A stretch of 64,000 bases of DNA from Ceratodon purpureus (taxonomy: Eukaryota; Streptophyta; Bryopsida; Pseudoditrichales; Ditrichaceae). The stretch spans positions 4,658,988 through 4,722,987 of the forward strand of contig CM026427.1 of the NCBI GenBank assembly GCA_014871385.1, given 5' to 3'. Made by a program: the position numbers and the translations under genes. Below the pieces are notes generated by a model. That model was not told the DNA's origin, did not search any database, and saw nothing but the letters and a program-made list of their open reading frames with translations. Below, piece after piece: positions 1 to 64,000 of the stretch (position 1 is the stretch's first letter; every line of letters starts with the position of its first letter).

Positions 1-143
1 TGTTTGTGTAATGGATTGCAATTATGCTCACAAATTCTAATATGTTTTTATGTGTTTTTAAAATATTATTGGGAGCCCTGTCTAGGTTGTGGTTTGATTC
101 TGGGCTAGTTGCAATTTTTTCTAATAATTATCAATTTGTTTAG

Positions 144-3100
144 GACTCTGACGGTGATCATGTGGGGAGCGAACGTCAAGACCCTACGCCTGCAGAAACC
201 GAGGTATTTCATTCAATTTACAATTTATATTCTTTTTTTATGTTAATGATTTTGAGTTCTATTCGCCGTCTTTCCTTCTTTGTTTCCTACTCTTTTAATT
301 ATGGAAGTTAATCCTCTCTTCATTTCTCCTACTCTAGGTATCATCTGATGCTCCTGAGATGTCAGCCACCTCTCCCATTTCTGTGATCAACGTTTCCGAT
401 CTATCGGATTCATTTGATCAGCCTTATTGTACCTGCGATGTAGCCAACCCTGTAGGTGTGGAAAGTGGACCTCTCGAGGTCCACTCTCCTCAGTACATGC
501 CTACCTCGCCAGTGTACATGCCTACCTCTCCAGTGTACATGCCTACATCCCCGGTTTATGAGCCAACCTCCCCGGGCTATATGCCCACGTCTCCTCCACA
601 GGGCTCCCCGCCGATGTCTCCACCCTCTCCTTCCTCGCCGATTAGAGTCAGGAGGCCAGCCCATGTGGTCTTTGCTCTGCCGGCAATTCTGCCGTGCCCT
701 GTCCAACAGACCAGGCGATTTTGGAGGAGGCGCCGTCACTGGAACTGTAGACAGTCTAAGGAGTACTATAGTCGATCCTCCCGTAGATAGTTTTATCAAT
801 CACAGATGATGATTGAGTTGTTAAAAGAGAGATGACAGTATGAAGATATATTGTTACTTTCTTTTACATACTTGTCTACTTTGCATGACTTTCTTCGATT
901 GTGCTTGTTCTCCTAATTTGCGTACCTTCTGGCAGGTTACGCAAACACAAGATGTGTTGGTGAAACCATCTTGTCCGTTAAACTTGAAGACTGCCACAGA
1001 AGGGGAATTGGAACATCAAACCTTATACAAGGTGAACACCAACGCCGTCATCAACAAGCTCAGGATCAAGCCATCGCAGAAGTCCCGAATGTCGGTGCCC
1101 CTGTGCAGGATGATCCCAATGGCAAAGGTCAGACCAGTGGGCGAAGTGGGTGTGCAGCATTTGGAGCGGGAGTTCGTCAAGGGGTATAGAGATGGCGACC
1201 GCGTCATGTACATCTCCATGTACAACAACGAAGAGCAGACACGAGATGTTACGGATGAGGTCATGGCTAAATGGAGCCCATTGTGGAGGGACGCGAATGA
1301 TGCATTTGAATCTGAGCTTCTAAATGACGAGGACTGGTCGCAATTCTCGGGGAAGATGTTTTTTGTCTGGGAAGGAAACCATCGCCTCTCAGCATGGCTT
1401 CGTCATATCAACAAGCATCATGCAGACGACCCGTCATGGCACATATCTGTGAACTGCATAGTACTCGATCCCCGTGGCCATGTTGGCAATCTTCTTCACG
1501 CAATGCATGACATCAACTGGTAAGTACTTGTTTCTTTTTTCCTGTCTTTCTTTTGTTACTTTATCTCATCTCTATTATTCATCATACGGATTTTGGTTCA
1601 TTTTCAGGTCGACTGAGAATGACCACGTCAAGAGTAATCTCCCTGCAAAACTATTTCGAATCCGCTCTTTCGGAATTATGAAGCTGGAGGAATTCAAAGA
1701 CCTCCTCAGTCCTGAAGAGTATGACGCATGTTTGAAGAACAAGCCACCAAATCCCTCCTGGTTTCCCTTGACAACTAAAATTTTCATCGCATTTTTGTAC
1801 CGAGTAAGTCCTACATCCTCTCTCTATTTGCTTCTTATTATTCAATACTCATGAAATTTCCTAAGTCTTAATTCTCTTTCTACAGCGGGAACTCGCTGCG
1901 GCCTCCGATGAAGCAGCCAATGCCTACCGCATGAAGACACCCGAGGATGAGCAGTCTGCAAGTGCAGTTTGGGATGTCATGAATGAGGCATCAGAGAGAA
2001 TGGTCGAAGCCATCAAGAAGAAGGACTTTACCAAGTACTTGGCCATTGCAAATCCCAAGAATGGTGACGACTTCCTCAACGAGGTGACTCACTGATCATT
2101 GTTCAATTCACTGTTTCCCATGACTTCCAAATTTTTGCTGTATTTACCTTTTCCAAACTTCGGTGCTTCTTGCAGATTAATCGCCATTTCAGTCTCAACA
2201 ATAAGCCAGAGATGTCAGTGGATAAGCTTCAGAAGATTGTTCCTGCGGCCGTTGAGGCCAAATACAAGGCTCGTTGGTTGAAGTGGTGGAACTCATCCCC
2301 CAGTGCTCGAACGTCTTACAGATTTCTGCCATCTGAATTCAAGGACACCGAATTCGACCCATGGTTGAACAAAGCTTCATTCTGGGCTGGGGTAATTTTC
2401 ATAAAAAATCCATTCCAATTCCTTGTTCCTTTAAATTTTTACCATATTCATTCTTCGATGCTACTTATATGAATTTTGTATTACAGTTGGAGGAAGCCGT
2501 CATCCACGAAGTCGAAGACGTATTCAAGTCTGAGAACCTCGATATCGATTGGATGGCGTTTCCTGATGTCCAACAGCCGGGCGATTTTGTCGAGAGTTCA
2601 CGTATTCTCTTGTGGGACAAGGCCTTCCCTACGTTCATTGGAAAAAAAGCTGAGAAGCACTTCGACAAGAAGTCCAACTTCGCTAAATTCCCGGGAACCG
2701 CGCAAGTTGTCAAGCGCGTTACTTACCGGTACATTACCTTACTTAATCTCATTTCCATTTCATAGTTTTCTTTGTAATTGTTTTTTATACTTACCTCCTT
2801 CTTGTCTTCCCATAGGTACTTCAAGCGAGAGCTTGTTTTGAAGGGGGCCATCAGCGTTCAGCAACTCCCCATGTACTTCAAGCTTTGGACGCAGACATCC
2901 TCGGACGAGTGTATGTACTCTCCTCAGCAGATAAAAAGGTACAAACCTGCTCACCTGGATGCTGGATGCTGGTATCTTGATTGTATTGGTGGTTTCACTA
3001 TTGACTCCGAGGCGGAAGTCAAGATGCTGCACGATGGGGGTACGGTTGTGGTGGAGGACTCCGTGGATGATGCAGAAGGTCGTGAAGGAGAGCAGGATCA

Positions 3101-4881
3101 GTCTTCTGCTCCTCCACCGAAGAGAGGGAGAGGAAGGCGACTGAAATCTCTGGGTTCTCGGTCAGAGGCATCACAGCAAACTGGTGCGGAGTCTTCCGCG
3201 CCACCTGAGAAGGCACCAGAGCCCTCTCCGGGTATTGTCGTTACGAACCCTTCTCCAGCTTCTTCACCGGCTCCTTCCTCGATCAGTGCTTCGGAGATCA
3301 CCAGAGGTCTCCTTCAGCAGAGGAAGGCCAAACTATATCCTCAAACAACTTCTTCCGCGGGAGCTTCGATTTCCACACATGTCTCCGTCTTCAACTCATC
3401 TGTGGATTCCATGTTACGCCGAAATAGGAGACAGGAGAGAAAAGGTGGCGACCCGGATTGGATCAAGACTCAAGACTTCATTCGCAAGGTTTGTTCCTAT
3501 ATTTTGACATTTACTGGATTCTGCCACCTCTACTCGCTATGTAGTTACTAACTCTGCTTTCTTGTTTCCTCAAGTTTGGAGCAGGCCGCGAAAACATAGT
3601 TGGGGACCGGTGCAAACAAGAGGACCATCTGGGAGTCGACTTGATCATTGCCGACATCCCTGAGAATCTTCCCGTCCCATCCGTTTCCGTTCCCCCCACG
3701 AGTATTCCGCCTTGGAACTCTCGCTACAAGGATTATTTGTACGACATCTTCCATTTTGCAGATGATTTCCTGCAGAAAGATGGTGCCATCTGCCTCATCT
3801 ACAACACTGATCAGAAGCTGGCTGAGGATATCGAGGTAGAAGCTGCTGGTGGTGGATACGTGCTGTTCAAGGACTGGTGGGGTGTCAATGTACTCGGCCT
3901 GACTTCTCCTACGAACCCCGAGAACTTGGTACTTTTCCTAAACATGCCCTTCTCTTCGCTTACTGATAACCCTTCCGCTTAATTTTACTCACTACTTCTG
4001 CTTGACTGCAGACTATGCGGTTCTGGATTCGCGTCTACGTTCGTAGTGGCAGTACTTTCTCCTTCCAGACGAAGAAGGAAGACCTGATACATGGGCTCCT
4101 CAACATTACCGAGAGTGATGCCATTTTCAACTTCACCGATGCCGAATCTCAGCTCATGAATGGGGAGGTGCCGTGGAGAGGCCCAAGGGAGAAATCCCCT
4201 GAGATGATGTAGAGCATCATTGAGGAGCTGTCCAAGCCCGGCGACATAGTCCTTGATTGGAATGCTGGGACAGGTATCTCTCTAACATATCTCTGCTTCA
4301 TTTTTCCTCTCGTTCTTTCCAAAGTTTCTCATTTCTTTGTTTCTCTTCGAGTTTCAGGGGCCTCCATCAAGGCCGCCCAGGCTGTTGGTCGTCACATTCT
4401 CGCTTTTGAGGAGGACGAAGCCATATTCAACGCCCTTCTCAAACCATCCGCCATGGGCCCTCCTAAGCATCCAAGGCCGGCAGCAACAGGCGAAGCGCCT
4501 CCAAAGAGAGCAAGACCTGACAAGTGGTGTACGTCTTCTATTCTACGTTCAATCATTACTTCTCTTTCCACCTCTACGTACAAGATCTAACCACAATCGG
4601 TTCTCTATTGCAGAGTAGTTTCAGCATCACCGCCACGTGGGCCAACATCAGTGTCCACTGCATCGTGGCGTCTTCATTCCAGCCCGATTCAGCCTTTCAT
4701 ACTTCCGGACTACGCAGAGGGCTTAGCACAGGCGTTTCAATCTGGAGCCCTTACATATGTTCCTAGTCGGCCAACTACTTTTGATCCCAGGGCCCTTCAA
4801 TTCGTCGATGACGAGGCGGTAGAAGGAGATACGGAGTCAACTAGTTCTGAGAGTGAAAGTAGCGACTGTAGCATGTTGTGA
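144..4881 (+). pseudogene. ParB-like / DNA methyltransferase-like gene of X1, 5' end outside the window, one nonsense codon
   Basis: Exons read from GT-AG borders and from comparison with X2: 144-203, then 936-1519, 1608-1803, 1886-2083, 2176-2391, 2487-2728, 2816-3488, 3575-3928, 4012-4273, 4358-4528, 4625-4881. Every exon has exactly the same length as its X2 partner. The first large exon (936-1519) encodes a ParB/sulfiredoxin-like region with the signature EGNHRLSAW. Exon 3575-3928 contains DLIIADIPEN, the counterpart of methyltransferase motif IV. Exon 4012-4273 carries VLDWNAGTG, the counterpart of motif I. A TAG at 4210-4212 replaces the CAG (Gln) of X2 and stops translation 23 codons before motif I, so this copy should be inactive unless the stop is read through. 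No other frame damage is visible. Confidence 0.78.
338..790 (+). CDS. Alternative 3'-terminal exon with RNA polymerase II CTD-like heptads (X1)
   Basis: The acceptor is tctactctag at 328-337; the exon then reads 151 codons to TAG at 788-790. The sequence shows five consecutive seven-residue repeats: YMPTSPV three times, then YEPTSPG and YMPTSPP, followed by a Pro/Ser-rich stretch (PPMSPPSPSSP) and an Arg-rich tail. The RNA polymerase II C-terminal domain heptad is YSPTSPS, so Y1, P3, T4, S5 and P6 are kept and residue 2 is Met or Glu. The preceding exon (144-203) ends in phase 0. Both this exon and the one at 936 start in phase 0 with a GT-initial Val codon, so they look like alternative acceptors for one donor. 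The rest of pol II is absent, so this is not the polymerase gene. Function unknown. Confidence 0.65.
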   Translation, partial: VSSDAPEMSATSPISVINVSDLSDSFDQPYCTCDVANPVGVESGPLEVHSPQYMPTSPVYMPTSPVYMPTSPVYEPTSPGYMPTSPPQGSPPMSPPSPSSPIRVRRPAHVVFALPAILPCPVQQTRRFWRRRRHWNCRQSKEYYSRSSRR

Positions 4882-5183
4882 GGTTGAAGGAGGCTTCGGT
4901 CTATTGTTCTTTTCATTTGATTTGATTTGATTTAATTGCAGTTCATTGGGTAATCCTTCGTCTACTCTACTTCCCTGAACCTAAACTTGTTATAATTCTC
5001 ATGTCCAATTTGTCTCCGTGTTTGTAAAGGATGAAATGTCATAACTGTAATGCTCTAAATATAATATGAAGAATGAAATGTTACAAAAGAAAGGCTCAAA
5101 TGTAATATTGTGCTTTATTTATATTTTACTCATTCAAAATCCCACATTTCCATAGCCATGGTACCTATACTTCACTTGGTGTA

Positions 5184-6117
5184 CATCTTGGTTTCGGCTA
5201 CTCCATTATTGTACACGAACTCTGAAATATTCCACGGACTTTTAAGACCATTTGTTTTAGTTGGTTTCGAGTTCTCTTATTACTAGAATCATCTATATTA
5301 TCTAAAACCATCATGCTGGAATACTCGTATCTAGATCCAATGAATGACCAAATCTTAAGGATTGTATTGAAACTCCCCACTAGACTTCACAGTACTAATC
5401 CTTCGAAGGATATACAGTCCAACTCTTGTCCATATCAAACCAGCAAGTTTCGCCATCCGATATGATCACTTCGGGCAGCTGAACAACTGGATTCTCATCG
5501 ACGTTCGATAGCAAGGGATACGGGATTAGGGACAACTCCATAATACGGAGAAGCTCATTGGTACAAAGCACTGTCCAACGCCATTCACCTTCACCAACAT
5601 GGAGGCTTCCGATGTGCCTAAACGGTGGCAGGTCCATGCCTCGTTCCCTGGCGCGCTCCACCTCCAGCAGCCACGGCCGCAGCTCCTCATAACTCGCCGG
5701 TGCCTTTGGGGGCAAACCTACAGCCGCTCTCGTCCTCCTGGATCTCGCATTACACACCTTCGGCATCGCGCAACACACTGAATTCTTGTAGTCTTCAAAC
5801 GTTACAGGCAAGCTTGCAGATTGACATCCCCGAACTCCTACGCTACCTTCGCATACAGCACAGCATGCCAAGAGCTGTGTCACTATCCAAATACGCCATC
5901 TAGAGACAAGCTCAAGAAACCAAGAGTGACCTCCTTCTCTGGAACCCAGCTTACCAAGTGTTGTTTGATGATGAAAATCTCCTACTTGTATCACTCAAAT
6001 GAAGATGCTTTGCTGCCTACGAAGAGAGAGTACTCTTCGATAAAGACAAGGACTCTAACAAGGTATATCTTGGTTTCAGCAGTTAAGATATTATACACGA
6101 ATTTTGAAATATTCCAG
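5184..6117 (+). repeat. Pair of diverged direct repeats about 55 bp long (near 5184-5238 and 6062-6117)
   Basis: Both copies contain TATCTTGGTTTC or CATCTTGGTTTC, then TACACGAA, then TGAAATATTCCA, in the same order and spacing, about 875 bp apart and on either side of the hypothetical gene. They lie just inside the borders of the segment absent from X2, so they could have mediated its deletion or come with its insertion. Confidence 0.5.
5395..5994 (-). CDS. Hypothetical protein in the X1-specific segment
   Basis: Open frame of up to 199 codons on the minus strand, convergent with the methyltransferase-like gene. The 3' part, from MPKVCNARSRRTRAAVG to the end, looks most protein-like: a basic start followed by an acidic, tryptophan-containing region. 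The upstream part may be intron or untranslated. I recognise no family. The segment is missing from X2, where DNA equivalent to about 4930 is joined directly to DNA equivalent to 6127. It may be a fourth element gene lost from X2 or a later insertion in X1. Confidence 0.35.
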   Translation of the reverse strand: MIQVGDFHHQTTLGKLGSREGGHSWFLELVSRWRIWIVTQLLACCAVCEGSVGVRGCQSASLPVTFEDYKNSVCCAMPKVCNARSRRTRAAVGLPPKAPASYEELRPWLLEVERARERGMDLPPFRHIGSLHVGEGEWRWTVLCTNELLRIMELSLIPYPLLSNVDENPVVQLPEVIISDGETCWFDMDKSWTVYPSKD

Positions 6118-6419
6118 GAAGTTTTCAAACCTTGCCTCCTTTACGTTCTTTCAAATTTGTTTTTTTCCTTGTGCATTTAGATAATCCTATGAAAGAATTA
6201 TTTGTTTGATCTAAAACTTAACGCCTGATCATTATATCTTGCCTAAATCCATGAGAAATATAACAAAATATATGCATGACGTCATCATGACATCAGCCCT
6301 AATTTGTATCTTAGAGAACAAACGTAATAAATTCTTACCAGAGATAATTTCTAATTTCCACGGTAATATACTCTTTTTCTAAAAAAAGTGTCAAAATTAA
6401 GCCTTAATTTAGTAATTTT

Positions 6420-6537
6420 CCACGGTTATAGGGTCTACTTTGCTTTTGAAAATTTTCCTAATTCTCAATTCTGTGCTCTCCATTCTGCGCTCACCGCTCT
6501 CCGCTCTACGCTCTCCGCTCACGTACGAACTTTCCCC
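6420..6537 (-). repeat. Right terminal inverted repeat of X1
   Basis: It contains the inner block CCACGGTTATAGGGTC (6420-6435) and the outer run of CTCTCCGCT-type repeats ending at 6537. The same arrangement occurs at 30122-30239, and inverted at 15036-15241. The outer part is itself built from reiterated GCGGAGA/GCTCTCC units. Confidence 0.85.
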
Positions 6538-6696
6538 GATGACAATGATGATAGATTAGGACCAAGGGAAATGATTGAAGATAATCCGCATTTATTAAAG
6601 CGATCTCCTTGTCCGCAGTTACATATTATGATCCCGTACCATGTAGATGCGGACCAAGCTAAGGATCCATGTCTGTCACATCATATGACGAAATAG
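6538..6696 (+). other. Open reading segment flanking X1, possible exon fragment
   Basis: Immediately after the end of X1 an open frame continues to a TAG at 6694-6696 (contains LGPREMIEDNPHLLKRSPCP). Amino-acid use is protein-like, but the segment is short, has no start of its own and I recognise no family. X1 may have inserted into a coding exon here; the other half would lie outside the window. Confidence 0.2.
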
Positions 6697-6732
6697 TGTT
6701 AGGGGTAATACGACAATGGAAAAAGAACTAGC

Positions 6733-6764
6733 GGGGGGGGGGGGGGGGGGGTGGGGGGGGGGGG
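6733..6764 (+). repeat. Poly-G tract
   Basis: Nineteen G, one T, then twelve G. Such a run would form G-quadruplexes and is error-prone in sequencing and assembly, so the exact length should not be trusted. Confidence 0.9.
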
Positions 6765-6949
6765 TATACACAGCGCTCTATGACCTGCCTCCATCGGAAA
6801 ATCCTAACCAGGGCCCTATACAGGTGAAGATGCCCTCAGAGAGCACACGGAACTACTTCACTTCATCGTTACTGGTGGCATTAAGGGGCAAGCTTCAAAA
6901 AGAACCCCCGTTACCCACCACTAAACCGGAAAAACTAGTAATACAAGTT

Positions 6950-7424
6950 GAAAACAGAACATGGGGAATGGGAAGAACACTACGACCAAGGGGGCAAACG
7001 AACAGAGACAGTGGGAGATGCGAGACAGGGCTCGAGAAAGGAAGCAGTAGAAAAATTAGACATAAACACGAACAGCAGTGGAAATAGAAAACTGAATAGG
7101 ATTGGATTTCAGAATTTATGCTACCCAAGGCAATGAGCGGGTTCTGTGCCTTACAGGGTGCAGTGGGAAAAAAAAAAAAAAAAAAAAAAACATAAAATAG
7201 GGAATGGAAACGAACAGCGACTACGAGGACAAACATCCAGAGACAGTCCGAGACGGGAGACACCTGAGGATCGAAGAAGCACGACGGAGAGTAGACATAA
7301 ACATTGACAGCAGAGGGAGGAGAAACCTGAGGAGGAGACGTCCACAAAAATGGTCGGAGGCAAGGCATAGGGCGAAGTCTGTGCCTTACCGGGTACTTTG
7401 GAAGCCCAAAAAAAAAGAAACAAG
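6950..7424 (+). repeat. Two diverged tandem units of about 230 bp, each ending in an A-tract
   Basis: Unit 1 (about 6950-7190) and unit 2 (about 7198-7424) share, in order: GGGAATGG or GGAATGG, CAAACGAACAGAGACAG or ACAAACATCCAGAGACAG, TAGACATAAACA, then CTGTGCCTTACMGGGT just before an A-run (23 A at 7168-7190; nine A near 7408-7416). The A-tails suggest retroposed copies of a short RNA or of a retroelement 3' end. I see no clear RNA polymerase III boxes. Confidence 0.5.
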
Positions 7425-7613
7425 GGAACTACCTCTCACGAGGAACAAGAAACACAGACACCTCCTGGTCGTCGCACTCGGATGCGGCAGTTACTGCCTT
7501 CTAAGGAGATGGAGGTGAAGGCGGAGCAGCAGCCCTTCGCGCTCTCTCAACAGATACGTCATAAATCGCCCAGGTTTTTTGTCTGCGTCAAGAGGAAAAA
7601 TTTAAAGACAGAA

Positions 7614-7652
7614 CATTAGGAGCAGTTTGGGGTCTCCAACGGGCCTTTTCCA
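7614..7652 (+). repeat. Left terminal inverted repeat of Y
   Basis: Starts CATTAGG and contains GGTCTCCAACGGGCCTT. Against the reverse complement of 33768-33801, the outer 25 positions agree at about 19 and the 17-base inner block is identical. Similarity stops on both sides of this stretch. Confidence 0.75.
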
Positions 7653-7692
7653 TGTTTTTTGTGCCAAAATTTTGGGCATGCCCGTGCACTTT

Positions 7693-7721
7693 ACCTGCTG
7701 GCACCAACTGTGCCAGCAGGT
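7693..7721. repeat. Perfect hairpin, 12-bp stem and 5-nt loop
   Basis: ACCTGCTGGCAC, loop CAACT, GTGCCAGCAGGT. It lies just inside the left terminal repeat of Y, and each arm contains a half-site like that of the dispersed Y palindrome (TGCTGGCA and TGCCAGCA). Confidence 0.85.
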
Positions 7722-8380
7722 CGCCAAAAGGGAGCCAAATCGCGAATGGGGGGGTCCGGCCAATAGTCGCGCAGGAAGGCTTCCCTCCCCCGCGCGTGTA
7801 GTCCCGCAGGTCGAGAACGGAGCCTCTTCGCGCACGGAATTCGAGCATTGCAGAAGAGTGTCAGCGGTGGTGGGCTTTATGAACGCCTGCAAAACTGACT
7901 CCACAGGCCACCTACCGAAATCGAATTGCCGCTCCCCCTTTGAGATGCAACGTGCACAAGGTGTTGATGTCCAAATGCTGCCAACGGTCATTCCGAACCT
8001 CATGCGTTCCCCTGAGAGAGTTGTCGTCGTTGTGTTGTCAAGCAGGATGGAGCGGTCGAGGCCTCCAAAGGCTGGGCGAAGTTGTTCGATTTCGGTTGTG
8101 GGTGGTCACGCATTGTGCAGTAGAGATTTAGGGTTTAGCTGTAGTGGTCTTCCAACGCTGCCAGCGGTCTGCCATCCACATAGGTTGGAGAGAGTACCTG
8201 AGTTGGGAATTGGGGTTTCGGGATGAGGTTTTACGGTAGGTCGTACCTTGGTTGCGAGGCCGTGGACGCAGGTTTCAGCCGTTCGTGATGGCGCAGGGTG
8301 TGTTGACAGCGTGTAGTTCTGGCGGTTGATGACAGCGACGACACCATTTGTAAGTTTTTGAGTTCACAGTCGAAAATTTC

Positions 8381-9364
8381 ATGCATTCTAGTGGTATGGC
8401 TTCACGGCCAAACTCCCTCGTACAGAGTGTCATTCTGCATAATACTCAAGACTTGGAGGGCAACTGGATCCCCATGAAGGTGGATCGTGATTCATGGGTT
8501 ATGCTGCAACCAGCGTCGGATGGGCCTTGGGGTATAGAGGCAAGGCGACATGGTGGAGAAAATTTTCGGGGGGCCTTCAAAGCGCAGATCAGAGATTTCT
8601 CTTGGATCTCCACGGAGCATGGAGCATGCGACCTCGATAAGGTGCTTGTGCAACATGCATATCAACCAAGGCATCTGCGCTTGGATCCTGCGGAGGCAGC
8701 AACCAAATTGGGAATGGCAAACTACCTGTACGCGTCGGTTTCGGAGGATTGGGTACATCCTGCATCTATCCTTGGTCCCATTCTTGTGCTCCATGTTGAG
8801 ATTGGGGAGGCAACACGGAATCGACAGAGCCACGCGGAGTTGCTGGACATAGGTACATTCTTCCTTGGTGGTCTGTATTTGCCTCCAACGGGTGACACGC
8901 TGTACGGGAAGGTTGAAGCACTCCCGCTTCCAGGGTTCAACGATGTGGAGTGGCCTTTGCCAGACATGCACACATCTGAGGCGTTTAGAACAAAGCTCAC
9001 TCTCGATTTTGCAAATGCTATGAAAGCAACAACTGGTAGCAGCTTCGTCCACCACCAATGGTTTATGCCAATCCATGTTATGGTTGATTTGTTTGCGGTA
9101 GCTGCTGACAGCATTAGGCGGACACCTACATTGTTTGTTTTGAGTAGTCCATCCGAGGCTCTGCTGAGCAGTCTAATGAACCCAGGGTGGAACGAGAAGT
9201 TCGAATTTGCCAAGATGTCATCAAGTGCGTTGCCAACAGGACCAGCATTGTTTTCCGCTATCACGTGGGAAGACAAACATTATACACCAGGTTCATGTAT
9301 ACAAGGTATAGGGGGGCTGCCAACAGTCAGTGGGAAGCGTTGGATCACCTACCAGAGGAGGTGA
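8381..9364 (+). CDS. Element Y hypothetical protein 1 (327 aa)
   Basis: ATG-started open frame without introns. The composition is that of a folded soluble protein, with no membrane segment or signal peptide and several aromatic-rich stretches (e.g. WVMLQPASDGPWGIEARR). I do not recognise a domain. It is the only clear plus-strand gene of Y and diverges from the minus-strand gene at 10827-12870. Near 9301-9325 a neighbouring frame opens and continues to 9546, so the true protein may be longer and interrupted by a frameshift near the GGGGGG run at 9311-9316. Confidence 0.5.
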   Translation: MHSSGMASRPNSLVQSVILHNTQDLEGNWIPMKVDRDSWVMLQPASDGPWGIEARRHGGENFRGAFKAQIRDFSWISTEHGACDLDKVLVQHAYQPRHLRLDPAEAATKLGMANYLYASVSEDWVHPASILGPILVLHVEIGEATRNRQSHAELLDIGTFFLGGLYLPPTGDTLYGKVEALPLPGFNDVEWPLPDMHTSEAFRTKLTLDFANAMKATTGSSFVHHQWFMPIHVMVDLFAVAADSIRRTPTLFVLSSPSEALLSSLMNPGWNEKFEFAKMSSSALPTGPALFSAITWEDKHYTPGSCIQGIGGLPTVSGKRWITYQRR

Positions 9365-9546
9365 TGGTGGAAGTGTCTTGTATGTTTAGGGGGAACTTGC
9401 TGCCAACATTTGAAGTTGGCAAGGGTTGGCCAGTATCCCACCTGCGGCACGAAATTGCAATGGCACTTGGAGATGACGTACCTGGGCAGTACAACCTGGT
9501 TTTGATAGAGGCCAACGGTGTTCGTGAGAAAAAGTTACGAGTCTAG
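9301..9546 (+). CDS. Probable frameshifted 3' continuation of Y hypothetical protein 1
   Basis: The plus-one frame reads from YTRYRGAANSQWEALDHLPE to a TAG at 9544-9546. The segment with LPTFEVGKGWPVSHLRHE followed by an alternating hydrophobic pattern could be a small beta-grasp-like fold, but this is only an impression. A six-G run and a copy of the Y palindrome sit at the frame change. No plausible intron fits there, because candidate GT and AG sites are only about 20 bp apart. Confidence 0.35.
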   Translation, partial: TRYRGAANSQWEALDHLPEEVMVEVSCMFRGNLLPTFEVGKGWPVSHLRHEIAMALGDDVPGQYNLVLIEANGVREKKLRV

Positions 9547-10826
9547 CCGAATTCATGTAGTCGTTTTGATGTGTTGGGAATTGGCTGTTCAGAGCTCCTT
9601 GCTGCCAGCAAACGAAAATGACAGGATTTGTTGGATGCAGATCAACCAGCGCCATGAGAGACACCTTACAGCTGCGGATGTCACGGTTCCCAAAAGGATG
9701 AAGATTGTGGAGTTGTAGGAAAAGTGATTTCGGGGATGGGTAGTCACAGTATGTGGGAAGTCATTAGGTTCTTCGCGAAGTCGTTAGCGAGTTCAGGTAG
9801 TGGTTTTGCTTACCATTCAGGACTTTCTGTGGGACATCCTCTATTAATGTGTTATATGGAGGCAAATTTGAAGTACCCTTGATCTTCGTGCTGCCAGCGG
9901 AAATAGAGAAGAAAAACAGTTACAATTACCAGTGGTGAATCCTAGGGTGCAAAATGAAAAAAAGAATAAAATACGAGAAGTCTGAAGAATGGCCGGGGTT
10001 TCAGAGGGCCTGGGTCTGAATCGCAAAATTGCTTCCAACTTGTGGTGGCGCCATTGACGGTGGAGCCTGCTGCCAGCGCAAAATAAGAAAAGAAAAAAAA
10101 TTGCATACAATAGAGCACATGACCCTTCAGAGGCAGAAAATGGAGTTTGGCACTTGACAAATATGAAGTAATTAGGAAGGAATGTAAAGTTTCTTACTTC
10201 CTCCGAAGAGGCTGGCTCCTTCGTGAACCTGGTGCTCTGAACTGGCAATGGCGGGCATAATGCAGCCCTTGGTGCCAACAAAGAGGAAAAAAGGAAGGTT
10301 GCAAATAAAAAAAGAACCACGCTTGATTCTAATAGAACAAGATAAAAATAAAAAGCAGTTGTACATAAGAGATGAAGTAGGTCGCAGATGGTAAATAACA
10401 ACAATGGCCAAAATTGAAAGGGACCATGGTGGCGAATAATGAAATAAGAAAAAAAAAAAATACCAGCGGTGAAATAAAAAATGCAACCTGACTGCATAGA
10501 AGAAGGGAAATACAAAGGAAAGAACTTCGATGAGGGCACAATGCTCTCAGACAGCGCGGGCTTGAAGAGAACAACAGCTCGAAAGATAAAATGGTGGCTA
10601 AAGAGCAGCCCTTGCTGTCGGCAGTCCACAATAAAGAAGAAATACAGTTGCGAATAAAAAGGAAGGGTTACAAGAATGCCATATCTTTCAAAGAGACATG
10701 GCAGTCCAGAGGCAAATTGTTTTCAAGTTCGGAAAAGTTTAAGAAAGGTGGCCCATAAAAGTCCGGACCAGAAGTCGCTGCCAGCAAACCTCTAACCCGG
10801 CCTACAAAACTATCCAAGGTGGGAAT
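9547..10826. other. Non-coding interior of Y with several palindrome copies
   Basis: I see no convincing gene. The stretch is A-rich on the plus strand and has copies of the Y palindrome near 9601, 9890, 10069, 10269, 10612 and 10777, roughly one every 250 bp. The long minus-strand frames here are poor-complexity Phe/Leu/Ser translations. Confidence 0.5.
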
Positions 10827-12870
10827 CTACTCCACGTTTGCGTTTGTGGCAATTGCCTCAACAAGGCTCGACAGTCCCTCCATGTTGGTGTCGTCCTCGT
10901 TCTTCTCTGCTTCAGGTGGTCCTTGCGTGGTGGCGGATGAGTCCTTGTTCCCATCTCCAGATAGGGCTGCCTGGGTCTCCTGAGGAGAGCGTTGCGTGGG
11001 ATCGAACGCCAGGGAGTCTGAGTCGGGGAGAGCATCCTCTGCAGTTGCTGGCAACAAACAAGAGTTAGAAAACAAGAAAATGTAAATGTAACAACAAGGC
11101 AGGCAACAAGAAATGGGTAGATGGGTTGAGGGGCCACAAACCTTGGTCGCCCTTGGCCTTCTTCCACGGAAGCGCGGCCACTGAGGGGGCAGCGGGCCTC
11201 TTGCTGCCAGCACGTGGTGAAGCGGGCTCGGCCAGAAGGATCTCCTCCGTGAGGCGTAGTTCCTCCGCGGCCTTGGAGTCAAGGTCGAAGCCCCACTGCC
11301 CAAGCCACCCTCCAGTCATCCCCCGCTCGCATCGACGGCATCGGGCGTCTTGAGAGAAGACTGCCTCAAACATACAATGAGGATGTGCCAAGCAGCCGCA
11401 GAACAAAGGCACGCAGCAGGTGTCAACGAAGTAACGCTCGCAAAAGGGGCATGGGTCATTGAGGGCTATTGGCAACACCTGGAACTCCCGGGGGTAACGA
11501 GCCAACACCTTCTGCGGCCGCAAGAAAGCTGATGCCAACTCCAAGGCCGAGATCTCCGCTGTCAGCGCGGAGACCTCAGCATGCTGTCTCTGCTCATCGG
11601 CTTCCATCTCCTCTAACTTCTTGTAGACCCTGTCAATGCGGGCCTGGGCCTCAAGGAGTGCCTTGCTTGCAAGCCCCAGCTTGTCTTGGCCTAAGCGGGC
11701 CGCCTGATCAAAGCGCCTCTTCTCTTGATCGTTGCCATCAGCCGCGGCCTTCTTGGCGGCCTCGCGGGCGGAGAATATGTCGTCGTAGAGCTTGGACTCC
11801 TCGGCCTCCTTGGCCTTGATGTAGTCCCGCTGGGTTGCAAGGTCGACCTTCACGCGGTCCCGGCTGGCCTCCACCTTCAGAAGTGCCGCCTCCAAGGACT
11901 GCTTCTTGAGGCGCTGTTGCTCCAGGACCTGCTTCGGATCCATTGCCACCAAGGGCTGCACCTTGATGGCAGCGGCAGCAGGGGTCGTCGCGGCCCTCTT
12001 CTCAGCCACGGCCTTCTTCTCCACCACGGCCTTGACAGGGGCGGGCACGGATCTAGGACCCCTTGCCTTCTTCGCCTCCGCGGCCGTGATGGCCTTGGAG
12101 GTGGCTCCGACTGCCTTGGCTCCTCCGCTCGCAGCCGCCCCTCCTCCCTTGCCCTTGCTGACAGCACCGGGGACGTGGCCTGCGAGGAAGTCGATGATGG
12201 CCTCAATCTGCTCCCTCAAGGCCGGGGGTGTCAACTTCTGCGGATTACGCCCTGGGAGCTTCTCGCGCCCCTTCACAATTGCCTCCGCCTTCTGGGCGAA
12301 GTTGACATCCACGCCCTCCTCAAAGTAGAGGTGGCAAGCCCGAAGGAAGGTGGTCCCGAATGCCCAATTGTCGGGGTCACCTCCATAGGTCCACCGGTAC
12401 ATCTCCAAGTACTTCCTCTGGGCCTCCGGATCCTCACAGTCAGCAACGTAGTGCCGACCAGAAGAACGCTCTGGCCATCTGTCGATGAAGTCCTTCTTCC
12501 TGCAGTGCTTCTCGTTGCTGAGGTCACTGAACTTCAACCCCTTGTTGGAGAGCTGCAAGGTGCGGGCGAAGAAGTCCTCATCGTAATCCGCAGCCTGCCT
12601 ACCCAGCAGAAATGGGGCAAGGTGGTGGAGCTGTGCATGAAGTGCAGGGGGTAAGCCCTCCAAGTCGAACGCATCATCCCATGGCGTCTCAACATCGTTG
12701 GCATCCTCCTTGCTGTCAGCAAGCTCGACGACCTCCTTCTTCACGACGGCCTCCTTCTTCTCAGTGCGATCCTCCTCCCGAGAAGCCGCGGCCTTTCCCT
12801 TCCTACGGCTCGACATCCCTGGCGCTGGTAGTGCAAAAACAACACGTTTTACGATTGGGGGATCGCGCAT
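10827..12870 (-). CDS. Element Y hypothetical protein 2: basic N-terminus, coiled coil, RING-like zinc finger
   Basis: Exon 1 runs from an ATG at 12870 (or 12816, MSSRRKGK, which I prefer) to 11142; the intron is 11039-11141; exon 2 runs to TAG at 10827. Phases agree across the intron and give 628 aa from 12816. In order: a Lys/Arg/Glu-rich start, a compact region with WPERSSGRHYVADCEDPEAQ, an Ala/Lys-rich linker, a long heptad-like coiled coil (KEAEESKLYDDIFSAREAAK onward), then a Cys/His cluster of RING type (CPFC, FCGC, HPHC, CRRC) and an acidic tail. It may be a DNA-binding or ubiquitin-ligase-like accessory protein; the family is not recognised. The intron 3' end contains a Y palindrome copy (11044-11058). 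Confidence 0.6.
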
Positions 12871-13040
12871 GGCAGCTGAAAGGAGAGAAACGGACAGGGT
12901 ATTATTCTTGCGGATTAGACTAGTTACATTTTCACTCCAAAAATCCTGTAGAACTAAGGACTCCGGCGGCCATGGCTGAACCACTGTCTACTCCGAATAC
13001 ACCATGGCCGATTCACTCCAACAGCTAATTAAAAAAAACC

Positions 13041-13740
13041 ATGCGAGGAGGCTCGGAGGAGAGAGCTGAAAACCAGCAGCTTACCTCACCGAAGTCCGAA
13101 GCAGAATTGTTGTTGCTCCTCCCCAGCTCGCCCCTCGCACCTCGCAGCTCGTCTCTTGCGCCTCCAGAAATGTTCGCCTCCACAACTCGCCCCTGCGCGC
13201 CTCTACAGCTCACCCTTTCTTCAGCCTCCGCGACTCGCCCCTTGCGCGTCTGCAGCTCCGCTCCTTGCGCCTCGCGGCACCCCTGCTACGACTTTGCTCC
13301 TCCGCAACTCGCCCCTGCGCGCCTCCTCCGCTCCTCCCTTGTGCCTCCGCAGCTGCCCTCCGCAGCTCGCCTCCGCAGCCCCTTGCACCCCCGCAGCCCC
13401 TTGTGCCTCCTCGCGCCCTTTGCGCCTCCGCAGCTCCTCGCAGCTCTTCGCTACCCCTTGCGCCTCCGCAGCTCCTTGCGCCTGAGCGAGCGTGCAATGG
13501 AGCTCCCTCTTCAGCTCCTTGCAGCTCAGTCGCAGGTCGTCCCTTGCGCCCGAGCTCCGCTGCCCCCTCCTCCACGGCCCGCGCCGCACGCTGCAGCTCC
13601 TTCGAGCTGCACTCCGCAACCTCGAACGGTTTCTTAGACTCCTCGGCTGCTGCCCTCGGCGTCACGTGCTCCCGATCAGCAACGGCACGAAGACGCCCTC
13701 CTTCGTATCCACGGTCTCTCCCCGGCACCCACAGCTCCAA
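13041..13740. repeat. GC-rich degenerate repeat region
   Basis: Reiterated CGCCTCCGCAGCTC-like phrases of varying length. It gives long open frames on both strands (Ala/Pro/Ser-rich on plus, Arg/Gly/Ala/Glu-rich on minus) that look like consequences of composition rather than genes. It lies upstream of the minus-strand Y gene and may be its promoter or leader region. Confidence 0.6.
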
Positions 13741-13863
13741 TTGAAAAACAAAGTAAAGCTCGCGCGCTTGCTGGAAGCAAGGGGAGCGGCCTCGACAGCA
13801 AGAAGGCGCGGACTTGTGCTGGAGTCAACCACGTGCGGCGTGTGGGAAGAAGAGAAGAACTGA

Positions 13864-14607
13864 GAGGGGAACCCGTGCTGGAGTCAACCACCTGTGCGTC
13901 CTTGGTTAGGGGGGTTCAGGGTCTCAAGTACAGTTTAATGAAGGGAGGTTACGGAGTTGGTGGGAAGCTCTCATATCCTCCTTAATTGCCACTCCATGGA
14001 AATCATTGCCATGGCCCTAAACCACACATCCCCATTTGTTGTGGGTACTTAGAAAATCATCTCAGAAATTAAAATCTTAATTTTAGTGGGACCGGTACAT
14101 ATGATTACTAAGACCCATTAATTAAGGAGATTACTAATTGCATTCCTTGGTCCCATTCGTGAGTTATCCACAAAACAAGTTTAAGGGAGAACCATGGTCT
14201 AACCCAATAAAAAAAAAAAACATTGTTGGCAGCCACATTCTACATAGCTAGAAATTAATTACTAAGACACAGAGCTCTCAAATCACACACGGCCATTGCT
14301 CGCGTCGTCACTATCCTCTTTGCTGCCAGCGACCTCTCCGTCAGTGGAGTTACTACCTTCTCAATGGGTGCCTCTTGAATAATTATGGAGATTAACATAG
14401 CAATGCATAGCCATTTTAGGGAATTGCTCGAAAAAATCCTCATTTTTTGATAAATCTATCCGTAAATGGCTATTCTAGAATGAAACCAAAAAACATGTTA
14501 AAGAAGAACCACTGTCTACTCCGATCAAAAAAATTAAAAAAAATAAAAAACTTGCTACATTATAGATGTCCATCCAATGAGTTTAGAACGCATAATTTAA
14601 ACTCAAT
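13864..14607. other. AT-rich non-coding interior of Y
   Basis: No gene seen. Palindrome copies occur near 14225 and 14321. The text is simple AT-rich sequence with short A-runs. Confidence 0.5.
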
Positions 14608-15024
14608 TCATACAGGCTCGTTGCCAGCGTCATCGCTGTCCACGTTGTTGCCAGCGTCGTCACCGTCAGTTGAGTTGCGTCCTTCCTCAAGATCCACATT
14701 GTTGCCCTCCTCCCCGGGGTCATCTTCGTTGGCAGATCCTCTTGCTTGATCATTGTTGGCTCCATCACCTCCAACGGTGTTATCACACACCCAAGCTTTG
14801 CCAACACGCCGTCGCCTTGACCGCCAATTCTCCAAAGCCCTGGCAGCATTTGATCGATGCCACTGTTCTCGCCTTCTACGTCTAGCCTCCATGCGGGCCT
14901 CATCGTCCGGGGTATTTAGAACCCTAGTGCACTCTAATTTCTTCTTATACCGATGCTGTATATTTCGGTACCAATGTTGGAATTGTTGCAAAATAACACA
15001 AATGCGCTCTTTGCCACCACCGTG
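14608..15024 (-). CDS. Element Y hypothetical protein 3, C-terminal part; exon split by X2
   Basis: The minus-strand frame here contains LQQFQHWYRNIQHRYKKKLE, a strongly Arg-rich helix-like region, then an acidic Asn/Asp/Gly-rich tail. Removing X2 and one copy of the 11-bp duplication joins this frame, without any shift or stop, to the open minus-strand frame at 30251-30332 (MEKSHHQAKAANQAHTA). The insertion therefore probably lies inside an exon and inactivated this gene. The upstream exon structure is not resolved; the gene at 30417-32917 is next upstream. No family is recognised. Confidence 0.5.
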   Translation of the reverse strand, partial: HGGGKERICVILQQFQHWYRNIQHRYKKKLECTRVLNTPDDEARMEARRRRREQWHRSNAARALENWRSRRRRVGKAWVCDNTVGGDGANNDQARGSANEDDPGEEGNNVDLEEGRNSTDGDDAGNNVDSDDAGNEPV

Positions 15025-15035
15025 AGCTGTATGCG
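15025..15035 (+). repeat. Left target-site duplication of X2
   Basis: AGCTGTATGCG, identical to 30240-30250. Eleven bases is within the 9-11 bp range typical of Mutator-like elements. Confidence 0.92.
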
Positions 15036-15241
15036 GACGTAGCTTGTACGTGAGCGGAGAGCGCAGAGCGGAGAGCGGTGAGTGCAGATTTGGAGAGCGG
15101 AGAGCACAGAATGGGGGACAGAACTTTAAAATAGCAATTTTTTTACTAAAAATAAACTATAAAATTAGAAGATTTGAATATTCTTAGTATATTTTTGGAA
15201 AGTTATTAATTTTAGTAACTTTATTGACCCTATAACCATGG
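15036..15241 (+). repeat. Left terminal inverted repeat of X2
   Basis: The outer segment has GTGAGCGGAGAGCG reiterations, then AT-rich sequence, then GACCCTATAACCATGG at 15226-15241. Inverted partner at 30122-30239; the spacing of the two blocks differs between the ends by an AT-rich insertion. Confidence 0.85.
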
Positions 15242-15982
15242 ATTAATTACAGTATTTTCATTGAATTTGTAGTTCGATTTCTCTTTTCTTGGTGATTAAT
15301 GTTTTAGCGTGCACCAATTACTATGCTCCAGCTCCTTCTAACTAGTTCAGACATACATTAATTTCCCTTATCTCCTCAAATTTATATGCAAATTACTACT
15401 TAAAATGTATTGGTATTGAACCTCTTAAAAGGAATCAAGTAACATTTAATTTCCTAACATTTTCTTAACATTGCTAGAATTCATCCGCCATAGTCTACAT
15501 ACCTTACAACTTTTTATATTAACTTTTTGATATTAACTTCCATTATTCTATCTATCTTGTTAAAGGGGTCAAAAGAGTCCTTTCCTTTAATTCTCTTTCA
15601 TTTTATTTTCTCTTTTATTTTCTCAATCGCCTTCATATTTTTTTCAACCTTAACATTTATTTTTCCTTTTGTTTACTTTTCTTTTTCTAATTTCATTTTT
15701 TATAATTATTATTTTTATTTTTATTTTTATTTTGTTTTTGCTTTTATAATTTAATCTAAATTTTTTTAAATTTTTTTAAATTTTAAATCCTAAATGACTT
15801 CTGCTCAACCCTCATCCTTTTTCATTCATTTTAGGACGACGACTTTTGACTCAATGAAAAGCCGGTTTTCAAGGGCGCCAAGCATCATCTTCACGGATAT
15901 TTAAGGTGGGATTATTGTATGTCTCTTCCTCTTTTCTGTTGGTGTTTTGTGAAGCTCTTTTCCGTAGTGCGGGACAGCAGTT
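15242..15982. other. Left subterminal non-coding region of X2
   Basis: AT-rich, with long T-runs between 15640 and 15780; no gene seen. It precedes the plus-strand acidic ORF and may contain its promoter. Confidence 0.5.
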
Positions 15983-16435
15983 ATGGAAGACGTTAGAGAT
16001 ATTGTTGTATCACTTGCTGACGATGTTTGTCCATTTCAACCATATGCTGAGGTCGAGGACGAAGAAGAGGTGATGGCCAACAGCCAAGGGCGTCCTTTGA
16101 CAACGGATGTTGACGTCCAACCGGATGTAAGAGCTGACCCTCCACGTTCAGAAAATTCGGATGATATCAGAGTGCTGGAGGAGAACACAGATGTGCCTTT
16201 GCAACCTCATGCATACTCCAAGGTTGGAAAGATCCCAAGGGGAACCTATTCCAGGGAATTAGTGAATCGGAGGCAGGGAGGTGGGCCATTGCTAAAACGT
16301 TCATACCAAGGACACTTGCCAAGTGTTGGAACGAAAGTGAATGCAAATGTAGTTTGTCCTGTAGTACAGTCAGAGGCTGGCAGTCCTGCTGATAGTGTAG
16401 TGGGCAACCCTAAACGTGTTAGGTTCGAAGATTAG
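15983..16435 (+). CDS. Small acidic hypothetical protein of element X (150 aa)
   Basis: ATG-started single open frame ending TAG, convergent with the transposase gene, whose stop is at 16690. The N-terminal half is acidic (VEDEEE) and the C-terminus is basic then acidic (NPKRVRFED), a pattern seen in nuclear proteins. No domain is recognised and the start could lie in an upstream exon. Its presence in X1 cannot be checked because that part is outside the window. Confidence 0.5.
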   Translation: MEDVRDIVVSLADDVCPFQPYAEVEDEEEVMANSQGRPLTTDVDVQPDVRADPPRSENSDDIRVLEENTDVPLQPHAYSKVGKIPRGTYSRELVNRRQGGGPLLKRSYQGHLPSVGTKVNANVVCPVVQSEAGSPADSVVGNPKRVRFED

Positions 16436-16689
16436 GACATCTAATAACAAGTATATGTTTGCCGTAATAAATGGTACATGTCAGGGGATACGAGGTATAT
16501 ATTACACTTGTTCAAGATAGAATGTATTGAAATAGAGTGCAATCAATGCGAACGACAAAGCCTTCAATATAATGAAAAAGTCAATACAGCTTCTGAATAG
16601 CTGACTTAGTACATGGTATATTACTAAAATCATTCACTACGTGACAAATGGCCATTGTGGAAACGGCAGTTCTAAAGTAGGAGGGCTAC

Positions 16690-19600
16690 CTACTTCTTCG
16701 CCAAGGGGTGACGCAAGATTCCACTCTCTAGGAGAAGCTTGACCTCGTTGAAGCTAAAGGTAGGCGCATGGATGAAAAGCTCGGCCTCGGGATCACGGTT
16801 GCAGACCTTCAAGAGTATGTAGTAAAGGTGCTTACAATACGTGAACTGAGTCCTGCCTTTGAACGTAGTCATCGTCTTCTTGAATGCTGGGCAAGTGCAA
16901 CCAGGGTAAGAACTGATGGTAATCTGGTAACGTGTGATGTGTGGAGCGACGCCCGAATCCAACCCGATGATGCAACCATGGCCGGGCTCAGGTATCATGG
17001 TGACGGAACGGAGGCGCGCTTTCAGTGACTCGGAGGAGCCCATGGAGAGTCGCTGCGCCGGATTGGGACGAGTGGCAGTGCGCTTCACCATCTTGCCGTC
17101 TCTCTTGCCTGGGTAGCGGTCAGCGTCTGCAGGGACTGGCACTGAGCTGAGATTTGCAGGGGGCGGGGCAGAAGAGAACAGGCGTCTTGGCGAGACCGGT
17201 TTCTTCGGCGGAAGTTGAAAGCCCGCTGCTTCGAGGGCTAAAATCTCAGTCAGTTTTAGGTTAGTACCTAGTTTCACTGGCCAGACCTCTGGAATGGAGG
17301 GGAATTCCTGGTCATTTGAGTAGTGTGCTACCCACTTGCGCTTAGAGCCTTTCACGCAGCGCTCAATATCGTCGGAGCAGAAGAAGAACTCAGTCTTCTC
17401 GAATGTGTTCCTGCGGTAGTTAGTCCAGAGCCCAGTGTAGGTCGGTGCAGCTGTGCAATGGGGCCCCCTGACGATTCTCTCAGTGCACTTCTTCTTCGTT
17501 TCAGCTCTTTGGGCCCAGCAGCACTTCGCAGAAAGTTTGTGAAGTCTCGAAATGTGCCACTCCTTCACGTCCACCTTGGTTTCTTCAACCGCGTTAACAT
17601 GGCGAATGCCGCCCTTGTTCACTGGTGAAGGTAAAGGACAATCAACTTCCTGGGCAGGAGATTGGGTACGTTCTACCTCGAGGTCGTCTTCGGAGTCGTC
17701 TTCCACAATGACAGGCATCTGCATAGGGCGAGCCCTGACGGCACGTCTTGGGCCTCTTGGGCGTGAGAAGTTTGTCTTATCCGGGCGATGGGACTCCTCG
17801 TCAGCTCTGATAAGGACGTCGGCTTTTCGCTTCTGTGAACCGAAGACTTCCGCTCCAGGCATGATAGGCTGACGGGTGCAGAACTCATCCGCGCCTGGCA
17901 TATCGAGCATGGGCTTGTCGAGCAGTGTAGGATTTCCCCATTTCTTCGCGTTGCGTTCAGCCATCCGGAGCCTGAGTTCCTTCTTGGATGGTCCTGTTCC
18001 GCCGACGTCACCTTTGAGGAACTGGTAGTAGTTGACCACCTGTAGAAATGCCCGAACGAAATCGTCCACGGTAGCAACGTAGAGGTCGTTCCCGTTGTTT
18101 CCTGAAGCTTGGAGCCACTTGTTGTGAACTGTTTCGGCGAGGTTACAGGTGGGCATCTCTGTGAGTTCTTCTTTCGTGAATTTCTGCAGATTTGACAGTA
18201 GGTGCCGTTAGATTCACGGATTAGAGTTTTGTAGGTTAGGGCTAGGAAACCAGTATGGAAAACATCAAAACAGAGTTCAGAGATAATACCTCGGTCATGA
18301 ATCCCCCCCATTGGCGGAAGCGGTGGTGCCAGAATGACAGCCACTGATCGAGTTTGATGAGCCCGCTTTCGCCAACGACCCCGGTGGATGCCCACCATGC
18401 TCGCAACGCGTGGTACAGAGTTTCCGCCTCTGCCATGCTGGTCGCATTCTTGTACTGAGTGCACATCTTCTTGTGCTGTTCCCAGAGTTCTTCGGGGAAG
18501 TGCTTCTGCGTATACGCCACCATGTTCTGAGTCCAGTGGAACAAGCACGACCTCTCCCGGTCCTCCATTGGGTCCTCTTTGTTGCCATTGCCGTAAAGGA
18601 TTCGCACTGCATTCCAATTCGCCTGTGCGTTATCCGCCATGAACCCCTTGAAGTTCGGCGCTGCAACGCCATTGATCTCCATGACCAGGTTCAGGTTTTT
18701 CTAGAAGACGAGCTGGGCGTCCGTGTCCTCGGACTGCATGTCGCAAGTGGCGATTGTCATCACGCGGCAGTAGGTGGCGTCGTACACATGGCACGCCATC
18801 GTCGACCAGTCTTTGACGCGTTTGACATGGTCGAACATGATCCATGCGTTCTCCAAGTCGCCACCAGCTTGCATTCGGCTGACCAAGTCGACACCACTTC
18901 CCGGGCCGACCTCCGACATCTTGAAGACGAAGACTTTGTCACGCATAGATCCCTGACCAGGAAACCTATTCTCCTGGACATACGCCCAGAGACTGTTACC
19001 ACGGAGCTTGGTGATACCGTCCATGATTCCGTACCTTTTGAATTTTTTGAAGGTGGCGACTTTGTCGCGGATGTTTGGTGACGCCATGTCTTTGCATCGA
19101 TCCAAAACAGGAACCAGCTCCTCCATCGTCAGCTTCCTCGGTGGTGCATCCTCGGGCTGTAGCAGGTAGCTCCCGATGAGGAGTTTGCTCGCCTCCAAGA
19201 CAACGGCGCTCTTCGTTGCTTTGTTGTTCATCTCTACCTGCTCTTCTATTAAGCTACTAATTTCTGCTTTAGAGTCTCTGTAGTCTCCAACTTTCACTGG
19301 ATGATCATGTGTTCCTAGGTGAATACAAGCTCTAGTCTGATTGGCTTTGCCCACAACGTAATAAATCTTAGCCTCGCATGTAGCTACACATGATGGAGAT
19401 TCTTTACATACCTTGCACACTAGCGTGGAATCAGATGGAGAAGGCTGATCCATGAGAAAAGCTTGCAGGGTACACCCTTCAAACTCAGTCTCGTTAACAT
19501 CGAAGATCTTGGGAACACGCTTCAAGAAGTCACACTCCTCGTTGGTGCAGCGCAGCCATCCGACGCAGTTGGAACTTCGAAAAGAGAGTCCAAAGTCGTT

Positions 19601-20368
19601 TTTGATGTTTGTTGTGATGGTCTTGGTCCACAAGTGTCCGTCGTATCGTTTGTCCATTCCCTGCATTGACTTGGCGGCGAGCTTAGAGGATCCTGCAGCA
19701 GCTGGGGGCAACTCAAAAAGAACCGGACCATCAAACTTCGCAGGCAAGTACTCAACTCTCTCGTGTCTAATAGTGGAATAGTCTATCTTCTTCAAAATGT
19801 TTTTTGACCCACGCGTCTTAGCAATCTCTTTAAGGAGCGGAACAATGCTAATTGTGACCTGGGACAATGGAGGAGACACATTGGAAGGAGGAGCATCTGC
19901 GTGGACCTTAGGCACCAACTTGACGGGACTGACTTCGTCATCAGAAGAGAGAGATATGACGGTCGGAGGAGGTTTCTCTACATCTGAAGTCTCCGTTCCA
20001 GGCTCGACTTTGACCTTGACATCACAAGGTAAGGGAGTCTGAATTGTGCAAGTAGAAGAGCGACGGGGGGTGAGGATCTCAGTGGATGCAGCCATCAGAG
20101 AATCAGTAAGACCATAGACTCTATAGGATCCAGGGAGGAGTCTCCACTGCAACATGTTGTTCTCATCTCTCACCGAAGGTTGCCCGAGGGTGTGGGTAAC
20201 CTCGGCAGTAACGTCATCAAAGATCTCCTCCTCTATACTAATGGAATTCTCACGGAAATGGAATCTGAGACTGAGCCGAAGAGAGGAAACTGTAGCTAGA
20301 CCAACGTCATCTACGCGAAACCTAAGAGGGATGCCCATGCCTTGGGCGTACAGACAGACCATCCCCAT
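16690..20368 (-). pseudogene. MULE transposase with SWIM zinc finger, one in-frame stop
   Basis: Exon 1 runs from ATG at 20368 to 18290; the GT-AG intron is 18184-18289; exon 2 is 18183-16690. Phases match, giving 1190 aa counting the stop position. The MULE core is visible: YDATYCRVMTIATCDM with the first catalytic Asp, then FMADNAQANWNAV with the second. The C-terminus has a SWIM finger (CTCPAFKK, then YCKHLYY; pattern CxC...CxH). The N-terminal half is Ser/Pro-rich with an acidic patch. At 18701-18703 the codon is TAG where the context (QLVF-stop-KNLNL) suggests Trp, so one base change (TGG to TAG) truncates the protein between the two Asp residues. No other damage is seen, so the inactivation is recent or the stop is read through. 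Confidence 0.87.
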
Positions 20369-21195
20369 ATTCGCAGGCAACTCCGAGATACTAGAGGAAG
20401 AACGGAGAAGAGGGAGTGTACTAGCGCAGCAGTATCGCGAGAGCAAAGTGAGAGGAATGATGCATCGCTGTTGCTCATTTTATTCAAATTGGAATGTCCA
20501 TGTGGACGACTAGGTAATGATTCATTCTGCTACGTAACGAATGTATGATTAAAGAGAGACGGCGCTAACTGATTAGAATGTTGCTTTTTGCAGGCCAATA
20601 AATATGTGGGAAGATTTTTAGAATATTGCTTTAAGTGTTTTAATCGTGGAGCAGATTCTATTTTTTATGGACTGTGATTAGATTAAAATGAGCCGTCTTT
20701 TCCTCCTACATCTAAAACAATAAATATATAGAATTTGAATTAATCATATTCATGCATTAGTTATATATATATAAGAGTAATGCAAGCATATGATTTATTC
20801 AAATTCTATATTTTATTCTGTGTTAGGGTTCCTCAATTTTCATAATAGATTGTTGGACAAACAGAGCATCCCCATATTCGCAGGTAACTCAGGTAAGTAG
20901 CGAGAAGAGTGAGTGAAGTAGCGAAGCGATATCGTGAGAGCATCGTGAGAGGAATGATGCATCGCTGTTGATCATTATATTCAGGTTGGAATGTCCATAT
21001 TTGATGTTTGATTTAAGAGAGACGGCGCTAACTAATTTGACTGCTGCTTTTTGCAGGCCCAAGTATAGGAGGTAGGAGTTTTTAGAACTAAGCATATAAT
21101 GTTTGAATCGTGGACCCGATTCTATTTGATATGTGGGTAGGTGAGATTAGAGTGAGCCATCAGTTCCTTCTATATTTAATACAAGTATACCATTG
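20358..21195. repeat. Tandem duplication upstream of the two divergent X genes
   Basis: The segment about 20358-20735 recurs as 20863-21195, diverged. Shared anchors are ATCCCCATATTCGCAGG, GAGAGGAATGATGCATCGCTG, AGAGAGACGGCGCTAACT and TGCTTTTTGCAGGCC. The copy next to the transposase includes its start codon. The second copy lies between the divergent genes and may be a duplicated promoter or leader. Confidence 0.75.
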
Positions 21196-21412
21196 CACAA
21201 TGAAATCTATTATTATTTCGCGGACATGTTTTTTTTCTTCCAATTTAGATTTATCAGATGAACTTTAATTCGAAATGCATTTATATATAGTCTAGGCATA
21301 GGGAAAGTATTCAGGACTGAGACTGAGGGGTTTAAGGTTTGTGATATATAAGAAGAAGGGCAGTTAGAAGGAGAGCTGAATTGTGAGGAGAGTTCTCTCG
21401 TTAGTTAGACAC

Positions 21413-24400
21413 ATGAAGGAGAGTGGAGGGTCAGCTCCCTCCACTTATGTCACTCCTAAACCTAGAAGAAAACCAGGTGGTACAGATTTTACTAACAGGA
21501 GATCGAGGAAGAGGAGAGAATTACGTAGGAAGTCAAAGTCGAAAGGCAACCTCTTGAGTGCACCTCTGAAGGTTCGAGGAGCTGGGCTGCCAGTGGCAAT
21601 TAAATTTTGTAGCATCCGTAAACTCATTCTAGAGTCCATAATAGAGGTGGACGATGAGGTTTTAGAGGATACCGCAGTTGAGCATGAGGAGCATGAGGTA
21701 ATAAGTAGCGGAGAGAAACATCTGGAGATGACGGAAGAGCTAGGGTTCAATTGCAGTCCGACTTTGGAGACACCACAACCTTCGTTCGGATTCAAGGAGT
21801 GTTCAACAAGAGGGACGGATTCTCAGTCGGGCGACCATGCTAATACGGAAGTGGTAAGTTTCATAATCCATGAATTTAAAAATGCTAAATGTAAATTATG
21901 TATTTTTGTAGAGTTATATTTGGTGCGGGTTCGTTGTTTTACTGTTTAGAATAGTGAAGCTGCATTAAACTGAACGGTTGTTCAAAATAAAAGTGGAGTA
22001 GTAATTCTCGTCTTAGTCCTAAACATTTGCGCAGACTGGCGACTGCTTTAGGATTGAGCAAGATGTTTTAGAGGAGAAGACGCCAGATGTGGATACGGGC
22101 GAGGAGTCAGATCATGAGACGTTGAGAAAAGTCGCTAGGAGAGCGAGACGCCAAATTATGGAGGCGGGCGAAGGTGGGGAAGCACTTGCTGCTACACAAG
22201 CGGGGCGAGGGCACCCTGGTAGTCCTACAGAAACTAGTGGGGAGGATAGTGATTCGCTCGACATTGCGGTAGGCCCAGGAGAAGCGGACATTGATGAGGG
22301 GTCGGCCCGAGGGAGCGGTCGAAGGCCTGAGGTGAGGGGTCGTGGGAGGGGTAAGGGTCGAGGTGGGAGAGGGAAGGACTCTTTGCAAGCCCCATCGGAA
22401 CAAGCACCCGCGGCCACAGTAGAGCAGGGGACAGGTAAGGAGATGGCGGACCGAGGAGATGAGCATGGAGAGGAGCGTCTGGAGGAGGTCACTGCGAGTG
22501 AGGAAGGGAGGTCTGACCGCGGCCCTGCCACCGAGGAGGTAAGCATTGAAGTTCGGCTTTTGACTTTTTATGAGTTGTGTATGTTTCGATTTGTTGGGGT
22601 TGTGTTTGTGGGAGCTGCGGGGTGGGGGGGTAATTGGAGAGGGGCGGGTAGCAATCAGTTTTGGGGTTGAGGGAGATTGGCCCGCGGGGGGTGTGGGGAG
22701 GGATTCACTTCACATTATGGAGCTGCGGGGTGGAGGGGCATTGGAGAGGGGCCGGTTGCAATCAGTTTTGGGGTTGAGGGAGATTGGGCCGCGGGGGTTG
22801 TGGGGAGGGATTCACTTCACATTGTGGGAGCTGCGGGGTGGAGGGGCATTGGAGAGGGGCGGGTTGCAATCAGTTTTGGGGTTGAGGGAGATTGGGCCGC
22901 GGGGGTTGTGGGGAGGGATTCTGTACAGAATGCCTTGGGTGGGGGGTGGGGGGGCATTGGGGAGGGGCGGGTTGCAATCAGATTTGGGGTTGAGGGAGAT
23001 TGGGCCGCGGGGGTTGTGGGGAGGGATTCTGTACAGAATGCCTTGGGTAGGGGGTGGGGGGGCATTGGGGAGGGGCGGGTTGCAATCAGTTTTGGGGTTG
23101 AGGGAGATTGGGCCGCGGGGGGTGTGGGGAGGGATTCACTTCACATTATGGAGCTGCGGGGTGGAGGGGCATTGGAGAGGGGCGGGTTGCAATCAGTTTT
23201 GGGGTTGAGGGAGATTGGGCCGCGGGGGTTGTGGGGAGGGATTCACTTCACATTGTGGGAGCTGCGGGGTGGAGGGGCATTGGAGAGGGGCGGGTTGCAA
23301 TCAGTTTTGGGGTTGAGGGAGATTGGGCCGCGGGGGTTGTGGGGAGGGATTCTGTACAGAATGCCTTGGGTGGGGGGTGGGGGGGCATTGGGGAGGGGCG
23401 GGTTGCAATCAGTTTTGGGGTTGAGGGAGATTGGGCCGCGGGGGTTGTGGGGAGGGATTCTGTACAGAATGCCTTGGATGGGGGGTGGGGGGGCATTGGG
23501 GAGGGGCGGGTTGCAATAAGTTTTGGGGTTGAGGGAGATTGGGCCGCGGGGGTTGTCGGGAGGGATTCACTTCACATTGTGGGAGCTGCGGGGTGGGGGG
23601 GGCATTGGGGAGGGGCGGGTTGCAATCAGTTTTGGGGTTGAGGGAGATTGGGCCGCGGGGGTTGTGGGGAGGGATTTTGTACAGAATGCCTTGGGTAGGG
23701 GGTGGGGGGGCATTGGGGAGGGGCGGGTTGCAATCAGTTTTGGGGTTGAGGGAGATTGGGCCGCGGGGGTTGTGGGGAGGGATTCACTTCACATTGTGGG
23801 AGCTGCGGGGTGGGGGGGCATTGGGGAGGGGCGGGTTGCAATCAGATTTGGGGTTGAGGGAGATTGGGCCGCGGGGGTTGTGGGGAGGGATTCTGTACAG
23901 AATGCCTTGGATGGGGGGTGGGGGGGCATTGGGGAGGGGCGGGTTGCAATCAGTTTTGGGGTTGAGGGAGATTGGGCCGCGGGGGTTGTGGGGAGGGATT
24001 CTGTACAGAATGCCTTGGGTGGGGGGTGGGGGGACATTGGGGAGGGGCGGGTTGCAATCAATTTTGGGGTTGAGGGAGATTGGGCCGCGGGGGTTGTGGG
24101 GAGGGATTCACTTCACATTATGGAGCTGCGGGGTGGGGGGGCATTGGGGAGGGGCGGGTTGCAATCAGATTTGGGGTTGAGGGAGATTGGGCCGCGGGGG
24201 TTGTGGGGAGGGATTCTGTACAGAATGCCTTGGATGGGGGGTGGGGGGGCATTGGGGAGGGGCGGGTTGCAATCAGTTTTGGGGTTGAGGGAGATTGGGC
24301 CGCGGGGGTTGTGGGGAGGGATTCTGTACAGAATGCCTTGGATGGGGGGTGGGGGGGGCATTGGGGAGGGGCGGGTTGCAATCAGATTTGGGGTTGAGGG

Positions 24401-27400
24401 AGATTGGGCCGCGGGGGTTGTGGGGAGGGATTCTGTACAGAATGCCTTGGATGGGGGGTGGGGGGGGCATTGGGGAGGGGCGGGTTGCAATCAGTTTTGG
24501 GGTTGAGGGAGATTGGGCCGCGGGGGTTGTGGGGAGGGATTCTGTACAGAATGCCTTGGGTGGGGGGTGGGGGGACATTGGGGAGGGGCGGGTTGCAATC
24601 AGATTTGGGGTTGAGGGAGATTGGGCCGCGGGGGTTGTGGGGAGGGATTCTGTACAGAATGCCTTGGGTGGGGGGTGGGGGGGCATTGGGGAGGGGCGGG
24701 TTGCAATAAGTTTTGGGGTTGAGGGAGATTGGGCCGCGGGGGTTGTGGGGAGGGATTCACTTCACATTGTGGGAGCTGCGGGGTGGGGGGGCATTGGGGA
24801 GGGGCGGGTTGCAATCAGATTTGGGGTTGAGGGAGATTGGGCCGCGGGGGTTGTGGGGAGGGATTCTGTATAGAATGCCTTGGGTGGGGGGTGGGGGGGC
24901 ATTGGGGAGGGGCGGGTTGCAATCAGTTTTGGGGTTGAGGGAGATTGGGCCGCGGGGGTTGTGGGGAGGGATTCACTTCACATTGTGGGAGCTGCGGGGT
25001 GGAGGGACATAAGGGAGGATATTGTTGGGATTGCATTTATTTGCTGGAGTCTTATAATTTGTTTGTTGTTTCTGTTGTAGGAGGTCACTGATCAACTTAC
25101 TGCAACTGATGGTGATGGTCCAACTCCTGTAGAAACTGAGGTGATTTAATCTGATTTCCTGTTTTCAATATTGCAATGTAGAATAAACTTCTTTAAGTAG
25201 TTTTGTAACCTTAATTGGTTAATTGACAATGTATTTTTTCCTCTGCATGTAGGTATTCTCAGATGCACCCTTGTCCATCAGTTCCCCAATCACAGTGATC
25301 AATGTCTCTGACCTCTCGGATTCATTTGATCAGCCCCATTTATGTAGGTTTGATTTAGGAAACCCTGTAGGTTTAGGTAGTGGACCTCTCGAGGTCCACT
25401 CTCCTCAGTACATGCCTACATCTCCTGTCTATGAGCCTACATCTCCGGGCTACATGCCCACTTCTCCACGACTTGGTACCCCGCCGATGTCTCCACCTTC
25501 TCCTTCCTCGCCTATTAGAGTGAGGAGGCCAGCCCATGTTGTCTTCGCCCTCCCGGCGATACTACCATGCCCTGTCCAACAGACCAGGCGTTTTTTAAGG
25601 AGGCGCCGTCATTGGAACTGTAGACAGGCTAGGGAGTATTATAGCCGTGCTCCACGTACATAGTTGCCTATGTACACCTTTCTACTGATGACGATTGGTA
25701 TCAGTACATGAAGCTATTGTTCTATTCTTTTTCATAATTGCATTACTTGTTTTGATCCTTATCTTGGAATCAATTTTGAAAATGTAGTACTTCTTGCAGG
25801 TAACTCAGACACAGGATATGTTGCCAGCGCCATCTTGTCCTCCTGATTTGACGAATGTAGTGGACAGTGAATTGGAACATCGGGTACAACACAAGCAAGA
25901 CTCCAATGGCGTCATCAATAAGCTCCGAATACTTCCAAAGACAAAGTCGCGTATCCAAGTTCCCCTTTGCAGGATGCTCTCAATGGCAAGAGTGCGACCT
26001 GTAGGAGAAATGGGAGTTCAACATTTGGAGCGAGAGTTTGTCAAAGGCTATAGAGATGGAGACCGTGTCATGTACATTTCCATCTACAACCACGAAGAGA
26101 AGACAGCCGATGTCACTGAGGAGATCAAGGCTGACTGGAGCCCGTCTTGGCAAAAAGTTAATGATGCTTTTGAAGATGAGCTCTTGGCCGACCCGGATTG
26201 GAAGGAGTTCTCTGGGAAGATGTTCTATGTCTGGGAAGGTAACCATCGCCTTGCCGCATGGTACAGACATATCAACAAGCATCACAGCGACAATCCAGCG
26301 TGGCACATCTCTGTGCATTGCATTGTTCTTGATCCACGCGGTCATGTTGGAAACCTTCTTCATGCCATGCATGACATTAACTGGTAAGAATTAACTCCCT
26401 CTACTTCGTCTACACCTCTTGAACGTCGATTCAACTTGTACTTTATGCTTATTATTAACTTCCGTCTATTTGTACAGGTCCACAGAAAATGATCACGTGA
26501 AGAGTAATATTCTGGCAAAACTTTATCGTATTCGCTCCTTTGGTGTGATGAAATTGGAGGAATTCAAGGATCTGCTTTCACCACAGGAGTATGCTTTAGC
26601 ATTGAATCACAAACCAGCTACTCCATCCTGGTTTACCTTGCCAACAAAAGTATTCATCGCTTTTCTTTATCGTGTAAGCACTAATTCCTCCCCACCTCAC
26701 GCTTCCATTTGGCAATTGATTTACTTTGCTTCATACAGTTCCTCTAACATTACTTTGTGTTCCAGCGAGAAATTGTGGTTGCTTCTGACGAAGCTGCCAG
26801 AATCTACAAGGAGAAAACACCCATTGAAGACCAAACCGCGACTGGTGTTTGGGATGCCATGAATGCGGCTTCAAACAACATGGTGGAATCGATTAAGAGG
26901 AAGGACTTCACCAAGTACTTGGCAATTGCAAATCCCAAGAATGGTGACGACTTCCTCAACGAGGTGAGACTTTCATCGTGGTTGAGTTTACTAGTTTGTA
27001 TCACAACAACATTTACGTATTCTTTTTTTCTAAAACTCCTGAACTTATTGCAGATTAATCGACATTTCAGTGACATCTCAAAACCTGAGATGTCACTTGA
27101 TAAGCTCCAGAAGATTGTTCCAGCATCCGTCGAGGCGAAGTACAAGGCTCGTTGGTTGAGGTGGTGGAACTCATCTCTGAGTTCCCGATTGTCTTACAGA
27201 TTTCTACCACTTGAATTCAAGGATACCGAATTTGACCCATGGTTGAACAAGGCCTCATTCTGGGCTGGGGTACAATTTCTTAAAAAACCTTTCCAATTAC
27301 ATTACGCATTATTCTCTTCCTCGATTCTTTCTCATTGCTAATTAATTGAATTCTGAATTACAGTTGGAGGAAGCCGTCATTAATGCATTCGAGGACATAT

Positions 27401-29772
27401 GCAACGCGGAGAACATCGTTATCAATTGGAAGGCCTTTCCTGAAGTACAAGAACCGGGCGATTATGTGGAGAGTTCACGTATTCTCTTGTGGGACAAGGC
27501 CTTCCCTACGTTCATTGGAAAATCGGCAGATAAGCCCTTCGACAAGAAGTCCATTTTTGCAAAATTTCCTGGAACCGCCCAGGTTGTCAAGCGGGTTACT
27601 TACCGGTACGATACATTCCTTTTAATCAGATTCAAATTCCATAACGAGGTCTCTTTATCTCTTTGATACTAACCTTCTACATATTGGTTTACATAGGTAC
27701 TTCAAGCGAGAGCTTCTTCTGAAGGGGGCAATCAAGGTTCAGCAGCTCCCCAACTACTTCCTTGCTTGGACGTCGAAAACCTCGGACCAGTGTATCTATT
27801 CTCCCCAACAGTTGAAAAGGTACAAAGCTCCTCACTTGCTCGAGGGATGCTGGTATCTCGATTGCTCTCGTGGTTTCACGATTGACTCAGAGGCGGACCT
27901 CAAGACTCTACACGATGGGGGTGAGGTTGTGGCGGAGGACTCCGTGGATGATGCAGAAGGTCGTGAAGGAGAGCAGGATCAGTCTTCTGCTCCACCACCG
28001 AAGAGAGGGAGAGGAAGGCGACTGAAATCTCTGCGTTCTCAGTCAGAGGCATCACAGCAAACTGGTGCGGAGTCTTCCGCGCCAGCTGAGAAGGCACCAG
28101 AGCCGTCTCCGGGTGTTGTCGTTACCAACCCTTCTCCAGCTTCTTCGCCGGCTCCTTCATCGATCAGTGCTTCGGAGATCACCAGAGGCCTCCTTCAGCA
28201 GAGGAAGGCCAAACTATATCCTCAAACAACTTCTTCCGCTGGAGCTTCGATTTCCACACATGTTTCCGTCTTCAACTCATCTGTGGATTCCATGTTATGG
28301 CGAAATAGGAGACAGGAGAGAAAAGGTGGCGACCCGGATTGGATCAAGACTCAAGACTTCATTCGCAAGGTTTGTTCCTATATTTTGACATTTAATGGAT
28401 TCTGCCACCTCTACTCGCTATGTAGTTACTAACTCTCCTTTCTTGTTTCCTCAAGTTTGGAGCAGGCCGCGAAAACGAAGTTCCGGACCGGTGCAAACAA
28501 GAGGACCATCTGGGAGTCGACTTGATCATTGCCGACATCCCTGAGAATCTTCCCGTCCCATCCGTTTCCGTTCCCCCCACGAGTATTCCGCCTTGGAACT
28601 CTCGCTACAAGGATTATTTGTACGACATCTTCCATTTTGCAGATGAATTCCTGCAGAAAGATGGTGCCATCTGCCTCATCTACAACACTGATCAGAAGCT
28701 GGCTAAGGATATCGAGGAAGAAGCTGCTGGTGGTGGATACGTGCTGTTCAAGGACTGGTGGGGTGTCAATGTACTCGGCCTGACTTCTCCAACGAACCCC
28801 GAGAACTTGGTACTTTTCCTAAACATGCCCTTCTCTTTGCTTACTGATAACCCTTCCGCTTCATTTTACTCACTAGTTTTGCTTGACTGCAGACTATGCG
28901 GTTCTGGATTCGCGTCTACGTTCGTAGTGGCAGTACTTTCTCCTTCCAGACGAAGAAGGAAGAGCTGATACATGGGCTCCTCAACATTACCGAGAGTGGT
29001 GCCATTTTCAACCTCACCGATCTGGACTCGCAGCTCATGAATGGGGAGGTGCCGTGGAGAGGCCCAAGGGAGAAATCCCCTGAGATGATGCAGGGCATAA
29101 TTGAGGAGCTGTCAAAGCCCGGCGACATAGTCCTTGATTGGAATGCTGGGACAGGTAACTCTTCTTACATATCTCTGCTTCATTTTTCCTCTCGTTTTTC
29201 CCACAGTTTCTCATTTTTTTGTTTCTCTCCGAGTTTCAGGGGCCTCCATCAAGGCCGCCCAGGCTGTTGGTCGTCACATTCTCACTTTTGAGGATGACGA
29301 AGCCATATTCAACGCCCTTCTCAAACCATCCGCCATGGGTCCTCCTAAACATCCAAGGCCGGCAGCAGCAGGCGAAGCGCCTCCAAAGAGAGCAAGACCT
29401 GACAAGTGGTGTAAGTCTTTTATTCTTTGTTCAAATTATCCAAGCATTGCTTCTCTTTGCAGCTCTACGTACTCGATCTAACCACAATCGGTTCTCTATT
29501 GCAGAGTAGTTTCAGCAACACCGCCACGTGGGCCATCATCAGTGTCCACTCCATCGTGGCGTCTTCATTCCAGCCCGATTCAGCCTTTCATACTTCCGGA
29601 CTACGCAGAGGACTTAGCACAGGCGTTTCAATCTGGAGCCCTCACTTATGTTCCTAGTCGGCCAACTACTTTTGATCCTAGGGCCCTTCTATTCGTCGAT
29701 GACGAGGCGGTAGAAGGAGATTCAGAGTCATCTAGTTCTGAGAGTGAAAGTAGCGACTGTAGCATGTTGTGA
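21413..29772 (+). CDS. ParB-like / beta-class DNA methyltransferase-like protein of element X (1385 aa)
   Basis: Exons: 21413-21853, 22035-22538, 25081-25140, 25800-26383, 26478-26673, 26766-26963, 27054-27269, 27364-27605, 27697-28369, 28456-28809, 28893-29154, 29240-29410, 29516-29772. All phases close. Residues 1-335 are basic (KPRRKPGG, RGRGRGKGRGGRGK) mixed with acidic stretches. Residues about 395-520 resemble the ParB/sulfiredoxin fold, with VRPVGEMGVQHLEREF followed by the signature GNHRLAAW. Residues about 860-990 are Pro/Ser-rich with KRGRGRR. Residues about 1040-1275 show DLIIADIPEN (motif IV position), then KPGDIVLDWNAGTG and AAQAVGRHI (motif I position). That order (IV before I) is that of beta-class N4/N6 methyltransferases. 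The canonical DPPY is DIPE here, so catalysis is uncertain. ParB-methyltransferase pairing is known from bacteria and phages; in a plant MULE it is unexpected. Confidence 0.72.
22607..25012 (+). repeat. G-rich 108-bp minisatellite, about 22 units, in intron 2 of the X2 ParB/methyltransferase gene
   Basis: Each unit holds GGTTGAGGGAGATTGGGCC, GGGGAGGGATTC and GGGTTGCAATCAG. Two unit types alternate irregularly: one with TTCACTTCACATTGTGGGAGC, the other with CTGTACAGAATGCCTTGG. Spacing of the second marker is 108 bp (22921 to 23029; 23352 to 23460), which is 36 codons, so all frames stay open for long distances and produce spurious Gly-rich proteins. The sense strand has many G-runs able to form quadruplexes. 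The matching intron of X1, as far as visible (1-143), lacks it. Confidence 0.95.
25253..25663 (+). CDS. Alternative 3'-terminal exon with CTD-like heptads (X2)
   Basis: Acceptor tctgcatgtag ending at 25252; 137 codons to TAG at 25661-25663. It has three heptad-like repeats, YMPTSPV, YEPTSPG and YMPTSPR, then the same PPMSPPSPSSP stretch and Arg-rich tail as in X1. It joins in phase to exon 25081-25140, giving a 471-aa isoform that lacks the ParB and methyltransferase regions. X1 has two more YMPTSPV repeats, so the repeat number changes as in true CTDs. Confidence 0.65.
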   Translation, partial: VFSDAPLSISSPITVINVSDLSDSFDQPHLCRFDLGNPVGLGSGPLEVHSPQYMPTSPVYEPTSPGYMPTSPRLGTPPMSPPSPSSPIRVRRPAHVVFALPAILPCPVQQTRRFLRRRRHWNCRQAREYYSRAPRT

Positions 29773-30121
29773 TTTTGAAGGAGGCTTCGGTCTATTGTTG
29801 TTTTCATTGGATTTGATTTGATTTGATCAAACCTTGCCTCCTTTATGTTCTTTAAAGTTTGTTTTTTTTCCTAGTGCATTTACATAATCCTATGAAAGAA
29901 TTATTTGTTTGATCTAAAACTTAACGCATGGTCATAGTATCTTCCCTAAACCCATGACAAATCTAACAAAATGTATGCATGACGTCATCATGACATCAGC
30001 CCTAATTTGTATCTTAGAGAACAAACGTAATAAATTCTTACCAGAGTTAACCCTGATCTCCACGGTAATATACTCTTTTCCTAAAAAAAGTGTCAAAATC
30101 AAGCCTTAATTTAGTAATTTT

Positions 30122-30239
30122 CCACGGTTATAGGGTCTACTTTGCTTTTGAAAATTTTGATAATTGTCAATTTTGTGCTCTCCATTCTGTGCTCTCCGCT
30201 CTCCGCTCTACGCTCTCCGCTCACATACGAACTTTCCCC
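30122..30239 (-). repeat. Right terminal inverted repeat of X2
   Basis: CCACGGTTATAGGGTC at 30122-30137, then CTCTCCGCT reiterations to 30239. Nearly identical to 6420-6537 of X1 and inverted relative to 15036-15241. Confidence 0.87.
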
Positions 30240-30250
30240 AGCTGTATGCG
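30240..30250 (+). repeat. Right target-site duplication of X2
   Basis: AGCTGTATGCG, the exact partner of 15025-15035. Confidence 0.92.
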
Positions 30251-30332
30251 CTTGATTCGCTGCCTTCGCTTGATGATGGGATTTCTCCATACCCTGGCAA
30301 CTCCATACGGCCAGACTACCGTATTCCTCCAC
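30251..30332 (-). CDS. Element Y hypothetical protein 3, upstream part of the split exon
   Basis: Open minus-strand frame (EEYGSLAVWSCQ, then MEKSHHQAKAANQAHTA) that continues into 15024-14608 once X2 is removed. The exon start is not fixed; a candidate acceptor lies near 30345. Confidence 0.45.
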
Positions 30333-30416
30333 AAACCAACTGCCATGCCTGACAATTACATGCTGTCAACAGCCACTCCAAGGTTAGTCCTGGATAGAGA
30401 ATTGACAAAAGTGAGG

Positions 30417-32917
30417 TCAGCCATCAACCCCTAATTCATCCCAAACCTCGTTCATATAACTCACCATGTAGTGCGACACATGCTCCTCTCCGAAGGCCTC
30501 CAAAAATGTTCTCCCCCACGTTTCTATCTTCCCTTTGAACTGGAGTCGTTGTTCTGCTGTCAGCACCAAGCCGCTGAAATATGGTAGAACCTCTTCAAAG
30601 GCTTGCCACATAGCAGCCCTTGCCCTACGATGTGCACCGCCGCCACTATTATTGCTCTCTGCTTGACATATGTCTTTCCAGGCCTTGTCGTTTCCAGACC
30701 ATACGCTTGGTTTAAATAGTCTGCTAGCAACAACCCCACTGAAAGATGGCTTCTGTGGCACATTTCCTGTGCTGCCACTCAGTTTCGGATCCTTTCTAAT
30801 CTCCACATTGCCACCGTGAGCCCCGATAGCTGACAAGGACTTCTCCATTTGCTCTATAGCTGTAGCCCTCAGTCTTTGATCTTGTATGTTCCAGACATAA
30901 ATGATGTGTTGATGCACAATCTTCTCCGCTAGGCGAACTAGGGCGTGAAGTGTACAAATGTGCACTCTTTGCAACGGAATTGGCAAGATAGGCCTCCACC
31001 TTGTATGTGCACGCACGTCACATGGTTCTGGCTCCACAGAGTTGGCAAACAGTCCCCCCACCCAGTTCGGTTTCCCACGTTTTCTGATGGCAGCACTCGC
31101 CTGGCTTGCTGTCCCTACGGTAGGCTTAGCCCTCTTCTGCTCGCAGTATATGCAGTTCATCGCACACGACGGCCCCGACTGAAGCCCGTACATACACTTG
31201 ATCGTCTTCATGTCCGCAGCGAGATGCCACTCCACATGGAATTCTCCAACTTCAGGGACCGTGAGTTTCTCACCACTGGACTGTGCTGCAATCACAGATG
31301 GAAATTTGGATTTCCCAAATATCCACGACAGAACTTCGTAGGACTCTTTTTCCACTTGAAAGGTTGCCACTGGCCAGATTTCCTGCTCCGACTGGACTGA
31401 GAAAAACAGGGCATGGTTTCTCTGAATGTCTGGGTCGAGCGCCCTATTCATCAATGTGATGCTGACCCGTTCAAACTTCTTGCCATTGACAATCTCGGCC
31501 TCGTCCAATTTCATGACAAATACCAGCGGTGCCCCTCTTAACTCTGTGGAAACATGGCGAGTGGATGTGTAAGTCACGGTTAATTGATAAATAACCCTGC
31601 TGGCAGCAAACTCTGAAAACAACAGTCTGAGGTGATTACGTTACCTTCTTCCGTGATGCCGTAGAAGATCACCATGCTCCTTTGGACCACCTCAAGTTCT
31701 GTGAATAGGGAATTCTTGTCAGTCAAAACGACTTCCTTTACCATGTCCTCGGACTTCTTGTTCTTCTTAGAACTTGCTGGCAGCGTAAGTCGACCTTCAG
31801 CATGGTAGTATTCGCCAATATACTGTGGCAGGTTTGCATTTAACTCCTGCCGAAGCAGTTTCACGTGATAGGGGCTCGGCAAAATACTCCCGGAGACTCT
31901 TTTGTTCAGAGCAGCAATGGGAGCCTTCACAGATTTGTAGAGAGCACCATATCCCCGATGGGAAACCCCTGCCTGGTCGCAAGCAGCAAGAATTTTGTCC
32001 GGTCCAATATTCTTACCAATCGATTTGAGCACATTTTTCGCAATATCTGATTGAACATGTGCCATTGCAGGCTGAGAAGCGAGCGCTACACCTTCATGCC
32101 GTGACAAAATTCGAGCTAGTGCTACTGCAGTCCTATTTTGGGACTCTTTATCCCCCCGCAGTCGAGAGCACTTCCGGTTCTCTCGGTTCCTTTCGACAAC
32201 AAACTGCACCACATCTGGTTGCAGCACTGTCTGCACAAGCTTCACTCTTGCTTTTGATCCACCTGATCCAGGTTTTAACTCGTGAATCCCTCTGAGAGCC
32301 CTCCTCCTATTTCGCATGCCCATGGGGGTCTCCTTCTCGAAGCTGGCCCTCCGCTGGCAGCGGTCAACGTCTTCTTGGAGACCCCGCACATGGCGCTCCA
32401 ATTGCTCCACCCTTTGGGCATGGCAATCACGGACAGCCTGTAATTCAGCTTGCAAATCCCTGCATTTCTTCTCTAACTCAAGGCAACGCATTCTCCCCAA
32501 TTGGACATCTTGGGCTGCCCTTGAGTTGCTGGCCAGAGCTTCGCCTCTAAGCTGAAGCACTTCTTCGCTCAACTGTGCCAACTGGATCCGCGTCTCCTCC
32601 TGTGTAGAACCATGTACACAATGATCCAGCAGCCTGTGTGTATATCCGCGAAGACCCTGCTCTCCATGACATATGAATTCAACGAACTCTTTTAGCGACT
32701 TGATTGGAGGTGGCTTCCCTGTCATTGGGTCAATAGGGTAAATGTCTTCATTGATCCACAAGTCAATGTTCGTGTCTCCACGCAACCTCCGTGTTGGAAA
32801 CGAGCTCCTCATGCACAGCTCCACTTGCGTAGAACCTCGTCTCATGACCGGGGCATAGCGTGTGTCCAGTGCAAAGTGGGGAATGTACAGATTGCTTCGT
32901 TCAGCCCTTGCTGCCAT
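30417..32917 (-). CDS. Element Y large protein, candidate transposase
   Basis: ATG at 32917 opens a frame to 31580. A second frame, shifted relative to the first, overlaps it and runs from 31622 to TGA at 30417. Together they encode about 820 aa. The first part has a heptad-rich coiled coil (about residues 125-200) and a basic segment. The second part has HLAADMKTIKCMYGLQSG, then CIYCEQKR (CxxC), then HICTLHALVRLAEKIVHQH. An Asp-leading strand, a CxxC knuckle and a downstream His-rich helix in that order recall the insertion region of RNase H-fold transposases (hAT, Transib/RAG type), but I cannot place all three acidic residues. The frames could be joined by a 32-bp intron (31613-31644), which is unusually short, or by a frameshift. 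Confidence 0.5.
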
Positions 32918-33767
32918 CGTGGACCCTATAGTCGGTAATCTTGATTGAATCTCCCCTGGTCACACTTGGTGATTTGCTGTTATTCGAGAGAACTTGTTAT
33001 GATCTTGGGACACCTCCTACACCCAATGAAAAACTGAATTCACAACCTCAAATACTCCGAACCTAATTCGATAGACCTGCGTGGCATCTACAAGCGCTGT
33101 CGACCACGAAACCTACATTGCCTTATGCCGTTGTGGCAGCAAGGGCTAATGAAATCGAAATGCAAATTGCTCAAAAACCCAGTAGCCTCTGAACACCCCA
33201 CAAAGGTTTATCGAATTAGGTTAACTTACCTTCCCTTCAAGTACATCAATTTTCATCTCTTCGTTGAAACCTTGGTCGTCGACTGAGAACAACCCCTCGC
33301 CGCCGTCGCTGCCAGCGGACGCTGCCAAGAAATGAATTGCAAACTCAATTTTGCTCCTCCGGTCTGGGGCGCCATCGCCACTCGGAATCTTTGGAGCAAA
33401 TCACATATGATTGTGCGTCCCACAGTGCCAACAACGACTTGCTTGAAGCAGAACAGGGCGCTTCGTTTTCTTGGTGCTGAACGGCGTAGAGCCGGTGGCG
33501 CCATCGCGCCCAGACCGTTGTGGCAACAACTCGAACAATCCGTGGATCGAGGCAACGGATCGAGGCAGTTCATTAATCGCCGAGCAATAAATCCCACTCC
33601 TTGGCGCTCAACAACCACCGTCCACGCCCTCTCGCCAACGAGGCAAAACCCCGCCACGCAACTCCCGTCCGTCTCCAAAAGGCCGCTTCGGGCAGCGTTT
33701 CAGACCCCTGCTGACAGCGACAGAGGGGGTTTTGGGCAGGCAGCCCACCTAATCCGGGCTGACTTAC

Positions 33768-33801
33768 AAGGCCCGTTGGAGACCTCATTTTTCCCCTAAT
33801 G
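33768..33801 (-). repeat. Right terminal inverted repeat of Y
   Basis: AAGGCCCGTTGGAGACC followed by TCATTTTTCCCCTAATG, the inverted partner of 7614-7652. Confidence 0.75.
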
Positions 33802-33944
33802 GTAAGGCAGTGCTTGAGCGGGGCCACAAACAGAAACAGAACCCAGGGAAAAAGAGTGATGGACCGTACCGCCATCGATGCATCCAGCGTCGAAACCCAG
33901 GCGTATCTAATAGTCGCTTCCACTCTGCCAAAAAAAAAAAGGGG

Positions 33945-36668
33945 TCATATGTGTGTACTTCCATGGAACTCGAGGAAGCACGAGCCAGGACACATGGACC
34001 ACATTCTACAAGCTCTGCAGACCCAGTAGGTGCGGCGCTTGCACACCCGACAGCGTCTCCGGAGCGTCCCCTTGATGCTGTGGCAAGGCAAGGCCCGCCT
34101 GGCGAGGCTTGGGGCGGGGCTCCGGCTCTCCCCTGCGCTCGTGGAGGGCCGTCGTGGAGGGCCGGTTGGCACAATACCTCGTGCAGCAGGACTTCTACCG
34201 TGGGGCCTCTGTCTTCGGCCCCCATCCACAGCGGCTTCGGCGCTGCTGCTCGGTGGTGCAGCATCAACCCCGCCTCGAGAGTGGCCTGCGCCATGGGAGT
34301 CTTCGTTCTCGTCAGGGGCGGCTCCGTTCACGGAGTCCTGAGAGAAGAACACGTCGTCTGCCTGGGCGGCTTCCTGGTCCTCCGCACCCAGGGGAGCCTC
34401 TTCTCTGCGTTGTTGTGAAGACGTCCGGGACATGGCGGATCGTCGCAGAGTACCAGCGCAGCTGGGATCTCCAGTTAGCGGGCACTCCATCAATCCGTGA
34501 GCGAGAAGGACCATAAACCTCTCATGGTCAACGGCTTTCTTCCCTGCGTCAACACAGAGGTGCTTGTACCGCAGATAAGAATTCGTGGTGGCAGAGTCCA
34601 ACCCAAAGAAAAAGAGCCTATGCCACCATTTCTTAGTGAATATTTGGGTGGTGTAACTAGCCCTCAATTGATCCTGCGTGTCAACACCCCGCATCATGGC
34701 CGAGTACAACTTTTGAATAGGACTAGTTGGGATATCTGACTTCCCACCGCTATGGTGCCTGCTGACCGTTGTTCCACCACGATGCATTGGGTCGGCCGCA
34801 GTTGACAAGAAGCTGACCCCCTTCGTGTCTTGCCAGTGGATTGCTGCCATCTCTCGATCCTTGTGAACACGAACTTCCAGCGACCCCCGTGGCACCTTGT
34901 CCGGGACGCGTAAGCTTGTAGGGAATCCCACCCGTTTCTGCTGCGCTGTTCCCACTGCGTAGAAGCCCCGGGTGAGCAGATTCTGAAACAGCATGGGGCT
35001 CGTAAAATAGTTGTCCATGACAACTGTATACCACTGCCCTTCCCACCCTGAAGTGAGACGCGATACCACTCCTCCACCCGACCCGCACGCGTGCTGAGGT
35101 AGACAAGCATGGGCTTCATTTGCAGCTCCCACGTATACCTCCAGATTCAGCACGTACTTGGTGACCGAGCAGCAAAGGCACCAGACCTTGATCCCGTGAG
35201 TGATTGGCTTCAATGGAAGGTACTGTTTGAATGAGCAGTACCTTCCATTGTATGGAACCATGGACTCATCGACGCAGAGATAAGGCGACGCGTTCCAAAG
35301 TGCCTGGAAGTTTTGGACAAGGGTGTCCAGAAGCCACCTTATCTGCGCAATGGGATCATATGAGGGGTCGCTCCGGTCATACTTCAAAGTGTCCTTAGAC
35401 ACTACATGCAAGCACTGTAGTAAGTAGAGGAAACGCTTTCTTGGCATGGTGCTTGCCACAGTCCCGCAGTGCATAGCGTCGGTGTGGACCGTCCAGAAGT
35501 CTCTCACGCGTGGCTGGTTTCGGACAGCCATGAGGATACAGATTCCTATGAATTTTCTGTGATCTTTCAGCGTGATCTTTGGCTGTATCTCCTCTCCGCC
35601 CTTCCGTTTCCCTATCGCTGGATCAATCCATTCGGCATATGAATTCGATTCCTTCACAATTTTTCTCTGAATGGCATCAGTCCATATATCCAGGAAGCAC
35701 TCCAGCGGTCCTAGTACGTCGGGGTACTGAATCCTTGAGCCAGGGCGCGGACCACAGAATTCGTTGCGAGGCAGCAACGCCCATGTCTTTGCATGCCAAT
35801 TCTGATCCCTGTACCTTGCCTCGAACGACTCTTCCTCTTCGTTGTGTGGCCCGGTCCTGTACTGCCCGAGGTCCCCCAGCAGAGCTTCCATGTCTTCTCC
35901 GGAATCTCCGTCGGAGTCGTCACTAGAGAATTTGCAGTTCCAACGAGGCCTTCGTCCTCCACCCCCGCCGCTGGAGCCCGCGGCTTCTGGAAGAGGCCCC
36001 TCCGGCACCCAGTCAGGGTCCGACTCCTCGCTGGCCGCAGGGTGTTGTGAACCCTGCAACCCCGCCCTTGGCCGAGCAGTCCCCAGCGCAGGAGGAATGT
36101 CCCCTGTTCGCGGCCTCGAGGACAAGGCCTCCATGTCGGTTGATGTGCAGGGCATTGCAACAGCCTTCCGAAGCAGACCTTCGAAGCCCCATCGGTCACG
36201 GTCGGTGGCTGGAACTGGGAGCCATGGACAACAATCCTGCTGCCGAATACTCTGAACCCCAAAGTAAGCTCCAAAATCCACGTCGAAGCAGGGGTCTCCA
36301 CCCTCGTCAACGCAGATCCCGGCCACATAACCGCACACCTGACCACAAGGATTCTGAATGGACTCCCCCCCCCATTGCATGTCTACCACACTCACTGAAA
36401 CTTTCCTAAGCAAATTACCTTCCATGGACATGTCAGTTAAGTCGTCCATGACAAGACGATCCGGGGATGGCTCTGCAACACTTGCTGCTGGGTCGAGGAA
36501 GTCAGGAGGCTGCAAATCAGGCTCCAATTGTCCACGTCGGGGTGGCACCTGCAACACCTCCTCTGAAGCTTCACGCTGTTCCCGTGTCCTCGCAGTGCTG
36601 AGTACTGCCTCCACAGCAGCTTGGAATTGGCCCTCTCCATCAGAGAGAAGCGGCTCCATGCCCGCCAT
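33945..36668 (-). CDS. piggyBac-type transposase (907 aa)
   Basis: Single uninterrupted frame. Residues 1-300 are acidic and low-complexity, with SSDDSDGDSGED near 250. The DDE_Tnp_1_7 core follows: first Asp in CVDESMVPYNGRYCSFKQYL (about 466), second in VVMDNYFTSPML (about 551), third in MRGVDTQDQLRASYTT (about 662), followed by KWWHRLFFFGLDSATTNSY. The C-terminus has the Cys-rich finger typical of the family (CRVCKRRTYWVCRACRMW). All expected catalytic positions are present and no stop or shift is seen, so it could be active or domesticated. A TTAA-linked end is visible at 39535 but I find none on the left. Confidence 0.92.
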   Translation of the reverse strand: MAGMEPLLSDGEGQFQAAVEAVLSTARTREQREASEEVLQVPPRRGQLEPDLQPPDFLDPAASVAEPSPDRLVMDDLTDMSMEGNLLRKVSVSVVDMQWGGESIQNPCGQVCGYVAGICVDEGGDPCFDVDFGAYFGVQSIRQQDCCPWLPVPATDRDRWGFEGLLRKAVAMPCTSTDMEALSSRPRTGDIPPALGTARPRAGLQGSQHPAASEESDPDWVPEGPLPEAAGSSGGGGGRRPRWNCKFSSDDSDGDSGEDMEALLGDLGQYRTGPHNEEEESFEARYRDQNWHAKTWALLPRNEFCGPRPGSRIQYPDVLGPLECFLDIWTDAIQRKIVKESNSYAEWIDPAIGKRKGGEEIQPKITLKDHRKFIGICILMAVRNQPRVRDFWTVHTDAMHCGTVASTMPRKRFLYLLQCLHVVSKDTLKYDRSDPSYDPIAQIRWLLDTLVQNFQALWNASPYLCVDESMVPYNGRYCSFKQYLPLKPITHGIKVWCLCCSVTKYVLNLEVYVGAANEAHACLPQHACGSGGGVVSRLTSGWEGQWYTVVMDNYFTSPMLFQNLLTRGFYAVGTAQQKRVGFPTSLRVPDKVPRGSLEVRVHKDREMAAIHWQDTKGVSFLSTAADPMHRGGTTVSRHHSGGKSDIPTSPIQKLYSAMMRGVDTQDQLRASYTTQIFTKKWWHRLFFFGLDSATTNSYLRYKHLCVDAGKKAVDHERFMVLLAHGLMECPLTGDPSCAGTLRRSAMSRTSSQQRREEAPLGAEDQEAAQADDVFFSQDSVNGAAPDENEDSHGAGHSRGGVDAAPPSSSAEAAVDGGRRQRPHGRSPAARGIVPTGPPRRPSTSAGESRSPAPSLARRALPCHSIKGTLRRRCRVCKRRTYWVCRACRMWSMCPGSCFLEFHGSTHI

Positions 36669-36845
36669 GGGCTGTGGGCAAGGTGTGCCTACATTCCAAC
36701 AGCACAGGGAACAGGTGCATGTGAATAGATCCGTCGCAGAGTACCCCCCCCCCTTCCATGCGAGACGACCCCTCTGTGTTTATCATCAGCACCGAGTTAC
36801 GCTATGGACTAACAATGAATTAACACATGCAATAGGTCATCTGAA

Positions 36846-38155
36846 CTATTGAGAAAGCAGCATACTCTTACCTGTTCCCTCACGGTTGCGAAGAGGTGAT
36901 GTGTTGCCCGGCTCCGTCCTTCTGCCGTCACGCAGCTGGAACAGACAACGCCGTAATGGCACTGAAGGCCCTCCAAGTCTCTCCACACTGCGCCTAGTGG
37001 CTGGTGGGCTGTATGGGGCGAAGTCCATGGGAAGCTCCTCCTGGTCTTCGATGTGCACATGCTCTTGAGCAGCAGCTCGAAACTTTCTCCCCTCCCCTTC
37101 ATTTGCCTCATGCGTAGGATGCACAGATATCTTCACTGACACGCCCGGAGGCTCCACCATATTGCCTCGGCTATGCCTGCCGTCTCCGACTTCTCCTTCC
37201 CCCTTAACGTCAAAACTGCCATCCGACGCTACTGCTTTCCCCTTCCGACTCCGTCTCGCCGGTGACGTTGACATAGTGTTCGCATTCACCTCTCCAAGCT
37301 TCAGAACTTCTCGTGGCGATGCTTCATTGTTACCACTGCCAGCCGTGCCTCCGTGACCCCTACCTTGCATGAGCTTCCGTTTGCCCCTACCCTTACTCGC
37401 ATGCTGCTTCGGCCCAGTAGCCATGGGCGGGACATCGGAGTCCTGTGGGATATGGTCCCCCATGATTCCCTGCTCCACCTCCTCCTGGACGCCGCGGGTT
37501 ATTGTATCAATCATCGCCGTCACCTGCCCTACAAATGACACGGTCCCTTCCCCACTCGCACCACCACCCGTTTTTTTTTTTTTTTTCTTTCATATTTCCT
37601 CACCGGTTTACCAGTCCGCTTGCTGATTCGCTCCGTCATCCCATCCGACGGTACATTTTGCAATTGAACAGCCTCTTCTGCTGTATTGGCTGTTGTGGAC
37701 ACCCTAGGAGGGGTGTGAAAACTGCTGGTCCCTCTCGCATCAGGCTGCGTCCCCCTCGTCACCCCGTCCGAGGTCCCCTCAGAGACATTAGTAGCTGGCT
37801 GGCATTCCAGCGGGCCTTCGTGCATACTCCTGACCCCGGCACATGCCCCTCGTCCATGCTGCTCCTCCATGGGTTCACATGCTACCTGGATACGACATTC
37901 CAGGCCATCTTCCCGTATCTTCTCTTGTTTAACCTCCACCGAGGTCATGTGGGATGGCTGAACCCCTGTTCCAGCCACTGGCCGATCGTTGTCCCCTCCA
38001 TGCGCCACACCCGACGGAGACACATCCATAGCGGCACATCCCCCTGGCCCCTCACACCATTTGGAACCCTTGCAAATGCCCTCCCCTTCACTGCAGCCCA
38101 TAATTGGGTCTTCCCCTACTCCCTGTCCACCAACACTGCGTTCCACTTGATGCAC
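36846..38155 (-). CDS. Unassigned protein upstream of the piggyBac transposase, two frames around a T/A run
   Basis: Minus-strand frames 38155-37529 and 37541-36846 overlap at a homopolymer (T-run about 37570-37586 on plus). A length error or indel in the run would join them into one protein of about 430 aa. The composition is basic and Gly/Ser-rich, with KPVRKYERKKKK and GKRKLMQGRG, suggesting a nuclear protein. No domain is recognised. It may be accessory to the piggyBac element, whose gene starts at 36668 on the same strand. Confidence 0.35.
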
Positions 38156-38158
38156 TGC

Positions 38159-39263
38159 TCAATCACGACACATGCAGGTGTGTTCTCCGAGCCCACACCT
38201 ACAAGTCGCAGAAGACCTCTTCCCTAAGGGACCGGTTAAGTTCATCCGGGAATCCATTTGGATCACCCTCGCAAATTCTCTTGCGCCACCCAAGAACCAC
38301 AGCGCACTGCCTACGGAATAGGTAACGTAGTTGTCGTGCTTCCAATCTCTGCAAATTCTCAAATCCTTTGCAGCCCCTCGGCAATGGCAACTGGAGAAGA
38401 TATTCCTTGTGAAGCAATCCGCAGAGAATTTGCAACCTGTACCCCCAAACCCCCCGCGTCTGTCCCCACTCAAGAAGAATACGCTGCGCATTTGGGAATG
38501 GCGATGGCGTTGTGGGAGGGCGCGGCCAGTGCACGTAGGTATTTGCTCGCACGGGACATCGACCCGCAGGGGCTCTCGAATTTCTGTCATCTTCCATCGC
38601 ATTGCCCACAAATGTCCCCCAACCGCAGATTGCGTGGACGTCTCCTGGAATTATCCTACAAGCTACTCTCTCACCCTCTGTGCCACCGCCGCCATCATTA
38701 ACAACCGAGAGTGTGCATAAAACAACATACTGATCCATGCAACATACCTTCCTACGACCCTGCCTTGGTTGTTTGTGCACGATGTGATCACAGAGGTGAT
38801 ATATTCGCCGCCTATTGCACTGATCCCAAACGCGTCCATGCGCTGGCCACAACTCCTCGCTCTCCCCTGACGCATCCATTATCCGCCGCAATGTCCCCGA
38901 CGGCGTCGTCCCTTCTCCCAATCGCTGGCACCCCCGTGACCCAATCGCTAAACCCCAAACTCCATTGTCCAAGAATTCTTCTGCAACTCGTGACATCTCC
39001 GAACCCCTCACGCAACCGAAATTAATACATCTCCTCGGGTGCGACAAACCCTGGTCGCATGGACTTCCTCTTCTCACCTGCGTCAACCCCAGAATGAGAA
39101 GGGGTTTCAACTTTCCCCTGCGAGTGAGGACGTTGGGGGAGGCCTGACTCTGAACATGAACTCCGGGTCGACCCGGGCTACCCCCGACAGTTATGGGGAA
39201 CTCATGTTCGTCATAACCGAGAACGCGAGCCCCCCATCCATGCGAGCACAGAATGGGAAACAC
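38159..39263 (-). CDS. Unassigned ORF region within the putative piggyBac element
   Basis: Two overlapping minus-strand frames (39263-38199 and 38611-38159) read through the same DNA. The shorter contains a Cys-rich stretch (CKFSADCFTRNIFSSCHCRG) and WKHDNYVTYSVGSALWFLGG, which looks more protein-like. I cannot tell which frame is coded or whether introns link them. No family is recognised. Confidence 0.3.
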
Positions 39264-39520
39264 AAAACATATGCCTCTGTTTCTGCCCCCGCATACGTCG
39301 AGACCCCATCTTTCCCCCCCATTTCGTAGTTTCTTTCACACCATGCCACCGTATTTTCACGTATTTCAGTTAGTTCTGCTTATCCGATGGTGAATTTTCT
39401 TTTTGCATTGGAGAGCCATTGGCAGAGCCCCAATCCGTCCCGGAGAAAGCAAACCAGTTTTCTGAACAGATTCAACGGAATTTGCAAATCCCTTGCCTGA
39501 GCGACCACTTCCTGGTTCTC

Positions 39521-39538
39521 TGGGCACTAAAGGGTTAA
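39521..39538 (-). repeat. Putative right end of the piggyBac element with TTAA
   Basis: TGGGCACTAAAGGG followed by TTAA at 39535-39538. Read inward from the TTAA this is CCCTTTAGTGCCC, the usual look of a piggyBac terminus (TTAA then CCC). No matching inverted copy was found left of the transposase, where element Y abuts. Confidence 0.45.
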
Positions 39539-40138
39539 GGTTTTGTGTCACAAACTGCACAAAGTTCGTCAAAGTAACCACTGCATTGTACAAACTTACA
39601 AAGTTCAATTATTATTGCAGTGCTAACGACCTACAGGTGCTGTGCAGCGAATTTTTTTTGGCAAATTTTCGCCAGAACCTTACCTCATTTTTTATTTTTT
39701 TTGAGTCAAATGGTGAACGTTCCATTGCAAAGAGAACCTTACCTCATTTTGACTGGGGCTACCAATACATTAGAAAAAATGAGGGAAAAATTGGATGAAA
39801 TTGCCAAAGTCTTCCAAAGCACTTAACAATAATTGCCACTATTTGGATGAAAATACCTTAGAATAGATAAATTTATGGATGAGCATGTTTAGATGGATGA
39901 TTCTGTGCATTTTTTTTCTTCCTTGACTATTGCATGTCGCGCTACCAAAAAAAAACCAAAAAAAAAATTATTGGTACTGTGGCATACACTCTTGTGAAAG
40001 AGGCTTAGAAAAATGCCCAGTTAAGGTTTTATTATTTTTATTTTAGTTCTGGCACAAATGGAATTTAGTTGGGATTTACAGTACAGGAAGAGATTTGTAA
40101 ATAAATTTTTTCACAAGTTGAGTCTCAGTAATCTGAAA
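39539..40138. other. Intergenic, no gene seen
   Basis: AT-rich, with a short local repeat (AACCTTACCTCATTTT at about 39674 and 39735). No coding signal. Confidence 0.5.
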
Positions 40139-40262
40139 AGAAGTCCATAAAAGGGATTTCACCATTTGACTCTTAAAAAAAAAATTAAAAAAAATAAAAA
40201 ATAAAAAAATAAAAAAATAAAAAAATAAAATTAAAAAAAAAAAGAAGAAGAAGTCCATAAAA
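40139..40262 (+). mobile_element. Small A-rich insertion flanked by 14-bp direct repeats
   Basis: AGAAGTCCATAAAA occurs at 40139-40152 and 40249-40262. Between them are 30 bases of unique sequence followed by an A-rich, AAAAAATA-type microsatellite. A target-site-duplication-like repeat around an A-tail suggests a truncated retroposed copy. Confidence 0.45.
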
Positions 40263-40348
40263 TATTGTATGTCCCTTTGTCCAAAATCATTTGTATGTGA
40301 GCACTTGTCACTGTCTGACTAAGGTAAGAGCATCTAAAATGGACAAGT

Positions 40349-40438
40349 ATATCAAATAGCCATAACCAGGCATATCAAATAGCCATAACCTGCAGGCATA
40401 TCAAATAGCCATAACGTATAGCCATAATGTACCTCCCT
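40349..40438 (+). repeat. Three to four tandem copies of ATATCAAATAGCCATAAC
   Basis: Copies near 40349, 40372 and 40399, and a partial one at 40425, separated by short spacers such as CAGGC and CTGCAGGC. The unit is about 20-27 bp. Confidence 0.85.
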
Positions 40439-40979
40439 CATTCATTTCAAAAGCTTTCTGGTGTACGCACTAACTTTCGGTCTATTATTGATCGAGGTTG
40501 GATCTCTTGAAGAAAATCAATTTTCATGAATAAAATTCTATGTTCCAGGCCAGATGGCATAGGTCTGTTGAACACAGGAAGTCAGTACGTGGTAGTTTGC
40601 CTCCCATGACAGGAAATGTGAGTAAATTAAATATAACTTTGTCATGAAAACATGGACTTACAATTTTGTATCAGATCTAATTTTCATCCAAATGTGGGAG
40701 GGCACCAACAGGTTACCAAGTTGGACCCAAAAGGCCTGAAATAGAGGCAGTGCCCTCTGTAAAGGCATGCTTGTTGTTTCCACATTCAATCCAAGCCAGT
40801 TACAAGTATAGCTGAAAGCTGCCATTCAGATCCCACTTCAAAAATATTCCATTTTGAGATGTTCTGAACATGTCAGAAAATCCTCCAAAGATAAAACTTT
40901 ACATGAGAGGTCAAGAGAGGTCAAGGCCAACAAAATTTGAAGCCATTTTATAAGAAATATTGACAAAAGAGAGCTTTAA

Positions 40980-41645
40980 CCCCTAAATTTCCTTGTGGTT
41001 TTAAGAGCTTGAATCCTCAAGACTGCGATTTTTTACCAGTATGCCCTCCCAAGGATATGAAACAATTTTTTTAACTTTTTTGGAATTTCAACCGTAAGAT
41101 CTTGTACCTAACCCTACTTAGAAGAACTGATCCAAATTTCAACCGTTGGATGTTTTTCATTTGTGAGATCGTAGTGTTCAAAGTTTCAGCAGAAAGTTTT
41201 TTGGGCCCTGGCTAAGAGGCATGGTGCAATGGGCCAAAGGGAGACTTGATGATTATTACTTCAAACATTTTGGTCATATTTTTTTCCATGTAGCTAACTA
41301 GGTTAGGTATGCCTATGCAAAATTTAAAGGACTCAAAATGCTTTTTAGACCTTCATGTAAATTATTTTCTACAAGAAGGTATAAAATTGACAAAATAGTA
41401 AAACATGCATTACAAAAACAATTTGTGAGGTAAAGAAAAAATGAACAATGAGTAGGTAACTTTATAAATTTGTGATTTAAAAAAATAATAATAATAATAA
41501 TAAATAAATAAACAATTTTTGAAAAATTCAAAAATCTCGAATTTTGACAAATTTTTAAAGGAAAAATTCAAAAATTACTAAAAAGATTGAAGCTTGTCTT
41601 TGTAAGACAACCTTCAATTCATTTTCTGTATACCATACTTAGGGG
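40980..41645. mobile_element. MITE a, CCCCTAA ends with TTAA target sites
   Basis: TTAA at 40976-40979 and 41646-41649 flank ends CCCCTAA and TTAGGGG; length 666 bp. The interior shares ACAAGATCTTACGGTT (inverted here, 41090-41105) with MITEs b and c. TTAA duplication with CCC ends fits the piggyBac superfamily; no coding capacity. Confidence 0.65.
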
Positions 41646-41682
41646 TTAAGACAACCCAAGTATGGTATACAGAAAATGAATT
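41616..41682. repeat. Perfect 25-bp inverted repeat at the right edge of MITE a
   Basis: The arms 41616-41640 and 41658-41682 are exactly complementary (AATTCATTTTCTGTATACCA on the left arm, five more bases inward). The 17-nt spacer can extend the stem through GGGTT/AACCC, leaving a five-base loop. The hairpin straddles the MITE terminus and its TTAA. Confidence 0.9.
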
Positions 41683-44273
41683 AGAATTATTTTTTGGTTC
41701 AAACAAATATACTTCTCTTGAGTCATGTTAGATTTTGTATTTACATGAAGTAAAGTATAGTTTGAGCACATTAGAGTAAGGATCTCATGGAATGCTCTTC
41801 ACTCTTTTTTGTAAAGGCCTTGAAGTTGCTTTTGCAAATTAAATGAATTAGCTACAAGGATTTAGCCATGTTAAGGCTCCAAATTGGCCTTCATCCTTCA
41901 TATAAAGCAAATCTAAGTTACAATTTGATCCAATGCACATTTCCACTTTGTTCTCACATACACAACTTATTCAAATTTTAATGCTTTTCAACCTCAAGAG
42001 ACCATATTAATTTAGTAAAATTCATAGCCAACAATTTAGTCATTGTGCATATAAGTGGTTGGATTCAAGTTCTACACACAAGAAAATCCACTATCAAATT
42101 GAACAAATAACAAATGCCCACAAGAATATAGATTTTTGAAGACACTTTTGTATGATTAAATTATCAAAGTAGAAGTGTATTTTATTTGTTAAAGTCATAG
42201 CTTCCTATTCATGTTTAAGAAGGATAGAAAAAATCAATGTTTTTTTCTTCAAACTCTATAATCTTCAAAATACTGCGGTCAAATTTGATATAATTCTATA
42301 TGCATAATCTTTTAGTACTCCTTGGCATGATTCTACGATTAGAGATGCAAAGAAATATTTTGATTAATTTTTTTGTACCTTGCTTTGAAAAATCATAGTC
42401 TTAAAACACATGTGTTGAAAAACGGTCAAAGAATTTTAGGGGGTAAAGAGCCGAAAGAAGTAAAATTTGAATTGTGTTAAGGAATCGGTGTAAGTTAAGG
42501 GTCCTCTTTGTCAAGTACCTTGGCCGGTATGTGTATACATGTAAATACCCAGAGCAATGGACAGCCTTCACCTAGGATCCACAAAAACACTGAGTTGGAT
42601 CCTTGCAGGCAAATCCACTGCTCTCTGTAAACTGGTACATGATGGGTTGAAGGACCACGGCCCAAGGCAGCCAGGCAGCAACACTGTATGGGCCCATGGG
42701 AGCAAGCATCACAGGCAGGGCACCATAATGTCAGGTTCATCTTCAGGCTTCCATGATCCATCTACATTACTAGCCCAAAAGAATCATCGGATCCATCCCC
42801 TCACAGGCACTTGTAATATTGTTTTAACTTTTAAATGATATTGCAAACCCAAGGGGCTTGATTAGCTTGGAATAACGTCTGAAATTGCGGGAGTTACAGT
42901 GAACGGTTCAGGGTCGGAACATGGTCTTCTAGGAGAGAAGGGATGTGCACATTTGATGCGCCCAATATTACAATACTTTTATATTGTTGATTTCTCAGTC
43001 TTGATCCTTTAGAGCTTGTGAGCTTGGTGTTGGGCTTATGCCTCTTGAACTCTTGGGGTTTGTTCGTGTGCTCCAAACGCAGAGAAGCAGCCAAAAAATT
43101 GTGCGAGGGTGGTGAAGCGCATAGTTTTCAAGACTTTGATTCCTCTGCTCAAGAAATGAGTTACCAATCTACAATGTTGACCTTTTTATTTGATTCTTCC
43201 TTGTTCCTTGTGGGCTGCCCGCCCAAGTTATGAATTGTCGTGCAAGGGTTAAACATCTGTTACAGTGCACATCTACAGACCTCTTCCATATTCAGTTGTT
43301 CCAGCACCATCTTGGTGCGGAATCCTCTCACGTACATGGAAGTTCTGAGGAGCCCGGTCACATGGAAAGCTGGATTCAGGCCCTGAATCCTGATGCACTA
43401 ATTCCTGGAAAAATGGACCCATATCCCTCAGGCCCCATAATCAAGTTACAATAATTTCATTTTCAACTCCCACATTGTGTGAGACCTCTCATCAATCCAC
43501 ATGCACAGTGCACAAATTTGTAGACTCATTCATGCATGTGAGATAGTCATACTATTACTAGTATAGAATCTGAAAATATTTTTCAACTGTTGAGGCACAG
43601 AATTAACTGGAATTCCAGAGTCATTCAGATGGAGGACCCAAATCTATGTTACTGCACCTGAAAGAAGTGAAAAAGAACTCTAATCTCAGAGAGCGAGCTG
43701 GCTGCTAATGTAAATAAAATACCTCCTCTTATTATGGAAGGGGTCAATTATTACACACATGTGTTCCTCACATGTATGCTTAACAAAGTAGCATTCAATG
43801 GCATTGCACATCATATGTGGTACCAAAACCAGATGTTTTTTGTATTTCATTTCAAAATATTTTTAGAAATAAAATATTATAAAATTGAAAAAAAATCTAC
43901 AAATTGTAGACGTAGAAGACACCTATTGCATCTTTTAATCAACAATATTAAATCTCTTAGCAAGGAAAACATACAAACAACTGTCTTCATATTGCTTCAA
44001 AATTTGATTAATTTCCAGACCTAATGGCCTTCTGGCAGCTCTTGGGGAGAAAATAAATAACGGACGATATACCTGAATTTTGGGGAAATTCTATAAAAAA
44101 AAATGGTATAGTTATTGAAATAACTTCAGAAATCTCAAGTAAAATCAGATTCTTACAGAATTGATCATCTTGAAGATTCAATATAATGAAGTATAGGTAG
44201 TTAGTGTCTAAGAAAAGTTATCAACATTTATGGATACTTGTTTCTTAATACCGTAGCCAATATACACTTTTAT
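41683..44273. other. Gene-free stretch
   Basis: AT-rich sequence with a short GC-richer patch at about 42480-42800 and 43230-43440. Open frames are short and show no conserved motif. No repeat boundary found. Confidence 0.5.
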
Positions 44274-44277
44274 TTAG

Positions 44278-45129
44278 CCCCTAAACGGCCATTGTCCTAG
44301 AATGGGCGTTTTTGAAATTTGGGCAGGTTCCTAAAAATTCAAATTTACTTGAAATTTTTTGAAATTTTTTGTGGAAAAAGGTTTATTCAAGAGGTTTATG
44401 GGGATATTTTTTTAAATTTTTTTTGGATGAAGCGAGAAAAAGTTATGCTCCTCTGAGCATAAAACGCCCTTCCACGGGCAGGCTCTCAGCCACTGTGAAT
44501 GCAGCAATTTCTGCCCGAAACTGCCCAAAACTGCCCAAATCTGCCCAAATCTGCCTAAAGACGAAACTTTGAAATTCCACCAAAAATTGAGATTTAGATA
44601 TTTTTCAGAACTAAAAATTTTTATGTATAGAGAAAGACGTAGAGCATGTTCCCACCGTTCGGATTTTTAATCCAATTTTTTTTCATATGCTATTTTTATT
44701 GTCAAAAAACGGCCTTTGTTTGTGAATTTCAGTATACCCCCTAGCGGAAAATGATTTATTTGGCAAACTTCCACAACTTTTTTGAATATAAATTTCTTAG
44801 CACAATTAGTTAACTCAGTCTTCTTTGACGTGCATCAAAACCCCCAAAATCCATAATGCAAAAAATTGGTTTTTTGGGCCTTCAAAACTCTGCTGATCCC
44901 TTTTTGCGTAGGGAAAAAAAACTTGTTTTTCAACTTTGAACGTTATGATCTTGCAATTGGTAAGGAATGAGTGTGTAAGATTTTGTGCACATGTAGACAT
45001 AGAAGTTAGCTACAAGATCTTACGGTTAGATGTACTAATTAAGACCCCAAGTTTGCAAAATCCACCTTGCTTTGAAGAGGGGCTGTTTTCAGGCAGTTTT
45101 GATGAAAAACACCCTTGGCCGTTTAGGGG
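44278..45129. mobile_element. MITE b, CCCCTAAACGGCCA ends with TTAG target sites
   Basis: CCCCTAAACGGCCA at 44278 and its inverse TGGCCGTTTAGGGG ending at 45129 form perfect 14-bp ends. TTAG flanks both (44274-44277, 45130-45133), a one-base variant of TTAA. The core ACAAGATCTTACGGTT is at 45012-45027. Length 852 bp; non-coding. Confidence 0.75.
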
Positions 45130-45133
45130 TTAG

Positions 45134-47152
45134 ATGTAGAAAGCCACCCAAAGCTGTAGAAAGCTACAGTAATGGAAGCGGATGCCCTGAATTCTACCGG
45201 ATAATATATCATATGCATGTCCTGATTCATTTCAATACTTCCCCGCACTTGGTCTTGTAACCTATGCCAGACTGTGGCCACTGCATGTCTCTCAAATCTT
45301 TTGCTTGGTTGTGCCTTGAATGCATCATCACATGAGAAACTCTCTCATGTGCCAGAGATCATGCCCCCTTCACTGACTCACAGTCAGTTCATGGCTGATT
45401 CAAACAAACTGATTGATTTGAAAATTCCAACCAAACCGTTTGACCTCTCTTCTGGTTCCTCTTCTTTGAAGAAAATTCCTCCGCCATACCTTGGCCACAT
45501 GAAGAAGTTAGTAGGTACTACAAGAACACAGTTCCACTTACCTTCTTTTAGCAGAGAAGAGGTTTATTTCACAGCTGAATTTGGATATCTTTCTTATAAC
45601 AATTATTTGAATGTTTCAAAAAAATTGAGATTAAAGTTTATGGCTAAAATTCTGGTTACTTTCATGCACATATGGTGGTTAAAGATGCCATTGTAATGCT
45701 AAATTTAGACCTACCATATTATGTGTCAAAGGATTACCATACCTAAGTGAACCACTTTCATACTTAGACCAAAACTTCACCATACAATTCGTTGAATTCA
45801 TATATTGTAATGACAAATTCTCACTAGAAACTCTATGAGCAAAAATCAACAAATATCACTCATTCATTGATAGCAATGCCTTTGAAGAATGAAAGATAAA
45901 TCCTCTAATTGTTATTACAAATGAGGCTAGTCACTCACTAAAAGCATTGCCTTTGGAGAATGGAAGATAGATCTTCTTATTGTTATTACGATTATGGCTA
46001 GAGGTGCTACATACATTCCATCAATGCGGTTCTTTGAAGATAAATTTAAAATATCCAAATTCACTATTAGAAATCCATTCTAAAATATCAATACTATAGC
46101 TATACAACATGCCATGTCTATCTTTCTCACAAAAACAACTAGCATTCCCTCAATTAAATGATTCACCGTAGAAAGTTACAAATATTTTAGTAATCAAAGC
46201 TACATTATTCAAATGTTGATGAGGACAACACTTGTGTTATGTCATGTGGTGGGTGTGTTTGTTAGTACAACTATTTTTCGTCCGTATGACTACTCACTCA
46301 AGAGTACCAAGTCATTGTATATAAACTCAAATAAAACCATTAGATTTTGAATCTGGACTATTTACATGAAATAATTTTTTTTCCAATCAACATCTAAGCT
46401 CATGATTTCACAAACACCATTGAATATTATGAACTAGTAAATGATTAAATCAAAATCTAAATCTTCACTTGGACTTTGACTGTTCATGCTGATTGGTTAT
46501 TGACCACTAATTGTTAAAATTATTGTCTATTCTCAAAATGAGGAATAGTTCTATACCACTAATCTACGTCTTGTAGACTTCAGCTTAGTGCTGAAACCAA
46601 CAAACAATTAATTCAGTGGTGTCTCCTTTGATGACTAGAATCTATCTTTTTTATTGCTAGAAGTTAGAAATGAAAATTTCTATGATCATTAATTCAACCA
46701 TTCCTTGGTACAAACCTAAAAACTTGGTAGCATACTACCTTAGTAAGACTTATAGAAAAACTAATCATTCCTACAATGTCCAAAACATTTGGAATTTTTT
46801 TTTGAAATAAGAAATACATTGATAAAAATTCCTAAAATGAGATTTTGTAGAACTTCAATTACAAAATGTATTTATTGGTCAAGAGAACGTGGTTATATAG
46901 CCATAGTATTAAGGTACAAAGGCTATCTACTAATGCAAATTCTTTATTTCACCAGGCTCTAGCCCATTGTTTTTGATATAATCCAGTTGTTATTATGAAT
47001 GAATAGTATTTTATCACGGTACCATACAAGCTAGAGTAATATAGACAAAAACAAATAGGACCAAGTATTCCTAGTTGACTCAAAAGTGTCTCCAAGACTC
47101 TAGGAATTTTCCATGTTTTTTATATTGTATCTTCAACTAGTAGTAAAAATAA
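45134..47152. other. Gene-free stretch
   Basis: AT-rich, no convincing ORF. A diverged repetition near 45890 and 45945 (TGCCTTTGAAGAATGAAAGAT and TGCCTTTGGAGAATGGAAGAT types) is a minor local duplication. Confidence 0.5.
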
Positions 47153-47156
47153 TTAA

Positions 47157-48071
47157 CCCCTAAAAATCGAGGAAAGCCAAAACGGCTTTTTGCAATTTTG
47201 GGTAGCCAAGATGAAGGGATTAGAATTAATATTTTTGCCTAAGATTTTTACTAGATGCTCCCTATACTGCAAAGTGTATGTGGTAAAATTTTCAAAGCCA
47301 AATTCCAATTTCAAGACCTTCATCTAGAAATTTTAGGTTTCAAGTCCAAAACGGGCAGCTTAAAATTAGGTTTTTTTAAAAAATAAAATCTTGCAATATG
47401 TTCATAACCAAATCACCACTCAAATTTCAAAAAGACCCAAGTAAAAAATATACCAATTTTATAAGGGCAGCCTCCAAAAATTACAAAGACAAACTTCAAA
47501 ATTTTGAATTATTTCTTTCAAAATTCGTCAAATTTTGAGATTTTGAAAAATTTCAAAAATAATTTCGCCCAAAAATGAAAATTTTATAAAGGCACCTAAC
47601 CACTGTTTAGATTTTTCTAAAACCAAATATACGTAACGTGATACATGTTTTACTATATCAACATTTTTAGACTTGCTTCTAGGGAACAATTTTTATGAAG
47701 GTCTTAAAAAGGGAATGAGTCCTCAAAATTTTGCATGGAGGTACCCAACTTGATTAACTATATGGAAAAAAATATGAGCAAAATGTTTGGAGTAAAAATC
47801 TTCAACTCTCCCTTTGCACCATTTTGACTATGTCATTCGAGCAATACCCAAAAAAAGTTTTGATGCAACTTTGAATGTTATAATCTCTAAGATGGTAAAC
47901 CTCCAACGGCTGAAAATTTTATTAGTATTTCTAAAGAAGGTAAAATACAAGATCTTATGGTTTGATGTCTAAAAAAAGATATTTTTTGGTCCAAACCGTC
48001 GTTCTCACAAGGTGGTAAAAAATGGTTGTTTTGGGTTTTGGAGCCTTCAAAACCGGCTAGATTTTTAGGGG
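47157..48071. mobile_element. MITE c, CCCCTAAAAATC ends
   Basis: CCCCTAAAAATC at 47157 and GATTTTTAGGGG ending at 48071 are perfect 12-bp inverted ends. The left flank is TTAA and the right flank is TAAA, so the duplication is imperfect. The core ACAAGATCTTATGGTT lies at 47947-47962. Length 915 bp; non-coding. Confidence 0.65.
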
Positions 48072-48688
48072 TAAAAGTTACAAGGAAAATACAAAGAACT
48101 TTGATAAATAACAATATTCTAAAACTATCAATGCTTTTAGTGTATGTCAAATGGCTAAAATCTTGTATGATTTATTCATTTTGACACCATTATCTCTATT
48201 GTGCCTAGGAAAACATTCAACAAAACTATTCCAATGCACTCAATGACAACGTGAGATACAATTACTACGACTCTACAGTCCTTATTTCAAGTAAGATTTC
48301 TCTAAAATTTCAGACACTCATAGTAGTATCAATAGAAAACGTATTTTTTAAATCATGAATTTCAATTTTAATTTTAGTTTTTTAATTTTTGTAATAGTTT
48401 ATTATTTCAAAGCCATTCAATGTCATTTTTGGTACTTTCTTTTGCTGAAGAACAAAAATCAAGGAATTCAATTTTGGAGATGCAAACCTTATTTTTTCAA
48501 AATAAAAATAAATCCATGTGCCACATGGCAAACCTTGCTATGGTATTATTTCACACAAACCTAAGAAGTACTATAACACCATAGCATGTTTGTTCATAAA
48601 TAAATCTCAAAAATAAAACCAAACAAATTTGAAAATTTTGAAGACAAAAAAATAAAAAAATAAAAAAATAAAATTTTGTGATATTATG

Positions 48689-48850
48689 TTATATCTAAGC
48701 GAAAGTGTCTACTCTCAAAAAGGGGGAGTAGATCTTTACTTCCATACCTTTGTCCTGCGGACATTGGATTGGAGGTGAATCGAACAGACACTCAATTCAC
48801 GTCGGTCTCCTCGAGAGACCGAAGTTTCTCTCTCTCTTATATCTAAGCGA
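48689..48850 (-). mobile_element. SINE-like insertion with 14-bp target duplications
   Basis: TTATATCTAAGCGA at 48689-48702 and 48837-48850 flanks 134 bp. On the minus strand the insert contains GTTCGATTCACC, close to the tRNA B-box GGTTCGANTCC, so it may be a tRNA-derived SINE. An A-box is not clear and there is no long A-tail. It also contains CGGTCTC/GAGACCG, a 7-bp hairpin. Confidence 0.5.
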
Positions 48851-50100
48851 GTAGAGTTTTTCTTTTTTACTGATTTATTTTTGCTAAAAAAAAAAATCAA
48901 TCTATTATTTATTTATTTATTATTATTATTATTATTTTGTTTGTTTTTTTTTATTTTAAGGAAGGAACGTTACTTTTCCCAAAAAAAATAAAATTCGTTC
49001 GGCAGGAACAAACCTGCTATGGTGTTTCGGTACCCACTTCAGAACTCCACCAGCATCAGCACAGTTTTAGTATAAACACGGTTACTTCAAAAATGTTCCG
49101 GTGTAATGGCAGCGGAGACTAGAAGTGCAAAGGAGACTAACTAACTAGACCAAGTGATGATCTGAGAGACTGACACAGTCACAATGGTTGCGTGAGGTGC
49201 CCAACACTCTCACACTCCACCCCCCTGACCAAGACTGCTCCGGACTCCGGACATGGCTACCTCCCTATGCTACCGCTACCACCCTGGTCCCTACCGATCA
49301 GGGTCAACAAAAGGGCCGGGGCATTTGTTGCCTTCCCTTGGGCCTTCCTTTACCAGCAGGAATCATTCCCCCCGAGTCCCCCTGGCATCATGTGCCGTTG
49401 CAAAGCCCCCCCTTCACCTTCATCCATTACTCGAAAGGAACATGCCCAGCTGTATCCTAACTCACTAGCCTAGTACATACCCAGGGTCTTTCCAGTGTTG
49501 ACCCATTCCCCAAACCGCACACTCCCAAACACATCACAACTGTATCAACAGTTGCAGATTTCTACACAACACCACCCAGGTAGATAAAAAAAAAAAAAAA
49601 AAACAAACCATATTCCCAGATGAAATATTACAACTACAGTATCCCTCTGTCTGAGTATTCCGTCTAATCTAATAAGTGGACGTTGTATACGTACACTACA
49701 CCATCATCACAGCCCTGAGCCTAGAAGGCGTTCATCCAACACCACAGAGCACATATTTACACAACAGACAGACAGTAAACAGACAGACAGAAAGCAGACA
49801 CACAGACAGAAAGAGAAAGAGTAAGAGAAAGAGAGAGAGAGAGAGAGAGAAGAGAGAAGAGAGCGACCAATTCATTGTCGCTGTGCACAGTGAGTCTACC
49901 TTGGGGTGATGATTCAACCCACTTGAGTTAACTTCAATACTTATCACTTAAGTCAAGTATTCCAGATGCAGCTAATGTGCTAGCACAGTGAGTGAGTATG
50001 TCTGACCAGTGTCGTTCTTAATTTCGATCACCGTTGCTTAGTCGGTGATGCTGTACCCACATCACCCAGCTCCACTGTTCAATAGTTTAACACTTTAATA
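48851..50100. other. Gene-free stretch with simple repeats
   Basis: Contains an ATT microsatellite (about 48906-48936), an A-run (about 49586-49603) and a purine-rich tract of CAGA and GA repeats (about 49765-49862). A GC-richer part at 49190-49560 is pyrimidine-rich and shows no gene. It lies upstream of the PIROGI gene. Confidence 0.5.
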
Positions 50101-50936
50101 CCATCATCATGGCCTCTCTTAGGGCTTCAATTCCTTCATCTGATATTCTCTAGGAGTGAGTTATGTTGCGTTGAATGCTTTTTCTTCAAGTGGGTTCCGG
50201 TTTTTCAAGGTGCCAAGGTGTGGCTTTTGGGGTGAGGTTAAGGTTTGGAGCTTTGAGTTTAATGATGCGATCGACGCGGAGTGTAGAGCGGGAGCTTTTG
50301 TATTTTTTTGGTTTTGTTTTGTTATGGTGGTGTGTTTAGTTTCTGATGAGCTCATAAGTTAGCCTGAAGGTGCGCTGTCAATGTTGCCGGTGTTCGTTTT
50401 CAGTTGGAGGGCAGGTGCAATCATGTGGGTGTGGCGGAGGAGGAGTAGAGTGCTGTTGTGAAGCTGGGTGTGAAGTTGACGTTCGAATGCCGTGGTCCTT
50501 GAATCTCTTCCTCTTTTTTTGGTTCCGTGGGCAATGCTTACGACGTGTTGGCTCTCCAATCCGGGTTGTCCTTGCTGGAGCGTGTAGCGGAGTACTAAGG
50601 TGTCAAGGTGAAGGTAGGCAGAGGGATGTTTTTCTTGTCTTGTGGTTTGAGGTGAGGTGGTGGAGTTATAGAGGAGAGAGGGCTCTTGTTTTTATCGAAA
50701 GAGTTGTGCTTTCGCATTGTTCTCGTCGGCTAGAAAGCGAGAGTATGTGGTTTTTATTTTTTCGTTGTTTTTTTAGCTTGTTGCTGAGGTCGTGAATGTT
50801 AGACGTTGCAGATGGATATGGCGGATGGACTGGAGCTTTTGTGGCGAGTGAGTGATTTGGAAGGTGTTACTCGTCAGTGTCGAGATAGCCTACCCTCGTA
50901 ATCGGAGAACAGCGGAAGAGCAGACGGGCTTTAGCT
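50101..50936 (+). promoter_or_regulatory. Presumed promoter and 5' untranslated region of the PIROGI gene
   Basis: Assigned only by position upstream of the start codon at 50937. The composition is less AT-rich than the DNA further upstream. I cannot place a TATA box or the transcription start with confidence. Confidence 0.3.
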
Positions 50937-53900
50937 ATGGCCTCCGTACCAGCCATCCCCGTCGATGAGGCTGTGGCAGCTCTGTCCACATTCTCACTTG
51001 AGGTATGCTCTGTTTCTTCGTATGAATGTGGGACCGTTTGTCTCGAATAGAGCTCGTTTTGGTGAAGAGTTTTGCGCGTGATTGCTCATCGGAGGTTCAT
51101 AACAGAGCACTTAGAGTAGTTGGAGCGAGCGGTTCAGCTCTACTTGTACCCTCCGCCCTAATCAGACCTCTACCTGAAGTCCTTAATACAGAAGTGGTCG
51201 TGCTAAGTTACGGTTTGGAGAAACAAACCGACTTCGACAAAATGCTATTGTATGTCATGGACTAGAAGAACAGGCTACATATTCCCTACCTCGGACATAT
51301 CTCGAAGCAGAGGATATTGTAGACCTAGGGTGAATAATAATATTCGTCATCCACATTCTTTAAGGATAACTGCACTGGCTCGCATTCCTCGCCTATCTGG
51401 CTATTGCTCATGGGAGATGTAACATTCTTCCAGCAACCAATTGCTTATCATGTACAATGATGTTTGAAGGGCGTGATCGATACCACTAAGAATAACATCA
51501 CACATTCCACATGGTCGTGGGTGGAATAGTTGATGCTTTTGACGTGTGTGACCTTTCTCGCTCGAAAGAGTGCTATAGTGTCTATGTCCGTCACCTCCGT
51601 TATGTTAGGGTTTTTGGGCTTGTTATTATGTTAACTGCTCGGTTCAGCTCATGCTGGTGTTGTGAAGTGGCCCATTTGAACTCATCGTATTAAGTTTCTG
51701 GCAGGATGAGCAACCTGATGTACAAGGACTGGGTGTTACTCTGGTCAGTGGACGAGTTGCAACTGATAGCCCTGTCGGTACGACACAAGATTGTTCTACA
51801 CCTGCATGGCTTCGACGATGTCTATATTTTTTGAAATGGATTAGAGGATTGTGGGCTCATTCAAGCTTGTTTAATTCTTCATTGGATTAATGCCCAAGTT
51901 TCTAAGCATTTTGGACTTCGGCCTTGCGCACACAAATTTGCGGAGCTCACTCAGGGAATAGGTTTAGTGTTTTAATTTGTTTTTTCCGTCTCTGTTGGTC
52001 TGCAGACTATGATGATGTTCCGGCATATCAGCTCTCTCTTCTGGAAGATACGAATGCTATCACCCAGCTGGTATTAATCAGCTATATCCTGGCACTGGTG
52101 ATTAACTTGATTGATGAGGACTGTCTGGTTTAATATCCGTCTGGTTTAATGCTCAGAAAGTGGATGATCGAGACTGACCATGATGGAGTTTGAATTTGGC
52201 TAACTTGATGTATTTTACTCTCCATTGTTGCATCAGGATAACCTTCTCATGGAGGGAAAGGGATTGGTCTCTATTCTCTACACATATCGCAGCTGTGTGA
52301 AAGCGCTTCCTCAGGTATTTTGGAAGCTATTAGACTCCCGCATTAGAATTTGGGAGGATGTCCGCTTGAGAATAAGTTGATCTAAGGGAGGGAGATTCTA
52401 TCCCAGAATGAGTAGAATGTGTCTCTTTCCCGTAGAAATACAGAAAGGATACTCTGCGGGGAGACAAGCTTATCCACAATAATGCATGATTTGGAATGAT
52501 GATAATTTGATCATTCCACTTGCAAATATGATTACAGGTCGGAGGAATGCTTCTATGATATTTGTTGATCGCCGTGATTGTTTTTCGCAGTTACCTGAGT
52601 CTATGAAAGACAGTCAAGGTGATCTATACTTGGAAACTTATCAAGTGCTGGATATTGAAATCGGGCGTCTACGAGAAATACAACGATGGCAGTCATCAGC
52701 AGCATTTAAAGTAAGATCTTCCTTACATATGCAGGGTCAATCGATTGACCCGGCATAGTACCAGTATTGAGTTAAGAAATGTTAATTTGTCGATTACGTA
52801 GTGCATTCAACTCAAACCAATTCAGACTCTCAGTGAATTTTCTCGATTTGATCTGGACCGGTGTTCGCTCACGATTCGAATTATTCGAATTCTTGGAGGA
52901 ATTACGAAAGAAAATCTCCCCCATATTGCCATTTGTTGCAAGCAGGAAATGCTCTGCCTGAGAGAAGTGAATAATGGTACTAAACTGACTTCTTGACATG
53001 ACAGCTTGCTGTTGACATGCACAACTATACTCAGTCTATAAAGAAGCTGAACGGTCCAAGCGTCACGCACATGTGGTACGTTTCATCTTTCACTAACTGC
53101 AGAGAGATTCAATTACGCTGTTGCATCAAAATTTCGGAGGTGATTTCTATGAAAACTAGCCAGTCCCGTCAGGTTGAGTGAGTTTCTAAACAGGGTACAG
53201 TTGTGATACTTAAACTTTAAAATCCAATAATTCTGAAATACTGGTTGACAGGGCTATGCTGCGGTTGCTTGATATTTTACTCCAGCTGGACCATCTGAAG
53301 AACGCGAAGGCTAGCATTCCAAATGACTTTTCTTGGTACAAGAGGTAAGTTGGTTTAGATAGGCAATCCAGGAAAGCTCTGAACAGAATTAAAGTCTGCC
53401 TCTTTTTTGCCGCATTCTGCACTAATATGTATTTTAAGGTGCAAGAAATCCAGTTTGAGAGTAGATGACGATCCTCCTTGTCACTGTTACAGGACCTTCA
53501 CTCAAGTCAGTGTAAATTGGCCAGATACTGAACAAATGCGTGAAGAACTAGACGACCTTCAGGTTTGGCATTCTTGCGGTATCTGAGCTTTTTCATGCCC
53601 TTTCTGTTTAACATTATCTGCTGTTTGATACTAATGTACTAAATGTAGGTCTGGGAGCGTCTTACAACTATATCCACGAAGGTTTAATTCTTATTTGAAT
53701 TGTTCTTCTACAGATATTTTTGAGCACACGATGGACTATATTGTTGAACCTGCAGCAAGAGATTTTCCGAGTAAATGGGTATGCTCTGATCCTCTTAAGA
53801 CGCACTAACCCACGCATACCTTACCATAAACGACTTGGTTAAGGCTTTTCAGTCCTTGGACATTGCCGCATGATTTGGAATGATGGTACATGCAGGTTCA

Positions 53901-56900
53901 AATTAAGTCTGAGATCTCACTTTTGATAGAAGTTCGGATCGATTCCCTTCACTAATGATTAACATTGTTCAATTTGCAGGGTGGAGGACATTATACACGT
54001 GCTTATTCTCTTCACTCTCGAGTGCTTAGAGTCTGACCGCGTGCTACTATATTCAGAGCGCCACACACTCTTACGAGTGCTGCCAGTGCTTGTTGTTCTT
54101 GCAACTTCTGGCGAAAAAGAAGGCGAGTCCATCTTTAAGAAGATTAAAATCTCCCGCCTCATGAGTATATTTAAGGTTTAACTCTTTCCTGTGCTATTTG
54201 TATTCTGAAGCTCCCTTGATGAATATTGCTCTGAAATATATCATATCAAGGTTTGAAGCATTTGCCCTCTATGAAGTTCTTTGTATCCGCTTAAATCAGT
54301 GCTCCACTAAAGTACCGTTGTTGGACACTGTTATATCTCAAGTTAGTAATCACTCTACGGCTGCTCATGTGCCTGTTTCATTAATGGTGCTTAAAACCTT
54401 GTCGTTGTTGTTGTTGTTGTAAACAGCGGGATCCAGTAATTCCAGCATTTCCAGACCTGCATTTGGCTCCTGCAAGCATGTTGAAGGAGTTGGCACCTTA
54501 TTTCCACCGTCTTACTGCACAGATGCGATTTATAGGACTCCCTCTTCCACATGAAATCACCGCCAAAGATGCTATAGAATATCCACCTCCAGCAATCCTT
54601 TGCGAATGTCTCTTAACTCTGGATTTTCTATATGTGTATGTTGCTTTCTTTAGATAGAAGCAGAGTGATCATTTTCTTTAATTCCATGACATGAAATCGC
54701 ATCATTTCACTTAATGCCTTTGCTGAAACTTCGTCGGTTTAGAAATTTTAGAAATTTGTCTTTTTTCCATTCTGGAATTCTAGTTGATTCTAATGTTCGT
54801 CAAAATGGATTCTTCTACTTCTACCACTTTAGGCTATTGTAAGTATTGAAACACATCAAACTGTGACAACCTTAACTATCAGCAAGTACCAGAGGGAGTA
54901 TCTTATTGTCAATCAAATTTCAAGTATGCGAGCCGTACATGATGATTTCTGTATTCGTTTTGCTTCGGCCGTGAATCAGGTACCAGCTAGCTCTCCGCAT
55001 GTTCATACGATTGTTCTTTATGTTTGGAATTCACGAAATTACCTGATTTTTTACGTTTCTATTTAATGTATGCATTTATTTGGTTTTCTTTCTCGTTTGA
55101 CTCATTTTACTGATTGGTATGCACAGCTGGAGGCAGCAAACGTGGAGATGGGGGTTGATGTAGCTCTCAGAAAACGTGTCAAAGAAAATGTTTACTTGGT
55201 TGTTGTGGAGGGCTTTCAGCTGTTGAGTGAGTGGACAGGGCGAGTATGGCAGCAAAGTGCCTGGAAGTTTTCTAGACCCGCCAAGGATTCTGATCGTTTT
55301 GATGCGGAGCGTTCAGTTGACGTTACTGATTATGAAAAGGTACTATTTCGGCTCGGAAAACATTGTTCGTGGAATAAATGTCTCCAACTTTTCTTTTCAG
55401 ATAGGTTGAAGTCTTCCAGTGTTGAGATTTGTCGAATCTAATATGAAAGTTCTTGTACCCGCAAAAGGTGGTCCGGTGCAATTACACGGCAGAGGAGAGG
55501 AAGGCACTCATAGAGACTATGGGATATATTAAGGGAGTCGGAACCATGATGGAGCGAGTGGACACTCTTGTGGCCAATACCGTGTGGGAATCTGTGCATG
55601 CTCAACTACAGGATTTTGTCCAGGCAAAGATCCCCACCATGCTTCGTACATCGTTGAGGAGGAAAAAGGAACTTGCACGGTAAGTTTTGTTCTTTGAAAT
55701 CTGCTATGGAGATCATCAAACTTTTCATAAGGCCTCAGATGGTGTTCACGCACTTCAATAATCGAGACGTGGAAGTTTCATCGACTCCCAATAGAAGTGA
55801 ACAAGCCGCAGTACTGTTACGTTGTTGATTAGAGGAAGAATGATTGATACTTGTTTATGCGTACAAATATACGTAGCCAATGGACTTACATTCAATGATG
55901 TGATGGTCTTTCAGGCTTTTGTCAGATATGAGAACTATAGTTGCCGACTGGCAGGGGAAGCCACCACAAGTAGGTGAAAAGGTGAAAAGCAGAAAGTTAA
56001 GTAGGGAGGAGAACTTAGTTCCTCCAATTGTGCACAATCCTCGAGCTGCCTTCCCTACTGCAGCCCAGGTAATACACCGGTCATAAAAATCAGGAGCATG
56101 TGACGTGGTGTGCTACTGCGTTGAATTTCTTCGTTTCTATTCACAGCCGTTTGCGTTCCAGAATAGTATCTAAATAGGATACAATCAGTGATTTGTGCGT
56201 TACATTTCTAGATCGTAGTGAATAATCTTGAACGCTAGTACTGAATGTACAAACTTTGTCTGCAGCTTCACTGCCTCCAGTACTTGATACATGAGATTGT
56301 TACGGGGGGTTCTCCCAAGAAGGCAGGTGGATTTTTCGCTGCAAGCGAAACAGAAGTTCCTTCTGCTGAATTGCGACAACTTGAAAGTTTCTTCAACAGA
56401 CTTGCTTTCTTTCCTCATGTCATAGACTACAGAGGTACGCAATATCTTCAATAGAGCACCTGGTGTATGTTGTTAGTTTAAGGAGCAATCTTCAGTATTG
56501 CAAATATGAACATGCGCTCGAATTTTGATTTTCTAGGCAGAAAGTTAAGGCTGTAGACTTTCAAAACGTAAAGTGATATGCATAGATATTGTTTGACCTG
56601 AAAGGCTACTGATTGGCTGGGTGGGTGGATGCAGCAACTCTTGCACATGTAACCGATTTAGGTTTCCTCTGGTTTCGTGAGTTTTATCTTGAAACTTCCC
56701 GAGTTATTCAGGTGAAGTTAAAATATTCTCGCGTGCAGTAACAATATGGATCATTTTAAGATCTTTGAGTGAAGAAATTAATTAGAATTCCTTATGCTTT
56801 TTGAGTTGCACATGTGGATTCCGATGTATTCCGGGTTTCAAATCTCGTGCAAGTCAAGTTACAAGAGAGGTCGTTTCCTCAATCGACATTCTAACGAAGG

Positions 56901-59900
56901 TTGTGGTTTGAAATCTGTTTCCAGTTCCCTATCGAGTGCTCCCTACCATGGATGCTGGTAGAGCATGGATTGGATTCTAACGATTTTGGATTGCTGGAAA
57001 GCATTCTTCTTCCTTTCGATATTTATAATGACGCAGCCGATCAGTCACTACGTGTGCTAAAACAGCGTTTTCTGTATGATGAGATTGAAGCGGAGGTAAA
57101 TAATGCAGATGTTATTTTGCTCGTCAAAAAGCAGTATGTAGTACTTCAAATTTTGCGTATTATAGATTTAGGAAGGTTACATCTCCTTTTAATTTCTTCA
57201 AGTTCGAGCTCTCATTAATATCCCAAGCAAAGTGGGTTCTCGTTGCTGCAATTGGACTTCAGCAATATCCTATACTCAAACTAAAATGGTTGAGAACAAA
57301 GATTCAATATAAGTCTTCCTTTCAATGCCTCCCGAAGTTGATTTGGCAAGTGCTGTGCGCAGGTGGATTTATGCTTTGACCAACTAGTGTCTCAACTAAG
57401 TGATCAGATGTTCATTCACTACAAGAGCCGTGCAGCCAGGTACGAGATATAACCCCGTCCTTGCGGATGCCATTTGATTTAGTATATTTATCCTCCCCCT
57501 GCAATCTGATTGCTGACCATCTCATCGTCTTTTGAGTACAGCAAGATGCTCGACATGTCTTTCATGGCAGCCGTCAACGATCATGAGAAATATATTGTGC
57601 TTCCGAAACGTTATGACCACCTTTTCAGGGTGCGACGTGTCAAGGTATAAAACAAAAATAAAACTGGATTCTCTTAACATGTTGCGATTCGATTATGTGG
57701 TCTTTATACATCGAATATTTCCATTACATAGTCATTCGAAATGCCAAGTAGTTCATACTAATGAATTTCTTCAATTCCTTGTGTTTTTTTAGCTTGCAAG
57801 CACGCATCTCTCGTGCAATCTGGTATTAGTATACTACTGTTACCATCTTTGGATGATGACTGGTTTTATGTTTGTATGCCAGATGCTAGGTCGGAACGTG
57901 GATCTAGCACATTTGTTACGGCAGCGTTTGAACAAAGTCTTCCGCGAGAATCTGGACTTTCTGTTCGAGCGATTTGAGTCTCAGGATCTTTGTTCAGTAG
58001 TAGTAAGTCTCTGAGTAATTAAAATTGCGTTTGGAAGATTCATTATATTGCGTTTGGAGAACTGCATATCATGTCGATCTTAGAAATGTGCAAGTTACTG
58101 TCGTGCACCACATTATCAAAGTAGCTAATGACTCGGTATCAAAGTTATTCAATGGTCTTATTTGCAAATTTGAATTTTACGAGACAATGTGTCTGGTATT
58201 ATGCACTGTATCAGTAACCTCTTATTCTGTACCAGGATTTGCAAAGGTTGGTGGAGGTATTAAGACTTACTCATGAGCTTCTTGCTGAGCATATTGCGAT
58301 TGACCCATTCAACCTTATGATGGGAGAAATTAGCGAGACTATTTCACTGGTATCATTCTCAGGGCGAATGGCATCACAGGTAAACCGAAACTAAAGTTTG
58401 TTTCACGAGACATGTGTTTCAGATCAATAGTAATTTTTATTCCAATCTGATACTGACTACCAAGTGATTTGAACTCAGGTCTTGGTGGAACTTCAAAATG
58501 ACTTCTTTCCTAATTTCATGTTGTGCACCACTACACAACGGTTTGTGAGATCATCGAAACCACCCAAACGACCCATCAAAAGACCGTCTCCTCCTTTCGC
58601 CGATCCAAGCTTCCTCTTTGGCAACACTGTAAGCTTCAATTCTGTGCACCACTTTAACATCTACATGTTGACATTGAATCGTCTTTTGAAGGCGATGTTG
58701 AACTTATTTCTATGCAATAGACTAGGTTGAACCTCTGTTTAGTGATGCCATAGTAGTCTGCTGCCATTTCTCAAATAGAATCCGTATGTTTCGATTGCAG
58801 ATCAGAAAGAGTATTATACTCATGTTGTTTATTTGCAGGACCTAAACGAGGCACACGGGGTTGTAGCAGAGCTTCACAGCAAGTTTTTTGGTCTTCCTCA
58901 CATGTTCGCTGTAGTGAAACTGTTGGGATCTCGCTCGCTTCCATGGCTTGTTCGAGCACTTCTTGACTATCTGTCACAAAAGGTGACCTTTCATCAGCCA
59001 GTCAAATTTTTCTTAACGAAGTAGCAATTTGTACTAGTAATACTTTGTGCTATTAATATAACACGTGCCAAATTTCAAAATACTGGAGTCTTTCCTGACC
59101 CTTCGCGTGGTACTACACCTAAAACCTTCAGACATCTATGTTGCTTTGAGCATCGATTATCCCTTTTAAGCACCAGCTTTGGGCATCAATTATTTAACTA
59201 GTATCAGATGCTCCATACACTGAATTAATTTTTAACCACTTTGACATATATTCTCCTCTGAGCCTGTTGACTCTATTCTGATATGAGCATTAGAGCTGTA
59301 TTAGTTCAATTTTTTGTTGCAGTAGTCATTACTAAGAAGTCCTTGTACATCCATTATAACTTACCTTACGTTCTTATGCTCAGATACTTATGATGGAGCC
59401 ATGGGTCGAAGACTTGAGGGACCTTATGCCCAAGGCTATTACCTTGCCTCCATACGATGCGGGAGTAGAAGGTATTCGATTGAGTCATTGCTGTTACTAC
59501 TTCATGTTTCAAGAATCTGGATGCTCACTGATCGAAAGATCTGTTCCATTTGCACATATGGAAATTATGCTCTCGGCTCAAGTTTAGAGTCTGGTTGGCC
59601 TGAAATGCAGGGTGCTTGAACCATTTTACGGAGCAATTGCAGTGGGCTGTAAATTACGACGGAAGGCCAGAAATGCTGCAGGGTTTGAAAGAGATTGGGA
59701 GCCTTATTTTCTGGATGAGCCTTCTTGACACCGCCATGGTAAATTCTATATGGTCTTTTTCACCTAAATGTCTTAACCAGATAACAGATTTGTGTGACTC
59801 GCATTGTTGCGCTCCAATCATAACGTAACCAGTCCGCTAAGTGTTTTTTCTTTTGTGGTTTTCCCGGTTAATACTATCATTGATCTGGTAACGAAGTGCT

Positions 59901-62189
59901 GAGTTGTGTATTGTCTTTTTATGGTGGGTGTCTTGATTTGGCAGAGGGAGACAGAAACTGTACATTTCATGCAAGTTGTCCCTTGGTTAGGTGTTGTTCC
60001 AAACAAGGATGGCCAATTGCAACAACTGCTGTGTGATGATAATTATAGCCCCGTGGTTAGCTTGTTTAAAGGGGCCACCAGTGAAGTCTTGTACAGCACA
60101 TCACATGTCAATTCCCCGGCCTTTCTCTCCATGGCCAAGCAGGCTGAGGTTGTAGGTACTCTCCCCTACCTACGATCAATCCTTGCCCTTTCGAATTTTT
60201 TTATGTTCTTCTGACATCTCACTCCCTCTGACATCTCAAACAAGTGAAAGATTAAACATTGATAGAGAATAATGCTGTACAAGCCTTTGATCTAGTGAGA
60301 GTCTCAGGGTTCATCATGCCATGCTTGAATTAAAAAATATGTCAGAGATATGAATTAAAAAAATACGTTTAGTTCAATTTGGGAGTTGAAATCTCCTAAG
60401 CAGAATGTTAAATCAGTATTTGGGGACATAACTACAAGGTGACATATTTTTAGTACTAAAAATCAATACTCTGAGCACGTGATACTTGTTCGTTGCATGA
60501 AATAAGATTGTGATTATTTCGAAGTCAAGACGGAAAAACATTCACATGGGTTTTTATTGGGTGCAGATATATTGTACATGAACAATTTGCAGACAGGTAG
60601 CGTTTTGGATTACACACTTACATACCTCCATGCTATTCTGGCACGCTCCCGGGAAAAGTGGGACCATCCGCCAAAATCAGGACTCGTTGAGATCACTCTG
60701 TCAAAAGAATATCATCGACTTTACAGTGGTCTCCAATATGTAAGCTTGTGCAATCTCTCCTCTTTTTCCATCTGCCAGTCAATTTTGTGTATGCTGTTTT
60801 CGGAAGACCCTGTATCCTGGTAAAAGACGTCTTTGATCGAAATATTTCACTGTTGAACAAGTACGCTTATTATGCTTTAAACTGTGGCAGACGATGATGC
60901 AAGGCGTACCACCAAGCGTGCAGTCACTTTTGCTAGTAAGCTCCCTGTTATGACCATTATTAGATATTCTGGGCAATTTAAAGTACTGAGAAATGCAATT
61001 GTTTATGCTTTATATCATCGATCGTTTGTTTCATTCCAGTTGCGCACTAGTATCCTAATAAGTCAATGTTAATGTTAATGTATTATGTGTTTGCATTTAT
61101 TTAACGTCAGTACAGATGATCTTGATAGATTGCAAGTCATTACTAGGTTGCTAGTAACTCACATGGTGAACTTCATTGTCCAGGCATACAGTCAAATTTC
61201 GCCAGAAGGGGATTCTTTTCAAGATCGATATGGTGATGCAGTTGCTTGGGGAGGTTGTACCATTTTGTATCTATTGGGTCAGCAATTAAGATTCGAGCTA
61301 CTCGATTTCACATACCATGTCCTCTCAGCAGCAGAGGCTGAAGCATTGCCTTCGGCCCAAGAGCTTCTTGTGGAGAGATCCAAGTCTGGTTCGGCTGCCT
61401 ATTCCATGGTACTTTTCTCTATTCCTGGATCTGCCAGTTTCGTAACTTGTTTTTCAGTGTAGTCCAGATGACGTCTATATGAAACATGTAGTTAATCTCT
61501 GCGGGGTCTTTGGTATCCCACCGTAGTACATATGTGAGCTAAAGCAAGATTTCCAGATTACACACAGCTGTGTCGCAAATGAAGGGGTATTTACAACTGT
61601 CACAAATGACTGCAGGAAGTAGCTGCATTTTTGGCTAATGCCAAGAAAGCAAGGAGGCTAAACAACTACGTATTTTCTCTCTTGCGGGCCTGTGCACCCC
61701 AGGAAGACCGGCTTGCATCCATGATCAAACAAAGCGGAGTGGTTGTCCATAGCGTTAAATACCCTGTTACACCGTCCTTGCTAAATCATCTCCCAATGAA
61801 AGGTGCGCTGGTGTGATTTCACGTTATGGACATGTTAACATGAATAACCACTTAAAAGCACATTAAAAAATCCTAACTATTGCGCAGGATAGGAGACTAC
61901 GGTTGTGTTCCATTGATCTTATTCTGATTTTTTCTTAACCTTTAAATATATTATTAAATGGTTCTGGAATTGCTCGAGTCAAATTGTCAATTGAGTGGAA
62001 CTTGCTACTTGGTTCTGCAAATGGTTCTGCTACTTGCTTTCTAATGAAATATGCGGGTGTTGACATCTTGGAGTGGAAACAGGTGACGAGGATGAAGGTG
62101 TGAATGGCCATGACCCGTCTGGTGCAGATTATGGCATTCCAACACCTGGCGAGACACCCCGGGCGGAGGATCTCTTAAATACCAGCTGA
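50937..62189 (+). CDS. PIR: PIROGI / SRA1 / CYFIP homologue, SCAR/WAVE complex subunit
   Basis: Complete 32-exon gene, 1364 aa, all phases closing. Exons: 50937-51002, 51705-51777, 52006-52070, 52237-52314, 52591-52710, 53005-53075, 53252-53344, 53493-53562, 53714-53778, 53980-54175, 54427-54633, 54887-54979, 55127-55339, 55468-55679, 55915-56068, 56266-56434, 56635-56711, 56925-57095, 57363-57439, 57542-57644, 57883-58002, 58236-58379, 58479-58628, 58839-58982, 59384-59471, 59611-59738, 59945-60155, 60567-60739, 60891-60935, 61184-61408, 61616-61802, 62083-62189. Plant-family signatures include VDEAVAALSTFSLE, LYTYRSCVKALPQLPESM, LDHLKNAKASIPNDFSWYKR, LRVLPVLVVLAT, FPIECSLPWML, LFDRFESQDL reading as LFERFESQDL, VKLLGSRSLPWL and AWGGCTILYLLGQQ. 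The protein links Rac/ROP GTPases to the complex that activates ARP2/3 actin nucleation. The borders of exons 11-12 and the 45-bp exon 29 are the least certain. The tail (GDEDEGVNGHDPSG onward) is acidic and longer than I expect for land plants. Confidence 0.95.
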
Positions 62190-64000
62190 AGCATCACCAG
62201 ATCACCTCCATTAAACCATTTTTTGTTAGGAGTACAATTTAGATGCACGGCATTTGTAAAATTGACCAGTTTTGAGGTATATGTGCACACCATCTTCCTG
62301 ATCAGTGTAAAAGACAATTGATACAAGAATGTTCATAAATTATCTAAAGAGATTTGAAAAATACAAACAGTCACCATGTTGGTTGATTGAGATTCATGAT
62401 TAGGTGAAGGAGACTCTATGTGAGAGTTGGCTTGGTTTTGGAACACTCCATGATAGATTATGTCACCGTATTTATCAGGGATGAACAGTGTATTGCAAGG
62501 CCATAGATAATTTCCTTAGCTGCTGAAGTTCTAGATTCTGGAGAAACAGGGACACATGATGTGCTGAGAACAAACTGAATGTTCAAAACCGTAGCTCAAA
62601 TTGATCTATAATCGACATACCGACAGGAATGATTAGTAAATTCTTGCTATCCCATTGTTTGCTTGGTAGGTCTCACCCAGGGATTTTTTTAACGTTTTTC
62701 TGATGGTAGAGAGACAGGTAAGGAAAATATGTATGGAATCGCCCATTTAAACATGTTTATTTATGAATTTATTTATTACAAGGTACTTTTATCCAAATAG
62801 TGGCGATTTTGATTAATGTTTTAGATTTTTTTTATAATTTTATCCACTTTTTACTAATTTTTTTAGTAGTCGCATCCAAAATGAGGCAAGATTTAGGCAA
62901 AAATTTTGTAAATAAAAAATAAGCTAGTCTTACCACTTACACTGTCCTGGAGGAAGGTCATGGAGTCTAGGAGTACAATATTATGGGCCTGAATGGGAAG
63001 TTTGGTCGTTGACAATGGATACTGATTTCCATTTCAGTTGTGTGCACTCAATGTAAAGTACAATTGTCCCACACTCTAGTTCACTTATTCAAGAGTGTTT
63101 CTGAAGTTGGACATGAGTTCTCCAGAATACTGTACGTCAATAGCACGTTCGTTCATTAATTCTTAGTACTTACAGAAGAAAAGAAAAAAAATTGGAAATA
63201 CTTAGGATGGAGAAACAAAAATATGGAGAATTGTTTTATGTGATACTTATCTATTTTAAAGTCATCTCAGGCTATTTTTAGTTTTATTTTGAAAAAATTA
63301 AAACTCAAAAATTAAAATTTTGGGAGATGAATCTATTTGTTCAAAAAAAAATTAATCTATTTATCTCCAAAAAAAAATGTATTTGTTCAAGGATGAATGA
63401 ACTTGCTATGAATACAAGGTACAAGTTTTGATAGAAAATCCTAAATTTGGATACTTTCACTCTTTCAGGTACTAGTATATTTGTATACATTGAGACATAT
63501 GTTTTTTGATTTGTAGATTTGCATACTAAGATATACTACCATAGCATGATTGTTCCCTAGTCAAATAACAAGGTTATCTAAATTAATTCTAAATGAAAAA
63601 TAAAAAATAAAACTGTAAAAGTTATGAGGGCAAAAAATTTTAATTGGAATAAATTATTTCCAGTGATATATTTTATTGTTTCTAAGTTGGTTTAGTCTAT
63701 TTTGATGATATTATGCAAAAAAAATGGAAACTATGAAATTCATTTTTGAGAGTTGAACCTTGTTTTATCAAAATAAAAAATATATTTTCTTTATAAATTG
63801 AGAGTATGCTATAATACAACAGTTGTGCAAAGTGGATTTATTTATTTATTTATTTATTTTTAAATTTTTTAAATTTTTTAAATTTTTTTTGAAAGACTAT
63901 CTCACTTTACAATCATAATTCATAATTCTCATTTTATTTTATTTTTTTAATTCTAAATTTTAAAATTAAATATTTGAAAAATATAAATATTATTATAATT
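62190..64000. other. 3' flank and AT-rich intergenic DNA
   Basis: The polyadenylation region of PIR should lie just after 62189; I cannot fix the site. The rest is AT-rich with TTTA and A/T runs (63835-63890) and shows no gene. Confidence 0.5.

Follow-up and report, generated by a model that had tools for sequence, protein, structure and literature searches.

The window, a stretch of 64,000 nucleotides from the moss Ceratodon purpureus, harbours a Mutator-like element, termed X, whose transposase is encoded on the minus strand (about 20371-16690) and whose accessory gene is encoded on the plus strand (21413-29771); the two genes therefore form a divergent pair (Table 1). X is flanked at both edges by the target-site duplication AGCTGTATGCG, which is perfect (11/11 bp), and its inverted ends are 85% complementary over 48 nt. 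For Mutator-like elements (MULEs) target-site duplications of 8-11 bp are given in PMC6446971, and X agrees with this class in its 11 bp as well as in its terminal inverted repeats. A second full-length copy of X was found at another site with a target-site duplication matching in 10/11 bp. An earlier sequence-only reading had described the perfect 11-bp duplication, the inverted ends and a MULE transposase divergent from a 13-exon gene, and all of this was borne out. The 13 exons of the accessory gene are spliced in frame with GT-AG borders and encode, in this order, a charged N-terminal region, a ParB/Srx-fold domain, a middle region and a domain of methyltransferase fold whose catalytic motif is changed to DIPE.

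Table 1. Features of element X and of copy X1, in positions of the window.
Feature	Position	Strand	Remarks
Copy X1, same accessory gene	383..6537	+	left part outside the window
Left target-site duplication	15025..15035		sequence
Element X, Mutator-like, 15.2 kb	15036..30239		ends; second full-length copy at a different site
Left terminal inverted repeat	15036..15098
Small ORF, 150 aa	15983..16435	+	open in the second full-length copy too
Transposase exon 2	16690..18187	-	SWIM-like CxC...CxH pattern (by eye)
Transposase exon 1	18291..20371	-	DDE core; in-frame stop 18698-18700; borders by eye
Region between the divergent genes	20350..21184		tandem duplication 20350-20720 / 20857-21184
Accessory exon 1	21413..21853	+
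Accessory exon 2	22035..22538	+
Tandem array in accessory intron 2	22611..24974		108 bp x 21.9
Accessory exon 3	25081..25140	+
Alternative exon, stop-terminated	25253..25663	+	YxPTSPx heptads, Arg-rich end
Exon with ParB/Srx-fold domain	25800..26383	+	GNHRLAAW at 26238-26261
Accessory exon, middle region	26478..26673	+
Accessory exon, middle region	26766..26963	+
Accessory exon, middle region	27054..27269	+
Accessory exon, middle region	27364..27605	+
Accessory exon	27697..28369	+	low-complexity linker
Methyltransferase exon	28456..28809	+	motif IV position, DIPE at 28534-28545
Methyltransferase exon	28893..29154	+	motif I, VLDWNAGTG starting at 29130
Methyltransferase exon	29240..29410	+	remainder of the PF01555 match
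Final exon	29507..29771	+	acidic tail and stop
Right terminal inverted repeat	30177..30239
Right target-site duplication	30240..30250		sequence

The transposase has a DDE fold of the Mutator/IS256 type, and in a structure model made on the relative P0001 the N-terminus adopts a ubiquitin/PB1-like fold. A Pfam scan of the X transposase did not match the Mutator transposase model, and Transposase_mut (PF00872) was matched, weakly, by 2 of 63 transposase relatives (best E 0.034), a set from which 57 of the best 120 relatives (275 found) had been excluded. The insertion-sequence transposase ISCth4 (PDB 6xgx), a bacterial member of the IS256 family, is a known counterpart at 10% identity. By eye, a CTC...YCKH pattern can be read in the X transposase, for which Pfam gave no SWIM match; the SWIM zinc finger is present in many, not all, MULEs. 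One stop codon, missed by the earlier reading, interrupts the X transposase; other copies read a sense codon there.

The stop-terminated exon 25253-25663 was absent from the earlier reading. Because the stops in the X transposase and in X1 fall at sense codons of other copies, the use of TAG as sense codon in the host was considered; it is disfavoured, as exon 25253-25663 terminates at the same stop in 23 of the 25 copies read. A promoter of its own upstream of 25800 is likewise disfavoured for the accessory gene, as X and X1 agree poorly over that sequence but keep the splice acceptor.

The GNHRLAAW signature had been read as ParB-type, and the ParB/Srx fold is supported for the exon that encodes it. 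Within it the nucleotide-binding signature GxxRxxA, Box II of ParB, is present as GNHRLAA, with the G, the R and the last A conserved to at least 90%; the Arg is replaced in two copies (L005 and L007). The Box-II Arg is required for NTP binding according to PMC12704722. The spliced accessory protein did not match the Pfam ParB model (E up to 10, default filters), and as query in a protein search it returned nothing at E 0.001. The single ParB exon as query matched 92 of 250 candidates, of which 20 were excluded by hand, mostly for partial coverage; since the exon succeeds where the spliced protein fails, this suggests that the protein database holds unspliced exon-like ORFs. Relatives of the ParB domain were searched in phages, with one unconfirmed match (E 8), and in viral_contigs and genome_contigs, with none confirmed. 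In BFVD, ParB/sulfiredoxin-type phage proteins were found, each with an E of at least 0.001. PHROGs, NCBIfam and PADLOC gave a name to the methyltransferase part only, the ParB part meeting one PHROG without an assigned function (E 0.28).

The methyltransferase-fold domain matches PF01555 above the curated cut-off (34.1 vs 26.7 bits), the match covering profile positions 163-217 of 221 only. Of the two folds that the sequence-only reading had wished to see checked by profile search and structure prediction, both are supported, with a profile match for the methyltransferase and none for the Pfam ParB model. In alignment with DpnA and CcrM the motif I GxG follows motif IV, which agrees with the beta-class arrangement (DIPE, then VLDWNAGTG) proposed earlier; the motif positions were read by eye, and VLDWNAGTG (29130-29241) is split by an intron. 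Catalytic motif IV has the consensus (D/N/S)PP(Y/F/W). The X domain departs from it, as DIPE lacks the aromatic residue and the first proline of DPPY, a departure that had been missed; its placement comes from the DpnA/CcrM alignment, itself scoring about zero bits. DIPE is found in 20/20 copies and additionally in the diverged copies L023 and L033 and in X1. Judged by its sequence, the domain is a member of the N4/N6 methyltransferases by descent, and activity as an enzyme is not claimed. Among phage records 643 matched the domain, the best among the matches listed with E 2e-5.

The same gene is present in X1 (segments 383-4936 and 6125-6537), as had been noted. X1 retains the ten exons from 25800 onward with the same lengths and GT-AG borders, and its methyltransferase domain is interrupted by a stop towards the end. 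A genome search, as had been advised, gave 902 matches to a 29-bp end pattern (up to 3 mismatches; control 0). Among 16 sampled ends, 14 showed gene sequence that continued to the limit of the retrieved 2.5 kb, one the last exon only and one none; the regular occurrence of the same ends lacking the gene, which the earlier reading had regarded as counter-evidence, was thus not observed. The accessory gene is open in 14 of 20 copies. Its exon structure is conserved, and it is under purifying selection across subfamilies, with an omega of 0.16-0.33 vs the third subfamily for the methyltransferase domain; for L040+L033 the selection analysis was restricted to the ParB exon because of a frameshift. 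The 5' part of the gene is far more diverged than the adjoining transposases.

The tandem arrays differ in type between subfamilies. In the X subfamily palindromes are arrayed beside the accessory gene, and the core ATTCTGTACAGAAT occurs 11 times exactly and once as a one-base variant. The arrays of L042 and L043 contain a different inverted repeat, of 24 bp, and those of L040 and L041 are devoid of inverted repeats, which rules out a palindrome in every array.

Accessory genes of the ParB-methyltransferase type are already published in algal transposons. Sola1-1_Ec32 of the brown alga Ectocarpus is described in PMC12477816 as a giant DNA transposon of 21.5 kb encoding, on the strand opposite to the transposase, an accessory protein of 1104 aa with ParB-like and N4/N6 methyltransferase domains, for which a self-methylation role is proposed; relatives in green and red algae are cited there (Iyer 2011; Petroll 2025). 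X shares with it the large size, the domain pair and the opposite strands, and differs in superfamily (X being Mutator-like, the algal element Sola1) and in host. No moss or Mutator ParB-methyltransferase was found in titles and abstract beginnings, with subscription papers mostly beyond reach. Fusions of a ParB-CTPase fold to N6_N4 methyltransferases exist in phages and prophages (PMC12704722). They resemble the X protein in uniting both domains and in their association with mobile elements; they are prokaryotic, whereas the X gene has introns, charged extensions and a changed motif IV.

In Arabidopsis, the anti-silencing protein VANC binds tandem repeats of its own element and strips off silencing marks. 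It is not known to have a ParB or methyltransferase fold, which would set it apart from the X protein, for which binding and demethylation are putative. VANDAL elements are counted among the MULEs (PMC6446971) and have tandem repeats that change quickly and lie in non-coding sequence, among it the introns of the accessory gene (PMC5735166, PMC10398659), so that X resembles them as a Mutator-like element with accessory protein and intronic tandem repeats.

The X accessory protein is probably a helper that recognises the DNA of its own element. The ParB-type domain would be a DNA clamp that depends on nucleotide and is loaded onto DNA of the element itself, probably at the tandem array within the accessory gene, and the methyltransferase fold may be a cofactor- or DNA-binding module or have an altered activity. 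Once bound, the protein would maintain expression or mobility in copies that belong to the matching subfamily, in the fashion of VANC and VANDAL. X is one copy of a multicopy Mutator-like family with a transposase and a divergent accessory gene as its usual equipment. Taken together, this is the explanation we prefer, tentatively and with slightly less than even confidence. If true, eukaryotic transposons from superfamilies unrelated to each other have taken up DNA clamps of the bacterial plasmid and phage type, and X encodes a candidate system for anti-silencing or self-marking whose fold is not known from VANC. As the family is multicopy, with several subfamilies and open copies in a single genome, swap tests of protein and target specificity become feasible.

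The sequence-only reading had proposed an action on the element's own DNA methylation or segregation, of which an action on own DNA is plausible and segregation is without support. Active methylation is weakened because motif IV is altered in every copy covering that position. We regard it as unlikely that the protein is guided to the element by its ParB domain and that its methyltransferase then deposits 6mA or 4mC on the element, serving expression, protection or transposase recognition, even though the PF01555 match, the motif order, the selection on the domain and the proposal for the Sola1 relative (PMC12477816) speak for it. Similarly improbable is a role as second subunit of the transposition machinery, which would sit on sub-terminal or array DNA and assemble or reinsert the ends devoid of any epigenetic role: divergent position, retention with the transposase and purifying selection are consistent with such a co-factor, and the excess divergence of the 5' part would be unusual in a fixed partner subunit.

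An extension of the clamp explanation, more doubtful than either of these, would see in X a land-plant, Mutator-like form of ParB/parS-like self-recognition. Clamp and pseudo-methyltransferase would read the subfamily array, palindromic in some, within their own gene, protein-array pairs would diversify and be swapped between elements with near-identical transposases, and the alternatively spliced product with heptads resembling the RNA polymerase II tail would be a second, transcription-directed arm. A ParB-parS-like partition system maintaining an extrachromosomal form of the element is very improbable, as extrachromosomal element DNA is putative, Pfam scans matched no ParA model in any X gene product examined and some arrays lack inverted repeats, against which stand the ParB fold and the inverted repeats of X, L042 and L043. 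Just as remote is a captured, hitch-hiking gene useless to the element: MULEs often acquire host gene fragments (PMC6446971), and this gene is retained at 14/16 ends, open in most copies and kept in exon structure under selection across subfamilies.

The accessory gene, described as cargo of X in the sequence-only reading, is a real, conserved component of a multicopy Mutator-like family. The genome searched comprises 362,488,568 bases in 151 contigs (among the 12 contigs listed, one has 110.5 Mb and the rest 16-29 Mb). Searching it with the gene DNA yielded 939 first-look candidates, all 40 of those scored being matches, and the right-end pattern gave 902 matches genome-wide with 0 in the control. 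At the first 16 listed right-end matches, all exact and all on contig C1, gene sequence reaches the edge of the fetched stretch in 14, counted as presence and not as open frames; of the two other ends, L021 retains the last exon only and L034 no gene sequence. The transposase is in place in 7 of the 8 ends examined deeper, and nothing was found in this deeper look for it at L044. Among the 20 loci with the best scores, a set that contains X, 14 are free of stops and frameshifts across the ten exons from 25800 onward.

Positions of the features in the window
Feature	Position	Remark
X	15036-30239	Mutator-like element
X1	383-4936 and 6125-6537	second copy, truncated by window edge
Third ORF of X	15983-16435	150 aa
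Paired arms	20723-20814	between the divergent genes
Heptad exon	25253-25663	putative alternative exon
Site of missing stretch in X	29827	about 1.2 kb; in X1 4936-6125
Transposase ORF outside X	33945-36668	minus strand, 907 aa

In X the gene consists of 13 exons with in-frame joins and GT-AG borders. The lengths and GT-AG borders of the ten downstream exons are identical in X1, and the first five introns between these exons are only 42-66% alike. X1 lacks the start codon at 25818, which makes it probable that the ParB exon is an internal one spliced to upstream exons.

Between X and X1 the 5' part of the gene is divergent (dN 0.16, dS 0.94), whereas the 3' part shows dN 0.03 and dS 0.06 with introns 86-98% alike, so a recent exchange of the 3' halves has taken place. 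Omega in single 3' regions ranges from 0.24 to 2.06, based on very few changes; against a third subfamily (L041 + L023; open, 1061 aa), X shows 0.11-0.35 in nine of nine regions. In six elements, the transposase piece read has dS 0.08-0.15 from X, while for accessory exon 1 five of them show dS 0.70-1.34 and the sixth, over 63 codons, shows 0.28, with omega 0.19-0.34, and the methyltransferase exons are about 88-96% like X where covered. Pieces of the last exon score lower because the match spans an intron. Thus, the transposase and the 3' part are conserved, and the 5' block lying between them is divergent. By these sequence distances, the 5' modules either greatly predate the elements, which have a young transposase in common, or have been exchanged among them.

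The heptad exon was sought in 25 copies and is under strong purifying selection (X vs X1: dN 0.07, dS 0.65). YxPTSPx heptads occur in 24 copies, three in X and five in X1; none were found in L016, the site of an insert. A common stop closes the exon in 23 of 25 copies, whose end comes sooner in L004; an additional internal stop is present in L004, L007 and L010. The 3-5 heptads, which resemble the RNA polymerase II tail repeat, are followed by an Arg-rich end and the stop; the match to PF05001 is near-threshold (17.7 bits, cut-off 20.3).

Intron 2 of the accessory gene is a minisatellite with a unit of 108 bp repeated 21.9 times in X. The unit is 171 bp in C5, C8 and C11, and upstream of the heptad exon lie tandem arrays with subfamily-differing units, namely 171-bp units distinct from these in L040 and L041 and 211-bp units in L042 and L043. 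ATTC-N6-GAAT cores number 12 in the X array and 49 in C5; of 16 further array tails, 14 contain them (the exceptions being L007 and L016), the longest being a perfect 26-bp palindrome; the remaining 61.4 kb of the window hold four, two of them between the divergent genes of X. Compared with 200 shuffles, the best inverted repeat of the unit gave 1 for X, 12 for C11, 29 for C5, 36 for C8, 0 for L042 and L043 (a different repeat), 89 for L041 and 174 for L040. Therefore, the palindrome as candidate ParB target counts as a proposal rather than a finding.

The closest working model would be VANC, by analogy. Most likely, the accessory protein is a helper that would bind the DNA of its own element and act in the manner of VANC, and its methyltransferase is altered. 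In the excerpts of PMC5735166, VANC binding motifs sit in fast-changing tandem repeats, including the VANC21 intron, comparable to the intron-2 minisatellite of X. According to excerpts of PMC12477816, a 21.5-kb Sola1 element of Ectocarpus carries, in divergent orientation to its transposase, a gene that combines ParB and N4/N6 methyltransferase domains; self-modification is proposed for the protein, and green and red algal relatives are cited. Phage ParB-fold/N6_N4 fusions are likewise published (PMC12704722). Our literature search did not find the Mutator and land-plant setting for a ParB-methyltransferase gene, nor, for this gene type, the altered motif IV, array, heptad exon or accessory-gene mosaic; Iyer 2011 and Petroll 2025 may cover part of both. 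For the transposase relative P0063 and the ParB-exon relative P0150 the longest contig has 674,632 bases in both cases, and a linkage of the two in another source is suggested.

X is flanked left and right by the perfect 11-bp duplication AGCTGTATGCG and has inverted termini of 48 nt (85% match). Because X1 and several fetched ends, e.g., L024 and L026, have the 1.2-kb stretch contiguously, X has probably lost it. The paired arms, 46 nt each, are 85% complementary with zero spacer. The third ORF is also open in the second full-length copy, and a Pfam scan of it gave zero matches. The ORF outside X matches PF13843 (DDE_Tnp_1_7, E 2.5e-75) and encodes a piggyBac-like transposase.
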